Assembly: GCF_029867415.1 (NCBI RefSeq)
Contig: NC_081185.1
Location: 42,106,766 to 42,170,765 of the forward strand
Direction of reading: 5' to 3'
From: Vicia villosa
Taxonomy: Eukaryota; Streptophyta; Magnoliopsida; Fabales; Fabaceae
DNA length: 64,000 nucleotides
A program made the translations under genes and the position numbers. The notes beneath the pieces were generated by a model. That model did no database searches. It had not been told where the DNA came from and was given only the letters and a program-made list of their open reading frames with translations. Positions 1 to 64,000 of the stretch are shown here, one piece after another (the stretch's first letter is position 1; each line of letters starts with the position of its first letter).

Positions 1-910
1 GGGAATTCAATCGAGGGGAGGAGAATGGAGGGGAAGGGAGGGGAGGGAATTTAACTAAATATATGTTTGGTTCAAAGAAGGGGAGGGGAGGGGAGGGGAG
101 GGATTTTTAATAACAAGTATGTTTGGTTCACAAGGGGAGGGGAGGGATTTTAAAATCAATTTACATTTTTATCCTTATAAATATTATTATTTGTGCTTAG
201 TAAAAATAATTCTTAATAAAAACTTGTTCATTCATAAACCATAATATAACCGTAAACAACAACACACATTAGTTGAACTATATATCTTCAACGTAAATCA
301 AACTATTATCTAATCTTATGATTAATCTAACCCAATAAAACAATTCCTATAATTAAAAATAAATAAAATAAAGTTAGAATATTAAAAAAATTAAATAAAT
401 AATATTAGAGTTAAAAATTTTATTTATAACATAGATATATTATATTTGCATATATTGTATATTGTTATTATATATAAGAACTGATATAAGTATAAGTATG
501 TTATTATTATAAAAATAATAATATAATATCAAAAAGGGAACTTCAACAAAATAAAAAGAAAAAAATTCACCTGAGAGGAACAACGCACAAATAGCAACAC
601 ACAATAGAAAAAAATAAACGTGAAATAATACGGAGAAAAAATGTAGTCTTTAATAATTTAATAAGGACAATCTTGGAATTAAAAAAATAACTGAGGTTAA
701 AATAGGGAAAATAATATAAGTATTATTACTAAATCTTCCCTCCCCTCCAAATCCCTCCAATTTGGAGGGGAGCAAAAAGTTAGTCTAGGAGGGATTTTGC
801 TCCCCTCCCCTCCCCACCTCTTATAAAAAATGAACCAAAGATATATTTTAATAAATATCCCCTCCCCTCCCCTCCCCTCCCCTCCATCTACTCCTAACCA
901 AACGGACCCT
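1..910. mobile_element. MITE-like element with G-rich inverted ends, cut by the window edge
   Basis: The left part (about 13-145) is rich in GGGGA repeats on the plus strand. The right part (about 738-890) carries the complementary CCCCT repeats and ends in ACCAAACGGACCCT at 897-910. Both ends also hold a GTTTGGTT / AACCAAAC motif, so the ends are inverted copies of each other. The interior (150-730) is strongly AT-rich with no ORF. This matches a small non-autonomous DNA element, but the left terminus and any target duplication lie outside the window, so the superfamily is open. Confidence 0.45.
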
Positions 911-1852
911 AAGAGAAATGCTCTCGTGATCGAAATAATGCTTATTCCTCAAGCATTAAGAGAGTTAATGCACTAATTAATAATAAGAAAACTAGAGAAC
1001 CACTTCTTTTAATTGAAAGGTGGGGTTAAATATAAGTGTTGATAAAGCCTTAAATGACTTTTTTTTTCTTTTTTAATTAAAATTGATTAGTTTTTTGTTT
1101 TTTTAATTATTATTATTTATTATAAATTTATGGAAGATATTTTTTATGGAAGAAGTAATAAGATTATAATTGTGTTAACTAAAATTTATTATTTAATTCT
1201 TACTTATTATAAATTTTTGGAGGAAAATTTTTATGGAAGAAGTTATAGGGATTATAAATTTTTTTAATTAAAAGTTATTATTATTTTTATTATTTAATTA
1301 TTATTTTTTACTATAAATTTTTGGAAGAAAATTTGTGCGAAAAAAATTATAGGATTTTAATTTAGTATGATATGATATATTATTTTATAGATTATTATTG
1401 ATATTTTTATTATTCTTACATTTAACTATATTATATTAAGTACATTTTATCGCTTCAATAAAATTGTTTATTCACTCCATCATTTCATTTCGTTTCTTAA
1501 ATTATAATTAAATTTAAAAGATAACTTTACTTTAATTAAATATAATTTAAAATTTAAATATAATTTTTATAATACATAATTACTTATTAGTTTGGTTACA
1601 TTTTAAAAGAGTATTAAATTAAATTAATTAGGATATATATTCCACACATTTATAAAAAAAAATTATTTATCATATTACAAATTATTTTAAAAATATTAAT
1701 AGTAAATAATTTTATTAGAATTTAGAAATATGTGTTTCATAAAAGTATATGTTTTTTTTTTACCAATAACCAACTTTTTCAACTTAATTTCTCCAATAAC
1801 CATGTTTCCCCATTATTTACCTAAATAACCAGGTTTTATAATGCACTCAATA
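911..1852. other. AT-rich non-coding stretch
   Basis: No ORF, RNA gene or clear mobile-element boundary is visible. Three loosely similar blocks around 1130, 1210 and 1320 share the words TATAAATTTTTGGA and GAAGAA, which suggests an old short tandem duplication. The rest is A/T homopolymer-rich sequence. Confidence 0.6.
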
Positions 1853-1943
1853 AGTAACTTAGACGCCATATAAGTTGACTAATATGTGACATCATAATGA
1901 TGTCACTTAATAGTCATTTCATATGGCGATGCCTAAGTTACTT
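1853..1943. repeat. 91-bp imperfect palindrome, MITE-like
   Basis: The outer arms AGTAACTTAG and CTAAGTTACT are exact inverted copies. Inside them GCCATAT and ATATGGC pair, and the centre is TGACATCAT-A-ATGATGTCA, a perfect 9-bp inverted repeat. A related GCGCCATATGAGACGTCGCC word follows at about 1956. It could be a tiny foldback element or the end of a larger one. No coding capacity. Confidence 0.5.
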
Positions 1944-2135
1944 TTTGAATTCATGCGCCATATGAGACGTCGCCTAGACTTATTTTCAAAATAAAAATTA
2001 ATTATTTAAATAAATGATAAAAAAATATGGTCATTGAGAGTATTTAATTGAAAAAATTGATTATTAGAGAATAAATTTCAAAGTATATACGATCAATATT
2101 TCATTGATTAAAATCTTATAAATATCCTATCTTTC

Positions 2136-2148
2136 AATTGTGACTCTC
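2136..2148. repeat. LINE target-site duplication, left copy
   Basis: AATTGTGACTCTC occurs here and again at 55320-55332, immediately after the A-rich tail of the LINE. A 13-bp match exactly at both LINE ends is the expected product of target-primed reverse transcription. It shows that everything in between was added to one original LINE insertion. Confidence 0.85.
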
Positions 2149-2287
2149 TAAAAAGACAAAAAAACTGGAAAAGTAGTGATGTGTGAACGGCCCCTCTTCC
2201 CCGTTCCTTTCTCACTTGACCTAGCGGTGTCTCCTTCTCCGACCTTCCCGTTGTCATTACCTTTCTTTTTCTTTCCTTCCCCTTCCT
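2149..2287 (+). other. LINE 5' UTR
   Basis: This lies between the left target duplication and the first ORF1 residues. It is pyrimidine-rich after 2190 and has no ORF of its own. Its length suggests that the LINE is nearly full-length at its 5' end. Confidence 0.6.
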
Positions 2288-2371
2288 TTGGCTTCTTTTC
2301 ATCCCCATGACCTTTTCCCGGAAAACTTTGGTATTCCTCCGATTACAGCCATACCTCCACTTTCAGCTAAG
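2288..2371 (+). pseudogene. LINE ORF1, N-terminal piece (interrupted)
   Basis: The frame reads FPENFGIPPITAIPPLSAK and then runs into a GC-rich insertion. The same frame resumes after the duplicated target at 3010-3022 with KKTVQAIASN. The frame opens at TTG with no visible ATG, so the true start is uncertain or lost. In plant LINEs this region leads into the DUF4283 nucleic-acid-binding domain. It is non-functional because it is split. Confidence 0.7.
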
Positions 2372-3009
2372 GATGTCAACTTCCCTCCATTAGGGGGGAT
2401 CTCCGTGGGGATTCCTCATTTGGGGCCCCAAAGACATGGAATTTTACCCCGCAGGAACGGGGATAGGGAACAAAGTCTCCCCAAAGGCACTTCGGGGACG
2501 GGGGTGGCGTAAATATCCCTGCTCTGTGGAGTCCCCGCCCCGCCTAAAATAGCATAATGTCATTAATTTATATATAATTTTAAATTATTATGTAAGTTTA
2601 TTTTCATTTCATATAATTAATATTATACAAAAATTTAAAATACATATTAAAAAAATAAAAACTAAATGATTATTTCAATTTTTTAGTTTGAAATTTTGGT
2701 GGTCATGACACTCAATATTATAGATTAAACATTTTTAAAACAATATATTTATCATAAAGGAATAATATCTAAATTTTTTGTGGTTAGTTTTTGACGCTTA
2801 TACGATTAATTTGGTTTAAAATAATAAATAAAAAAGTCATGTTTATGGATCTCCGCATGAACACTGGAGATCCGTGGGGACTCGCAGGGATCCGCGGGGA
2901 CAGGGATGGGGGACAAAATCTCCCAAAGCGGAGATGGGGAATAGACTTGAGGGAGAGGATTGTGATGGGAATGTATCCCCCTCCCCTGCCCTGCCCCATT
3001 GATATCCCT
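2372..3009. mobile_element. 638-bp GC-rich-ended non-autonomous element with 13-bp target duplication
   Basis: It is flanked by ACTTTCAGCTAAG at 2359-2371 and 3010-3022, so it inserted cleanly into LINE ORF1. Its ends are weak inverted repeats: GATGTCAAC at the left, ATTGATATC at the right. The first 170 and last 170 bp are rich in GGGGA/TCCCC words, while the middle (2545-2840) is AT-rich. The ORFs inside have no coding character. A 13-bp duplication is longer than usual for hAT or Mutator elements and would fit a retroposed element better, but no poly-A tail is visible. Class unresolved. Confidence 0.65.
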
Positions 3010-3329
3010 ACTTTCAGCTAAGAAGACAGTTCAAGCAATTGCTTCCAACTCCTTTGATGATACGGTTTGTAATGTTTGTGTCATTCCTCAAAGTCAGCAG
3101 CCAATTCCTTGTATCAAGGGAGACAACATCTCTATTAAAATTTTTGAAAAAGAATATCAGTTAGTTCTTCAAGCTTGTAAACATAACCTCCATGGTAGAA
3201 TTCTTTGCCCAAAGGGGTCTACGCCCCTCACTGTTACTGTAGTTCGCTCCAAGCTAGGTACTGAATAGACCAACATCAACAAATGGGGTATCACGTCCTT
3301 AGGTAAAGGATTTTATGAGTTTTACTAAG
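3010..3329 (+). pseudogene. LINE ORF1, DUF4283-type domain piece
   Basis: The frame contains CVIPQSQQPIPCIKGDNISI, then LQACKHNLHGRILCPKGS and, after a stop near 3266, GITSLGKGFYEFY. The words ACKHNLHGR, PKGSTPLT and GKGFYEF are typical of the DUF4283 domain in ORF1 of plant L1 elements (established family knowledge). The reading ends at 3329, where copia LTR sequence begins. The next recognisable ORF1 residues are at 48752, roughly 60 codons further along the protein. Confidence 0.75.
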
Positions 3330-4004
3330 TGTGCAGATGTTCCTACAAGACTCATTCAACATGCAGGATATGAAACAAGCATGAAAATTATATCAGAAAT
3401 CTATCAGGTCCAAAAGTTTAGAGAAGTTCAGAGAAGGTCCAAAAGACAGATAAGAAGTTCTGAAGAATTCAGCTTCAGCACATCCAATACAAATACACGG
3501 TGATCGATAAAAACAATAATGATAAAGTCACATGTGAACCTTGGAACCACGTGAAAATAGATACAAGCTCAACTTACAAGTTATTTCTATACTCAAGATA
3601 AGACATGTCGTGAAAGCATCCCCTTTCAGTACACGTGTTATAATGCATTTATTGAAACATTCAAAATGTTCGAGCGGTACTATTAAATTTCCTATAAAAG
3701 AACAAGAGCTTAAAATCAAAAGGTGTGGGATGCATGTGTCATACCCCAATTTTTGACCCTAAGATCCTATATCATTCATATCCTAATCACTAATCAAGAG
3801 CTTCACTTGGAAGTTTTGTTTATGGTATTGCACTCACCTCATCAATAAGAGGGACCGTCAAACACCAATGATTGTTTATCTTGTATGCATATTATACTAA
3901 CCCAAATACCAAAAAAATTGCTTTGTTTCTTTGCAGGCTTTTGTTTTGTAGGTACCAAGCCAAGACATGCAATAAACAAGGCATTTTCCACATTTTGCAC
4001 TGAT

Positions 4005-4988
4005 GAAATCGATTTCCCTCTTGGGTAAATCGATTTCCCTACAGCAATTTTCAACAAAATCACATTCTGGACAGCATGAAATCGATTTCCCTCCTGGGTA
4101 AATCGATTTCCCTAGTGTATTTTGCGCCAAATTCTCTTCTGGAACAGAGTGAAATCGATTTCATTCCTGGGGGAAATCGATTTCCTTAAGGCGAAATTCA
4201 AAAAAAAAATAGAGAGGGAAGCTTGATTTGATTTTGGCACCTATTTTCTTTGACCATTTTTGTCATTTTACCAATTTTCCACCTCACCAAAATAATTCCC
4301 TTCATTAATTCCATTTTAACCTCATTTTACCATTTTTTACCATTTAAATGCCACTTTAATCACCAATTAAACACAAGTTAATTAACCAAGAGCAAATGAC
4401 CAAATTGCCACTACTCTTGCTCTCATCCTATAAATAGAGGCCACTACTCTCTCATTTCTCAAGCTTGGAGAGCCAAAAAATTGCTTGCAAATTCATTTCT
4501 CACCCTTTCCAAAACCTTCACCCAAAGTTCATTTTCATAAGATTAGTGAGATTCACATTGAATCTTGCTAATTTTGAACTAAACCTCCTACATTTCTCTC
4601 TTTTCTTTGGTTGTTCATCTCCAAATTTGAAGGATCTATACTCTTTGTGCTTGCTCTTGAAGCTACTCCAAGACTTTTGTTCAAGAAGTGGTAATTTGCT
4701 AGATCCATGATGTAGATCTTTATTGCTTGTGTTCAATGCATCTTTGATGCTATATTGATGATATATGCTAGTTTTGTGATGGAAATTTCGTGCTCAAGTT
4801 GATGTGTGATCATAAGGTGTTTGTATATTTGTTCAAATGAAGTTTCATGCCTTTAAATGATGTTTTTGCTGAAATTTACACTGATGAAATCGATTTCCTT
4901 AAGGCTGAAATCGATTTCCTGCTGAACGTAACTTGTTTTTTTTGAAAACTGCACTATGGAAATCGATTTCCCCCTGCATGAAATCGAT
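4005..4988. promoter_or_regulatory. Five pairs of palindromic AAATCGATTT motifs
   Basis: The word GAAATCGATTTC or a close variant occurs ten times as five pairs. ATCGAT centres are at about 4010/4031, 4083/4104, 4156/4178, 4891/4912 and 4964/4985. Within each pair the distance is 21 bp (once 22). Three pairs lie upstream of the TATA box and two downstream. The arrangement looks like sites for a dimeric DNA-binding protein, but no factor is assigned. Confidence 0.6.
4429..4436 (+). promoter_or_regulatory. TATA box of the 3.4-kb solo LTR
   Basis: TATAAATA in the context CATCCTATAAATAGAGG, a plant consensus TATA. Transcription of the parent element probably began about 30 bp downstream. Confidence 0.6.
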
Positions 4989-5040
4989 TTCCTGCTGGCA
5001 GAATGTGGTTTTTTGCCTTTTTTATGCTTGTTTTGGCTTC

Positions 5041-5287
5041 CTTCTTCCTCCATTTCATTAATATCATTGGATCTAGGATGTTGATTGGTTTGAAAGGACC
5101 AAATCCATAATATTAGATGAATGATATTAATGATAGTGTGAGTTGATTGTCTTTTGTGAATTTTATTCTTCTTCTTCCATTTCATTAATATCATTGGATC
5201 TAGGATGTTGATAGGTTTGAAAGGACCAAATCCATAATATTAGATGAATGATATTAATGATAGTGTGAGTTGACTTTACTTTATGCA
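5041..5287 (+). repeat. 127-bp tandem duplication in the solo LTR
   Basis: The block beginning with CATTTCATTAATATCATTGG at about 5051 is repeated from about 5178 with few differences, and both copies continue through GATATTAATGATAGTGTGAG. It lies downstream of the TATA box and is non-coding. Confidence 0.75.
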
Positions 5288-6963
5288 TTTTATCTTCTTC
5301 TTCTCCTTTTTTTCTTTTGATCGATGAAAGTCTTAACACTTTGAGAATTCTTATGGATTCTTAGTAAAGACTAGATCATTACCTATTTTCTTTTCGTGCG
5401 GTATTGCTTTCGGAGAATGATCTACATATCATTTCTCTCGCATGCATTAGCACATAAAGTTTTGACCGGCCTCGTTGTAGGGTGATTTCTACATAAATCA
5501 CTTGGCGATCTGCTTAACATAGCGCAATATTTCGTGTCCCGAACAAAAAAGATCAAATATGGAAGAGAATTGTATGCGGTTGATTTAAGACTTATGGAAA
5601 TTTATCGTGTAGTCGCTATGATTTTATCAAGCTTCTGATAAAGTTCCATTGAATTTAAATCCGAGAACATCCTTCACTCACCATCGATCTTTACTACTAA
5701 CTTTGATAACATACTTGACAAGTTTCAAGATGGTTACCTTTAACATCTAACAACTAACTTTAATTTCCGCATTTTATTATATCGCTTTTTATATTTCCCG
5801 CTTTATCGCTTTATGTTATCATTTCATCATATTTACATTCCGCTATTTTTCCTTTGTCCATTTGGACGTTTATATTCCGCTATTTTCTCTTTGTCCATTT
5901 GGACATATGTTTATGTTTCCGCCATTTTCTCTTTGTCCACTTGGACCATACTTTACTTTTATGCTAAAACACTAATAATAACAAAAAATCTAAAAAACAC
6001 CTAAGGCTCTCTTTTGGACTATTGGTTACTATCCCTAGCATTCTGGAGACTCGGACTTATGGACTTAGGACCTCTGGACTCTCATTCTGTTATTACTCTG
6101 TGATTGTTCTGTCTGTCTGGCATTGGATTGTTGTCTGTTTATGTGTGCAGGTATTTCCTTGAAAGCCCTTGATGGTTAATTCCAAGGCATTGAGATAAGG
6201 ATTTTACCCGAAAACAGCCGTTACTCTTCCCGATTTTTGTCAGAATTTTAATGTGCTTAATGCAAAGTGGTGCTAAGACAATAAGTTCATCTGGATCCCC
6301 AAGTGATAATGTTGGTTTAGTATTGATATTCCAAAGGATGGGAAATCTACCTTGACTCATAATGTCAAGTGTTGGCTTCTTCTTCTTCGGTTAGACCGTT
6401 TCTTTCCTTAGCTTTTATTTTACGCAATAAGATAGCCTCTTTATCTCCTCCCATTCTTAAATTTTCAAAATCTTCTCCCTTTTTCAAAAAACCTTCTTAT
6501 GTTTGCAATCATTTTCAAAACGTTTTCTTTAAAATATCTTTTGCCCTTAGTGGCCTTTTCCTCTTTTTCTTCAAAAGTTTAGACACTGTTAATTGTCGAA
6601 ACGAGTGGTTATACCCCACGATTTGGAAATTGATTGATATAATGAGATCTTTTCCGCGTGAGAGAGCTTGTGGCATACTCGTCGATTTTATCTGAGTTGG
6701 AGCCCTTCTTTCATTTGCGAAGCAAAGAACTCATTTGTTCTCATGCTCAAGATCAATGGCTGAGTATTTCTCTCCGACGACGATAAAGTATTTATTCGTT
6801 TTAAAAACGTTTTTCCCTTTAAGCGGAACTACATTAGCTCTGACTTCTCCATTGCACCGAGGAGGTATGTAGGCACAAGGCTTAACGTCTTGCCGAACTT
6901 ATTTTAAAAATAAAACAAACTCTTTTTTTTGGCACACACACACACAGATTTTCAAAAAGGTTC

Positions 6964-7012
6964 CTGTGGAGTACCACAGATATGAGGGGTGCTTTAAACC
7001 TTCCCCTCATAT
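6964..7012 (+). promoter_or_regulatory. Two-hairpin module near the 3' end of the solo LTR
   Basis: Hairpin 1 is CTGTGG-AGTA-CCACAG (6964-6979). Hairpin 2 follows with no spacer: stem ATATGAGGGG (6980-6989), 13-nt loop, stem CCCCTCATAT (7003-7012), ten perfect pairs. The same architecture with different stem sequences occurs at 16461-16509, 22473-22520, 34785-34832 and 46675-46723. Confidence 0.7.
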
Positions 7013-8457
7013 AATCAACACCCGAACCTGAGTTCTCTTTCTTGTTTTAAAAAACAAAACTTTGGGTTTTACGTTCTTTTCCCTTTTCCTTGGAAAAAAT
7101 AAAGCGCGGTGGCGATTTCAAACGAAATATTGATTCGAGTCAATCTTATGGCTTCGATATCAGATTTTCCCCGCTACAGCATGCACATTTGCACCAAGTT
7201 GCACTAAAGAAATCCACAAATACATAAAGAAGGAAAAGAAAGTAAGAGTGCTTTAAGTACTACAACATGTCCAAATAAAGAAAACCAAATAAAGAAAAGA
7301 AGTCTCTGCATGTTATGCAGTATGCTCTAGTGGAGTAATGAAAGTTGGAAATATATCTGAAAGATTTCCACAAATACATGATCAATATTAAAATCCACAC
7401 ATTCGATGGCTAAAGAAACCAAATACACTGAGTTGTTGCTCTACAGTGTAATATGTTTGCTTAAGTTCATTAATATGGTTCTAGCTTGACAAGCTCCATG
7501 ATCAGTATAAAAGGTGAAAATGAAGAACATTACACAAGAAGAAATTTAAGACAAGAGATGCTGGTCTTAATCAGCTTCCAGACAAATGAAGAAGATCAAA
7601 TTGAAGAAGCACCCAATACAAATAGCTAATGCTTTTACTCTGCTTATCAACAAAGAAGTGAAGATCTCGTCCAAAAGCTGAAGATAAGAAGATTACAAGA
7701 TAATTCTTGTAAGAATACATATGACACAAGAGTTGTTACTTATATTGTTTTATCTCTTAAGAATCTTATAATCACTTGTTTAGACACCAGAGGAGGTTAC
7801 TGGTCAGTGTGTTAAAACAATATGTTCTTAGATAACTAGAAAATCTGCTTGTTAAGAAGCATCGTATTGTAACCAAACTTAATGTCGATGATTCCTTAAG
7901 TGACCGAGTAAAGGTCAGAAGCTTGAGATGACAGTGAATAGGAACATTGTGGAAATCTTCTTAGAAGACCAAGTGAAGGTCAGAAGTTCAAAGGGGTCAA
8001 TGAATGTTATATCTGTAAATCAGATCACTGAACAGTTCATTGGAGTAAGTCACGACAGTTGATCGTGCAATTGTAATAAAGATTGGTTATAGTGGATTAA
8101 GCCCTTGAATAAGGAAAAATTACCTTGGCGGGTGGACTGGAGGTAGCCTTTTTGAGAAGGTGAACCAGGATAAAAATGAATGTGTCTTTTACTTTCTGAA
8201 CCTTCATTTAAACCAGAATTTCCATGCAGTTCTTATTCAGAAATCGTGCTTAACAAAGTCCGAAGTTCTGATGAAGAAAAGGAAAAAAATTAATATATGT
8301 CTCGTTGGTTATGCACTATCATGCTTCCGCAATATTATCTAAAGCATCTCCAAAAAGATGAGATATTAGAAGAAAGAAAAGATTTATATACAGGGAAATA
8401 AATATTGAAGAACACAATTCAAACCCCCCCTTTCTTGTGTTTTTCTCCACCTTCAAT

Positions 8458-8469
8458 TGGTATCAGAGC
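8458..8469 (+). other. copia primer-binding site (initiator tRNA-Met)
   Basis: TGGTATCAGAGC directly follows the LTR end after two bases. It is the usual complement of the 3' end of initiator tRNA-Met used by plant copia elements, and it fixes the LTR end at 8455. Confidence 0.85.
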
Positions 8470-9199
8470 ATGGCTTTGTTATTGATTCCTGAAATCAAAC
8501 ACTTAACCATGTAGAGAGATCGAAAAGGGGAAAAATCACACTGATTAGAAAACGAATCTTTATTCATACTCTCAGTGTTATCAGAAACTAAGTGGAACAA
8601 AGACATTCCATGCTCATGAATTATTGCTTAAAACTCTGAAGATACTATCAAAACATCTCAAGACAAGCATGTGGACCAAAAGAAAAAGGATCAAAAGGAA
8701 GAACATTTGGGCTGAAAGAAAACATTCAAAAATCAAACAAGTGTAGCTGAATCAATTCAGTTGGTCCAACTCGACTCATAAGAACAATGACTCTGAAGTA
8801 GCAAGGGAAGAACAGAAAGAATCACAACATACAAAGAAGTTCCCTCTTAGAAAAAATTGAAAGAAAGGTGTATCTTCAAAACGAACAGATTGAAAAAAAG
8901 ATGTATCTTCAAAACGGTCAGATCTTTCTAAACCCTCTTCTTTTATGATTTTGCTGATTAAAAGTGTGTTTGTCATAAAGTTATTATATATATAGCTCAC
9001 TTTTGCATGCCTAGATAAATAGTCTACATTGCCGCCTACTCTACTATTAGCTCTGTCCTCCATGAAGAGCCTGTTCTCTCTCACTCTCGAAAATTGGTCA
9101 CAACCATATCATTAACTCTCTTGTCTGGTTTTGAGTACTTTAAAATACGAGTTTGTAGATCAATTCTTTTTATCAACCTATTTTCTCTTTTCTCTCATC

Positions 9200-9948
9200 A
9201 TGCCTCCACTAACTTTTCTAGGAAATGAAGATCTTCTTGAAATAATCTTAGAAAATCAAGTTGAAATTTCATCTATTGAAAATAGTTTCGCTTGTAGTCT
9301 CATAGATGTAATCTACTATCAAAAATGGACAAGATACCATTCAATGCTCAAGAAACCTATCTATGAGAATCTTGTTAAAGACTTCTGGAAACACGCATCT
9401 CTTAACCCTGAAAATAACTCCATCTCATCCTTCATATTCAATATTCCGATTTCTATTAACTGTTTCTCTTTTGTTCTTGCGACTAGATGTGAGAATCGAG
9501 GAATCATTGTTAACTCCTTTGAGACTCAATTCATTAAGCCCGAGATGTTGAGTACTCTTCATGATGTTTCTTCAGGATACAATTCCATTGATCCCAAAAA
9601 TCTCCTAACCATTCCAATAACCTGGTTTAAGCTCGTTATATAAAATTTTCCCTTCCTAGAAGAAAAAACCAAGATCTTCTAAGATATGGTGATCAAGCGT
9701 TCATCTATCTTCTGATGAATGACATGCAGATAAATCTGCCTCAATCCATGTTCATTCATCTATGGAAGTCCATTTATGAATCCAGAAATCGCACTAAGTC
9801 TTACATTCCTTTCAGAAGAGTGTTGTCAGAAATTTTCATTCAAGAAGGAATCATGGAAATCATCAAAGAAATGATAGCAGAAGATGAAACAGAAAACTAT
9901 CCTGAAAATATGTTATTAATAACTAAGGGTAACATCTTTAGAGATTAA
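9200..9948 (+). pseudogene. Decayed ORF A in the copia interior, plant-transposon/envelope-like
   Basis: It starts at ATG 9200 (MPPLTFLGNEDLLEI), is open to a stop at 9641-9643, and continues in another frame to 9948. Landmarks are YYQKWTRYHSMLKKPIYENL, then VKDFWKHASL, then INLPQSMFIHLWKSI in the second frame. The layout (a Trp-rich start, a NLVK-FW motif, later a NLP--F-H--KS motif) resembles the 'putative plant transposon protein' or envelope-like ORFs found in legume SIRE relatives. That assignment is from memory of the pattern and tentative. One frameshift separates the halves. Function unknown. Confidence 0.45.
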
Positions 9949-10763
9949 TAAATAAACCTGTATGCATCACATTCTCATTAGTTGTTATTCTGAGATAGTT
10001 TAATTGAATTTCTCTTATTTATTATTCTTATCTTTAAAACTCCCTTAGTCTTAACTGCAGAAGTTCATCCTTTTCCGTTCTCACTTTCCCATCAAAATCT
10101 TTTTCATCCATCGGATTGACATTCCTAAAAATCAGTGGGGCCTAAGCATGCCCTTATAGCCAAAAATTATGTCCGTTTGAACAAGATTGAAGAACTTAAA
10201 AGATTAATTAATTGTTACCTTCCATATGTAGCTATTTTTTTCTTAATGAATTCATGCTACTATGTCTGTCTCAACTAAGCATCATCAGAATCTGAACTAC
10301 GTGTGAAAATAAACTAACGAGGATGGAGAAAAAATTATACTAAATGGCCAAAAAATTTACATGTACGAAGTAAAATCTAGAAGTTAGGATCAAACCGAAG
10401 TCGTGAAGAAGAATAAATCAAAATTACGAAAATCAGAAGTTCTAAATGTGAAAAGTCTCACGCATGTAAAACTCTTGATTATTGAATGCGTGCAAAAATC
10501 TCTGAATGATCACATACAGTTAAGCTACTGAGATAAAATCCCTAGGTAACTGTTCAAATCTCTTTAAATCACGCTACCCTTTCCTAATAGTCAAAATCAA
10601 TTAATGCTAAGTAATAATTTCCTTTTTAATTCACTGTTTTCTTTCTGTTCTCAATACATCGTCTCTTCATTTATCTATATCACCAACTGTTCCTTTTCTA
10701 GCAACTCCCACATCTCTCTCTCTCCATCCATCTATTTTTTTTACTCAACCGTTTCCGTCTTCA
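9949..10763. other. Spacer between the two related ORFs
   Basis: No coding signal. It is mostly AT-rich, with a pyrimidine-rich block at 10600-10760 ahead of the next ATG that resembles a 5' leader. No hairpin or repeat stands out. Confidence 0.5.
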
Positions 10764-11422
10764 ATGGATTTCAAACCATGTCTCACCATCATCAAAGAAA
10801 AATTCGTAGGACTAGCTGAAAGAAATGAGCATTTCATGGAACTTTTGGAGACACAAGGATGGTTTAACTATATCGTTCTTCTCAGTCTTTACCAATCTGG
10901 TGAAAACCTTTTGGTTAAAAGCATATGTCAGTGATGACAACTGCAGCATCACCACCAACATTCATGGCATCCCTTTCATTGTCACTGAAGAATCCATCGC
11001 TGAAACAATTGAATATGCTCCTTCTGGTGTGGGTCTCGCTGTGTTTGATCATTGGAATGCAAATCACACTATGAGTAGAAATATCGCACGCATTTTTAAC
11101 AATTCAAAATTTCTGAATCCCTTCAGACAAGTCTTGTTTAGGTTCGTTTTGTCTAACTAAACGCCTAGAGGAAACTTTCATCAACTCCTGTATAATAGGG
11201 ATTGTTTTCTGATTCATCGACTTGAAAATGGTCGTCCACTGAATCTTCCCGCAATCATCTTCTGTCATCTAAAAGAATCTCTCATCGCCTTTGGATGTGG
11301 TCAGCGTTATTCTATCTGCTCTGCTAGAATCTGCTGAAGTTACTAAAATTATCCGTAATGCAGAGTTTCCGGATAGCAATGATATTCTTGTTGAAGAAAA
11401 CTGCGAAGCTTTCTATGCCTAA
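10764..11422 (+). pseudogene. Decayed ORF B, paralogous to ORF A
   Basis: Starting at ATG 10764, the frame holds LETQGWFNYIVLLS. A frameshift near 10890 leads into VFTNLVKTFWLKAYV and then IPFIVTEESIAETIEYAPSG, stopping at 11158-11160. Later, in another frame, LNLPAIIFCHLKESL appears near 11240. The motif order NLVK-FW followed by NLP--F-H-K-S matches ORF A, so the element carries two diverged copies of the same type of protein. At least two frameshifts make it non-functional. Family assignment is tentative, as for ORF A. Confidence 0.45.
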
Positions 11423-12057
11423 GTCTTTGTAATCTTTTTCTGTGTTATTCTTGTAATTTTAATTCAATGAAATTAGTTCTGTTTCTTTCCTATGTACTTA
11501 TGATCATGTCACTCTGATCTAATTAAATATAAGGAGAAATTGATATTCTTATCATTAAACACATGAAAAATCTCAACATATTGGGAAAAGGTATTTTTTG
11601 ATCGATCTGAAAATGATATACTCTGATCTAACAAGGAACTCAATCTCAAAACTTTTTTTCCGAGAAGTATTGGTTTTAAAAGTATGCAGGAAATTCTGAT
11701 TCTGAAAGAATATACTATAGAACTTCTAAAGAAGGGCTTATGAAAAGCCATATCTATCAATCTTCTGAAGAAACAAGTTGAAGAGAAAAATACTCGGGAA
11801 GTTATCATTTACAATTCTCTTTAAGTATTTATTTCAGGGGAGAGAATATACATCTCAGGGGGAGAAAAGTGATATTAACCTATCTAAATCCACTAAGCCT
11901 TTTGATTATGACAAAAAGGGGGAGAAGAAAATATTATTTTTATTAAACCTTTTTTATTGCTTTTGATTGCTCATATATAATTGCTTATGATTATTTATCT
12001 CAGTGGAGTTATCTAAATCAGGGGGACCTAATTTTATTTGCTTATTGTTTATCACGC
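11423..12057 (+). other. 3' untranslated part of the copia interior with polypurine tracts
   Basis: Three purine-rich words, CAGGGGGAGAAAAGTGA (11857), AAAAAGGGGGAGAAGAAAA (11914) and CAGGGGGACC (12019), are typical of the region just before the polypurine tract of SIRE-like elements. The 3' LTR should follow, but the plus-strand Ogre begins at 12058. No convincing ORF. Confidence 0.5.
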
Positions 12058-12612
12058 TGTTATACCCCAAAATTTGCCCGCATCTTTTTTAGAGAGAAGG
12101 CAACAGACTTCTGTCTAAAAATTGGAAGTTTCATATAACCTTGGATTTTATTTCATAAATATCCTGATTTTATGAATACTCAGTTTTTTTTAGAATATTT
12201 TTATACGGTATTTTGGTTCGCTGTTAAATTTATTCTTACACAAACACCAAGTACTGTTTATCACTTCACACACGCTGTTTATTTGAGATTTATTTGCAGA
12301 TAAATAGTACTGACACAATTGGTACAGAGTTAAATTTTGCAGGCGCAGAGTCCGGGGATTCAGACTGTACTGGTAACAATTAAATTATTATTAGTTTTCG
12401 TTTCCCAATAATTTTTGTACTATACTATTGTTTTCAAATCTTTTCCTTTCTTTTAAAATCTCTTTCTTTCAAATCAAATCCTAACTTTATTCCATACATC
12501 TTTCTTTTCAAACCCTACCATACACTTTCTTTCAAATCCTACTACCACTCAAATTTTCCTTTTTTGTACGGTATCACTTCATTCCCCAACGTCTCCATCC
12601 TTCTTTTCACTC

Positions 12613-12620
12613 TATAAATA
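12613..12620 (+). promoter_or_regulatory. TATA box of the plus-strand Ogre LTR
   Basis: TATAAATA in the context CACTCTATAAATATCCCTC. The minus-strand Ogre LTR has the same word at the same place relative to the small ORF (26536-26543, reverse strand). Transcripts should start about 30 bp later, so the 55-codon ORF at 12696 would be the first ORF of the mRNA. Confidence 0.65.
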
Positions 12621-12695
12621 TCCCTCATTTTTTCCATAAATTCTCACATCAAATTTCACTCATTTCCCAAATTTCTATCTTCTTCCCTGGCAAAA

Positions 12696-12863
12696 ATGGC
12701 AAAGTGGATGGATACGTTTTTTCTTATGGTCATCACTGTTTTGGTCGTGATCATGTCCTTTTTCTGTCTGCATAGTCCTAAAAAATGCGGACCTGGGATG
12801 CTTACACTCCCGTGCATCTATATGTTGTTATTTATAGCATGGTTTTTTAATCGTCATACTTAA
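12696..12863 (+). CDS. 55-aa membrane microprotein ORF inside the Ogre LTR
   Basis: The ORF starts at ATG 12696 (MAKWMDTFFLMVIT) and ends at TAA 12861-12863. It has two hydrophobic segments: residues about 8-25, then a short CLHSPKKCGPGM loop, then residues about 38-51 (LPCIYMLLFIAWFF), ending NRHT. The minus-strand Ogre LTRs encode a protein of exactly the same length with 38 of 55 identical residues and no indels. Of 39 base differences, about 21 are at third, 13 at first and 5 at second codon positions, as expected under protein-level selection. It lies about 80 bp downstream of the TATA box. No known family is recognised. It could act in the ER or plasma membrane, or be a translated leader ORF. 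Confidence 0.6.
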   Translation: MAKWMDTFFLMVITVLVVIMSFFCLHSPKKCGPGMLTLPCIYMLLFIAWFFNRHT

Positions 12864-15800
12864 AGTTTGTCGTATCTTTCGCTTTCAAATAATGTACCGT
12901 TCATTTTATTTGTCGTACTGTTCATTATATTATGTAATATTTGTACTGTCAGTATTAAATATTGTATTGTCTGTCGTACCGTCGTTTAATTATCAAGATA
13001 GTATTATGTGTGTTTATTGCTAGTTAAATATTTATTTTTTCTATGCATTAAATATTTTTCAAGATTATTATCGGTAATTTCGTTCGCGTACGTTATATTT
13101 TAATTATTTATTATGTTTGTGTTTTTCTAACAACTCAGGTAAATAAATTTTCACCATTAACACACCAAAAAACAAAAAGAAAAAATTAACTTTAACTGCT
13201 AAGTTTTCACTTTAACTGTTACGTTAATGACCGGACAGCCAGTTAACAGGCAAACCCGCTGACAGCACGATTCTCCGTGTTTTGTATCATCATTCAAATC
13301 AATCTTTCACATTTCAAAATTCCAAGATTTTTGTTCTAGAAGTCTTCTGATAATCACATTATCAACAGAGACTCAACACTGCACAAAAATCAGGTACGCT
13401 TAACTGACTCCTACACAAACAGTCCCTAATTAGGGTTTTTGTTTTTTTCAGGAGAACGAGTTTTTTGAAACCTCAAATGGATTTAAAGGATCTCCATATG
13501 TCTCAAAGTACCACATACAATTTTTCAAGCTTCGATTCGCTCGGACGCACAGTCAACAACTCAAACAGTCAACAGACAGTCAAAAATGAAATTTTTTGTC
13601 AACATCCATATTTTGTCAAAAGATTCATCATTTGATCAATGGTTGATCATAATTCATCAAGAAAAGTTCATAAATCAACAAAACCCTAAGTTTCAAAATT
13701 AGGGTTTTCTCCTAAAAAGTCAACTGAACTTTGACTGGCCATAACTCTCTCCTTGTTCATCCAGAAAATTCCAACCAAAGCTTATTTTGAAGGAAATTCA
13801 ATTATATTTCAAATGAAATTTGTCCCATGGTCATTGGATTTACCATTTGGAAAATATGAGCCAAGACATTACAGGTCATTTTCAAAGTCAACAAAAAGTG
13901 GTTTTTTGTCAAAGCCCATAACATCAAGATTACTTCTCCAAATGCAAAAAAGTTTCCAAAGTAGCTTGTAGAGGACATCTTGAGGTTTCTAAAAAGTACA
14001 AGAACTCCTTCATATGATCAAAATTGAGGGAGATATGCCTTGTTGAAGTTGGCTATTTTTTGGGAAAATGCATGAAACTAGCATTGATCGAAATAGTTTT
14101 TTTTCCAAAAGAGGCCAAGCATTCATGATCCAAACATGTTTATAATGATGTTAAAGGGCTCCCATGACCAACATTAGGCCCATGACATTTTTGTTTCTTT
14201 TTTAATTTAATTTTATTACATTTAAAATTAAATTAAAAAAGAAATGGTACAAGACAATTATCCAAAGCTTTTGTCCTTAGCTTGAGTCACCAGGATGGCT
14301 TAACTTCTGCAACATAGAGATGTACAGCAGGCCTAGAGCAAGAGGGTGAAGAAAAATGAAGCCATGGCCAAAGAATTCAAAGCTTTTTATATTAAAAAAT
14401 TCAAAAGTTCAAAAGCAATCAATAATTGTTAACTTAAGTTTGCAGCACTCTTGTTGCTCATAAATAGCTTAGCATACTTCATTAAGGATAGGGAGACAAA
14501 TTCAGAATCAAACACATGCTTATATCACTCTTGTAGAAACTTAAAATTTTCAAAAAAATTCAAATTTTGACTTTTTAGTTTAAGCTAATTTCCAGTCCAA
14601 ATAATTATCTAAACACGATCATCAAACATCCTTGAACCTATCCCAATCATTTACAGCAAGCAAATCACTCAGAACCAAGCACCATAGCTCACGCTTTGTC
14701 CAAACATAAACTAACTCGAATTCAATCATACACTCATGTAATTGTATATTTGTGTTTGGTTAGATGTTCTGATCGTTTCTGGAACTTTAATTTGATTTTA
14801 ATGGAGGTTTGAAGCATATGCCATTTTAGGGTTTATGAAGCTCGAAATGGGACTTTTTGTTTAAGGCAAAATCTGACCAAACTAAGGCCATGGTTGTGAT
14901 TAGTGGATCATTTGCAGTCGATCCATGGTTTCATGTCTTATTTATATAGCTTGTCTTGTGATTTTTAATTTGCAGGAGCTTTAGTGACGGAAAAAACCGT
15001 TGGTAAAGCCTTTACCTATGGTTGCAGGAATTTGAAATGAAGAAGATGAAGACGTGGCGTCCTCTGGTTGGCTGGTTTGCGCGCGCGTGTGTTTTAAGTT
15101 TCAGACCAATCATATGCTTTGCGTTCCACCATCATGTTATGCGCCACATAATCTCAGCCTTCAGATCCATCTGCCAGCTCATCCAACGTGCCTAAACATG
15201 CATCCATATCATAGACCCTACTATCAGCCACACCAGATCATATATTTAATACATTTTCTATTTTATTTGATTTTCTTTGTAAAATTAATTTAAAATAGTT
15301 TTATAAATCAAAAAATTATATTAAAAATATTTTTAGAGTGATAAAATAATATATTTTTTTTTGACATAAAAATATGTTATTTTTCTTCATAATTAAAATA
15401 TTTTGTTTAATTAATTAGAATATATATATTGATCTTTTAATTAATTTTTAACCTATAAAAAAAATCAGAAAAAATATTTTATTTTTATTAAAATAAGTTT
15501 ATATATTATAAACTAATTTTGTACATATTTAGAATATTTTTCTCTTTAAGTTAAATTTATGTGTATAATTATATGTTAATTAGCTTAATAATCTCCAAAA
15601 CAATTCCAAAAAATCAAACAAAAAATTAATTTAATCTAAAATTAATTAACAAACAACTTGGACATATTTTAGACTTAATTTTTTAGGTTTAAATTTTATT
15701 TCTAATTCCTAATCTTTTAATTAAATTAATTATGCATTAATTTTAATTAAAATCAACCATCCAAAAATCCAAAAATATTTTCCCTTTATCTTATTGCAAT

Positions 15801-16460
15801 TTAAATTCATAGATAAGTGTATAGGTAGTCAAAATCATGTAAATAGCGTAGTTTACATTTCTCGCACAATCGATGTAATAGCGTAGATTTACTTTCCGCA
15901 CTTTACATTCCCGCACTTTAATTTCTGTACATATAAAACTACGTGTATGGCAAGAATAATAACTGAAGCGCTAGATCACTAATTTCAAAGACAAAAAATA
16001 TCTGAAACAAAACACAATCACACTTGCACCTCTTAGGGTAATCCCTCTGTTACTCTTTTCAAAATCAATTCTACTGTTTCAAAGGCGATTCAAATAATTT
16101 CTTTCTGTATCCAGTCAAAGAAAATTTTCTAAAAGAAATAAGAAAAGGACCTTACGAACTTAGGGCAGATCTCCTAATTGCTTGCTCAATCAAAACAACA
16201 AATGTTTCACATATCACTGTTTTTCCAAAACAAAAACTTTCAAAAAGACAATACTTTGTATATATACGAACAAGGATCATTACGAAGTTAAAAATCTTTT
16301 TTTCAAACCATCAAAACATTTTTCGAAAGATAAAACACTTTGTATACATCCGCACAAGGATCATTACAACGTTAATTCTTTACAAAAGTATTTAAAACCA
16401 CATACAAGCATTTCAAAGCAAGACAAATGATTCAAACAAGTGAGCTAAGCAATTAAGAGC

Positions 16461-16509
16461 CCATGGATAACCATGGATACAAAGGGGTGCTAACACCTTC
16501 CCTTTGTAT
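16461..16509 (+). promoter_or_regulatory. Two-hairpin module in the plus-strand Ogre LTR
   Basis: Hairpin 1 is CCATGG-ATAA-CCATGG (16461-16476). Hairpin 2 is stem ATACAAAGGG (16477-16486), 13-nt loop, stem CCCTTTGTAT (16500-16509), all ten pairs canonical. It lies about 170 nt upstream of the primer-binding site, within the transcribed part of the LTR. The stem sequence differs from that in the solo LTRs but the pairing is kept. Confidence 0.7.
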
Positions 16510-16595
16510 AACCTACCCCCGAACCCAAAATCTCTTTAAGGTCTTTTTCTTTTTCTTTTATAAACCTTTCCTTAATTGGATAAAATAAAAGTCGG

Positions 16596-16605
16596 TGGCG
16601 ACTCT
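16596..16605 (+). promoter_or_regulatory. Primer-site-like word in U5
   Basis: TGGCGACTCT is identical to the first ten bases of the primer-binding site at 16678 and lies 82 bp upstream of it, inside the LTR. The minus-strand Ogre has the same word extended to 11 bases. It could be a second contact for the primer tRNA. Confidence 0.5.
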
Positions 16606-16677
16606 CCGATTTTCTCAACTAAAAAATAAAAGAAGAGTCAGCTCGTATCCCACGAAAAAAACCGAGGACGACAGAAC

Positions 16678-16694
16678 TGGCGACTCTGCTGGGG
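16678..16694 (+). other. Primer-binding site of the plus-strand Ogre
   Basis: TGGCGACTCTGCTGGGG starts four bases after the LTR end. The same 17 bases occur at the equivalent place in the minus-strand element. Ogre elements are reported to use tRNA-Arg; I could not check the tRNA match here. Confidence 0.75.
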
Positions 16695-17370
16695 ATTTCA
16701 AAAAAACAAATGTTTTCAAAAGGGGTTACCTTAGAGTTTAGATCACTTCGATGTTTTCAATTGCTTGTCTTGTTTGCTCTATTTTTCAAAGGTTTGTTTG
16801 GGTATTGGATTTACTTGTGTGAAAGATTCTAACCCGAATCTTGAGATACCTTAAATATGTGACAATAGACCAAGGAAACTGTACGGCATGTACCGATACG
16901 GTTGATCTGGTAGTCACCGTTAGTGCGACACTTTGGTCTGTACTGATATCCCTTGAAAACGATCAAGGAGTATGTTAGGCTTCCGAAATGTCATTAAGCA
17001 CTAATTTGTCTTAGAACCTTTAGTTGAACTTGACTTGTGGCCTATTAAGTGACTGGCTTTGAAATTGATCAAAGTTGGTTATCCTCGAGGAATATTTTGA
17101 TCAGCCGTCCGAGTGCCATATTGAGATGTTGTCTCCAAGGATCATAGAACCCGAATACCATTTTAAGACAGGTTTAAACCAACTCAACTTCAGTGGGGAG
17201 GGTATCACCTATGAACCTCATGCAAGCCTTTAAACCTAAGGCTATTGTTTGATTTGTTTCTGTTTTCCACATGTTTGACATCATGACATCATAAGCATTA
17301 TAAACATATCATTTTCTCACTAATCATTTCAAGGATCGAAGAGTTTACCTTTGTTCTGTTGTTGCAGGTA
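16695..17370 (+). other. 5' untranslated region of the plus-strand Ogre
   Basis: Non-coding leader between the primer-binding site and ORF1, alignable with 33910-34559 of the minus-strand element. It ends in TTGTTGCAGGTA just before the ORF1 ATG, which resembles a splice acceptor. No tandem repeats. Confidence 0.6.
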
Positions 17371-18714
17371 ATGGCTCCCGCTACCAGAGATTACATCCGA
17401 ATCAACATCTCAACAGTACTATCTGAACTTAAGGACTTAATATCATAATTTCCCAGAAATGCTCAATTCACCGAGAGGCACGGTCACCTACTCCATTTGG
17501 TTACTTCAAAATTTGAAGAAGACATGATGCGAGTCCTGTTCCAATTCTTTGATCCCGAACATCATTGTTTTACATTTCCTGATTACCAGCTAGTACCCAC
17601 TTTGGAAGATTTCTCTGAACTGATTGGGTTGCCTATTCGAGATCAATTACCCTTCACTGGTTTAGAAAGGATTCCAAAGCCCGAAATCATTGTTGCTGCC
17701 TTACATTTACGAAAGTCAGAAATCGAGTCCAATTGGGAAACAAAGAGTGGAGTCAAGGGTTTGCTTGCTAAGTTCTTAATGGGAAAGGCTCGATCACTAT
17801 TAAAAGATAGGAGTTACAAAGCTTTTGAAGAAGTTGCGGCTCTTTTGATTTATGGGTTGGTTTTATTCCCTAATCTCGACCAATTCATAAGTGTGCACGT
17901 TATCAACATTTTCTTAACCCGCAATCCGGTACCTACTTTACTGGGAGACATTCTACATTCTTTACACACTCGTACCACAAAAAAGCGAGGAACTCTTATG
18001 TGTTGTGTACCACTACTGGCTAGATGGTTTACATTACACCTTCCCCGATCAGTATTGAGAAACGAGCAAAGGATGCAATGGTCTTGCAGGATTATGTCTT
18101 TATCTCATTCAGATATCCGGTGGAACAACTTCTTTCAAAAATACATCACTCTCATTGACCATTGTGGGGAGTACCCTAATGTGCCACTCCTTGGCATTAG
18201 GGGAGGTATCACTTACAACCCCTCTTTAGCTTTGCGCCAATTCGGATATGCACGAAGAAATGGTCCTCATGACATGATTATCCATGGCATTGTGTTCGAC
18301 TACGAAGATGATTCCCAAAGATATCGACGAAGGTTTATACATGCTTGGGGCAGTGTCTACAAAGTAGAAAGCAAGACTTTAGGACAATGGAGTTCTATTC
18401 CCATGGAACCTTACCTCAAGTAGGTGCGTGCTCGTGCTCAGAAGTTCATGATGCCATATCCCGCTATCCTACCTGTGACTATTGAGCCAGAAGTCGAAGG
18501 GGACGAACCTCGAGTTATTTTACATCCGAACATGCCAACTGACCTGGAAGAGCTGCAGAAATCTTGGGTACAACTAAAAGGAGAAAGAGACACCTTCAAA
18601 GCACATTGTCAAGACTATGAAAGGAAAGTGTTGGAGCTCACCAGACAACTCCATGAAGAGCAGCAGATCAACACCTTCCTGGGTTTAAAGAGAAAGCGTC
18701 CATGGGAGGCTTGA
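17371..18714 (+). pseudogene. Ogre ORF1 (extra ORF upstream of gag)
   Basis: The frame of 447 codons starts at ATG 17371 (MAPATRDYIRINISTV) and ends at TGA 18712-18714. It is interrupted by two in-frame stops: TAA after residue 25 or so, where the minus-strand copy has GAA, and TAG at 18421-18423, where the minus-strand copy has TGG. Landmarks are RVLFQFFDPEHHCFTFPDYQ, RRRFIHAWGSVYKVES and a C-terminal coiled-coil-like segment (DLEELQKSWVQLKGERD to RQLHEEQQIN). This type of ORF is known only from Ogre/Tat-type elements and host-annotated copies (DUF7745-like); its function is unknown. The two copies in the window confirm the reading frame. Confidence 0.85.
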
Positions 18715-18958
18715 AGGATCCTTTATTTTCTTTATTTGTGCTTTATCTTGTAAGCCCGAAAGAGGCAAAGAAAAAAAAGAAGAAAAGAAAAAAGAAATAA
18801 ATTGTTTGACTAATAAATGTTTGTCTCTCTTTTGTTTAAACAAATTTAAATTCTAAGATCCTTGAAAAAATTGCATATACATCTCATTCATAAACATTGC
18901 ATAACAGGTTCACATAACAGGTTTCTCATCTCCTTGCTGTTTATTTCCGTTAGAAGGG
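18715..18958 (+). other. Spacer between ORF1 and gag
   Basis: It holds an A/G-rich run (18765-18800) and ends in a pyrimidine-rich stretch with CCGTTAG before the gag ATG. The minus-strand copy has a similar spacer expanded by ATGTATG-type repeats. No ORF. Confidence 0.6.
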
Positions 18959-19215
18959 ATGGATTCCGAAGCAAGCATCAAGAATCTCGAGGCACAGAAC
19001 GCCCAAGTTCAGATAGCAATTCTGGAGCTAGCAAAGGGGCAACAGGAACTGAAAGCCCTGATGACCAAGAAGAAAAAGAAGCCCATGGGATCTGTAGGTT
19101 TAAGCCACCTCGTGAGGAAAGTCAGAGTCCCAGCCAGGATGCCCAGAAAAGCGCCAATCCCTGAAGTAGTCGGTGAAGGTGATCAAGAAGACAACCACAG
19201 TAACCAAGGTTCTGC

Positions 19216-19253
<38 letters not shown>

Positions 19254-22200
19254 ATGAAGAAGATTATCACTCCGAAGACGAACAGGGTGATAGCAAATAC
19301 CAGCAGTTGGAAGAACGCATGAAAGCTATGGAGATACAGAAAATACCTGGTTTAGACTTCAATGATCTTGGACTCGTGTCAGATATTGTTATCCCTCCAA
19401 AGTTCAAAGTTCCTGTCTTTGCAAAGTATGATGGAGTCTCTTGCCCAAAGCTGCATCTAAGATCCTATGTGAGGAAGATACTACCTCATACGGCAAATAA
19501 CAAATTGTGGATTCATTTCTTCCAAGAAAGTCTGTCGGGTACTCAACTCGAGTGGTACTATCAATTGGAAAGTGCAAAAGTTCCCACCAGGGAAGATTTG
19601 GCTGCTGCCTTCTACAAATAGTATTAATACAACGCTGACCTTGCACCAACCCGTACTCAACTACGAGGCATGACTATGGCACCAAAAGAAAGTTTCAAAG
19701 AGTATGCACAAAAATGGAGAGATCTAGCTGGAAGGGTTCAACCACCCTTATCTGATCGCGAGCTGGTCGACATGTTCATGGGCACTTTAACTGGCCCTTT
19801 CTACAGTCATCTGCTGGGAAGATCATCGTTAGGTTTCACTGACCTGATATTAATTGGAGAGCGTGTCAAAAGCGGTATTCAAAGTGGAAAAATTCAAGTA
19901 GGATCCTCCTCTGGTACTACAAGGAGGCCCATCAGTGGGAGAAATGAAGTCAATACAGTGCACAGTCAGAAAAGTCGCAAAAGTGAGCATCACCAATCTG
20001 TAGGGGCTGTTCTGATCTCTGCATCTGCACCTCAAAAAGATCAACCGCCGAAGTATACGCGTCGACCAGATGCACCGAGAAGAAACTTCACCAGAATCAA
20101 TATGCCAATCTCTCAAGCATTGAAACACTTGTTAAAAGCAAATATGATTACATTGAAAGATCCTCCGAAGAATGTCAACACTTCCTCTCCTAGTTATCGC
20201 CCCGACGCAACATGTGCATACCATTCCAACTGTCCAGGACATGACGCAGATCACTGTTGGGCCCTGAAAAATAAAATCCAAGACATGATAGATGCTGGGG
20301 AAATTGAATTCGATCCTCCAGAGACTCCAAATGTTATCACTGCGCCTATGCCAAAACACGACAAGACCGTTAATGCTATCATGGACACTGTTTATATCTA
20401 TGATGTGAGAGAGCTGTCAACTCCGCTCCTTGAAGTCAAAAGAAAGCTAATACAAGTTGGTTTATTTCCAGGATGTGACCCTGATTGCTTTTATTGTGCA
20501 CACCTACCCAATGGTTGTGAGAATCTGAAAAGAGGAATTCAAAAGTGGATGGATCGTCGTATCATTATGTTTGAGAAACTTCCTTCTATAGACAATTTGT
20601 GCGAAGTTTTTTCAAATGGGATGAAGATAGAGGACGTCTCAGTGGTTTCTAACATGCCATTAAAAATCCCTACCAAGGTTCCCTTCAAGATTTCTGCTGC
20701 ACCCAGAGTAGCATCTGTAATCATCACCAATCCGGCTCCATTTCCATATTCCTCAGACAAAGCTGTCCCGTGGAGTTATGACGCTAGTGTTTATGTCCAT
20801 GGAGTTAAACAAGACACCTTGACTGAAGAGGCCGTGAATTTTACTAATCCAGCTGTTGATAATATTGTGGGGACTAGTAAGATTACAAGAAGTGGAAGGA
20901 TCTTTTCACCAGAAATTTCTCCAAATGTTGCTACTAATCCAGTCCAGGTTCTAGTTCCTAATCAAAATATCAACGCTCGAGGCAAAGAGCCACTAGTTGA
21001 ACCAGTTCAAGTACCTATTGAAGTCACTGTTAAAGATCCGTCAAGGCAAAAAATGGAGGAAATATTGAAAATCATCTGCAAAAGTGATTACAATATTGTT
21101 GAACAACTGGGGCACACTGCTTCAAAGATTTCAATGCTGTCTCTGCTAAAGTATTCAGAAGCTCATGCCAAGGCCCTGATGAAGTTCTTGAAAGCTGCAC
21201 ATGTACCACAGGAGATTTCAGTCGACCAATTTGAAAATTGTGTTGCCAATCTAACAGTGGATAACGGTCTCGGTTTCTCTGACGCTGATTTAACCCCTGC
21301 TGGGAAAAATCACAATAAAGCCCTGCACATCTCTATTGAATGTAGCGGCCCCACTTTATCTCATGTGCTGGTAGACAATGGTTCCTCGTTAAATGTGTTA
21401 CCAAAAGTAGTACTGGAGAAACTTGACTTCGAAGGAGTTGTGTTACAACCAAGCGAGTTTGTGGTAAGAGCCTTCGACGGATCAACAAGAACAGTATACG
21501 GAGAAGTTAAGCTCCCAATCAGAGTGGGCTCTCAGATCTTTGATTCTACCTTTTATGTGATGGAAATTCATCCAGCATACTCCTGTTTACTAGGACGCCC
21601 TTGGATACATGGGGCAAGCGCTGTAACTTCTACCCTACATCAGATGTTAAAATATCTGGTAAAAGGCAAGGTCGTCACAGTTTATGGCAAAGAAGAATAT
21701 GTGGTTAGCCACTTGAGTAACTCCAAGTATGTTGAGATGGATGGCGAATTCATCGAAACTCCCTGCCAATCTTTTGAGGTGGTCCCTCCAGCTATCTCTA
21801 CTGCCAAACATAGTTCTGCTACTCCTGCTACAAGAATAACTCCAACTATGGCTTCTCTCAAAGATGCTAAAGCAGTGATCGAAGACGGTAGTTGCACAGT
21901 ATGGGGACAACTCCTTGACGTACCTTACAAGTTCGATAAGCTAGGTCTGGGCTATGCTAATGGAACTCCGAAGAATGATCAAAGTCCTCGTTCTGGAGGA
22001 TTAATGTCACATTTCATCAGCCAAGGAGTAAATGCTATTGAAGACGACAAAGTTCCACCCGTTTCCAAGGAGGTTTGGGATACTTTGGGAGAACCAAGCG
22101 GCAAGTACGACTTTCTAGTGAAGTACACTGCTCCTCAGAGTTCTTTTATTGCCATTGAAGACATTGTCCCAACTGGATGGGATGATCAGTTCGAAGATTA

Positions 22201-22269
22201 CAAAAGTTTCACAAGTTCCATTACTGAGCAATACCAAAGTCCACCTAGTCCAAAAGAAGTCTGGGATAC
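18959..22269 (+). pseudogene. Ogre gag-protease polyprotein, interrupted
   Basis: The gag starts at ATG 18959 (MDSEASIKNLEAQNAQVQ), a coiled-coil-like N-terminus followed by a KKKKK basic patch. The capsid-type part runs through IPPKFKVPVFAKYDGVSCPK and SLSGTQLEWYYQLE. Two adjacent stops (19619-19627) break it; the same frame is then open to 22269. A Cys/His segment CAYHSNCPGHDADHCWALK lies near 20213. The retropepsin region has LVDNGSSLNVLP at about 21373 (the D-S/T-G site reads DNGS here) and YSCLLGRPWIHGAS at about 21580. A pure CT run at 19220-19250 adds an LS repeat absent from the sister copy. The minus-strand Ogre interrupts the frame at 22270. Confidence 0.85.
19220..19251 (+). repeat. 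(CT)n microsatellite within gag
   Basis: An uninterrupted CT run of about 31 bp encodes alternating Leu-Ser in the gag frame. The sister gag at 31767-32256 has only a short PSLSSN segment there. The expansion keeps the frame. Confidence 0.85.
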
Positions 22270-22373
22270 TGTGGACCTCCGATTTTTTTAATCCCGGGCC
22301 ATACCTCTGTTCTGTAGAGATACGTGAACTGATCTTTTTTATCGCTTAATGCTTTCGCATTTTTGAAAATTCA

Positions 22374-22384
22374 CAGAGTCGCCA
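22374..22384 (-). promoter_or_regulatory. Primer-site-like word in U5 (3' LTR copy)
   Basis: On the minus strand this reads TGGCGACTCTG, the first 11 bases of the primer-binding site at 34560-34576. The right LTR has the same word at 34686-34696, the plus-strand Ogre at 16596-16605. Confidence 0.5.
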
Positions 22385-22472
22385 CCGACCTTTTATTTTA
22401 TCCAATTAAGGAAAGGTTTATAAAAGAAACAGAAAAAAGACCTTTAAGAAATTCTGGGTAAGGGGGTAGGTT

Positions 22473-22520
22473 ATACAAAGGGAAGGTGTTAGCACGCTTT
22501 GTATCCATGGTTATCCATGG
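22473..22520 (-). promoter_or_regulatory. Two-hairpin module, minus-strand Ogre 3' LTR
   Basis: Same layout as at 34785-34832, but one G of the stem has changed to C (CGCTTTGTAT at 22495-22504 on the plus strand), which removes one G-C pair. This is one of the few differences between the two LTRs. Confidence 0.65.
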
Positions 22521-25500
22521 GCTCTTAAGTTTGCTTAGCTCACTTGTTTTTCGACGACTTTTCAATTGCTCTGAAATTGCTCATATGTGGTTTCAAATAC
22601 CTTTGTAATTTGAATTTTGTAATGATCCGTGTGTGGATGTATACAAAATGCTTGTTTATCTTTCGAAAGATGTTTTGAAAAGAACGTTAACTTTGTAATA
22701 ATCCGTGTTTGGATGTATAAAAAGTATTGTCTTTTTGGAAAGTTTTGTTTTGAAAAACAACAGTGTATGAGAATTTTGTTTGTTTTGATTTGAGCAAGCA
22801 AACTAGGAGGTCTACCCTGAGTTGTAAGGTCTTTATCCTATTTCCTTTAAAAATCTATCCTTTCACCGGATATAAACGCAAGGTTCGATTTTGTACTCAA
22901 AACAGTGGAATTTTGACTTTTTGATTTTGAAAAGAATGAGAAAGGATTTACCTTAAGAGGTGCAAGTGTGATTGTGTTTGTATTCAGATATTTTATCTTT
23001 GAAGTTAGTGATCTAACGGTTCAATTTTATCTTTGACATACACGCAGTTTATATTTGCTGGAAATTAAAATGCGGAAATGTAAAGTGCGGAAAGTAAATC
23101 TACGCTATTACATCGATTGTGCAGGAAATGTAAACTAGCCTATTTACATGAATTTGACATCCTATACATTTATCTAGGAATTTAAATTGCAAGAAAAATA
23201 AAAGGCATGTTTTTGGATTTTTTATGATTTGATTTTAATTATAATTAATGCATGATTAATTAAATTAAAATGAAGAAAAAGATGAAAATAGATTTAAACC
23301 TAGAAATTAAGTTTAAAATATGTACAAAATATTTGTCAATTAATTTTAAACAAAACTAATTTTTTTGGAATTGATTTGAAATTGATTTCAGTTAATTAAA
23401 ACATAATTATGCAAATAATTATATAAATAATTAAAACTTAAAGAGAAAATTATTCAAAATATGTACAAAATTAGTTTATAATATATAAACAATATTTTAT
23501 ATAAAGAACAATTTTTTTATGATTTTTTTGATTGGTTAGAATAATTAAAAAGCAAATATATGAATATATACTAATTAATTATGCAAAATATTGAAATTTT
23601 GAAGAAAAATAAAATATTTTTATTTCAGAAAATAATATATTATTTTAGAAGTCTAAAAATATTTTTGTGTATTTTTTGGATTTTTAAAACTATTTTTAAT
23701 TAATTTTGTAAAGAAATTAAAATAAAATAGAAAAAAAAAATAGAAAATAAAAGGATACTGATCCTGTGTGAAAATCAATGAAGTCCATAGCATAGGGCTG
23801 CTTGTCTGATGCGTTAGATTGGCTTTGAGATTGATCCAAGGGCTCAGATCATGGGGGAGCATGATAGCCATGTGGGAATCAGTGCATATGATTAGTCAGA
23901 TATTCAAAGTCCACGCTGGGACCCACGCTGGCTGACCAACGAATGAGGAGAAGGGAATCTGCCACGCGTGCAGATAGAATTGTCAACTTTTGACTGACGA
24001 ACCACACTTGGACGCGTGGTCGTCTTCAACCTCCGTCTGCCTTATTTTTTAAACAAATAGCGGGGGTTTTAAACCTCCTCTATTTGTACAGTAAAACGTT
24101 ACTTTTGGTAGCTTCCCACACCTGCAAAAATAAACGTTAGAGATAAAAACAAGTGACCCAGATTGACTTAAAATCACCTCCTGAATACGATGGTGGTGTT
24201 AGTTTTGCTATTTGAGCGCTGTAGCTATGGATTCGAAGAGGTTGAAGCTTAAGCATGCAAGAACACTTGTTAATGGCATAGAGCTATCCTCACGTGGAAA
24301 CTCACATGTTAGAGCCCAGATCTACCCTATGAGACCTCATGAACTCATTAGAATGATTAGTTTATATTGAGGTTAATTAAATATAGGAAAATGAGAATTG
24401 ATCACATATGAACATGAAGAACACTATGAACGTGCTACGACTCTCATGGGACCACACAAAGAGTTTATTCTTACTCTATATGATCTTAGAAGATGATTGA
24501 AAGTGTTTGTTTGTATTAATATTGATTGGAATATGGAAATTGAAAATTACAAAGTTATGGAATTTTGAGAGAATTTTGGTATGTTTCTATGCTATGCTTG
24601 CTATATTTTCGTGGGTGTCTTGGCTCTCTTTTGTTTGTGAAATATGCAGCTTCATTTATAGGCCTTGAGGTGCTTAAAATTGAAGCTAAAAGCAATAATT
24701 GCTTTTGTTGAATTTTGACTTTCAAGCTTGGAACTCAAGCAACCTTGGCTTGCTCTTCACACTTCTTTCCTTAGCCTTTCCTTGCAGCTTCCTTGCTGCA
24801 TAATTAAGCCACATGTGTAAGCTTTAGCTTAGAAAATAAGCTATGATTTATCCTTCTTTTTTTTCCTTTTTAATTTAATCTTAAATGATAAAATTAAATC
24901 AAGAAATGGAGAAAAATGATGTGGGCTTTGTCTTGGTCGTGGGAGGCCCATATCATCATGGAAATGATGTTTGAATGCTGAAAACTTGGCCCCATTTGGA
25001 AAAAATACATTTTTGAGCAATGTTGATTTCATGTATTTTCCCAAAATTTAGCCAACTTCAACAAGGTGTAAATCCCTCAATTTTTGTCATATGAAGGAGA
25101 TCTTGCACTTTTTGGAAACCTCAAAGAGTCCTCTAACCAATGCCTTTGGTCTCATGTCAAAATGATTTTTGAAGCTCCTTGTGTGTCCTTTTGAAAAAAG
25201 TGTCTTTTTGTTGACTTTGAAAATGACCTGTAATGTCTTTGGTCATATTTTTCAAATGGTGAATCCAATGACCATGGGATCAATGGCATTTGAAAGATAA
25301 TTGAATTTCCTTCAAGATGAGCTTTGGTTTGAATTTTTTGGATGAAGGATGAGAGAGTTATGATCAGTCAAAGTTGAGTTGACTTTTCAGGCAAAAACCC
25401 TAATTTTGAATCTTAGAGTTTTGTTGATTTTTGATCTTTCCGTGATGAATTATGATCATCCAATGATCAAATGATGAATCCTTTGACAAAATATGGACTT

Positions 25501-26273
25501 TGACAAAAAATTTCATTTTTGACTGTCTGTTGACTTTTTTGGTCAAACGGGTCGTCTGTTGACTGTTTGAGCTGCTGACGGTGCGTCTGAGTGAATTGAA
25601 GTTTGAAAATTTGTATGATGGTACTTTGAGATATATGGATGTGTATGAAATCCATTTGAGCTCTCAAAAACTTGTTGCTCCTGTAAAAACAAGAAAAACC
25701 CTGATTAGGGACTGTTTGTGTAGGAGACAGTTAAGCGTACCTGATTTTTGTGCAGTGTTGAGTCTCTGCTAATCGTGTGATATTCAGAAGACTTCTAGAA
25801 CAAAAATCTTGGAATTTTGAATTGTGAAAGATTGATTTGATTGATGGTACAAAACACTGAGAATTGTATTGCCAGCAGTTTGGCTGTCAACTGACTGTTC
25901 AGGTATTGACGTAGCAGTTAGAGTGAAAAATCAACAGTCAAAGTTAATTTTCTTTTTTTTTGTTGTTTTTGCTTTTGTTTTTTGTGAAAAATGAAAGTTT
26001 AATTACATGACTTGTTAAAAAAACATAGACATAATAAATAACTAATATTTACGGTATGCGGGCAAAATTACCGATAATAACCCTGAAAATCATTTAATGC
26101 ACAGAAATAGGAATATTTGACTGGCAGAAAACACACAAAATATTATCTTAGTAATTAAGCAATATTATGACAAATAGTACAACATTTAATACTGACAGTA
26201 CAAATATCACATACTATATTGAACAGTACGACGAATAAACGGTACATTTAAGAAATAAGAAATACGGCAAATT

Positions 26274-26441
26274 TTAAGAATGACGGTTAATGACCCATGC
26301 TATGAACAATAACATGTAGATGATTGGGAGTGCAACCATTGCAGGTCCACACTCTTCAGGACTATGCAGGCAGAAGAAAGTCATGATCACCGTAGCAATG
26401 GTGATGACTGTAAGAAACAGTGTCTCTATCCACTTTGCCAT
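26274..26441 (-). CDS. 55-aa membrane microprotein ORF (3' LTR copy)
   Basis: Start codon at 26441, stop at 26274-26276. The product begins MAKWIETLFLTVITIATVIM and ends IYMLLFIAWVINRHS, with two hydrophobic segments around a CLHSPEECGPAM loop. It has the same length as the ORF at 12696-12863, with 38 of 55 residues identical. The two charged residues of the loop change from KK to EE, while the C-G-P and N-R-H motifs are kept. It lies about 95 bp downstream of a TATAAATA box. No known family recognised. Confidence 0.6.
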   Translation of the reverse strand: MAKWIETLFLTVITIATVIMTFFCLHSPEECGPAMVALPIIYMLLFIAWVINRHS

Positions 26442-26535
26442 TCTTGTCCGGGAAGAAGAGAAAATAGATATGAGGTAGGAATTTGAAAGATGAGTTGGAA
26501 TTTGATGTGAGATTTTATGGAAGAAAATGAGAGGT

Positions 26536-26543
26536 ATTTATAG
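26536..26543 (-). promoter_or_regulatory. TATA box of the minus-strand Ogre LTR (3' LTR copy)
   Basis: TATAAATA on the minus strand, followed by CCTCTCATTTTCTTCC. It has the same position relative to the microprotein ORF as in the plus-strand Ogre. Confidence 0.6.
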
Positions 26544-27054
26544 AATGGAAAGAAGGATAGAGACGTTGGGGAATGATGTGATTCCGTACAAAAGGAAAAT
26601 TTGAATGAAAGTAAGATTTGAAAGAAAGTGGATGATAGTGTTGGGAAAAAGAGAGATTTGATTTTTGAAAAAGAGATTTGAAAAGATTTTTGAAAATAAT
26701 GGAATATAGTACAAAAACTAGTGGGAAACAAAAGATAATAATAATCTACTTGTTACCAGTACAGTCTGAGTTTCCTGATTCTGCGCCTGCAAAAAGATTT
26801 AACTCTGTACCAATTGTGTCAGTACTATTTATCTGTAAATAAATAAATAGCATGTGTGAAGTAATAAACAGTATTTGGCGTTTGCGTAAGAATAAATTCA
26901 ACTGCAGGCCAATTTACTGTATAAGAAAAATTCTAAAAACTAAGTGTTTCATATGTTATGATATTTGTTGAAATAATCCATAATTATATGAGACTTTTAA
27001 TTTTCAGATTGGAGTTTTCTTGAAAAATATGTGGGCAAATTTTGGGGTATAACA

Positions 27055-27071
27055 GTTGCCCCTATTCAATC
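27055..27071 (-). other. Polypurine tract of the minus-strand Ogre
   Basis: On the minus strand GATTGAATAGGGGCAAC runs directly into the LTR start TGTTATACCCC. The AATAGGGG core is the likely plus-strand primer. The same bases also border the outer side of the right LTR (see 39376-39538). Confidence 0.65.
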
Positions 27072-27341
27072 TTCTTAAACCTGAAGAGATTGTCTGAAAT
27101 CTGAAGGTAGAAGATGATTGAATATTTAGATGCCCTGAAAATTTGCACTTACCTTGATCAGAAGAGATGTTGGAAGTTGCATTTGAATGTCGTCTGCGAA
27201 ATGTTGTTGGCAAATTGAAACATTACCTGAGATGGGCTTTCAGATGCCATCTGGAATATGTGTTGATGGTCTGTTCATCAGAATGAATTCATTGATTATA
27301 TCTTGATGAAGGATTTGAAAGTCTTTGTGTTGACTGTTTCG

Positions 27342-28425
27342 GAACCGTCCAAGGTTACCGCTTTAAGTCTTGGAAGATAATCGTTACGGAACTTGTCCAA
27401 AGTTTTTCCGATTTAGATTTTGGAAGTTGATCGTTGTGGAACCGTCTGAGATATCGCTTTAGATCTGCAATGTTAAATCGTTCTGGAACCGTCTGAAGTA
27501 TCGCTTTAGATCTGCAATGTTAGATCGTTTTGGAACCGTCTGAGGTATCGCTTTAGATCTGCAATGTTAGATCGTTCTGGAACCGTCTGAGGTATCGCTT
27601 TAGATCTGCAATGTTAGATCGTTCTGGAACCGTCTGAGGTATCGCTTTAGATCTGCAATGTTAGATCGTTCTGGAACCGTCTGAGGTATCGCTTTAGATC
27701 TGCAACGTTAGATCGTTCTGGAACCGTCTGAGGTATCGCTTTAGATCTGCAATGTTAGATCGTTCTGGAACCGTCTGAGGTATCGCTTTAGATCTGCAAC
27801 GTTAGATCGTTCTGGAACCGTCTGAGGTATCGCTTTAGATCTGTGATGCTAGATCATTCTGGAACCGTCTGAAGTATAGCTTTAGATCTGCAATGTAAGA
27901 TCGTTTTGGAACCGTCTGAGGTATCGCTTTAGATCTGCAATGTTAGATCGTTCTGGAACCGTCTGAGGTATCGCTTTAGATCTGCAATGTTAGATCGTTC
28001 TGGAACCGTCTGAGGTATCGCTTTAGATCTGCAACGTTAGATCGTTCTGGAACCGTCTGAGGTATCGCTTTAGATCTGTGATGCTAGATCGTTCTGGAAC
28101 CGTCTGAAGTATCGCTTTAGATCTGCAATGTTAGATCGTTTTGGAACCGTCTGAGGTATCGCTTTAGATCTGCAATGTTAGATCGTTCTGGAACCGTCTG
28201 AGGTATCGCTTTAGATCTGCAATGTTAGATCGTTTTGGAACCGTCTGAGGTATCGCTTTAGATCTGCAATGTTAGATCGTTCTGGAACCGTCTGAGGTAT
28301 CGCTTTAGATCTGCAATGTTAGATCGTTTTGGAACCGTCTGAGGTATCGCTTTAGATCTTTAATGTTAGATCGTTCTGGAACCGTCTGAGGTACCAACTT
28401 TAGATCTGTGATGCCTGTTTTTGAA
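27342..28425 (-). repeat. 47-bp tandem array (about 23 units) in the Ogre 3' UTR
   Basis: The unit contains GGAACCGTCTGAGGTATCGC and TTTAGATCTGCAATGTTAGA. From 27439 to 28379, 21 unit starts are exactly 47 bp apart with no indel; two more diverged units precede them. Variant units recur 235 bp apart (CTGTGATGC at 27841 and 28076; CAACGTT near 27797 and 28032), so five units form a higher-order repeat. Tandem repeats in the 3' UTR of Ogre elements are known in pea and have been linked to satellite DNA. Confidence 0.95.
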
Positions 28426-28557
28426 TTGGTAAGTGATCAGAATGAATCTTCGGCTTGATTATATCTGAGAGAACCGTTCATGGAATTCATGTGAACACTG
28501 CATGTGATTGAGAACATCTTTGTCGAAGATATCCGTCTGCCTGAAAAATCAAGTTAG

Positions 28558-28765
28558 TAATATGCAATGTTTATGATGCATGTAAATGTGAGATATTCCC
28601 GGAGAAATATGCATGTGATGTTGTGTATGAATATGCGTATGAATACGCGCATGATGCATGATGTATGATGTATGATGTATGAATATGATGTATGAATGTG
28701 AATATGTGATGTATGAATGCGAATATGAATATGTGATGTATGAATGTGATGTATGAATACGATGC
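28558..28765. repeat. ATG/GAATATG-rich minisatellite
   Basis: Imperfect repeats of ATGATGTATGAATATG and GTATGAATGTG, part of the Ogre 3' UTR. The antisense ORF in it is an artefact of the repeat. Confidence 0.8.
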
Positions 28766-29762
28766 GTGTCAAGTTTCTAGTTGGAAAAATAAATTCCCAC
28801 TAGTCATCTGGACATGAATGTATTGTGATCGTTGATGATCTTTTGTCTTGTTTGAGTACCCTCGGCTGGGGAAATCCTTTGAGAACCCTGGTATTCTGTT
28901 GAAGGATCTTTGAATATCTCTTGAGAATGAAAGGTAGCTGGAAGTTCTGATGCCCTTTCTAATAGGAATGAGGAAGATGCATAATCCTCCGATGCACTAT
29001 CTGACCAAGTCCGGGTGCGGGGATCACACCTTCTGAAGATAGTAATCTGGAACAACCCTGCTGGGGGAATAAGACTTCTTTTGAAGAGAAAATCTTTTTG
29101 AGGACTTTGCTGAGAAATGCGTTTCTCTTGGGGATTTTCTTCTGATGGGATGATGTCCAGATAATTGGGACATTTCCTGAATGCTATTCCTGTTTTTCCT
29201 GGTAAACATCAATCATATTCAAATGCACATGTTCATTCAAAATTATCATTGGGACGCTTACGTATTTAAAATAGAAAAAGTGAAAATAGTGATTTTTGAG
29301 CCTAAGCTGCATTGATTTTTTGAAAAAGAGCCATGATAGGCTGGTTAGCACAGGGAGACAACAATCCTAGAAGTAGGAAATTGTCAGAAAGTTTTGGAAA
29401 ATATTTATAGAGATAAATAGCTATGTGAAAACGATCCAGTCAAGTTTCAACTCTGCTATTGCCAATCTGTCTTCGAGCATCTCATCCCTCACTTGTTGGA
29501 AGAAAGTGATTGGACTGATCGGTGTCTTTGAGGTGTTGAATCTTGATGGTGAGTAGGCAGCTGAACGGAACACAGTTGTATGTTTCATTCCCTAACTTTT
29601 GCCTAGGCCGCCCTTTCAGGTTTTCAGCCTACCGGGATAGTATTTGTTTAGTCTCTAATTTTTGCCTGGACCGCCCTTTCGGGTTTTCAATCCACCGAGA
29701 CGCTCATTTTTTGCCTAAGTTTCCCTTTCAGGTTTTCAACTTAGCGAGCTGTTTTTTTCTTT
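28766..29762 (-). other. Ogre 3' UTR between integrase and satellite array
   Basis: No ORF with coding character. Around 29580-29750 a CCGCCCTTTC(A/G)GGTTTTCA word occurs at least twice, with a related TTCCCTTTCAGGTTTTCA, at about 60-bp spacing. On the plus strand 29216-29470 shows word-level similarity to the Ogre intron and the exon after it (see findings). Confidence 0.5.
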
Positions 29763-31666
29763 TTAAGAGAAGTATTTTTTGACTATGTCAGCATTCACAG
29801 GATGTGGGAAATCCTCGCCATCCATGGTGGTAAGCAACATGGCTCCGCCGGAGAATATTTTCTTGATTATGAATGGTCCCTCGTAGGTGGGAGTCCATTT
29901 GCCTCTGGGATCACCTTGTGGTAAGATGATGCGTTTGACAACCAAGCCACCAGTTTGGTATGCTTGACTTTTGACTTTTTTGTTGAAGGCTTTGATCATA
30001 CGCTTTTGGTATAGCTGACCATGACAAATAGCTGCGAGCCTTTTCTCATCAATCGTGTTTGAATCCAATCGTCTTCGTCTAGATTGGCTTCTTTCATAAT
30101 CCTTAGGGAAGGAATCTGAATTTCAATTGGAAGAACTGCCTCCATACCATAGACTAAGGAGAATGGAGTTGCCCCTGTTGAAGTACGCGCAGATGTGCGA
30201 TAACCATGAAGAGCAAAAGGTAACATCTCATGCCAGTCTTTGTAGGTTATTGTCATTTTTTTGTATGATTTTCTTGATGTTCTTGTTGGCAGCTTCCACC
30301 GCGCCGTTCATCTTTGGTCGATATGGAGAAGAATTATGATGTTTGATCTTGAACTGTGTGCAAAGTTCAGTAATCATTCTGTTGTTTAGATTTGTGCCAT
30401 TGTCCGTGATAATCCGTTCAGGGATGCCGTACCGACAAATGAGATTGTATTTGATGAACCGGGCCACCACATTCTTGGTAACAGAAGCAAATGAAGCTGC
30501 TTCTACCCACTTTGTGAAGTAGTCAATAGCGACCAGGATAAAGCGATGTCCGTTGGAGGCAGTAGGTTTGATTTCTCCAATCATATCAATACCCCACATT
30601 GCAAAAGGCCAAGGAGCCGTCAGGACGTTTAATGGAACTGGAGGTACATGTACTTTGTCAGCGTATATCTGGCATTTGTGACATGTTCGGGAGTGATGAT
30701 GGCAGTCTGTTTCCATGGTAGACCAGTAATAACCTGCTCTAAGGATCTTTTTAGCCATTGTATGTCCACTGGAATGAGTACCGAAGGCACCATTGTGTAT
30801 TTCTTCCATGATCTGTTCTGCTTCCTTCTTGTTTACACAGCGAAGTAAAGTCGAGTCATGGTTGCGTTTGTATAGGGTTCCATTGCTTAGAAAGAATTTG
30901 GCAGCAAATCTCCTTAGAAACTTTCTGTCGTTAATGGATGCCCCTTCAGGGTACTCCTGAGCTTCGAGATATCTTTTTACTTCATGGAACCATGGTTTTT
31001 CCTCGGTTCCTTCGGTATTGATCTCATTGCAATAGGATGGTTCATCTTGCCTGTAAATGGTGATCATAGGCGCCTTGTTGTCCCACCTGACTTTGAACAT
31101 GGATGACATGGTAGCTAAAGCATCAGCTAGTTGATTTTCCTCGCGTGGGATGTGTTCGAAAGTGATTTCTTCGAAGTAAAGAATCAAACTCAGCACATAT
31201 TCTTTGTAAGGAATTAGATTTGGGTGCTTCGTGTCCCATTCCCCTTTGACTTGGTAGATTACCAAGGCCGAGTCTCCGTAGACTTCCAGGAACTTGATTC
31301 TTAGATCGATTGCAGCTTTAAGACCCAGAATACATGCTTCGTATTCGGCTATATTGTTAGTGCAATTGAAGCATAACCTGGCAGTGAATGGTGTATGACC
31401 TCCTGCGGGGGAAATGATCACAGCTCCGATGCCATTGCCAAGTGCATTAGAAGCTCCGTCAAAAACCATGGTCCACCGGGATCCTGGCTCGGGTCCTTCT
31501 TCTGGTCCTGGTTGTTTGTAGTCATTGACTAGCATAATGTCTTCGTCTGGGAAGTCAAAGTTCAATGCTTGATAATCATCCACTGCTTGATGAGCCAGAT
31601 GATCAGCTACCACACTTCCTTTGATTGCTTTTTGTGAAGTGTATTGAATGTCATATTCTGTCAAGA
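29763..31666 (-). pseudogene. Ogre RNase H - integrase region
   Basis: Read from 31666 down. RNase H: TMVFDGASNALGNGIGAVI (first Asp), NIAEYEACILGLKAA (Glu), VYGDSALVIYQ (Asp). Integrase: an HHCC zinc region ending CHHHSRTCHKCQIYAD, then WGIDMIG (Asp), RIITDNGTNL (Asp) and MNGAVEAANKNI (Glu), so the DDE set is present. A run of seven A shifts the frame near 30250, and a second frameshift near 30060 separates the C-terminal part, which ends HPVNADIVKKYFS at 29763. There is no chromodomain, as expected for the Tat/Ogre lineage. The upstream part (RT) is hidden behind the gap. Confidence 0.9.
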
Positions 31667-31766
31667 NNNNNNNNNNNNNNNNNNNNNNNNNNNNNNNNNN
31701 NNNNNNNNNNNNNNNNNNNNNNNNNNNNNNNNNNNNNNNNNNNNNNNNNNNNNNNNNNNNNNNNNN
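31667..31766. other. Assembly gap (100 N)
   Basis: The gap joins gag (after KLHLRS) directly to late RT/RNase H (TEYDIQYTSQ). In the plus-strand Ogre these points are about 4.7 kb apart once its insertions are removed. The N run is therefore a placeholder and hides the rest of gag, protease, intron and RT. Confidence 0.95.
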
Positions 31767-32256
31767 AGGATCTCAAATGTAGTTTAGGGCAAGAAACTCC
31801 ATCATATTTTGCAAAGACAGGAACTTTGAATTTTGGAGGGATAACAACATCCGAGATGAGCCCCAGATCATTGAAATCTAAGCCAGGTATTTTTTGTATC
31901 TCCATAGCTTTCATACGGTCTTCCAGCTGTTGGTATTTTTCATCATCCGGTTCGTCCCCAGAATGATCATTTTCTTCATTTGAAGAGAGAGAGGGTTTAG
32001 CAGAACCCTGGTTGCTTTGATTGTCTTCTTGTTCATCATCACCGACTGTTTCAGGGATCGGTGGCTTTGTGAACCTTTTGACTGGAATTTTGATCTTTCT
32101 TCTCAGGTGACTCACGCCTACAGATCCTTTGGGCTTCTTTTTCTTCTTGATTATCAGGGCTTTCAGTTCTTGTTGCCCCTTTGCTAGTTCCAGAATTGCC
32201 ACTTGAACTTGGGCATTCTGTGCTTCGAGATTCTTGATGCTCATTTCAGATTCCAT
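31767..32256 (-). pseudogene. Ogre gag, N-terminal part, truncated by the gap
   Basis: It starts at ATG 32256 (MESEMSIKNLEAQNAQVQ) and is open to the gap. It aligns with 18959-19460 of the plus-strand gag, including the KKKKK patch, the YQQLEDRMKAMEIQKIPGL segment and IPPKFKVPVFAKYDGVSCPK. No stop is visible here, so this part could be intact. Confidence 0.85.
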
Positions 32257-32309
32257 CTCTTCTTACTGAAATAAACAGCGAGAAGATGAGAAATCCGTCA
32301 TGTGAACCT

Positions 32310-32430
32310 GTTATGCAATGTGTATGACTGGATGCCATGTGTATGCAATGTATGAAATGTATGTGCAATGTATATGAATGCAATGTATGAAATGTATATG
32401 CAATGCATGAAGTGAAATGTGTGTGCAATG
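32310..32430. repeat. ATGTATG/GCAATG minisatellite between ORF1 and gag
   Basis: Imperfect repeats of GCAATGTATGAAATGTAT in the ORF1-gag spacer, expanded relative to the plus-strand Ogre. Non-coding. Confidence 0.7.
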
Positions 32431-32564
32431 TTTCAAGGATCTTAGAGTTTAGATTTGTTAAAGAAGAAACAAACGTTAGTTAATCAATTTATTTCTTTTT
32501 TTTTTTGCTTCTTTTTTCTTTGCCTCATTTGGGCTTACAAGACAGAAATAAAATAAATGATCCT

Positions 32565-33909
32565 TCAGGTCTCCCGTGGACGCTTTCTCTTTGCCCCCAG
32601 GAATGTGTTGATCTGCTGTTCTTCTTGAAGCTGTCCGGTGAGCTCCAATATCCTTCTCTCATAGTCTTGACAGTATGATTTGAAGGTGTCTCTTTCCTCT
32701 TTGAGTTGAACCCAAGATTTTTGCAACTCTTCTAGGTCAGTTGGCATGTCCGGGTGTAGAATAACTTGAGGTTCATATCCTTCGACCTCTGGTTCAATAG
32801 TCACAGGTAGAACAGCAGGATATGGCATAAGGAGTTTCTGAGCATGAGTGCGGACCCATCTGAGGTAGGGTTCCATAGGAATAGAATTCCATTGCCCCAG
32901 AGTGTTGCTTTCTATTCTATAGACACTGCCCCATGCATGTATGAACCTTCGTCGGTGTCTATGAGAATCATTCTCGTAATCAAACACAATGCCATGGATA
33001 ATCATGTCATGAGGACCGTTGCTCCTTGCATATCCGAATTGGCGTAAAGCTAAAGAGGGATTGTAAGTGATGCCTCCTTTGATGCCAAGGAGTGGCACAT
33101 TAGGGTACTCTCCACAATGATCAATGATAGTAATGTCTCTTTGAAAGAAGTTGTTCCAACGGATATCTGAATGAGACAAAGACATAATCCTGCGAGACCA
33201 TTGCATTCTTTGTTCATTTCTCAACACTGATCGGGGAAGATGAAATGTAAACCACCTAGCCAGTAGTGGTATACAGCACATGAGAGTTCCTCGTTTCTTC
33301 ATGGTACGAGTGTGTAGAGAATGTAGAATGTCTCCCAGCAATGTTGGTACCCGGGTTACGGATTAGGAAAAGGTTGATGATGTGTACACTTATGAACTGG
33401 TCGGGATTTGGGAATAAAACCAACCCATAGATCAAAAGTGCCATAACTTCCTCAAAAGCTGGATAACTTTTGTTTTCTAGCAGTAGTCGAGCCTTTTCCA
33501 ATAAGAACTTGGCAAGCAAACCCTTAACTCCACTCTTTGTTTCCCAATTGGACTTGATTTCTGATTTCCGCAGATGTAAAGCAGCAGCAATGACTTCAGG
33601 TTTTGGAATCCTTTCTAAACCAGTGAAAGGTAATTGATTTCGAACAGGCAATCCCATTAGTTCAGAGAATTCTTCCAAAGTGGGTACCAACTGGTAATCA
33701 GGAAAGGTAAAGCAATGATGTTCAGGGTCAAAGAACTGGAACAGGACCCGTATCATGTCTTCTTCAAATTTTTAGGTAACCAAATGGAGTAGGTGACCAT
33801 GCCTTTCAGTGAATTGAACATTCCTGGGGAATTCTGACACTAAGTCTTTTAGTTCAGATGGTACCGTTGAGATGTTGATTTAGATGTAATCTTTGGTGGC
33901 GGGAGCCAT
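32565..33909 (-). pseudogene. Ogre ORF1, minus-strand copy
   Basis: The start corresponds to ATG at 33909 (MAPATKDYI), followed by two in-frame stops: TAA where the sister has CGA, and TAA at about 33772-33774 where the sister has TCA. One extra G near 33350 shifts the frame. The remainder matches the plus-strand ORF1 closely (RVLFQFFDPEHHCFTFPDYQ; NSIPMEPYLRWVRTHAQKLL; C-terminal EEQQINTFLGAKRKRPRET). The lesions differ from those of the sister copy, so each copy confirms the other's ancestral frame. Function unknown. Confidence 0.85.
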
Positions 33910-34559
33910 TACCTGCAAAAACAAAGGTAAACTCTTTGATCCTTGAAGTGTTTGGTGCAAAAATGATATGCTTATGATGCAAACATGTGGCACACAAAAA
34001 CAAATCAAACAATAGCCTTAGGTTTAAAGGCTTGCATGGAGCTGATAGGTGATACCCTCCCCACTGAAGTTGAGTTGGTTAAAACCTGTCCTAGAATAGT
34101 ATTCGGGTTCTATGATCCTTGGAAGTAACATCTCAATACGGCGCTCGAGCGGCCGATCAAAATATTCCTCGAGGATAACTAACTTCGATCAATTTCAAAG
34201 CTAGCCACTTAATAGGCCACAAGTCAAGTTCAACTAAAAAGGTTCTAAGACAAATTAGTGTTTAATGACATTTCGGAAGCCTAATATACTCCTTGATCGT
34301 TTTCAAGGGACATCAGTATAAACCAAAGTATCGCACTAACGATGACTACCAGATCAACCGTATCGGTACATGCCGTACAGTTTCCTTGGTCTATTGTCAT
34401 ATACTTAAGGTATCTCGAGATTCGGGTTAGAATCTTTCACACAAGCAAAATACCCCAACAAACCTTTGAAAAATAGAGCAATCAAGTCAAACAATTGAAA
34501 ACATCGACCTATTCTCTTAAGGTAACCCCTTTTGAAAACATTTTGTTTTTGAAAGTATT
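33910..34559 (-). other. 5' untranslated region of the minus-strand Ogre
   Basis: Non-coding leader alignable to 16695-17370 of the plus-strand element. It contains no ORF of note. Confidence 0.6.
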
Positions 34560-34576
34560 CCCCAGCAGAGTCGCCA
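34560..34576 (-). other. Primer-binding site of the minus-strand Ogre
   Basis: TGGCGACTCTGCTGGGG on the minus strand, four bases after the LTR end. It is identical to the site of the plus-strand Ogre. Confidence 0.75.
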
Positions 34577-34685
34577 GTTCTGTGGACCTCCGATTTTTTT
34601 AATCCCGGGCCATACCTCTGTTCTGTAGAGATACGTGAACTGACTCTTTTTTATCGCTTAATGCTTTCGCATTTTTGAAAATTCA

Positions 34686-34696
34686 CAGAGTCGCCA
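34686..34696 (-). promoter_or_regulatory. Primer-site-like word in U5 (5' LTR copy)
   Basis: TGGCGACTCTG on the minus strand, 110 bp upstream of the PBS in element orientation. It repeats the first 11 bases of the primer-binding site. Confidence 0.5.
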
Positions 34697-34784
34697 CCGA
34701 CCTTTTATTTTATCCAATTAAGTAAAGGTTTATAAAAGAAACAGAAAAAAGACCTTTAAGAAATTCTGGGTAAGGGGGTAGGTT

Positions 34785-34832
34785 ATACAAAGGGAAGGTG
34801 TTAGCACCCTTTGTATCCATGGTTATCCATGG
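34785..34832 (-). promoter_or_regulatory. Two-hairpin module, minus-strand Ogre 5' LTR
   Basis: On the minus strand: CCATGG-ATAA-CCATGG, then stem ATACAAAGGG, 12-nt loop, stem CCCTTTGTAT, with no spacer between the hairpins. All pairs are intact in this copy. Confidence 0.7.
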
Positions 34833-37800
34833 GCTCTTAAGTTTGCTTAGCTCACTTGTTTTTCGATGACTTTTCAATTGCTCTGAAATTGCTCATATGT
34901 GGTTTCAAATACCTTTGTAATTTGAATTTTGTAATGATCCGTGTGTGGATGTATACAAAATGCTTGTTTATCTTTCGAAAGATGTTTTGAAAAGAACGTT
35001 AACTTTGTAATAATCCGTGTTTGGATGTATACAAAGTATTTTCTTTTTGGAAAGTTTTGTTTTGAAAAACAACAGTGTATGAGAATTTTGTTTGTTTTGA
35101 TTTGAGCAAGCAAACTAGGAGGTCTACCCTGAGTTGTAAGGTCTTTATCCTATTTCCTTTAAAAATCTATCCTTTCACCGGATATAAACGCAAGGTTCGA
35201 TTTTGTACTCAAAACAGTGGAATTTTGACTTTTTGATTTTGAAAAGAATGAGAAAGGATTTACCTTAAGAGGTGCAAGTGTGATTGTGTTTGTATTCAGA
35301 TATTTTATCTTTGAAGTTAGTGATCTAACGGTTCAATTTTATCTTTGACATACACGCAGTTTATATTTGCTGGAAATTAAAATGCGGAAATGTAAAGTGC
35401 GGAAAGTAAATCTACGCTATTACATCGATTGTGCAGGAAATGTAAACTAGCCTATTTACATGAATTTGACATCCTATACATTTATCTAGGAATTTAAATT
35501 GCAAGAAAAATAAAAGGCATGTTTTTGGATTTTTTATGATTTGATTTTAATTATAATTAATGCATGATTAATTAAATTAAAATGAAGAAAAAGATGAAAA
35601 TAGATTTAAACCTAGAAATTAAGTTTAAAATATGTACAAAATATTTGTCAATTAATTTTAAACAAAACTAATTTTTTTGGAATTTTTTGGAATTGATTTG
35701 AAATTGATTTCAGTTAATTAAAACATAATTATGCAAATAATTATATAAATAATTAAAACTTAAAGAGAAAATTATTCAAAATATGTACAAAATTAGTTTA
35801 TAATATATAAACAATATTTTATATAAAGAACAATTTTTTTATGATTTTTTTGATTGGTTAGAATAATTAAAAAGCAAATATATGAATATATACTAATTAA
35901 TTATGCAAAATATTGAAATTTTGAAGAAAAATAAAATATTTTTATTTCAGAAAATAATATATTATTTTAGAAGTCTAAAAATATTTTTGTGTATTTTTTG
36001 GATTTTTAAAACTATTTTTAATTAATTTTGTAAAGAAATTAAAATAAAATAGAAAATAAAATAGAAAATAAAAGGATACTGATCCTGTGTGAAAATCAAT
36101 GAAGTCCATAGCATAGGGCTGCTTGTCTGATGCGTTAGATTGGCTTTGAGATTGATCCAAGGGCTCAGATCATGGGGGAGCATGATAGCCATGTGGGAAT
36201 CAGTGCATATGATTAGTCAGATATTCAAAGTCCACGCTGGGACCCACGCTGGCTGACCAACGAATGAGGAGAAGGGAATCTGCCACGCGTGCAGATAGAA
36301 TTGTCAACTTTTGACTGACGAACCACGCTTGGACGCGTGGTCGTCTTCAACCTCCGTCTGCCTTATTTTTTAAACAAATAGCGGGGGTTTTAAACCTCCT
36401 CTATTTGTACAGTAAAACGTTACTTTTGGTAGCTTCCCACACCTGCAAAAATAAACGTTAGAGATAAAAACAAGTGACCCAGATTGACTTAAAATCACCT
36501 CCTGAATACGATGGTGGTGTTAGTTTTGCTATTTGAGCGTTGTAGCTATGGATTCGAAGAGGTTGAAGCTTAAGCATGCAAGAACACTTGTTAATGGCAT
36601 AGAGCTATCCTCACGTGGAAACTCACATGTTAGAGCCCAGATCTACCCTATGAGACCTCATGAACTCATTAGAATGATTAGTTTATATTGAGGTTAATTA
36701 AATATAGGAAAATGAGAATTGATCACATATGAACATGAAGAACACTATGAACGTGCTACGACTCTCATGGGACCACACAAAGAGTTTATTCTTACTCTAT
36801 ATGATCTTAGAAGATGATTGAAAGTGTTTGTTTGTATTAATATTGATTGGAATATGGAAATTGAAAATTACAAAGTTATGGAATTTTGAGAGAATTTTGG
36901 TATGTTTCTATGCTATGCTTGCTATATTTTCGTGGGTGTCTTGGCTCTCTTTTGTTTGTGAAATATGCAGCTTCATTTATAGGCCTTGAGGTGCTTAAAA
37001 TTGAAGCTAAAAGCAATAATTGCTTTTGTTGAATTTTGACTTTCAAGCTTGGAACTCAAGCAACCTTGGCTTGCTCTTCACACTTCTTTCCTTAGCCTTT
37101 CCTTGCAGCTTCCTTGCTGCATAATTAAGCCACATGTGTAAGCTTTAGCTTAGAAAATAAGCTATGATTTATCCTTCTTTTTTTTCCTTTTTAATTTAAT
37201 CTTAAATGATAAAATTAAATCAAAAAATGGAGAAAAATGATGTGGGCTTTGTCTTGGTCGTGGGAGGCCCATATCATCATGGAAATGATGTTTGAATGCT
37301 GAAAACTTGGCCCCATTTGGAAAAAATACATTTTTGAGCAATGTTGATTTCATGTATTTTCCCAAAATTTAGCCAACTTCAACAAGGTGTAAATCCCTCA
37401 ATTTTTGTCATATGAAGGAGATCTTGCACTTTTTGGAAACCTCAAAGAGTCCTCTAACCAATGCCTTTGGTCTCATGTCAAAATGATTTTTGAAGCTCCT
37501 TGTGTGTCCTTTTGAAATAAGTGTCTTTTTGTTGACTTTGAAAATGACCTGTAATGTCTTTGGTCATATTTTTCAAATGGTGAATCCAATGACCATGCGA
37601 TCAATGGAATTTGAAAGATAATTGAATTTCCTTCAAGATGAGCTTTGGTTTGAATTTTTTGGATGAAGGATGAGAGAGTTATGATCAGTCAAAGTTGAGT
37701 TGACTTTTCAGGCAAAAACCCTAATTTTGAATCTTAGAGTTTTGTTGATTTTTGATCTTTCCTTGATGAATTATGATCATCCAATGATCAAATGATGAAT

Positions 37801-38594
37801 CCTTTGACAAAATATGGACTTTGACAAAAAATTTCATTTTTGACTGTCTGTTGACTTTTTTGGTCAAACGGGTCGTCTGTTGACTGTTTGAGCTGCTGAC
37901 GGTGCGTCTGAGTGAATTGAAGTTTGAAAATTTGTATGATGGTACTTTGAGATATATGGATGTGTATGAAATCCATTTGAGCTCTCAAAAACTTGTTGCT
38001 CCTGTAAAAACAAGAAAAACCCTGATTAGGGACTGTTTGTGTAGGAGACAGTTAAGCGTACCTGATTTTTGTGCAGTGTTGAGTCTCTGCTAATCGCGTG
38101 ATATTCAGAAGACTTCTAGAACAAAAATCTTGGAATTTTGAATTGTGAAAGATTGATTTGATTGATGGTACAAAACACTGAGAATTGTATTGCCAGCAGT
38201 TTGGCTGTCAACTGACTGTTCAGGTATTGACGTAGCAGTTAGAGTGAAAAATCAACAGTCAAAGTTAATTTTCTTTTTTTTTGTTGTTTTTGCTTTTGTT
38301 TTTTGTGAAAAATGAAAGTTTATTTACATGACTTGTTAAAAAAACATAGACATAATAAATAACTAATATTTACGGTATGCGGGCAAAATTACCGATAATA
38401 ACCCTGAAAATCATTTAATGCACAGAAATAGGAATATTTGACTGGCAGAAAACACACAAAATATTATCTTAGTAATTAAGCAATATTATGACAAATAGTA
38501 CAACATTTAATACTGACAGTACAAATATCACATACTATATTGAACAGTACGACGAATAAACGGTACATTTAAGAAATAAGAAATACGGCAAATT

Positions 38595-38762
38595 TTAAGA
38601 ATGACGGTTAATGACCCATGCTATGAACAATAACATGTAGATGATTGGGAGTGCAACCATTGCAGGTCCACACTCTTCAGGACTATGCAGGCAGAAGAAA
38701 GTCATGATCACCGTAGCAATGGTGATGACTGTAAGAAACAGTGTCTCTATCCACTTTGCCAT
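38595..38762 (-). CDS. 55-aa membrane microprotein ORF (5' LTR copy)
   Basis: Start codon at 38762, stop at 38595-38597. It encodes the same protein as 26274-26441 (MAKWIETLFLTVITIATVIM to IAWVINRHS). As the copy in the 5' LTR, it would be transcribed from that LTR's TATA box and be the first ORF of the element's mRNA, ahead of ORF1 and gag. Confidence 0.6.
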   Translation of the reverse strand: MAKWIETLFLTVITIATVIMTFFCLHSPEECGPAMVALPIIYMLLFIAWVINRHS

Positions 38763-39375
38763 TCTTGTCCGGGAAGAAGAGAAAATAGATATGAGGTAGG
38801 AATTTGAAAGATGAGTTGGAATTTGATGTGAGATTTTATGGAAGAAAATGAGAGGTATTTATAGAATGGAAAGAAGGATAGAGACGTTGGGGAATGATGT
38901 GATTCCGTACAAAAGGAAAATTTGAATGAAAGTAAGATTTGAAAGAAAGTGGATGATAGTGTTGGGAAAAAGAGAGATTTGATTTTTGAAAAAGAGATTT
39001 GAAAAGATTTTTGAAAATAATGGAATATAGTACAAAAACTAGTGGGAAACAAAAGATAATAATAATCTACTTGTTACCAGTACAGTCTGAGTTTCCTGAT
39101 TCTGCGCCTGCAAAAAGATTTAACTCTGTACCAATTGTGTCAGTACTATTTATCTGTAAATAAATAAATAGCATGTGTGAAGTAATAAACAGTATTTGGC
39201 GTTTGCGTAAGAATAAATTCAACTGCAGGCCAATTTACTGTATAAGAAAAATTCTAAAAACTAAGTGTTTCATATGTTAGGATATTTGTTGAAATAATCC
39301 ATAATTATATGAGACTTTTAATTTTCAGATTGGAGTTTTCTTGAAAAATATGTGGGCAAATTTTGGGGTATAACA

Positions 39376-39538
39376 GTTGCCCCTATTCAATCTTCTTAAA
39401 CCTGAAGAGATTGTCTGAAATCTGAAGGTAGAAGATGATTGAATATTTAGATGCCCTGAAAATTTGCACTTACCTTGATCAGAAGAGATGTTGGAAGTTG
39501 CATTTGAATGTCGTCTGCGAAATGTTGTTGGCAAATTG
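39376..39538 (-). repeat. 163-bp duplicate of Ogre PPT-proximal sequence outside the 5' LTR
   Basis: It matches 27055-27217, the internal sequence next to the 3' LTR, essentially base for base, then stops where plus-strand Ogre coding sequence resumes. A normal 5' LTR would be flanked by a 5-bp target duplication here. It is either a remnant of a second element sharing this LTR or an end extension made during reverse transcription. Confidence 0.85.
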
Positions 39539-39622
39539 CAACTGGAGTAACTGGATATTCCCTACTCACAACAATGGATTGAACAACTGGGAAGCCGAAG
39601 ATGTTATCTCCTTTGATCAGGA
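39539..39622 (+). pseudogene. Ogre(+) last coding bases before the intron
   Basis: The frame reads NWSNWIFPTHNNGLNNW and then EAEDVISFDQ up to the splice donor. Joined to the part before 22270 the reading frame is kept, so the insertion lost no coding phase. A stop (TAA) follows immediately if the intron is not removed. Confidence 0.6.
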
Positions 39623-39892
39623 GTAAATGCAATTTCCTGTTTTCGTTGTTTATATGTTCAAAGATAAAAATGGTTCCTGTACTATCGAACAATGAACTTA
39701 AAAGCCAGGTGCCTTGCCCGAAGCACACTGGTCCTTTTTATAAGGGTTTGTCATACCATGATCATATGTTCATTCAATAAAATCATGGGACGTTTGCATA
39801 TTCAAATTTTACGATCCTTTTTGTTTCTTTCTTTACTTTATTCATTTTCAAATAGCTATGTGTCCTTACACACACCCACATAATAAATGCAG
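39623..39892 (+). other. Ogre intron between protease and RT (270 bp)
   Basis: Putative donor GA|GTAAAT at 39623 and acceptor AATGCAG at 39886-39892. Removing these 270 bp restores an open frame from ...SFDQ into TFTLDPVDNDSAIASHD. The segment itself has stops in all plus frames. A spliced intron at exactly this place is a known property of Ogre elements; the exact splice sites here are my inference. Confidence 0.75.
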
Positions 39893-40778
39893 ATTCACAT
39901 TCACTCTGGATCCTGTTGATAACGATTCTGCTATTGCCAGTCATGACTTTGAAAATCCGATCTACCAAACTGAGGACGAAAGTGAGGAAGATTGTGAAGT
40001 ACCTAGGGAACTTGCAAGGCTATTAGAACAAGAAGAAAGGACTATACAGCCGCATGAAGAGCCAATTGAGGTTATCAACCTGGGCAGTGACGAAGAAAAG
40101 AAAGAAGTCAAGATAGGGGCTGATTTAGAAGACAGTGTCAAGCAAAGACTGATTCAAATGTTACAAGACTACGTTGAGATATTCGCTTGGTCCTATGAAG
40201 ACATTCCTGGCCTCGACATGGATATTGTGGTTCATCGCCTGCCGATCAAAGAATGAAGCACTCCAGTTAAGCAGAAACTGCGGAGAAGTAGGCCCGATAT
40301 GTCCAAGAAGATTAAAGACGAGGTTGAAAAGCAATTCAACGCCGGTTTTCTAAAAGTTGTGAGTTATCCTCCATGGATAGCCAACATCGTACCTATACCT
40401 AAAAAAGACGGGAAAGTCAGAATGTGTGTAGACTACAGAGATCTGAATCGGGCCAGCCCCAAAGATGATTTCCCTTTACCTCACATCGATGTACTGGTTG
40501 ACAATACTGCACAATGCAAGGTATTTTCCTTTATGGACGGATTCTTCGGTTACAATCAAATCAAGATGGCGCCAGAAGACATGGAAAAAACAACCTTCAC
40601 AACACCCTGGGGAACCTTTTGTTACAAAGTAATGCCCTATGGTTTAAAGAATGCAGGAGCAACGTATCAGCGTGCAATGGTAGCTCTGTTCCATGATATG
40701 ATTCATCAGGAAATAGAGGTTTATATGGATGATATGATTGCAAAGTCCAACACCGAAGAAGAACATCTGGGTCATCTG
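39893..40778 (+). pseudogene. Ogre(+) reverse transcriptase, first part
   Basis: An acidic linker (ESEEDCEVPRELARLLEQEE) is followed by RT: a stop at 40254-40256 (TGA), then SYPPWIANIVPIPKKDGKVR, VCVDYRDLN-type residues, FMDGFFGYNQIKM, MPYGLKNAGATYQRAM and the catalytic VYMDDMIAKS near 40724. The frame is cut at 40778 by the solo LTR and continues at 46978. Confidence 0.9.
40774..40778. repeat. Target duplication ATCTG, left copy
   Basis: ATCTG occurs here and at 46978-46982. Removing the insertion plus one copy restores the RT frame. Confidence 0.85.
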
Positions 40779-42320
40779 TGTCATACCCTAATTTTTGACC
40801 CCCCTGAGATGACATATCTTCAGGATTTTTCATCAGGTCAAGACAAGTACCCAGAGCAGTCATTTCTCCATCTGGTACCTAATCGAGGATGCTCAAAGAC
40901 AAGAAAGCTCAGGCAAAGGATCAATCAATACAAAGACTAGTCTCTAATACAATCATGGGGCTCAAAAACTTCACTTTTCTCATCTATGATTGATTAGACA
41001 TCCAGTCATATGAGTACAGGTTTACTCAGGTCACCAGACTAGGGTTTTGAGCCTATCAAGGACTAAAATCAGGGATCACTTTTGGGAAACCCTAAAAAGC
41101 CCCAGGGAACCATTCAAAGACATCAATCATCTTCAAATAACTCATATGACAAGATCTACTGGACATCACACTTCAATTCAAAGTCTACAGTCATTATTTT
41201 CACATGGTCGACAAATTAGGGTTTTGACCTAATTCACCAAGATAGTTGACTTCTGATCAGGGCATGAATCCAAAACTCAAGACATGATTCAAGAGTCTCT
41301 ACTACCTCAATATAATCCATTTATATCATCCATTTGGGGAGAAGATCTTATTTCTACACAAAAGCCCAAAAATTCACTTTGTCAGGAAAAAGTCAACTGT
41401 GAAGGATCATCATTGACTTTTAAGGTTTTTGGTCAAAAAATGACTTTCAAAGATCAATATCATCAATATATGGATGTCAAAGTCATTTGGCCAAAGAAAT
41501 TCAAAGAAATTCATCAAAGAGCGAAAAGTCGGGAATTAGGGTTTTTGAGGGCATGGTGAGATCTCAAAATTTCACCTACACAACTCAAAAAACTTCCAAC
41601 ATGAAAGTTGTAGATCTTGCCAAATAAAACAACATCTTACAAGGGAACTTTTTTCAAAAGATCAACCATTTATGAAGTTTTGGAAATTTTGAAGTTTAGG
41701 TCATAAACACTTAGAAATTTTTCTAAGTGTTTTAACCTAGTTTTCTTCCAACTTTGGCCTCATTTTTCACAAATTTCCCAAAGGATTCTGAAGAAGACAT
41801 AAACTAATGATTTAAAGTAGATGTTTAGGGCTTTCCAAATTGTGTTCAACCTTCTCAAAATTCAATTTGAGCTAAGAGTTATGCTTGTTCAAAGTTGGCC
41901 TCATGAAGTGAAATTATAGGTCATGCATCATTTTGGAACTTTGAAGTTTTGTGCACATGACCTCAAATACAGATGCTACATGACCCATAATACATCTGCA
42001 AACATGCCATGCATTCATTTTCACCATGCCATGATAATTGAAGAAGATTCCTAAAACAAGAACATGTGATTATGTAATGATTACATTTGAGAATTTATGG
42101 CAAATTGATGAATCACCCAAGGAATCTTCTCATCAACCAATTAGAGCTCACTTTGCATCTGAATTGTCCCCTAAGATCAGATAGAATCAATGGATAGGGG
42201 AGGTGGCTCGAAAATGCAATGATCACACTTGGATATTCTTTGAAATTTCTTCATGGCTAAGAAACCAAACTTGCTTCACTAAGCAAGCTCACTCTCTCAC
42301 TCAGTACTGAGACATTTGCC

Positions 42321-42328
42321 TATAAATA
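42321..42328 (+). promoter_or_regulatory. TATA box of the 6.2-kb solo LTR
   Basis: TATAAATA in TTTGCCTATAAATAGGAGAG. The parent element's transcript probably started about 30 bp downstream; no conserved small ORF like that of the two Ogres follows. Confidence 0.6.
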
Positions 42329-43278
42329 GGAGAGCACAATTCAGTAGAAAAACACACCAAAGCAACCATATTACTTGCTTTCTCTTTCTCTTCTCTTGTT
42401 CATTGTTTTTCAAAGTTCTTTGGCAAGAAGAATCGATTTCTTCAAACCAGAGCTTATCTTTGGGAAGTGAGCATTCTAGCATCTCAAGGGAGGTCATTTG
42501 AGGTGATCCAAGCACCTGGATCACTTCTGTAGGTGGAGGAACACCATTGTTGCTCTCACTTTGGAGCATCTGCAGTTGGAGGTCCATGGAGTGATTCAGA
42601 AGGTTTCAAGGCAAGCCAATCATCCAGACACACTCCTCAGGTCATAGTGAAGCTAACCAGATGGCTGCAGCTCATCTGTAACTCGAGAATCAACACCCTC
42701 CATGTTCAATTGAAGCTGAAATCGAGGGAGGTCCATAGAACAATTCAGGAGGTTTGAGGTCATTACAAGCATTCAGTTAGCATCACTGAGCCACAAGGAA
42801 GCTTTTGGGATCATTCATACAAGCCCAGTTGCTCTCTATCATCCTCACGATCTCCATTTTCAGAGGTAAGTTTCTGAACTCCCTCTCTTTAATTTAAGTA
42901 CTCTTTGTGAAATAGCTCGATTCTATCTTGTTCAGCATCATCAGAGGATTGAAAACCCTCTATCATCATCCATTTATCTTTCAGTATAGTCATTTAATTT
43001 AATTTTGAAATTTTAGGGTTCTTCACGATTTCTGGTAAATTAGTTAGATGTAGTTAATGATAGTTCATGTTAGTTACATATTTAGAATCGTGAGTGAATT
43101 TAGAGCAAGTTTCATGTTTACATCGTTGCAAATGGTTGAGAAACGAGTAAGTTCGGAAATTCAAAAATGGAGAGCTTGAGGTTGAAGATGAAGATGGTGG
43201 TGGCGCGCAAATTTGAATTCTCAGGGGAGAGTTTATTTTATTTTGAATGGTGTGCGTTTTATTAACGACTGAATAACT

Positions 43279-43359
43279 TGCCCTAGTGGCCACACATGCG
43301 CTCTTAGTCTCCTCATGCCCAAAGTCTGGGGTTCGAATCCCCCTCGCCCCAGACTTTTT
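43279..43359 (+). ncRNA. tRNA-like module 1 (A box, B box, T-run)
   Basis: TGCCCTAGTGGC resembles a pol III A box, GGTTCGAATCC (43330-43340) is a perfect B box with a T-arm-like GGGG-TTCGAAT-CCCC, and TTTTT follows at 43355. A full acceptor stem is not seen, so it is not a working tRNA. It may be a tRNA-derived insert. Confidence 0.4.
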
Positions 43360-43439
43360 GATTCTTTTATTTTTCAAAGATTTACAACTTGTTTTGAAAC
43401 ATAACCAAATGAAGGCAAGTCACTAACACTGAGCGCGCG

Positions 43440-43518
43440 TTGGCTCAGTGGTGTTGTTTTGGACTGGTGACCTCAAGGGCGTGGGTTCAAACCCTCCAAG
43501 GGCCAAAACTTATTTTTT
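43440..43518 (+). ncRNA. tRNA-like module 2 (A box, B box, 7-bp end stem, T-run)
   Basis: TGGCTCAGTGG (43441) matches the A box consensus and GGTTCAAACCC (43484) the B box. The ends TTGGCTC and GGGCCAA (43440-43446 / 43500-43506) can form a 7-bp stem, giving a 67-nt tRNA-sized unit. TTTTTT follows at 43513. The T stem and anticodon arm are poor, so this is not a functional tRNA, but pol III signals are complete by eye. Confidence 0.4.
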
Positions 43519-44639
43519 AACACTAATTTCTTTCATTTCTCTTCACAACTTCACATATTTATTTAACCTATCAAAATAAATCATTTTCACTTCATTTTTC
43601 ATACACCTATTATTTAATATACCTATTTTGTGAATAGTCAAAAAAATCATAAAAATATTATGTATTTCTTGAATTTTAATTAGGTTTAAAATAGTATGTT
43701 TTTAAGTGTTTTCTTAAATACTTTAAATATATATATATTCACTTTGATTTAACCTAATCATTTTATAAATAATTTTATGATAAAACCCTAATTGTTTAGG
43801 TCTTAATTAAGTAAAAATCTTTATTTTTACTTTAATTAAGTTGACTTTTGTCAAATCTCAAAACTGTTTTCAATCTCTGATAAAATCAAATGATTAAGGT
43901 TTTCAAACAACAAAACCTTGTATCATTCCAAATCATTTTTTTCAAATTGTTTTTACACCAGTACTGTAAAGTACTGGGCCTCTAATAGAGTGTAAGTCCC
44001 AAAAACCTTCTCTTCTTAGCTTGTTTTCAAAACTGTATTTTCAAAATCTTCTTTCTGTTTTCAAAACATTCTTCTGGTATTTGAAGGGCATTATTCCCGG
44101 TGAAACTCTTCAGATACCTATGTGACCTTTGTCCATCTTCACTTCTTCTGTTTTCAAAAACCATTAACTGTTTATCATATATATATTCAACTGTCATCAA
44201 CAAAACAACAAAAATACTGTTGAGGCTCTGTACATACTTCTTCAATGGCCTCCACTCCATCCAGGTTAGGCTTTACAAGCTTTCAATTTACAGTCTTTAT
44301 TTAAATTACTGTCAAATATAAACTGTGCATATATTAGTTTAGAACTGCGTTTGAGTATAAACCTTAGGACAGTTAAACTATATATATATTATAGGAATAT
44401 GGCCTAGGATTGAGAATGTCTTCCCGGTGAAGGCTCTTTCCTAATTAGAGATCTGTAGTTTAAACCCCCAAGATGAATTATTCCCGGTGAAACATCTTGG
44501 AAAAAACCTTAGAATCCAAAATATATAGGACACATCCACCCAAAGAGGAATTATTCCCGGTGAAACCTCTTACCCATTTGCTTAGAGCCAAAATAAGTTC
44601 AAAACCACATAGCTTTCTCTTGTGCTATAACAAGGACCC

Positions 44640-46030
44640 TCGATTAGCCTCCTCTTGGGCTTTGTACAAGGACCCACAGGCTTCTTAAAAGCATTTCCAG
44701 CTTCCTCTTGAGCTTGTATACAAGGACCCATCAGGTTTCTTATAAACATAGGAACAGGTCTTTAGTCACCTTTTAGCCTACCCTGGTGAGTTTCTTCCAA
44801 TTTAAACCAGACTTTAAAACAAGCTAAGTTTGTCTCAATTTCACATTGAGTACATTTTTGGAATGAGAGACATGGACAGTCTCTGTCACCCTTATCTTCA
44901 TCAATCTTCCTTAGCAGAGTCTAGGATCCATGTTTGGTCATCCTCAGCATTGAGTCAGCCTTCATCTTGGGCTTTAAACAAGAAGTCTCCATTAGATAAT
45001 CTTTCTGCCATTCATTTCAATAAAAACCCCTGGAAAGGGTTAGCCTCCAACATCTGTCTAAAATGTCAAAAACCCCTGGAAAGGGTTAGCCTCCAACATC
45101 TGTCTAAAAATGTCAAAACCCCTGGAAAGGGTTAGCCTCCAACATCTGTCTAAAATGTCAAAATCCCTGGAAAGGGTTAGCTTCCACACATTCCTTCATT
45201 TCAATAAAAACCCCTGGAAAGGGTTAGCCTCCAAAGTCAATTAATAAAAAAATGTCAAATAATAAAGATTCATTTCTCTTAGGAGATAATTTCCCCAAAA
45301 GAGTCAAAACCCCTGGAAAGGGTCAGCCTCCAAAAAAACATGATAAAGTCAGTCTCTTAACAGACAAATTCACCAGCTGAGTCAAAATCCCTGGAAAGGG
45401 TTAGCTTCCAAAGAAAAACAGTCTTTTAATAAATAAAACCTCCTCAGTAGAGTCAAAACCAACAAAAAACAGTTAGCCTCAACCTTGGGCTTCATACAAG
45501 GCACCCAAACAATAAAACTCCCCTGTCAAGAGTCAGCCTCAACCTTGGGCATTGTACAAGGCAGATAATAGAGTCTCCCCAGTAAGTCCTTCATCACTCA
45601 GTAGCCACAACCTTGGGCTTTGTACAAGGCAGATAAACCATATCTTTCATGTGTCAAAGATTCCTAACACTTAGGATCTTTCCCCATATAGTCATCCATA
45701 CTTAATTCATTTAAGAGTCCGCCACAACCTTGGGCTTTGTACAAGGCAGAAAATAATGTTTTCCCTAGCTAGAGTCAGCCACAACCTTGGGCTTTGTACA
45801 AGGCACATAAAATAGAGTCATTCATTCAATTATACTCAACAGTTAGCCACAACCTTGGGCTTTGTACAAGGCACACAAATAGAGTCTCCCTAAATAGAGT
45901 CAGCCTCAATTCTGGGCTTTGTACAGAACACAAAAATACCCTGTAATTAATCCCCAATGGAGTCATCTCCCAGAGTCAATAAATAATTAATTAATCAATC
46001 AAAAAGCCTCAAGCTTGGGCCTCATACAAG
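44640..46030 (+). repeat. Dispersed CCTTGGGCTTTGTACAAGG repeats
   Basis: The word CTTGGGCTTTGTACAAGG or a close variant occurs about ten times at irregular spacing. Several copies are preceded by AGCCACAA or AGCCTCAA. CCTTG and CAAGG at its ends can pair. Spacing varies from about 50 to 200 bp, so it is not a simple tandem array. Confidence 0.75.
45022..45420 (+). repeat. CCCCTGGAAAGGGTTAGCCTCC repeats
   Basis: At least seven copies of CCCTGGAAAGGGTTAGC. Four of them are in a regular array with about 45-bp period (45025-45190) joined by CAACATCTGTCTAAAATGTC; the others are dispersed. CCCTGGAAAGGG is itself nearly palindromic. Confidence 0.8.
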
Positions 46031-46674
46031 CCAGCTAAAGTCAAATCTTTTATACAGTAGATAGACATAGCTTATCTCTATAGAGAGATATTTTTACTAC
46101 TCTACCACATTCAAACAAACAAACATTTCAATTTCAATTTCAATCAAAGTCTCCCAATTAGGACTCTGAAAGACATGCTCTGGCACATCCCCAGACTTGT
46201 ACACTTTCCCTAATTTGGACGAGCATCTTTCTTTCATTTAAGAGGCATCTGACTGGCATACTTGCACACACAAGTAAGGTCCCCCTCTTGAATGAAATGA
46301 ATTCAGTTATTCTGTCACTCCTTTAAATGTTTGTGGTAGAATAGTACAAATACCTCTCTGTAGAGATGATTTCATGTCTCTTTACTGTAAACAGAGATTT
46401 AATTCCAAGCTTCAACCTTGAGCTTCAAGCAAGGCACAAAAAACAATTAATTTCCCTAGTTAGTTCCCCGAACTACATTAAGCTCTGACTTCCACTAGGG
46501 ATATGTAGGCATGAGGTTCACAAGGAATCTCAGCGAGCTAATAAAATACCAAAAATAGTCAGTCTGTCTATCTGTCTGTCTTTTAAAATCAATTCAATTC
46601 CTTCTCCTAACACAAAGGAGAAACTTTCCCAATCATTAGCAGCAAACACAATCACAATGACACAGAGAAGGTTC

Positions 46675-46723
46675 CTGTAGAGTACTACAGATATGTAGGG
46701 TGTTTAAACACTTCCCTATGTAT
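46675..46723 (+). promoter_or_regulatory. Two-hairpin module in the 6.2-kb solo LTR
   Basis: CTGTAG-AGTA-CTACAG (46675-46690) is followed without spacer by stem ATATGTAGGG, 13-nt loop and CCCTATGTAT (46714-46723). The second stem pairs over all ten positions in RNA if two G-U wobbles are allowed. Confidence 0.7.
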
Positions 46724-46977
46724 AACCGACCTCCCGGACTCCAGAATTTCTAGTCTAGGTGAAATCCCCACACTTAGCAAACTCCTAGGGTTTAGTTGAG
46801 ATCTTTTTTTCCCTTTCCTACTCGTAGGACAAATAAGAAAGTTCGTGTGATATCGTAGGAAGAACTGAAATAAAATTCATCCCACCACGGGCGCATTCTC
46901 CTTCCAAATTTCGCGTGAAGGGTTTAGCGTGCCGTCCTCCCAAGTGAAACGGGGAGGTAAAAGAAAACGACACCACA

Positions 46978-48106
46978 ATCTGCACAAGCTATTTGATAGA
47001 CTCAGGAAGTACAGGTTGCGACTGAATCCGAACAAGTGTACCTTTGGAGTAAGATCTGGTAAACTCTTAGGTTTCATTGTCAGTAGCAAGGGTATTGAAG
47101 TTGATCCTGCCAAGGTCAAAGCCATTCAAGAAATGCCCATACCCCGTACCGAGAAACAAGTCAGAGGATATTTGGGACGTCTAAACTACATCGCCAGATT
47201 TATTGCCCATCTGACTACTACTTGTGTGCCAATCTTCAAATTGTTGAAGAAAGATCAAGTAGGAAGATGGAACGACAAATGCCAATTAGCCTTTGACAAA
47301 ATCAAAGAATATCTTCAAAAACCACTAATCTTGTTACCGCCAGTGGAAGGAAGACCTCTGATAATGTACCTAACAGTGTTAGAAGATTCAATGGGTTGTG
47401 TACTGGGGCAACATGATGAGTCTGGCCGAAAAGAGCATGCAATCTACTATCTTAGCAAAAAATTTACCGATTGTGAAACAAGATACTCACTGCTCGAGAA
47501 AACTTGCTGTGCCTTGGCATGGGCGGCTCGCCGACTAAGGCAGTATATGCTAAACCATACCACTTTCCTGATCTCCAAAATGGATCCTATCAAATATGTG
47601 TTCGATAAACCTGCTCTCTCTGGAAGAATAGCAGGATGGCAAATAATCTTAACAGAGTATGACATCCAGTATACTTCACAAAAAGCGATCAAAGGAAGTG
47701 TGGCAGTTGACCATCTGGCTCATCAAGCAGTGGATGATTATCAAGCGTTGAACTTTAACTTCCCTAATGAAGATATTATGCTAATTACTGACTACGAACA
47801 ACCAGGACCGGAGGAAGGACCCGCGCCAGGATCCCGATGGACTATGGTTTTTGATGGAGCCTCTAATGCGCTTGGCAATGGCATCGGAGCTGTAATCATT
47901 TCTCCTGTAGGAGGACATACACCATTCACTGCCAAATTATGTTTCAACTGCACTAACAATATAGCTGAGTATGAAGCATGTATTCTGGGTCTCAAAGCTG
48001 CAATCGATATGAGAATCAAGTTCCTGGATGTCTACGGAGACTCGGCCCTTGTAATTTATCAAGTCAAAGGGGAATGGGACACGAAGCACCCGAATCTAAT
48101 TCCTTA
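46978..48106 (+). pseudogene. Ogre(+) RT C-terminus and RNase H, truncated
   Basis: After the duplicated ATCTG the frame continues HKLFDRLRKYRLRLNPNKCT, LGFIVSSKGIEVDPAK and VRGYLGRLNYIARFIAHL (RT thumb and connection). RNase H follows with MVFDGASNALGNGIGAVI, NIAEYEACILGLKAA and VYGDSALVIYQ. It ends abruptly at HPNLIP (48106), where the minus-strand sister continues into integrase. No stop lies within this stretch. The break joins copia LTR sequence with at most three shared bases. Confidence 0.9.
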
Positions 48107-48751
48107 AAAAGCATCGTATTGTAACCAAACTTAATGTCGATGATTCCTTAAGTGACCAAGTAAAAGTCAGAAGCTTGAGATGATAGTGACTATGATTATT
48201 GTGGAAATCCTGTTAGAAAACCAAGTGATGGTCAGAAGTTCAAATGGGTCAATGAATGTTATATCTGTAAATCAGATCACTGGACAGTTCATTGGAGTAA
48301 GTCACGACAGTTGGTTGTGCACTGTATTGTTAGTCACGACAGTTGATCGTGCAATTGTAATCAAGATTGGTTATAGTGGATTGAGCCCTTGAAGAAGGCA
48401 AAATCACCTTGGCGGGTGGACTGGAGGTAGCCTTGTTGAGAAGGTGAACCAGGATAAAAATGAATGTGTCTTTTACTTTCTAAACCTTCATTTAAACTAG
48501 AATTTCCATGCAGTTCTTATTCAGAAATCGTGCTTAACAAAGTCAGAAGTTCTGATGAAGAAAAGGAACAAAATGAATATATGTCTTGTTGGTTATGCAT
48601 TATCGTGCTTTCACAATATTATCTCAAGCATATCCAAAAAGATGAGATATTAGAAGAAAGAAAAGATTTATAGAAAGGGAAATAAATATTGAAGAACACA
48701 ATTCAACCCCCGCCCCCCCCCCCCCATTTCTTGTGTTTTTCTCCACCTTCA
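48107..48751 (+). repeat. Truncated 3' LTR of the copia element
   Basis: It matches 7857-8455 of the 5' LTR with numerous substitutions and one internal duplication (TAGTCACGACAGTTG). It ends CACCTTCA exactly like the 5' LTR and is followed by LINE sequence. The first part of the LTR is missing, removed together with the Ogre 3' end. It includes a 19-bp C-rich run (48707-48725). Confidence 0.8.
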
Positions 48752-49537
48752 GATTCTACTTCTAGTAAACCTTTATTTGATATATCTTTTTGACATTTCA
48801 TGCGGATTCTAGTTGACATCGATTTGGTTAAAGCGATGACTTTTATAATCCTTGTGGAAAGGGTTGGTTTTGCTTTCTTCGCGAAAGTTTAGTATGAAAA
48901 ACTACCTAATTTTTGCATGCATTGTAAGGTCATTGGTCACCATTATGAATCTTGTAGGAGCCGTATTGGTTTGACCGCAACTAACGGTATACCAAAAGTT
49001 GACAAATTTCAGCATAATAAAGTGAATGAAGATGTGATTTTGGAACCTCAAACTATTCATGTTGAGGTTGAGAATATGGATCAAACCACTGGTGTTGCTA
49101 CCCATTTCCAGTTACTGTTAATCATAATGATGTCATATCTCCAATGGAGCCTGTTATTGTGCCACAGTTCCAAAACTCTTATGTGGGTTTTCCCTCTTCC
49201 GCACAGCATATTGGTAATAACTTTGCAGCCCACGTTCTTGAGCCTGTTTTGATTACTGATCCTTTAACCCCTATTCATGTCCTCTCCGACACAATGGTAG
49301 CAGAGTTTGTGCCAGACTCCCAACTTCAGCTTGAGACAGATTTTTTAAAGAAATCCTAGGATAAACTTTCAGAGATGAATGAGAAGGAATCTGTTTTTGA
49401 ATCTCAAGAAGATCCCTCTTATGAACCCCCGGACTTTCAGCTTGTCATCTCTAAGTCGCAGGAAAAGAAGACTAAGACAAAAACCTAGTCAAAGAGCAAA
49501 TGTGCTACCTTTAAGAAGGTTGCACTCAAGCCTTTGA
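48752..49537 (+). pseudogene. LINE ORF1, C-terminal part with CCHC knuckle
   Basis: It reads DSTSSKPLFDISF, then after a stop ILVDIDLVKAMTFIILVERV, then CMHCKVIGHHYESC (a C-x2-C-x4-H-x4-C knuckle at about 48916-48958). It continues with a frameshift near 49100 through VPDSQLQLETDFLKKS to the region before ORF2. It has at least three stops. This is the usual C-terminal half of plant L1 ORF1. Confidence 0.75.
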
Positions 49538-49538
49538 T

Positions 49539-50228
49539 ATGAAGTGCTTCTATTGGAATTTGCGGGGCTTAGCCAATGCTCCTACTAGATTGGCTCTGAA
49601 AAACCTTATTAATACTCACCACCCTGATTTATGCATTGTTGCGGAACTGTGGATGAATTTGCTTGACCTCCTACTAACTACCTCAACTCTCTTGGCCTTA
49701 AGATTTTATCAACAAACATTAGGCCCAACTCTCTCCCTAATATGTGGGGTCTGTGTAAAGCTGATTGGAGCCCTTCGGTTATCTCCGTTTCCGATCAACA
49801 TATTTCTTTCACTTTTTTTTGTTAATTCTACCTTGATGGGCATCACTGTTGTTTATGCTTCTACTTGTCATTTTGAAAGAAGGAGACTTTGGGTTGACAC
49901 CTCTCTCATCATTTCTAATCAGCCTTTTCCTTGGTATATTATTAGTGATGTTAATGCCATTGTTGGTTCTCATGAGCACAGTGGTGTGCATTCCCCAAAT
50001 TGCGTGCATATGAGTGACTTCAAATCCTGGTCTGATCATAATAATATCGTGGACTATCCCTCTCGCGGTCTGCTTTATACATGGAATAATGGTAGGATGG
50101 GTTTGTGTATGGTGGAGTGCAGGTTGGACAGGGCTTTTGGTAATCAGTTGTGGTTCTCTTTGGCTAGTTCAATGAGTGTCTTGTCTCTCTCCCATTTGAG
50201 ATCAGGCCATCAACCGTTGCTGCTCTAG
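49539..50228 (+). pseudogene. LINE ORF2 endonuclease domain
   Basis: ATG 49539, MKCFYWNLRGLANAPTRLAL, with HPDLCIVAELW following, as in the N-terminus of L1 APE-type endonucleases. Catalytic motifs are altered: SDVNAI where GDFNA is usual, and RSGHQPLLL where SDH-P is usual. WNNGRMG and VECRLDRAF are kept. A stop at 50226-50228 ends it. Loss of the SDH aspartate means no endonuclease activity is expected. Confidence 0.8.
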
Positions 50229-51409
50229 GTTAAGTTTGGTACCTCTTTTCATGCCTCCTCTTTCAAATTTCTTAGCATGTAGTCGCTTCATAATGGTTGT
50301 AAATCATTCATTGCTAATATTTTGTCTACCAATGTTGTTGGGTGCCCGATGTATAATCTAACCAAGAAGTTGCAGTTGGTTAAAGTTCAATTAAAAGTAT
50401 GGAATCGCGACATCTTTGGAAACATTCTTAGTTTGGTGAAAGATTTAAATACTAAGCTTTTAGAAGTTCAAAACAATATTGATCAAGAGGGTTGTTATGT
50501 GCTGTGCAGGAATAAAGAATGATTTAGAGAAAGCTTTGGCCATGGAGGAAAAATTATGGTTAGATAAATCTAGGCTTAATTGGCATCAAGAGAATGATAA
50601 AAATACTGCTTTTTTCCAACGGGTGACCAAAATCAAGAATTCCAAGAGTACCATATCTATCCTTAAGCATGGAAATCTGACTTTCCGGGACCCAGTGTCC
50701 ATTGCGAACCATGCACTGGAGTTTTTCAGTAACAATTTATGTTTTGCAGATGATCCGTAGGGGCTGGGATTGGTGGATGACCTGATTCCCAATCTGATAC
50801 GCATGTACATGAACATGATGTTATCTTCTATTCTAGGGGCTGATGAAATCAAGAGGGATGTTTTAAATCTCAATAAATCTAGTGCTTCGGGGCCAGACGG
50901 GTTTGGCAGTGTTTTCTATCATACCTACTAGGAGATTATCAAATCGGAGGTGTGTAATGCGGTTACACAATCCTTTCGCAGTGGATGGATCCTTCCCAAG
51001 TACAATTCCAAGTCCATCATTCTTGTGCCAAAAGTCAAAGAGGAAGATTCAATGCATAACTTCAGACCTATTGCGCTAGCAAACTTCAAATTTAAAATCA
51101 TCACCAAGATTCTCGCTAACAGATTAGCCATCCTTATGCATTCAATCGTGTCGGTGGAGCAAAGGGCTTTTATTCAAGGTCGTTGCATGAGGGATTGTGT
51201 GTGTTGCATTGAAAGTTGTCAATCTCTTAGATAATAAATCTTTCGGTGGGAACGTTGCTATTAAAATGGATATTGCTAAGGCATTTGATACTTTGTCTTG
51301 GAAGTTCCTTCTTAAAGTGCTCAAGTCCTTTGGTTTTAGTGATGTTTTTTGCTCCTGGATTCACATCATCTTGGCCTCGGCTCATCTTTCAATCACTATT
51401 AAGGGTTCC
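50229..51409 (+). pseudogene. LINE ORF2 reverse transcriptase, first part
   Basis: After stops and a frameshift near 50515, the frame gives SRLNWHQENDKNTAFFQRVT and later SGPDGFGSVFYH-type residues. In the next frame come WILPKYNSKSIILVPKVKEE, NFRPIALANFKFKIITKILA and QRAFIQGR, then VAIKMDIAKAFDTLSWKFLL. These are RT blocks 1 to 3 of L1 elements. Several frame changes are present. The solo LTR at 51410 interrupts it after SITIKGS. Confidence 0.8.
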
Positions 51410-52969
51410 TGATCGCACTAAAACGCACCATATAATTGACTCGATTTGCACATGTTTTTCATTAGTTTTAAGGTTATTTTTCTGTGTTATGTCTGTTCTT
51501 GGCTCATTTGCAGGTAATGACCCCTTTATTCACTCTTCTCAAGAAAACGAGCGAAAAAGCCAGAAAAATCAGAATTTTCAGTAGTTTTGCACACATGACG
51601 TCCAGCTCAGCTCCCGCTGAAGGGAGCGCGGTGATGTGTCCAGCTTCGACGAGGAGGATAACTTCCACGTCCCCATGATCTCCACATTGGCCTGCTTCGC
51701 GGTTGTGGACCCCTCTCCGCGGGCGCGGTCTTTGCAAAAGCTTTCCCGCTCAGAAGGAGTTGAGGGGCATCCATGTCTTTGCGCATCTTCAAGAACCTCT
51801 ATAAATATCAACTTCATTTCATTTTTGTTTTCATCCAAGCTTAGTTATTACTTAAGCCATATACAATCAGTATTTGTAAAATGACAATCCCTTCACATCA
51901 AAGAGTTGTCACGGTGTAGATTGAGTCTGTAATCAGGTTTGGAGAACTTTGGTTGAAGTTCATCATACCGCATTTACATTTCCGGCCTTTACTTTCCGCT
52001 GTACCAGATTTAAAGACTCTGATTAGAGCAGGTTCTATTTATACGCTTTATTCAATTGTTTACTCGCACTCGCTTTTACTTTACTTTGTTTTCCGCTCTT
52101 ACCACGCCTACACATTTTTATAGGCTCGCACACGCTTTTACTTTACTTTATTTTCCGCTCTTACCACACCTACACGTTTTTATAGGCTCGCATTTATTTC
52201 CATGTCTGGCTAAATTTATAATGGTTAGAATGTAACGATCGTTGTCACGATTATGTTCCAATGTTATATTAATATAAATACTATTGGGGTTGTTTTAACC
52301 TTGAATTCCAGTTTGGTGTGTTTAAATATTTATGGATAAGATCGAAAATCGTCCTTACTTAAGATTAAACTTGATTAGTTTTAAACCAAACAAAAGGGGC
52401 GAAAGTGTTTGTTTGGTTAGCTAGGAATCTTTGACATATATTTAGAAAACAATTTTGAAATTATTTTCGGACACGTTTATGGGTTTGAAATCTGATTCTT
52501 GGCCAAAATCCAAGAATCTCTTTAAGTTAAATTTTCCAAGTTAAAACCACTTTTTAAAAATAGATTCACTATTTTAACGCAATGTGCACTGTTCATATGT
52601 GACAAATGAATGGGTATACTTAAAGACTAAACTCGGTTCTTAGTACGCGAAAGCGACAAGTTCTCGTTTTTTCCTATCCATGAGTAGAAAATATTGCCCC
52701 ATAAGTAATTCTATCCATGTGTAACTGGAACGTTGTCTGATATACGTGAATTACATTCGAACCTGTTGTTTTTATCTGTCATTTACTCTACCTATTTACT
52801 TTGTTGCACTGCACTCGTATCACATATTCTCATCCACCTTAAATAAGCACCTTAACAATAGAGTTGATAGATTGACGACTTGGTCTTTGTGGTTCGATAA
52901 TCTTATATATTACATCGATAGGTTGTGCACTTGCAGTGTTATTTTAGGCTCTGTTTACAGACCCGATCA
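51410..52969 (+). mobile_element. Solo LTR (1560 bp), Athila-like Ty3/gypsy
   Basis: It begins TGATCGCACTAAAACGCACC and ends CAGACCCGATCA, flanked by GTTCC at 51405-51409 and 52970-52974. There are no internal genes. The end region (TTTGTGGTTCGATAATC, then GTGCACTTGCAG) resembles the 3' part of Athila-type LTRs. A 70-bp tandem duplication (CGCTTTTACTTTACTTTGTT units) lies at about 52070-52190. Its removal restores the LINE RT frame. Confidence 0.8.
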
Positions 52970-55214
52970 GTTCCCAACACGGATTTTTCAGTTGCACCAG
53001 GGGGTCAGGAAAGGTGACCCCCTCTCTCCTTTACTGTTCTGTTCAGCTCAAGATGTTCTTATCCGTGGCATTTCCAAGCTTGTCCTTGAGGGTTCTCTTT
53101 GTCTTATCAAGGCTTCTTCTTCTCAGCGCATTACTTCTCACATTATGTATGCCGACGATATTCTTCTATTTTGTAAAGGTAGCATTAAAAACATCAAAAC
53201 TCCCCAGGACCTTTTCAATTTGTACTCCAGGGCTTCCGGCCAGGTGGTTAATGCTAATAAATCTTTTGTCTATGCGGGTTCCATCCTTTCGTCGGTGCTT
53301 TTTAATATTTTGTTTTTGACGGGTTTCAATCTTGGTACTCTCCCTTTCACCTACCTTGGAGTTCCTTCTTTTAGAGGTAGAGTGAAGGCTGCCTATCTAC
53401 AACCGGTGGCGAATAAAATTGTTTCGAAGCTAGCTTATTGGAAAGGATTGGTTCTCTCCATGGCCGGTAGAACTACGTTGGTCAAATCTATTGTTTATGG
53501 CATGCTCTCACATACTATGTCCATTTACTCTTGGCCTACTGCCCTTCTTAAATATTTGGAAAATGTATTAGGAATTTTATTTGGACTAGCTCGGTTGATA
53601 ACATATAGCTTATCCAAGTGGCTTGGAACAAGATGTGTAAACCTCTCCCTCATAGGGGTTTAGGTCTCAAATATTTAATCAAGCTAAATGAAGCTTGTAA
53701 CCTTAAATTGGCTTGGATACGATTTTTGGTAATGAGCAGTGGGCTATTATTTTGAAGAGTAGAGTTCTTAAAAATTATTGCACGATCAAGTACCATATCT
53801 TCTCGTCCATATGGTCCTCCATCAAAGGGGAGGTGCTTCTTATTTATAACATTGGAGTTTGGTCGGTGGGCTGTGGCGAGAATATCAATTTTTGGTTGGA
53901 TCGGTGGTACGGTCCTCCGCTTATTTAGGATACTTCCATTAGTTTTCTTAGCTCTAATGGTATTATCATTTCGTCAAAAGTTGCTGATTTGTTTTGTGTG
54001 GATGGGCAGTGGTTGTCCCCGTCTTGTTGGTATTCTCTCTTCCCTTTCCTTCAGCTGCGTTCTTTCCCCATTTTGCTTCCTTCTGAGTTTGATTTCATTT
54101 TCTGGCCTCACACATTGTCCGACGACTTAACTCTCAAGGAGGCCTACTATTTCAAATCTCCTTCTACAATTTTACCTTAGGCAAAATCGGTTTGGTCCCA
54201 TGATGTTCCTCCCGCGAAATCAATGGTGGTTTGAAAGCTTTTGTTAGAGAAGATCCGTTTTGACGACAAGCTCAAGCATTGAGGTTTATGTTTTGCTTCT
54301 ATGTGCTCTCTTTGCAACAACCATGAGGAAAAAACTAATCACATGTTTTTCATTGAGATTTTGCTTGTCACATTTGGATTTGGTTTTACAAGTCCATTGG
54401 TATTAGTAACCCGCCGTCATCTTTTGAGGATTGGTGGATTCGGTGCTCGTCTAGGTCCAAGCAGTGTTTGGTGGTTCTTAAGGCGGCCATTATTTATATT
54501 ATTTATTTTGTTTGGGAAGCTAGAAATTGGAGTAGATTCAAAAGCATTGCTCTTAGTCTTCGGACCTTTATTCAGAAGATCAGTATTCACATTTATCTAA
54601 CAGGTTTGAGTACTTCTGCTGCTTCCTCTTATTCTATGGACGATTTTCGTATTCTTAACATGTTCAACAATAAAATCCGTCCTCCGGATGCTCCTCGTAT
54701 TATTGAATTATTTTGGCATCTTCCTCCTCTTGCTTGGGTGAAGTGTAACTGTGATGGGGCTTTCATTCATAATTCCTCGTCTGCGGGTTGTGGTGGTATC
54801 TATCGGGATCATTTAGGGAATTTCTGATTAGAGTTTGCTAACTATGTCCCTTGGCCTTCTATTTTAGCTGAATTTCATACAGCTTTGTGCGCTATGGAGA
54901 TAAAAATGGATAAAAGTTGGGATAATCTTTGGATTGAATCGGACTCCAAACTTGTTGTGCAATCCTTCTCTAATCCATCACTGGTTTCTTGGCAACTCAG
55001 AAGGAAGAGGTTTGCTTGTATCTCTTTCTACTCCAACAAGCACCTTTTTTTCTCTCACATCTTCCGTGAAGGCAACACTTGTGCAGATTTCTTAGCTAGT
55101 TTAGGTTTTAACTTGACTTCTCTAATCATTTTTGAATCCATTCCTTCAGAATTAAGGAAGGATTTTGTAAGTAATAGGCTAGATTTGCTTTGTTATAGGT
55201 TCACATCCTGTTGA
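52970..55214 (+). pseudogene. LINE ORF2 RT second part, zf-RVT and RNase H
   Basis: It continues with RKGDPLSPLLF, then HIMYADDILLFCKG (YADD catalytic box near 53150), TLPFTYLGVPSFRG and LSMAGRTTLVKSIVYGMLSH. After several stops, CSLCNNHEEKTNHMFF (about 54303) marks the zf-RVT region. The RNase H-like domain runs from VKCNCDGAFIHNSSSAGCGG (about 54745) to REGNTCADFLASLGFN (about 55095). It has many stops and frameshifts; the order is complete. Confidence 0.8.
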
Positions 55215-55319
55215 GGGAGTTGGTTTTTTCTCTCTCCTTTTTTAAGGATTATGTCCTTTCTATCTTTTGTATCCTGGACTCTGTTTTCCTTTGCAATATA
55301 TGAGGACTTATTCAAAAAA
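55215..55319 (+). other. LINE 3' UTR and A-rich tail
   Basis: Short T-rich 3' UTR ending TTCAAAAAAA at 55311-55320, followed by the right copy of the 13-bp target duplication. The tail is short, as in other plant LINEs. Confidence 0.75.
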
Positions 55320-55332
55320 AATTGTGACTCTC
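55320..55332. repeat. LINE target-site duplication, right copy
   Basis: AATTGTGACTCTC, identical to 2136-2148. The first A is shared with the tail. Confidence 0.85.
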
Positions 55333-55652
55333 AAGTATATTAAGAATATTTGCCTGTGTAATATTAGACTGATAAGCGTCTCCGTGCAATATAAGGCTAA
55401 TGAATATCTCTAGAGAGGGTGATAGCTTTAATCAAATAAATAAAATTTGTATATAATTACTCATCAGTATATAATTTTTTATAATTACTTATTACTTTTA
55501 AATTTTAATATTAATATTTCTTTAAATATATTCATCCATATATTCTTAATATTACTACATATATTTTTGTAATTGTCATTTTAAAAAAATATGAATATAA
55601 AAAAATGTAAAAATATAAGATCTAACTTTTAGAAAGAAATATAAAAGAAATT
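55333..55652. other. AT-rich flank right of the LINE
   Basis: This is the sequence that adjoined 2136 before the LINE inserted. It has no ORF, RNA or repeat that I can support. Confidence 0.6.
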
Positions 55653-56192
55653 TGGTAGTTTCTCTAAGATTAGCATGCATTTTGGTGAAACCAACCTAGC
55701 TGAAACATGTTTAATTACAAGAAATATCATTCACGTTTCAACATGTTGAATAAGATGTCACAACATCACATGTATGACATCGTGTTTGCTGTAGCTCATC
55801 TGTCAAGTTATATCAGTTGTTTTGTTAGCTACAGAGTATTTAGAAATATTCGGTTAGCTTATGTGTATCCAAGATCGACTCAATCAGAGATAAATTAGAG
55901 ATAGTTGTTGGTTATTACAATCTCTATAATTGAAAACAATTTAGGAAGGATTGGATTAAAAACCTATTTTCTTGGAGATCAAGCAACAGACTTTGTGAAG
56001 CCTCCTTGCTGCAACTTTAGGCCCAATTCATTCAATACTAATTCTATAAATAGACTGGCCTATACCTAGGTTTTAGTGGAACTAATATTTATATTTTTAG
56101 GGTTCTAGGAATCGTTATAATTAGTGTGCTGTAAGTTCCATGTGTGTGCATTCACAAACCTGTAGGTGTTGAATGTTGTTGAATGTTGTTTA
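55653..56192 (+). repeat. 5' LTR remnant of the SIRE-like element
   Basis: It aligns with 61429-61995 over its whole length, with many substitutions and small indels (for example a duplicated word absent from the 3' LTR or the reverse). Homology stops at TTTAA near 56192. The remaining LTR and the primer-binding site are missing. Confidence 0.75.
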
Positions 56193-56964
56193 ACTCCATC
56201 CAAGATAAGAGAACCTCTGCTCACTCCCTAGTGATACCTAACTGTTACAACCCTGCAACAGCTATTTACACAATTAACAATGAACACATACTTGATCTTG
56301 CTTCACAGCTTCAATCAAGTTTACAATACTCGACTCTTACCTACAGGTTTCGAGTGAGGACAATCGCTTCTCTAACCTACAGGTTTCGAGAAGGACATGG
56401 CAGCCATCCCATAACCTGGGTGGTCTACCTCTAGAAACCCTAATGACTACATCATTTAAAACCAGGTTTTCTATCTCAAACTAGGTTACAAAGTTTCCTA
56501 TTTATAACCTGATCCCAATTGGATTTGGGCTTAAAAATCGCAGCACTCTTGCTGTTACAAATATGCAGAAATATTCTGCTACAAATAAGGTCTTTCAATC
56601 ATGAGTTTCCTAATTAATCTCCTAAATTAGAAACTGCTGAATCTTCAATCTTCTGATCTGATTCTTCCTGAATCTTCAATCTTCCTATCTGATTCTTCAA
56701 TTATTCTTTTGACCGTTAAATATGCACCACATAGGATTACATAATATTCACATAGAATATTCTGTATCTGTTAAATACAAATTGAATCTTCCTTCCAGTT
56801 CTGCAGGCGCGATGTCATGAGTTGATGTCATGACATTCCATCTAACATCTTGCTTGTACCTGTTTTGTTCTTTTTAAACTTGCAAGATTCACATTTTGAC
56901 CATTTGCTGCTATTATATGTTTTAGCCAAACATTAGACAATAATACAGAACAGACAGAGCATCA
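56193..56964. other. Unclassified segment replacing the LTR end and primer site
   Basis: It is unrelated to the 3' LTR. A short tandem repeat with CTTACCTACAGGTTTCGAG / CTAACCTACAGGTTTCGAG lies at 56337-56389, and GATGTCATGAGTTGATGTCATGAC at about 56811-56834 includes an ATGTCATGA direct repeat. No ORF of note. It could be an insertion or an exchanged LTR part. Confidence 0.5.
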
Positions 56965-58521
56965 ACAGGATGGAAGCAATTATTACTACTGGAAACCTCG
57001 TATGGTGGCGTTCCTGAAATCCATAGACAGCAGGGCTTGGAAAGTAGTCTTGAAAGGATGGAAGCATCCTATTTTGTGGGAGCTGACAAACAACCCACTA
57101 CTGAGCTAAAGCCTGAAAAAGACTGGGACAAAGAAGACGATGAACTAGCTCTTGAAAATTCTAAAGCCCTGAATGCCATCTTCAATGGAATTGACAAGAA
57201 CATCTACAAGTTGGTGAACACATGTGAAGTAGCCAAGGATGCTTGGGAAATTCTTAAAACTGTTCATGAAGGCACATCCAAAGTGAAGATGTCAAGACTC
57301 CAGCTGCTAATCACTCAATTTGAGAATCTAAGAATGAAGGATGATGAAAGTATTCACGAATTTCATATGAATGTTCTTGAGATAGCTAATGCGTCTAGTG
57401 CATTAGGAGAAAAGATACCAGAAGAAAAACTGGAAAGAAAGATGCTCAGGTCTCTTCCAAAGAGAATCAACATGAAGGTGACTGCCATCGAAGAATCTCA
57501 AGACATTAACAGGATGGGATTGGATGAACTAGTAGGATCTCTTCAGACGTTTGAGTTAAGCATCAATGATAGAGCTGAAAAGAATAACAAAAGCATAGCT
57601 TTTGTAGCCAACTCTAAAGATGGCAAGGAAGAATGCGATTTGGGATCAGATGAAGGAATATCCAATGCCATAGTATTTCTTGGGAGGCAATTTAACAGGG
57701 TGGTAAAATAGATGGGCAGGGATCCAATATCAAATGTCCAGAACAACTCATATGACATTCACAATTCAAATGATGCTGGAAAAAGAAAATTTGAAGAAAA
57801 GTCCTCTCAAGAAAAGGGCATACAGTGCTATGAATGTGGAGGCTTTGGACACATTAAACTTGAGTGTCCTAAATATATTAAGAGACTAAAGAAGGGTCTA
57901 TCTGTAACTTGGTCTGAGAAAGACTCTGATAATGACCTTGAAGACGAGTCTGCCAAACATGTAAACGCTTTAACAAGCATATGGGCATCCGATGATGGTG
58001 ATTCAGCATATGATGATCTAACTAGATCATACAGAGAATTGTGTCAATAAAGGGAGAAACAAAAAGGTCTGGTATGCCAATTGAATGCAGAAAAGAGAGA
58101 ACATCTGAGGACTATCTCTGGACTGGAAGAAGAGGTGAGTTCTCTAAAGTGTGAACTTGACAAAGTTCAAAACTCTGTTAGAATGCTCAGTCATGGGTGT
58201 GACTCGCGTAATGAAATCCTTCAAGTAGGAAGAATGATAGGGGGCATGAGTACCCCAGGGCTAAATGAGAAAAAGAAGTCAGCTTTAGATTCTAGTCATC
58301 CTCAGACTGGATCAAAGATGTTAAATCAAATGTCTCAACATCTTGACAAGAAGAGTATGGCTTTTGCCTCAACCTCCATAACCAAAGAAGAGATGACCCC
58401 TGAAAGCTCATCCGACGACCTGACTGTGTTGAGAAAGCAGTTCAACAACATAGGGAATTCCTGGCTGAATCATGAAGAGTATGAACCAGGAAAACAAATC
58501 ATATTCCTCAAGAAACATTAG
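56965..58521 (+). pseudogene. SIRE-like gag with CCHC zinc knuckle
   Basis: The first residues are in one frame (YYYWKPRMVAFLKSIDSRAW). A frameshift near 57080 leads into the main frame, with DDELALENSKALNAIFNGID, VKMSRLQLLITQFENLRMKD and ESIHEFHMNVLEIANASSAL (UBN2/Retrotran_gag-type capsid). The knuckle CYECGGFGHIKLEC (C-x2-C-x4-H-x4-C) is at about 57829. In-frame stops lie at 57709-57711 and 58048-58050. The C-terminal part (to 58521) has a coiled-coil-like region (LRTISGLEEEVSSLKCELDK). It would bind genomic RNA and form particles; now inactive. Confidence 0.8.
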
Positions 58522-59325
58522 AAAGGCTCAGTTGTGTCATGGTCAGGGGAAAGATTATAAAGAGAAAACAGGAAGAAAACAGTCAAACAAGAAGATATCA
58601 TGACTAAAGTCTATGAATCTGATGAAGAGTCTGATATTGAGTCATACATTGGAGAACTTACTGTGTGAACTTTCAGCAGGATTTTTCAGATACATGTTTG
58701 GAAAATGAAAACCTTCGTAAGAGAGTAATAGAGCACAAAAATGTTGCTGCACTACTACAGGATGAGAAAAAGAAGCTCTTGATAATCATTGAGGATCTTA
58801 AAGGAGGTGGTGTGTTGTTAAACTCAAACCAACACAATGTGACTCAAGTGACAAGAAGGTCAAGTACTGGTACCGGTATGAAAAATGAGAAGCTCCTAAG
58901 TGAAAAAGTCCCTGAGAAAACAAGAAACCTTGACTCTAGAAGCCAAGTTGGGATGAAAATTAAGGAGGTCCCTCAAAGGCAAAAGCAGAAGATGTCAAAA
59001 TCTATGTCACAACATCTGAAGGTAGCAAAAAAAAAGGTACGACAACCCTAAGAATAAATACCTTTAATGCGATCACTGTGGCAGGGTTTGGTCATTCCAA
59101 GGATACATGCTAAAATTTGATTGGATATCCCAAATGGATGCTGTCTCATCAAAGGAAACATACTAAGATGAATCCAGGGCAAAGAAAGTTTCCATTCCAT
59201 GGACATGTGTGAAAACTATGTCTCGAGACACAAGCCATGCTATGCATGAAAGAATATCCAAGTCAATAAAGGCTAAAGGCTCATAAGGAAGGAAAGATGC
59301 AGGTAACCTCTCTAAGGCCAAAAAG
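58522..59325 (+). pseudogene. Degraded gag C-terminus / second knuckle region
   Basis: A frame from 58665 to 59051 holds ENENLRKRVIEHKNVAALLQ and other charged, coiled-coil-like residues. Near 59070-59140 the words CDHCGR and, one frame over, GFGHSKDTC together resemble a second zinc knuckle broken by a one-base shift, followed by GYPKWML-type residues. No protease site is visible. Confidence 0.55.
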
Positions 59326-60897
59326 GTGAGTTCTGACAGAAAGAAGTCTGCGGATTCCAAAGTCATATCTCGCAAGGAAGAAAATTATGACCTGACCAAG
59401 TCCAAGGAGATAATGGACTCTACAGATATGATCATCAGTGACTCTATCAGAAAAAAGAACACTGTCAAGACAACTGCAGCACCAGCTGAAGGAAGTTTTG
59501 CTGAAAATGTCTCAACATCTGATACCAACATTAAAGAATCTAGTGCAAATACTGAAGCTGAAGAAACTCAGATAACTGTCAGAGATCTAGTCTTCAAAAT
59601 ACAAAAAGATCACCCTCAAGAACAGAAGTTCAATGTTCCTAGTCAAAGAGGTACTTCCAAATCAAGGGAAGGTTCATCAAGTCCCAGTTGTGTCTCAAAG
59701 TATGTGAATAAAGTAGCAACTGATAAGTCATGGGTTAATGGCATGGAAGCTGAACTCAATTAGTACAAGAGGAATGATACAAGGAACCTGGTCCCAAGAG
59801 ATTATGAGATGTGTGCCCTAAGTAAGGAAGACATCGCCTCCAAAGTTGAAGAGAGTCTTGATTTTCATATTGGTTGTCCAGATTAATATCAAAATGAAGA
59901 GGACTATACCAGTAATCAGTCCGTGCTTGAACTCATATTCAAGCTAAAAATGTGTGTGTGTGACACGAACCAAGATCCAAGTGCGTGGTGTATGATGTTG
60001 AGTGAACCCCAAGTCAGTCATGAATAAGAAGGCAATGAAACTGACAAAGCTCTATGTGTCAATAAGGTCTCGAGTAACTATGCCCAAGCATGTATAAGTA
60101 TCAAAGGGATGTCAGATAAAATGATCCACCATCTTGTCAAACAGATACAGTTGAGGGTGGAAAAGTCTCTAGGAGCGAGATCTGAATAGTTGGAAGACTC
60201 AATTCTCCTCTATCAAAGCAAATGTGCAGAGAACGTTGGGTGGGGACTAAGTCTGGAGAGTACTAGTCAGGGAGAAATTCCTATCTCCTTTCACCAGAAA
60301 TGTTATAAAGATGAAGAAGGAGTAAGGGTTTATCAGATTCTGCATCAAAGCTTGACTAGGAGGCTCCTGTACTTTACAACAACCATATCAGATATAGCTT
60401 CAGAAATTGGTGGTTATATCAGAGGTCAAGAAGCACTCATAACGAACCACCTCAATCAAGCAGAAGGAATTCTGGAGTCACTGTTGAGTACAAGCAAAAC
60501 ACTACATTCCTATGATTCGGATTGTATCCTGGTAGAATGCTGTGAGGAAGATCAGACTAATACTTCTGAAGAAGTTTCTATCCTGGAAAATAATGTCTCT
60601 TGGCCCTGTGACAAGCGGAATTGTGTCATTTTTCCTATGGGTGAAATAGTTGGTGCCCAACAAATGGTGCCTAATGATATTCCTTCTCTAAATGTCATGA
60701 CATTGTCATGCGACAACTCGAGTGTCCTCAATACTTACAAGGGTCCTAGTCATCTCAACAGAGATACTGGGAAAATAAGGACTTTGATTCTGGAGCATGG
60801 TAATATTGAAAGAAAGCTTGCTATCAGTTCTTCGAAAGGTTCGAATAATACTCCCCTCAAGAGAAAACTTAGGGTATGTATTCATGAAGAATTATAG
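59326..60897 (+). pseudogene. Long decayed ORF ending in an unrecognised 235-codon open frame
   Basis: It is in the same frame as gag, with four stops (59761, 59884, about 60025, 60187). The N-terminal part is Ser/Lys/Glu-rich and contains VNGMEAELNQ-type residues followed by YKRNDTRNLVPR, a pattern seen where RT begins in SIRE elements; RT itself does not follow. From 60190 to 60897 the frame is uninterrupted (LLYFTTTISDIASEIGGYIR, HLNQAEGILESLLSTSKTLH) but has no ATG in its first 150 codons and no domain I recognise. It sits where SIRE elements can carry an envelope-like ORF. Function unknown. Confidence 0.5.
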
Positions 60898-61416
60898 CAA
60901 TTACTTCATGAGTTGCATCTGTATGTGGAAGAGCTAAAGATACTAAAATGGGTACAACTTGTGCTGGTACCATTTGAGACAAAGGAGCTTCTGCTATGGC
61001 TGCTACTGCATGACTGCTGGTCTTGTAATTTTGTTTGGTTTTGCATTATGATTTTGTTTATTTTAGTTTATGATTGTGTAAGGGTTAAATGCTTGGGATA
61101 TTTTTAAGTTTACTTGTCTGAGAAAAAAAGAAAAAAAATGCTGAACAGGTAACTTGCTTAGTTCTACTACCTTTGTCACTTTGTGGCTAAAAAAGGGGAG
61201 TACTAATTGAGTATGCAGGAGGTGCTTATGCTTGAGGGGGAGTATGCTTGCTACTGCTACTGTGTTAGGATATACCTTGTTAGTATAAAGTTAGCATATG
61301 TTAAAGGGGAGCTGTTACTCTGCTTTGTTACTCTGCCTTGTTACATTGCTTGTGCTTTCCGCTGCTGCTATTCTTCTGATGCAAGGGTTATTTGGTTGTT
61401 TTAGCCAAAATGTGCC
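60898..61416 (+). other. Spacer before the polypurine tract
   Basis: T/G-rich sequence with short ORFs of low quality. The purine words AAAAAAGGGGAG (61191) and GAGGGGGAG (61233) are typical of the end of SIRE-like internal regions. Confidence 0.5.
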
Positions 61417-61428
61417 AAAGGGGGAGAT
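61417..61428 (+). other. copia polypurine tract
   Basis: AAAGGGGGAGAT directly before the LTR start TGTAATTTCTC; typical of SIRE-like copia elements. It fixes the 3' LTR start at 61429. Confidence 0.85.
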
Positions 61429-62425
61429 TGTAATTTCTCTAAGATTTGCATGCATTTTGGAAAAACCAACCTAGCTAAAACATGTTGAATAACAAGCCAT
61501 ATCATTCATGTTTCAACAAGTTGAATAACAAGCCATATCATTCAGGTTTCAACATGTTGAATAAGATGTCACAACATCATATGTACGACCTCGTGTTTGC
61601 TAGAGATGATCTGTCAAGTTATATCAGTTGTTTTGTTAGCTACAGAATATTGAGGAATATTAGGTTAGCTTATGTGTATCCAAGATCGACTCAATCAGAG
61701 ATAAATCAGATATATTTATTGGTTTTTACAATCTCTATAATTGGAAAAAATTTAGGAAAGATTGGATTAAAAACCTATTCTCTTGGAGATCAAGAAATAA
61801 ACTTTGTGCAGCCTCCTTGCCGCGGTTTTAGGCCCAATTCAGTAAATACTAATTATATAAATAGACTGGCCTATACCTAGGTTTAAGTGGAACTAATATT
61901 TGTATTTTTAGGATTCTAGGAATCCTTATTGTTAGTGTGCTGTAAGTTTCATGTGTGTGCATTAACAAACTTGTAGGTGTTGAATGTTGTTTAATCTCTG
62001 AAGCTGTTAAGCAAGGAGAGATCTGTCGTTCTCATAAGCTTTTAAGCATTGAGAATTATGTGTTTTGGAAGAGTGTCTTCTACGGTTTATCGTTTGTGTT
62101 GTTCATCACGGGTTGTGACTGTGGGGATTTTAGAAGGGCCTCATACCTAGGTGAGTTTTAGGTAGAAGTCATAGGAAGGGTAGTGATTAAGTGAGGAGTT
62201 GTAAACGGGGGATTTTAGCTCCGAATTGACACTATCGTATATTAATTTCATCCCTGGCTTGGTATCCCCCAGAATAGGAAGGTTGTTCCGAACTGGATAA
62301 ACAATTTCTTGTGTTGTTTATCTTTCTGCACTAAGTTTTATTATTGCTGCTATCTTGTTTCATAATCGTGATCAACAGACGTTTGTGTCGTGACATCTCA
62401 TTCGACATCACATATCTGATACCAG
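61429..62425 (+). repeat. 3' LTR of the SIRE-like element
   Basis: It starts TGTAATTTCTCTAAG. Its first 560 bp match the 5' remnant. The last part includes GGTTGTTCCGAACTGG and the GACATCTCATTCGACATCA region. The end may be CATCA at about 62410 or GATACCA at 62425. Confidence 0.7.
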
Positions 62426-63428
62426 AATTTCAAATTTGTTATATAATGAAAATTTTATTAATTAAAACGAAAAATTAACGAAAGTATAAAAAAGAGAGAA
62501 CTAATAGTATTAAAAGTGATAAAAAGTTGTTGAATTTCGGTAGGTGAAAAAAATAAAAACACATGCAAACAAACTAGTTAATGTGAAAGACATCTAATCA
62601 TAATTAATTTTAATTTATAATAAAATTTTCAAATTCTTTAATTAAAAGTGGCGTGGTTGTTCCAAGAATTAAAATTACAATCTCAATAATACTATTATTT
62701 TTAAAATATTATTAGGGATCTAAAACATTAATATAAATTTCTAAAATTAATTAAATTAAAAAATTTAACATAAATAAATAAGCAAAATGATGTGACAGCA
62801 GAAATATTTTCTAATTCCTATTTTAGGTCGTTCACAAGATCCTAATTAAAACAAAGACCCAAAGATACATAGTTTCATTACTATAATAACTCATTTAAGC
62901 TCAGACACGAAATATATTTAACATCGGCTAGAGAAGTTAGGTAACAAAAGGCATCATGAAAAGCGGTCACTTTACCCCTCGGTTATTAAAAAATTGAGGG
63001 GTAATGTTATCTGAACATGGATTAGATCCTCATTAAAAGCTATTTTATATTTGATTCACTGCCATCAGTGCCAATGAAGAACGATGGATCATCGTATCAT
63101 TGAAATCTTTGGGAAGAAAAAATGTCTGGTGCAATCTATTTTCAATGGTTTTTACATTTATTTGTTTCTGATGTAAAACAAAAAAATTGTTAGATAACCA
63201 AAATAAAAATTCAGTTATATGATTATTAGAGAACACAAACCTTAAACCCAAATAATTTCCCGCTCTTGCAATTCAACATAGAGAACTTTACCAAGCTTCT
63301 TTACACTTCAAAGTTTTCATGTCAAATGTTTCAGAATCAATTTTTGATATTCATTGCAAAATTTTATCAAACACTTGGTGGACATATTTATCTCCTTAGT
63401 GGTACTACTAGAATTCAAGATTAGTTAG
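62426..63428. other. AT-rich flank, no gene
   Basis: No credible ORF. TTACCCCTC (62972-62980) and GAGGGGTAA (62996-63004) form a 9-bp inverted repeat with a 15-nt loop, as often seen in subterminal parts of DNA transposons, but no element boundary is visible. Confidence 0.5.
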
Positions 63429-64000
63429 TGAAGGATAGAAAAACACTTAGAAAGGGGGGGTTTGAATAAGTGTGACTTTAAATACTCTTAAGATAAAAAC
63501 AATTGCACAATGATTTTTATCCTGGTTCGTTGTTAACGAAACTACTCCAGTCCACCCCCTTAGAGTGATTTACCTCAACTGAGGATTTAATCCACTAATC
63601 AACCTTGATTACAATGGTTATCCACTTAGATACCTTCTAAGTCTTCTAGAGTATACTGATCACAACTTGATCACTCTAGGAATTCACTACTTAGAACCTT
63701 CTAAGTCTTCTAGAGTATACTGATCACAACTTGATCACTCTAGGAACCTTTTACAAATTAATGTAAAACAAATTCTTACAAGAGTATTGAAATGCTTCTT
63801 AATAAGCTATAATCACAACTGTGATATTTCTCTTACGTTCTAAGCTTAAATCTCACTAAGATATTATAAGTGTAGTGAGGTTGAAGATGAAGTTTGATAG
63901 AGTTTGATTCAACAGCGTTTCAGCCAGTTTGCAAGAGTTGTTCGTGAATTCGTAACCTTGCTTCTGTACAGAACGTCACTATTTATAGGAGTTATGAGAA
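63429..64000 (-). repeat. copia (SIRE/Angela-type) LTR, 3' end, reverse orientation
   Basis: On the minus strand it ends with AAACCCCCCCTTTCTAAGTG and TTCTATCCTTCA at 63429. Upstream (higher coordinates) lie GGGGTGGACTGGAGTAGTTT and GTTAACAACGAACCAGG, both typical of these LTRs. No primer-binding site follows, so it is a 3' or solo LTR continuing past the window. A 70-bp tandem duplication (CCTTCTAAGTCTTCTAGAG units) lies at about 63632-63745. Confidence 0.75.

Follow-up and report, generated by a model that had tools for sequence, protein, structure and literature searches.

The window, i.e., the whole 64,000-nt stretch of Vicia villosa DNA analysed here, contains five copies of a two-hairpin module which, as a preliminary description of this DNA had claimed for four different LTRs, fall in four families of long terminal repeat (LTR), A to D (Table 1). 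Re-reading of the window places all five copies at the coordinates and on the strands first given for them, and also bears out the proposed geometry, in which hairpin 1 (6-4-6) is abutted without a spacer by a hairpin 2 with a 10-bp stem and a 12-13-nt loop. The 10 bp of hairpin 2 are arranged round a conserved GGGTG...CTTCCC core, and loop and linker letters of the module are conserved as well. Of the AACC-ACC-C-GAAC-like tail reported 3' of the hairpins, only part is kept; TTAC or GTAC often replaces the GAAC portion, and types L078 and L080 have a different tail. A single pair is broken, by a G to C change, in the copy at 22473. Four of the five window copies fold far better than dinucleotide-shuffled versions of themselves (z -3.6 to -4.8), while the family D copy does not (z -1.3; 20/200 dinucleotide shuffles fold equally well).

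Table 1. Positions of LTRs, signals and candidate RNA structures in the window.
Feature	Position	Strand	Remarks
LTR A	12058..16673	+	LTR delimitation; TGTTATACCCC...CGACA; PBS next
LTR B	34581..39375	-	LTR delimitation; PBS next
LTR B, second copy	22270..27054	-	99.4% identical to first
Solo LTR C	3737..7178	+	TSD GCATG at 3732-3736 and 7179-7183
Solo LTR D	40779..46977	+	TSD ATCTG at 40774-40778 and 46978-46982
First TATA box, LTR A	12612..12624	+	motif; predicted start about 30 nt downstream
First TATA box, LTR B	38850..38864	-	motif; second copy 26529-26543
TATA box, LTR C	4427..4440	+	motif
First TATA box, LTR D	42319..42332	+	motif
Two-hairpin module, family A	16461..16509	+	hairpin 1 16461-16476, hairpin 2 16477-16509; covariance model 81.3 bits
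Two-hairpin module, family B, LTR adjoining PBS	34785..34832	-	87.4 bits
Two-hairpin module, family B, element's other LTR	22473..22520	-	one broken pair; 78.7 bits
Two-hairpin module, family C	6964..7012	+	80.7 bits
Two-hairpin module, family D	46675..46723	+	two adjacent G-U pairs; 73.9 bits
Upstream pseudoknot box, family C	6825..6900	+	P1 CTACA/TGTAG; GCTC-GAAC, one mismatch; hairpins P2, P3
Upstream pseudoknot box, family D	46469..46541	+	box pattern and covariation
A-rich poly(A)-like signal and PBS-like repeat, LTR A	16579..16604	+	motif; GATAAAATAAAA, PBS-like CGGTGGCGACTC
Poly(A)-like signal and PBS-like repeat, LTR B	34688..34715	-	second copy 22376-22403
Poly(A)-like signal and PBS-like repeat, LTR C	7092..7115	+	motif
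A-rich poly(A)-like signals, LTR D	46827..46878	+	motif; two candidates
Primer-binding site (PBS), element A	16678..16695	+	PBS match
Primer-binding site (PBS), element B	34559..34576	-	PBS match

The elements carrying the module are suitably described as Ogre-type, with reverse transcriptase, RNase H, RVT_3 and integrase encoded internally and a DUF7745 ORF lying 3' of the element A PBS. A domain search of the window ORFs returned RVT_1, RT_RNaseH, RVT_3, rve, and Integrase_H2C2, these domains coming from the internal regions of element B and of the element entered by LTR D, as C and D are themselves solo LTRs; we infer that RVT_3 is the extra aRH-type RNase H of Ogre/Tat. The DUF7745 ORF (17449-18423; E 1.1e-110) is the extra ORF that Ogre carries between its 5' LTR and gag, and the PBS TGGCGACTCTGCTGGGGA was found in elements A and B. 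Both solo LTRs have TG...CA termini and perfect 5-bp target duplications, with LTR D sitting inside a reverse transcriptase ORF. LTRs A and B are about 77% identical; C and D share only short matches with A/B, with no further alignment, and the best local LTR match covers the module in the A-C, C-D, B-C, and B-D comparisons, the module match being tied with another local match for A-D. As to the independence of the copies, which the preliminary description had left as a possible weakness, the copies at 22473 and 34785 are the LTRs of one element and A is their relative, so that the window holds three independent lineages. Of separate note, a stretch of about 167 nt 5' of the LTR start is common to both B LTRs (39375-39542 and 27054-27221), and the PBS-side B LTR is thus preceded by a 3' internal end, as would follow from LTR-LTR recombination or from a shared LTR.

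Across the five window copies, 98.8% of the 80 pair cells can pair and 7/16 pairs display two-sided changes, in keeping with the compensated pairing originally noted. Neither the observed pairing nor the two-sided count was attained in any of 500 letter shuffles, and sliding the stem partner abolished pairing. When the changed positions were randomised, the probability of keeping 16/16 pairs was 0.0003 for A-C, 0.0005 for A-D, and 0.0012 for C-D. The two-sided changes in the window are real, albeit from a small sample; in an alignment extended to 14 copies, 9/16 pairs covary.

To what extent the module is shared was followed in the window's own assembly, a single genome of 2,034,964,285 bases (2.03 Gb) in 1888 contigs. 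The hairpin-2 core GGGTGCTAAYACCTTCCC has 25,466 exact matches there, against 0 for the reversed control pattern, and 30 loci chosen by core match contain the module with many different stems, including one (L049) with most of hairpin 1 deleted. Hairpin 2 of the L026 type contains a 2x2 U-U mismatch. A covariance model built on the 14 copies was applied to the window and to 200 kb of genome, sampled as evenly spaced stretches of three contigs; it recovered the five window copies and gave seven strong matches in the sample, roughly one per 29 kb, with two weak matches (16.4 and 12.8 bits) left uncounted. Of the 21,771 exact PBS matches that the assembly contains, 100 were listed, and the first 20 of these served as loci chosen independently of the module; all lie on one contig, some have identical modules, and 420 bases upstream of each were examined. 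Hairpin 2 is present in 20/20, its core about 120-230 nt 5' of the PBS, and the complete module scores at least 69 bits in 15/20. The remaining five score 23-25 bits and have no standard hairpin 1, with hairpin-2 stem letters that are quite different (e.g., GGATTTAGGG/CCCTAAATCC); three of these five divergent hairpin-2 loci (L080, L089, and L094) fold no better than shuffles, the best fold of L089 being a different one.

Beyond this genome, the core pattern gave one match in the viral_contigs collection and a looser form gave 24 in genome_contigs. These 25 matches form between 1 and 6 of the 7 outer hairpin-2 pairs (median 4; one match with 6) and are taken as chance occurrences, as none (0/25) makes all 7, compared to 26 of 33 distinct modules from the V. 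villosa assembly. Searches of viral_contigs with the Ogre ORFs revealed no relative.

The wider covariation analysis that had been suggested for the module came out in its favour within this one genome. For 33 distinct modules (rows drawn from 62 model matches, in an alignment fitted to the covariance model), 96.6% of 502 pair cells pair and 11/16 pairs show two-sided changes, amounting to 84 two-sided cells as opposed to 22.3 +/- 4.6 in shuffled alignments, with slid structures pairing at no more than 54%. Shared ancestry was taken into account through two tree-aware nulls, in which either (i) the changes on each branch were reassigned to random columns, or (ii) the changes of each column were kept and redistributed over the branches, the trees being derived from the short motif itself. 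With 28 of the 33 rows (those under 60 letters dropped) and 200 runs per null, neither null ever matched the module: pairing was 0.962 against maxima of 0.743 and 0.819, and two-sided cells numbered 65 against maxima of 35 and 49 (0/200 runs each). Parsimony assigns about 25 double changes, 14 one-sided changes, and 14 breaking changes to the stems. Individually, 2/16 module pairs exceed the family-wise 5% threshold, as does one non-structural column pair, in a sample of lineages that are few, related, and from one genome.

Upstream of the module, we found a second candidate structure, a pseudoknot box, which is an addition to the features listed in the preliminary description. The box pattern matches twice in the window and never in 100 shuffles, with 44 matches in all, 27 of them distinct. 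In order, the box consists of one half of P1 (CTACG, pairing with CGTAG), a pseudoknot strand (GCTC or ACTC), TGA, hairpin P2, the other half of P1, GCA, hairpin P3, and a GAGC or GAGT that pairs with the GCTC/ACTC strand; since these strands cross, the box would form an H-type pseudoknot. Written in HDV-like naming (P1-P2-P3-P1'-P4-P2'), this order is present in 26 of the 27 distinct boxes, the exception (L041) being rearranged after P3 and omitted from the parse. Among 19 distinct parsed boxes, those with ACTC have GAGT in 5/5 cases and those with GCTC have GAGC in 11/14, though both this coupling and the parsed pseudoknot counts are partly circular, as the parse pre-set the letters of the second pseudoknot strand.

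A structure-free MAFFT alignment of 17 of the 27 distinct boxes avoids this circularity. There, P1, the pseudoknot, and P3 (P2 omitted) are 95.7% paired, versus 24-45% for slid structures, with 43 two-sided cells versus 12.9 in shuffles; for the pseudoknot helix on its own, pairing is 92.8%, and 2/5 pairs show two-sided changes. Against the same two tree-aware nulls (17 distinct rows obtained from 26 parsed boxes, excluding the central parts of P2 and P3), box pairing was 0.954 versus maxima of 0.783 and 0.808 (0/200 runs under both nulls), two-sided cells were 60 versus maxima of 22 and 29, and 3/19 pairs exceeded the family-wise 5% threshold in the single-pair test. The inferred events comprise 18 double, 6 one-sided, and 6 breaking changes.

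Where at least 260 nt of upstream sequence was at hand, a box was found within 400 nt upstream of 29/45 modules, starting about 115-205 nt 5' of the module in those sampled families that are not of the A/B type. The 16/45 boxless modules are those of the A/B type and relatives, and a search of the A and B LTRs with one relaxed pattern for a diverged version of the box found none. All 44 of 44 boxes co-occur with a module, a count biased by the 30 loci having been selected through the module core. In viral_contigs, the box pattern occurs in 101 stretches, none of which (0/101) contains the core or a match to the fuller form of the pattern. As a separate observation, locus L026 (1207-1410) and its relatives have a tandem pair of boxes about 120 nt apart, 5' of one module.

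The strands of an HDV ribozyme follow the order P1a, P2a, hairpin, P1b, hairpin, P2b, and its catalytic core involves P1.1 pairs and a joining strand whose longer loop holds the catalytic C. The order of the box strands (P1, pseudoknot, P2, P1', P3, pseudoknot') is the same, which raises the question of whether the box is a self-cleaving RNA that cuts the transcript. The details fit poorly: conserved letters lie 5' of P1, a conserved linker of 4-5 nt precedes P2, and only 2 nt join to the second pseudoknot strand, none of which agrees with the HDV core. Rfam gave no match at gathering score in the window, and the eight loci submitted yielded only mir-190 at E 0.59. Membership among HDV-like ribozymes was thus rejected, on the 2-nt joining strand, the lack of a common CC in the P2 loops, and the lack of an Rfam match, and cleavage in general is the least probable of the readings we have weighed; we know of no cleavage by the Ogre box. 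A hammerhead retrozyme was likewise rejected, with no Rfam hammerhead in the window or the eight loci. HDV-like ribozymes occur in non-LTR retrotransposons (PMC4035085). The box resembles the HDV fold in helix strand order, while differing from it in core letters, joining strands, and the lack of an Rfam match.

Paired changes could in principle arise with no selection on RNA, with the palindromes serving as DNA sites for proteins or being renewed by template switching. Hairpins such as CCATGG...CCATGG are indeed DNA palindromes, and template switching in quasi-palindromes is known to produce paired changes. Yet G·T combinations outnumber A·C ones by 24 to 6 in the module and by 17 to 2 in 19 distinct boxes, an asymmetry not expected from the symmetry of DNA; as this means that pairing is better in the sense than in the antisense strand, it is what would be expected of RNA. 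The strands of the pseudoknot, moreover, covary across about 50-65 nt with other helices in between, and the conservation extends to loop and linker letters. A DNA-level origin is therefore very improbable, and the module is almost certainly a structure selected in sense RNA. The earlier proposal that selection maintains a structure in the leader of the genomic RNA is thereby supported, through the tree-aware nulls, the G·U excess, and the placement of TATA boxes, all within one genome.

As to this placement, motif matches to TATA and ATAAA flank the module. A CTATAAATA box matches 512-1542 nt from the LTR start in all four LTR families, with extra TATA-like words closer to the module in LTRs A, B, and D, all of them 5' of it. 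These positions give a predicted leader (R plus U5) of 2.7-4.6 kb containing the module, and transcription from the first TATA box would put the domain within this 5' leader, a location that we consider very probable. On the other side, the hairpin-2 core lies 93.5 +/- 9.6 nt 5' of an ATAAA-type signal in 14 of the 17 distinct modules that have a PBS, as judged by a pattern written post hoc from the sequences, with a D-derived form included and close relatives among the 17; no recognised ATAAA signal occurs in the remaining 3/17. The core-to-PBS distance is 171.6 +/- 43.6 nt (17/17), and the smaller spread of the former value indicates that the module keeps a steadier position with respect to the poly(A)-like signal than to the PBS. 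Directly 3' of this signal, the LTR contains a second occurrence of the opening 9-12 nt of the PBS (CGGTGGCGACTC), as at 16592-16604, 34688-34699 (reverse strand), and 7107-7118 in the window; GTGGCGA follows the signal within one mismatch in 45/59 modules, 3 of the 62 being too short to score. We take rice Retrosat2 to be a Tat-type element. In the portion of its description available, an R of 2 kb was assigned from motifs (PMC3485330).

Taken together, we propose, with a probability of roughly 0.62, that Ogre-type LTR retrotransposons carry the module as a cis-acting RNA domain, which forms on sense RNA close to where a very long R ends. That paired letters keep changing together suggests that the shape of the RNA matters to the element. 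Poly(A) would be added near the ATAAA signal, such that the domain would also directly precede the tail of the genomic RNA; with R ending just past ATAAA, the domain would be present twice, once 5' of the PBS and once 5' of the tail. As the foremost among several candidate roles, though only tentatively, we suggest that the domain marks the end of R, contributing both to the choice of poly(A) site and to folding and pausing at the R/U5 border for minus-strand transfer. The domain would help to select the 3' poly(A) site, with the identical 5' copy being skipped. Minus-strand DNA primed at the PBS would copy U5 and then the domain first, where folding may pause copying at the R/U5 border, and the DNA could thus transfer to the 3' copy after the last few hundred bases of R instead of after all of R.

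Retroviral packaging signals are usually located in the leader before the PBS, and the module, about 120-315 nt 5' of the PBS in the predicted leader, occupies a matching position. A packaging or dimerisation signal, with Gag binding a leader domain and genomes pairing via loop-loop contacts, is the second-ranked role, if an unlikely one. The hairpin-2 loops of C and D contain palindromes (TTTAAA and TGTTTAAACA, respectively), as would suit dimerisation, whereas the A/B loop GTGCTAACAC is non-palindromic; a kissing loop is thus not conserved, and a kissing-loop dimer as a conserved feature of the module was rejected. Packaging would also leave the distance to the ATAAA signal with no reason to vary less than that to the PBS.

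Distinctly less likely is a nuclear export or stability element akin to the pseudoknotted transport element (MTE) of MusD in the mouse. Since Ogre RNA is partly spliced, the unspliced genomic RNA would need a structure for export; according to the available part of one source, Medicago Ogre elements have functional introns and the MusD MTE contains pseudoknot and kissing-loop motifs (PMC12786077), and the Ogre box is itself an H-type pseudoknot. A signal in the LTR would, however, be on spliced and unspliced RNA equally, the A/B types are without the box, and the fairly constant spacing from the poly(A)-like signal would be left unexplained. Less probable again is a translation element, i.e., one for ribosome landing or for shunting past the leader. 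Scanning ribosomes would hardly cross a leader of kilobases, as predicted here, but the module is not tied to any start codon, with U5, the PBS, and further leader separating it from the first long ORF (in element A, opening stop-to-stop at 17449, about 940 nt 3' of the module).

Were the role at the end of R the correct one, the domain would bear on how elements whose R is very long skip the poly(A) site of the 5' LTR, use that of the 3' LTR, and achieve early minus-strand transfer. The fold would thus open a way to study transcript ending and transfer in such an element, and its occurrence at 20/20 PBS-chosen loci provides a handle for structure probing and for covariance-model detection of solo LTRs. 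That the pseudoknot and abutting hairpins together constitute an undescribed class of retroelement RNA machinery, one that solves the problem of a multi-kilobase R, is a further step which we regard as speculative and rather doubtful.

In HIV-1, the TAR and poly(A) hairpins abut each other within R, 5' of the PBS and close to the poly(A) signal, and are present at either end of the RNA. The Ogre module resembles this arrangement in its two abutting hairpins and in its predicted placement in R at both ends. It differs in the predicted kilobase length of the Ogre R, in that the module precedes the signal without containing it, and in the pseudoknot domain that often accompanies the module; to our knowledge, the two have no sequence relation. 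In the part of the report available, the MusD MTE is likewise a pseudoknot-bearing cis RNA of an LTR retrotransposon, though of an animal element and with an export role reported (PMC12786077). Dimerisation and packaging signals are described for the RNA of BARE, a plant LTR retrotransposon of the Ty1/copia type as opposed to Ogre, with no two-hairpin module in the accessible text (PMC3735527). Profile HMMs of LTRs have revealed conserved poly(A) and GT-rich elements and possible stem-loops in R, in a paper whose main text contains neither "Athila" nor "Ogre" and whose accessible passages describe no such module (PMC3601003).

The hairpin-2 core strings are absent from open-access PMC full texts, and the accessible portions of PMC6911290, PMC4659654, PMC5407846, PMC6317226, PMC3485330, PMC12786077, and PMC4035085 describe neither module nor box. 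Within open-access PMC, as far as its texts were available, both thus appear previously undescribed, in agreement with the preliminary description, which knew of no account of the module; one may exist in the Ogre papers of 2003-2007.

Several further features of the window were recorded. A 47-bp tandem repeat array (27335-28527), whose inner copies are 94-98% alike, lies near the start of LTR B, and many repeats of palindromic AAATCGATTT words are found inside solo LTR C (4000-4190 and 4880-4990). A run of 100 N at 31667-31766, in the pol region of element B, is probably an assembly gap. Lastly, the stretches 7852-8455 and 48104-48751 are 88% alike and are probably Ty1/copia LTRs, the first ending near TTGGTATCAGAGCATGG, which presumably resembles a tRNA-Met primer site.
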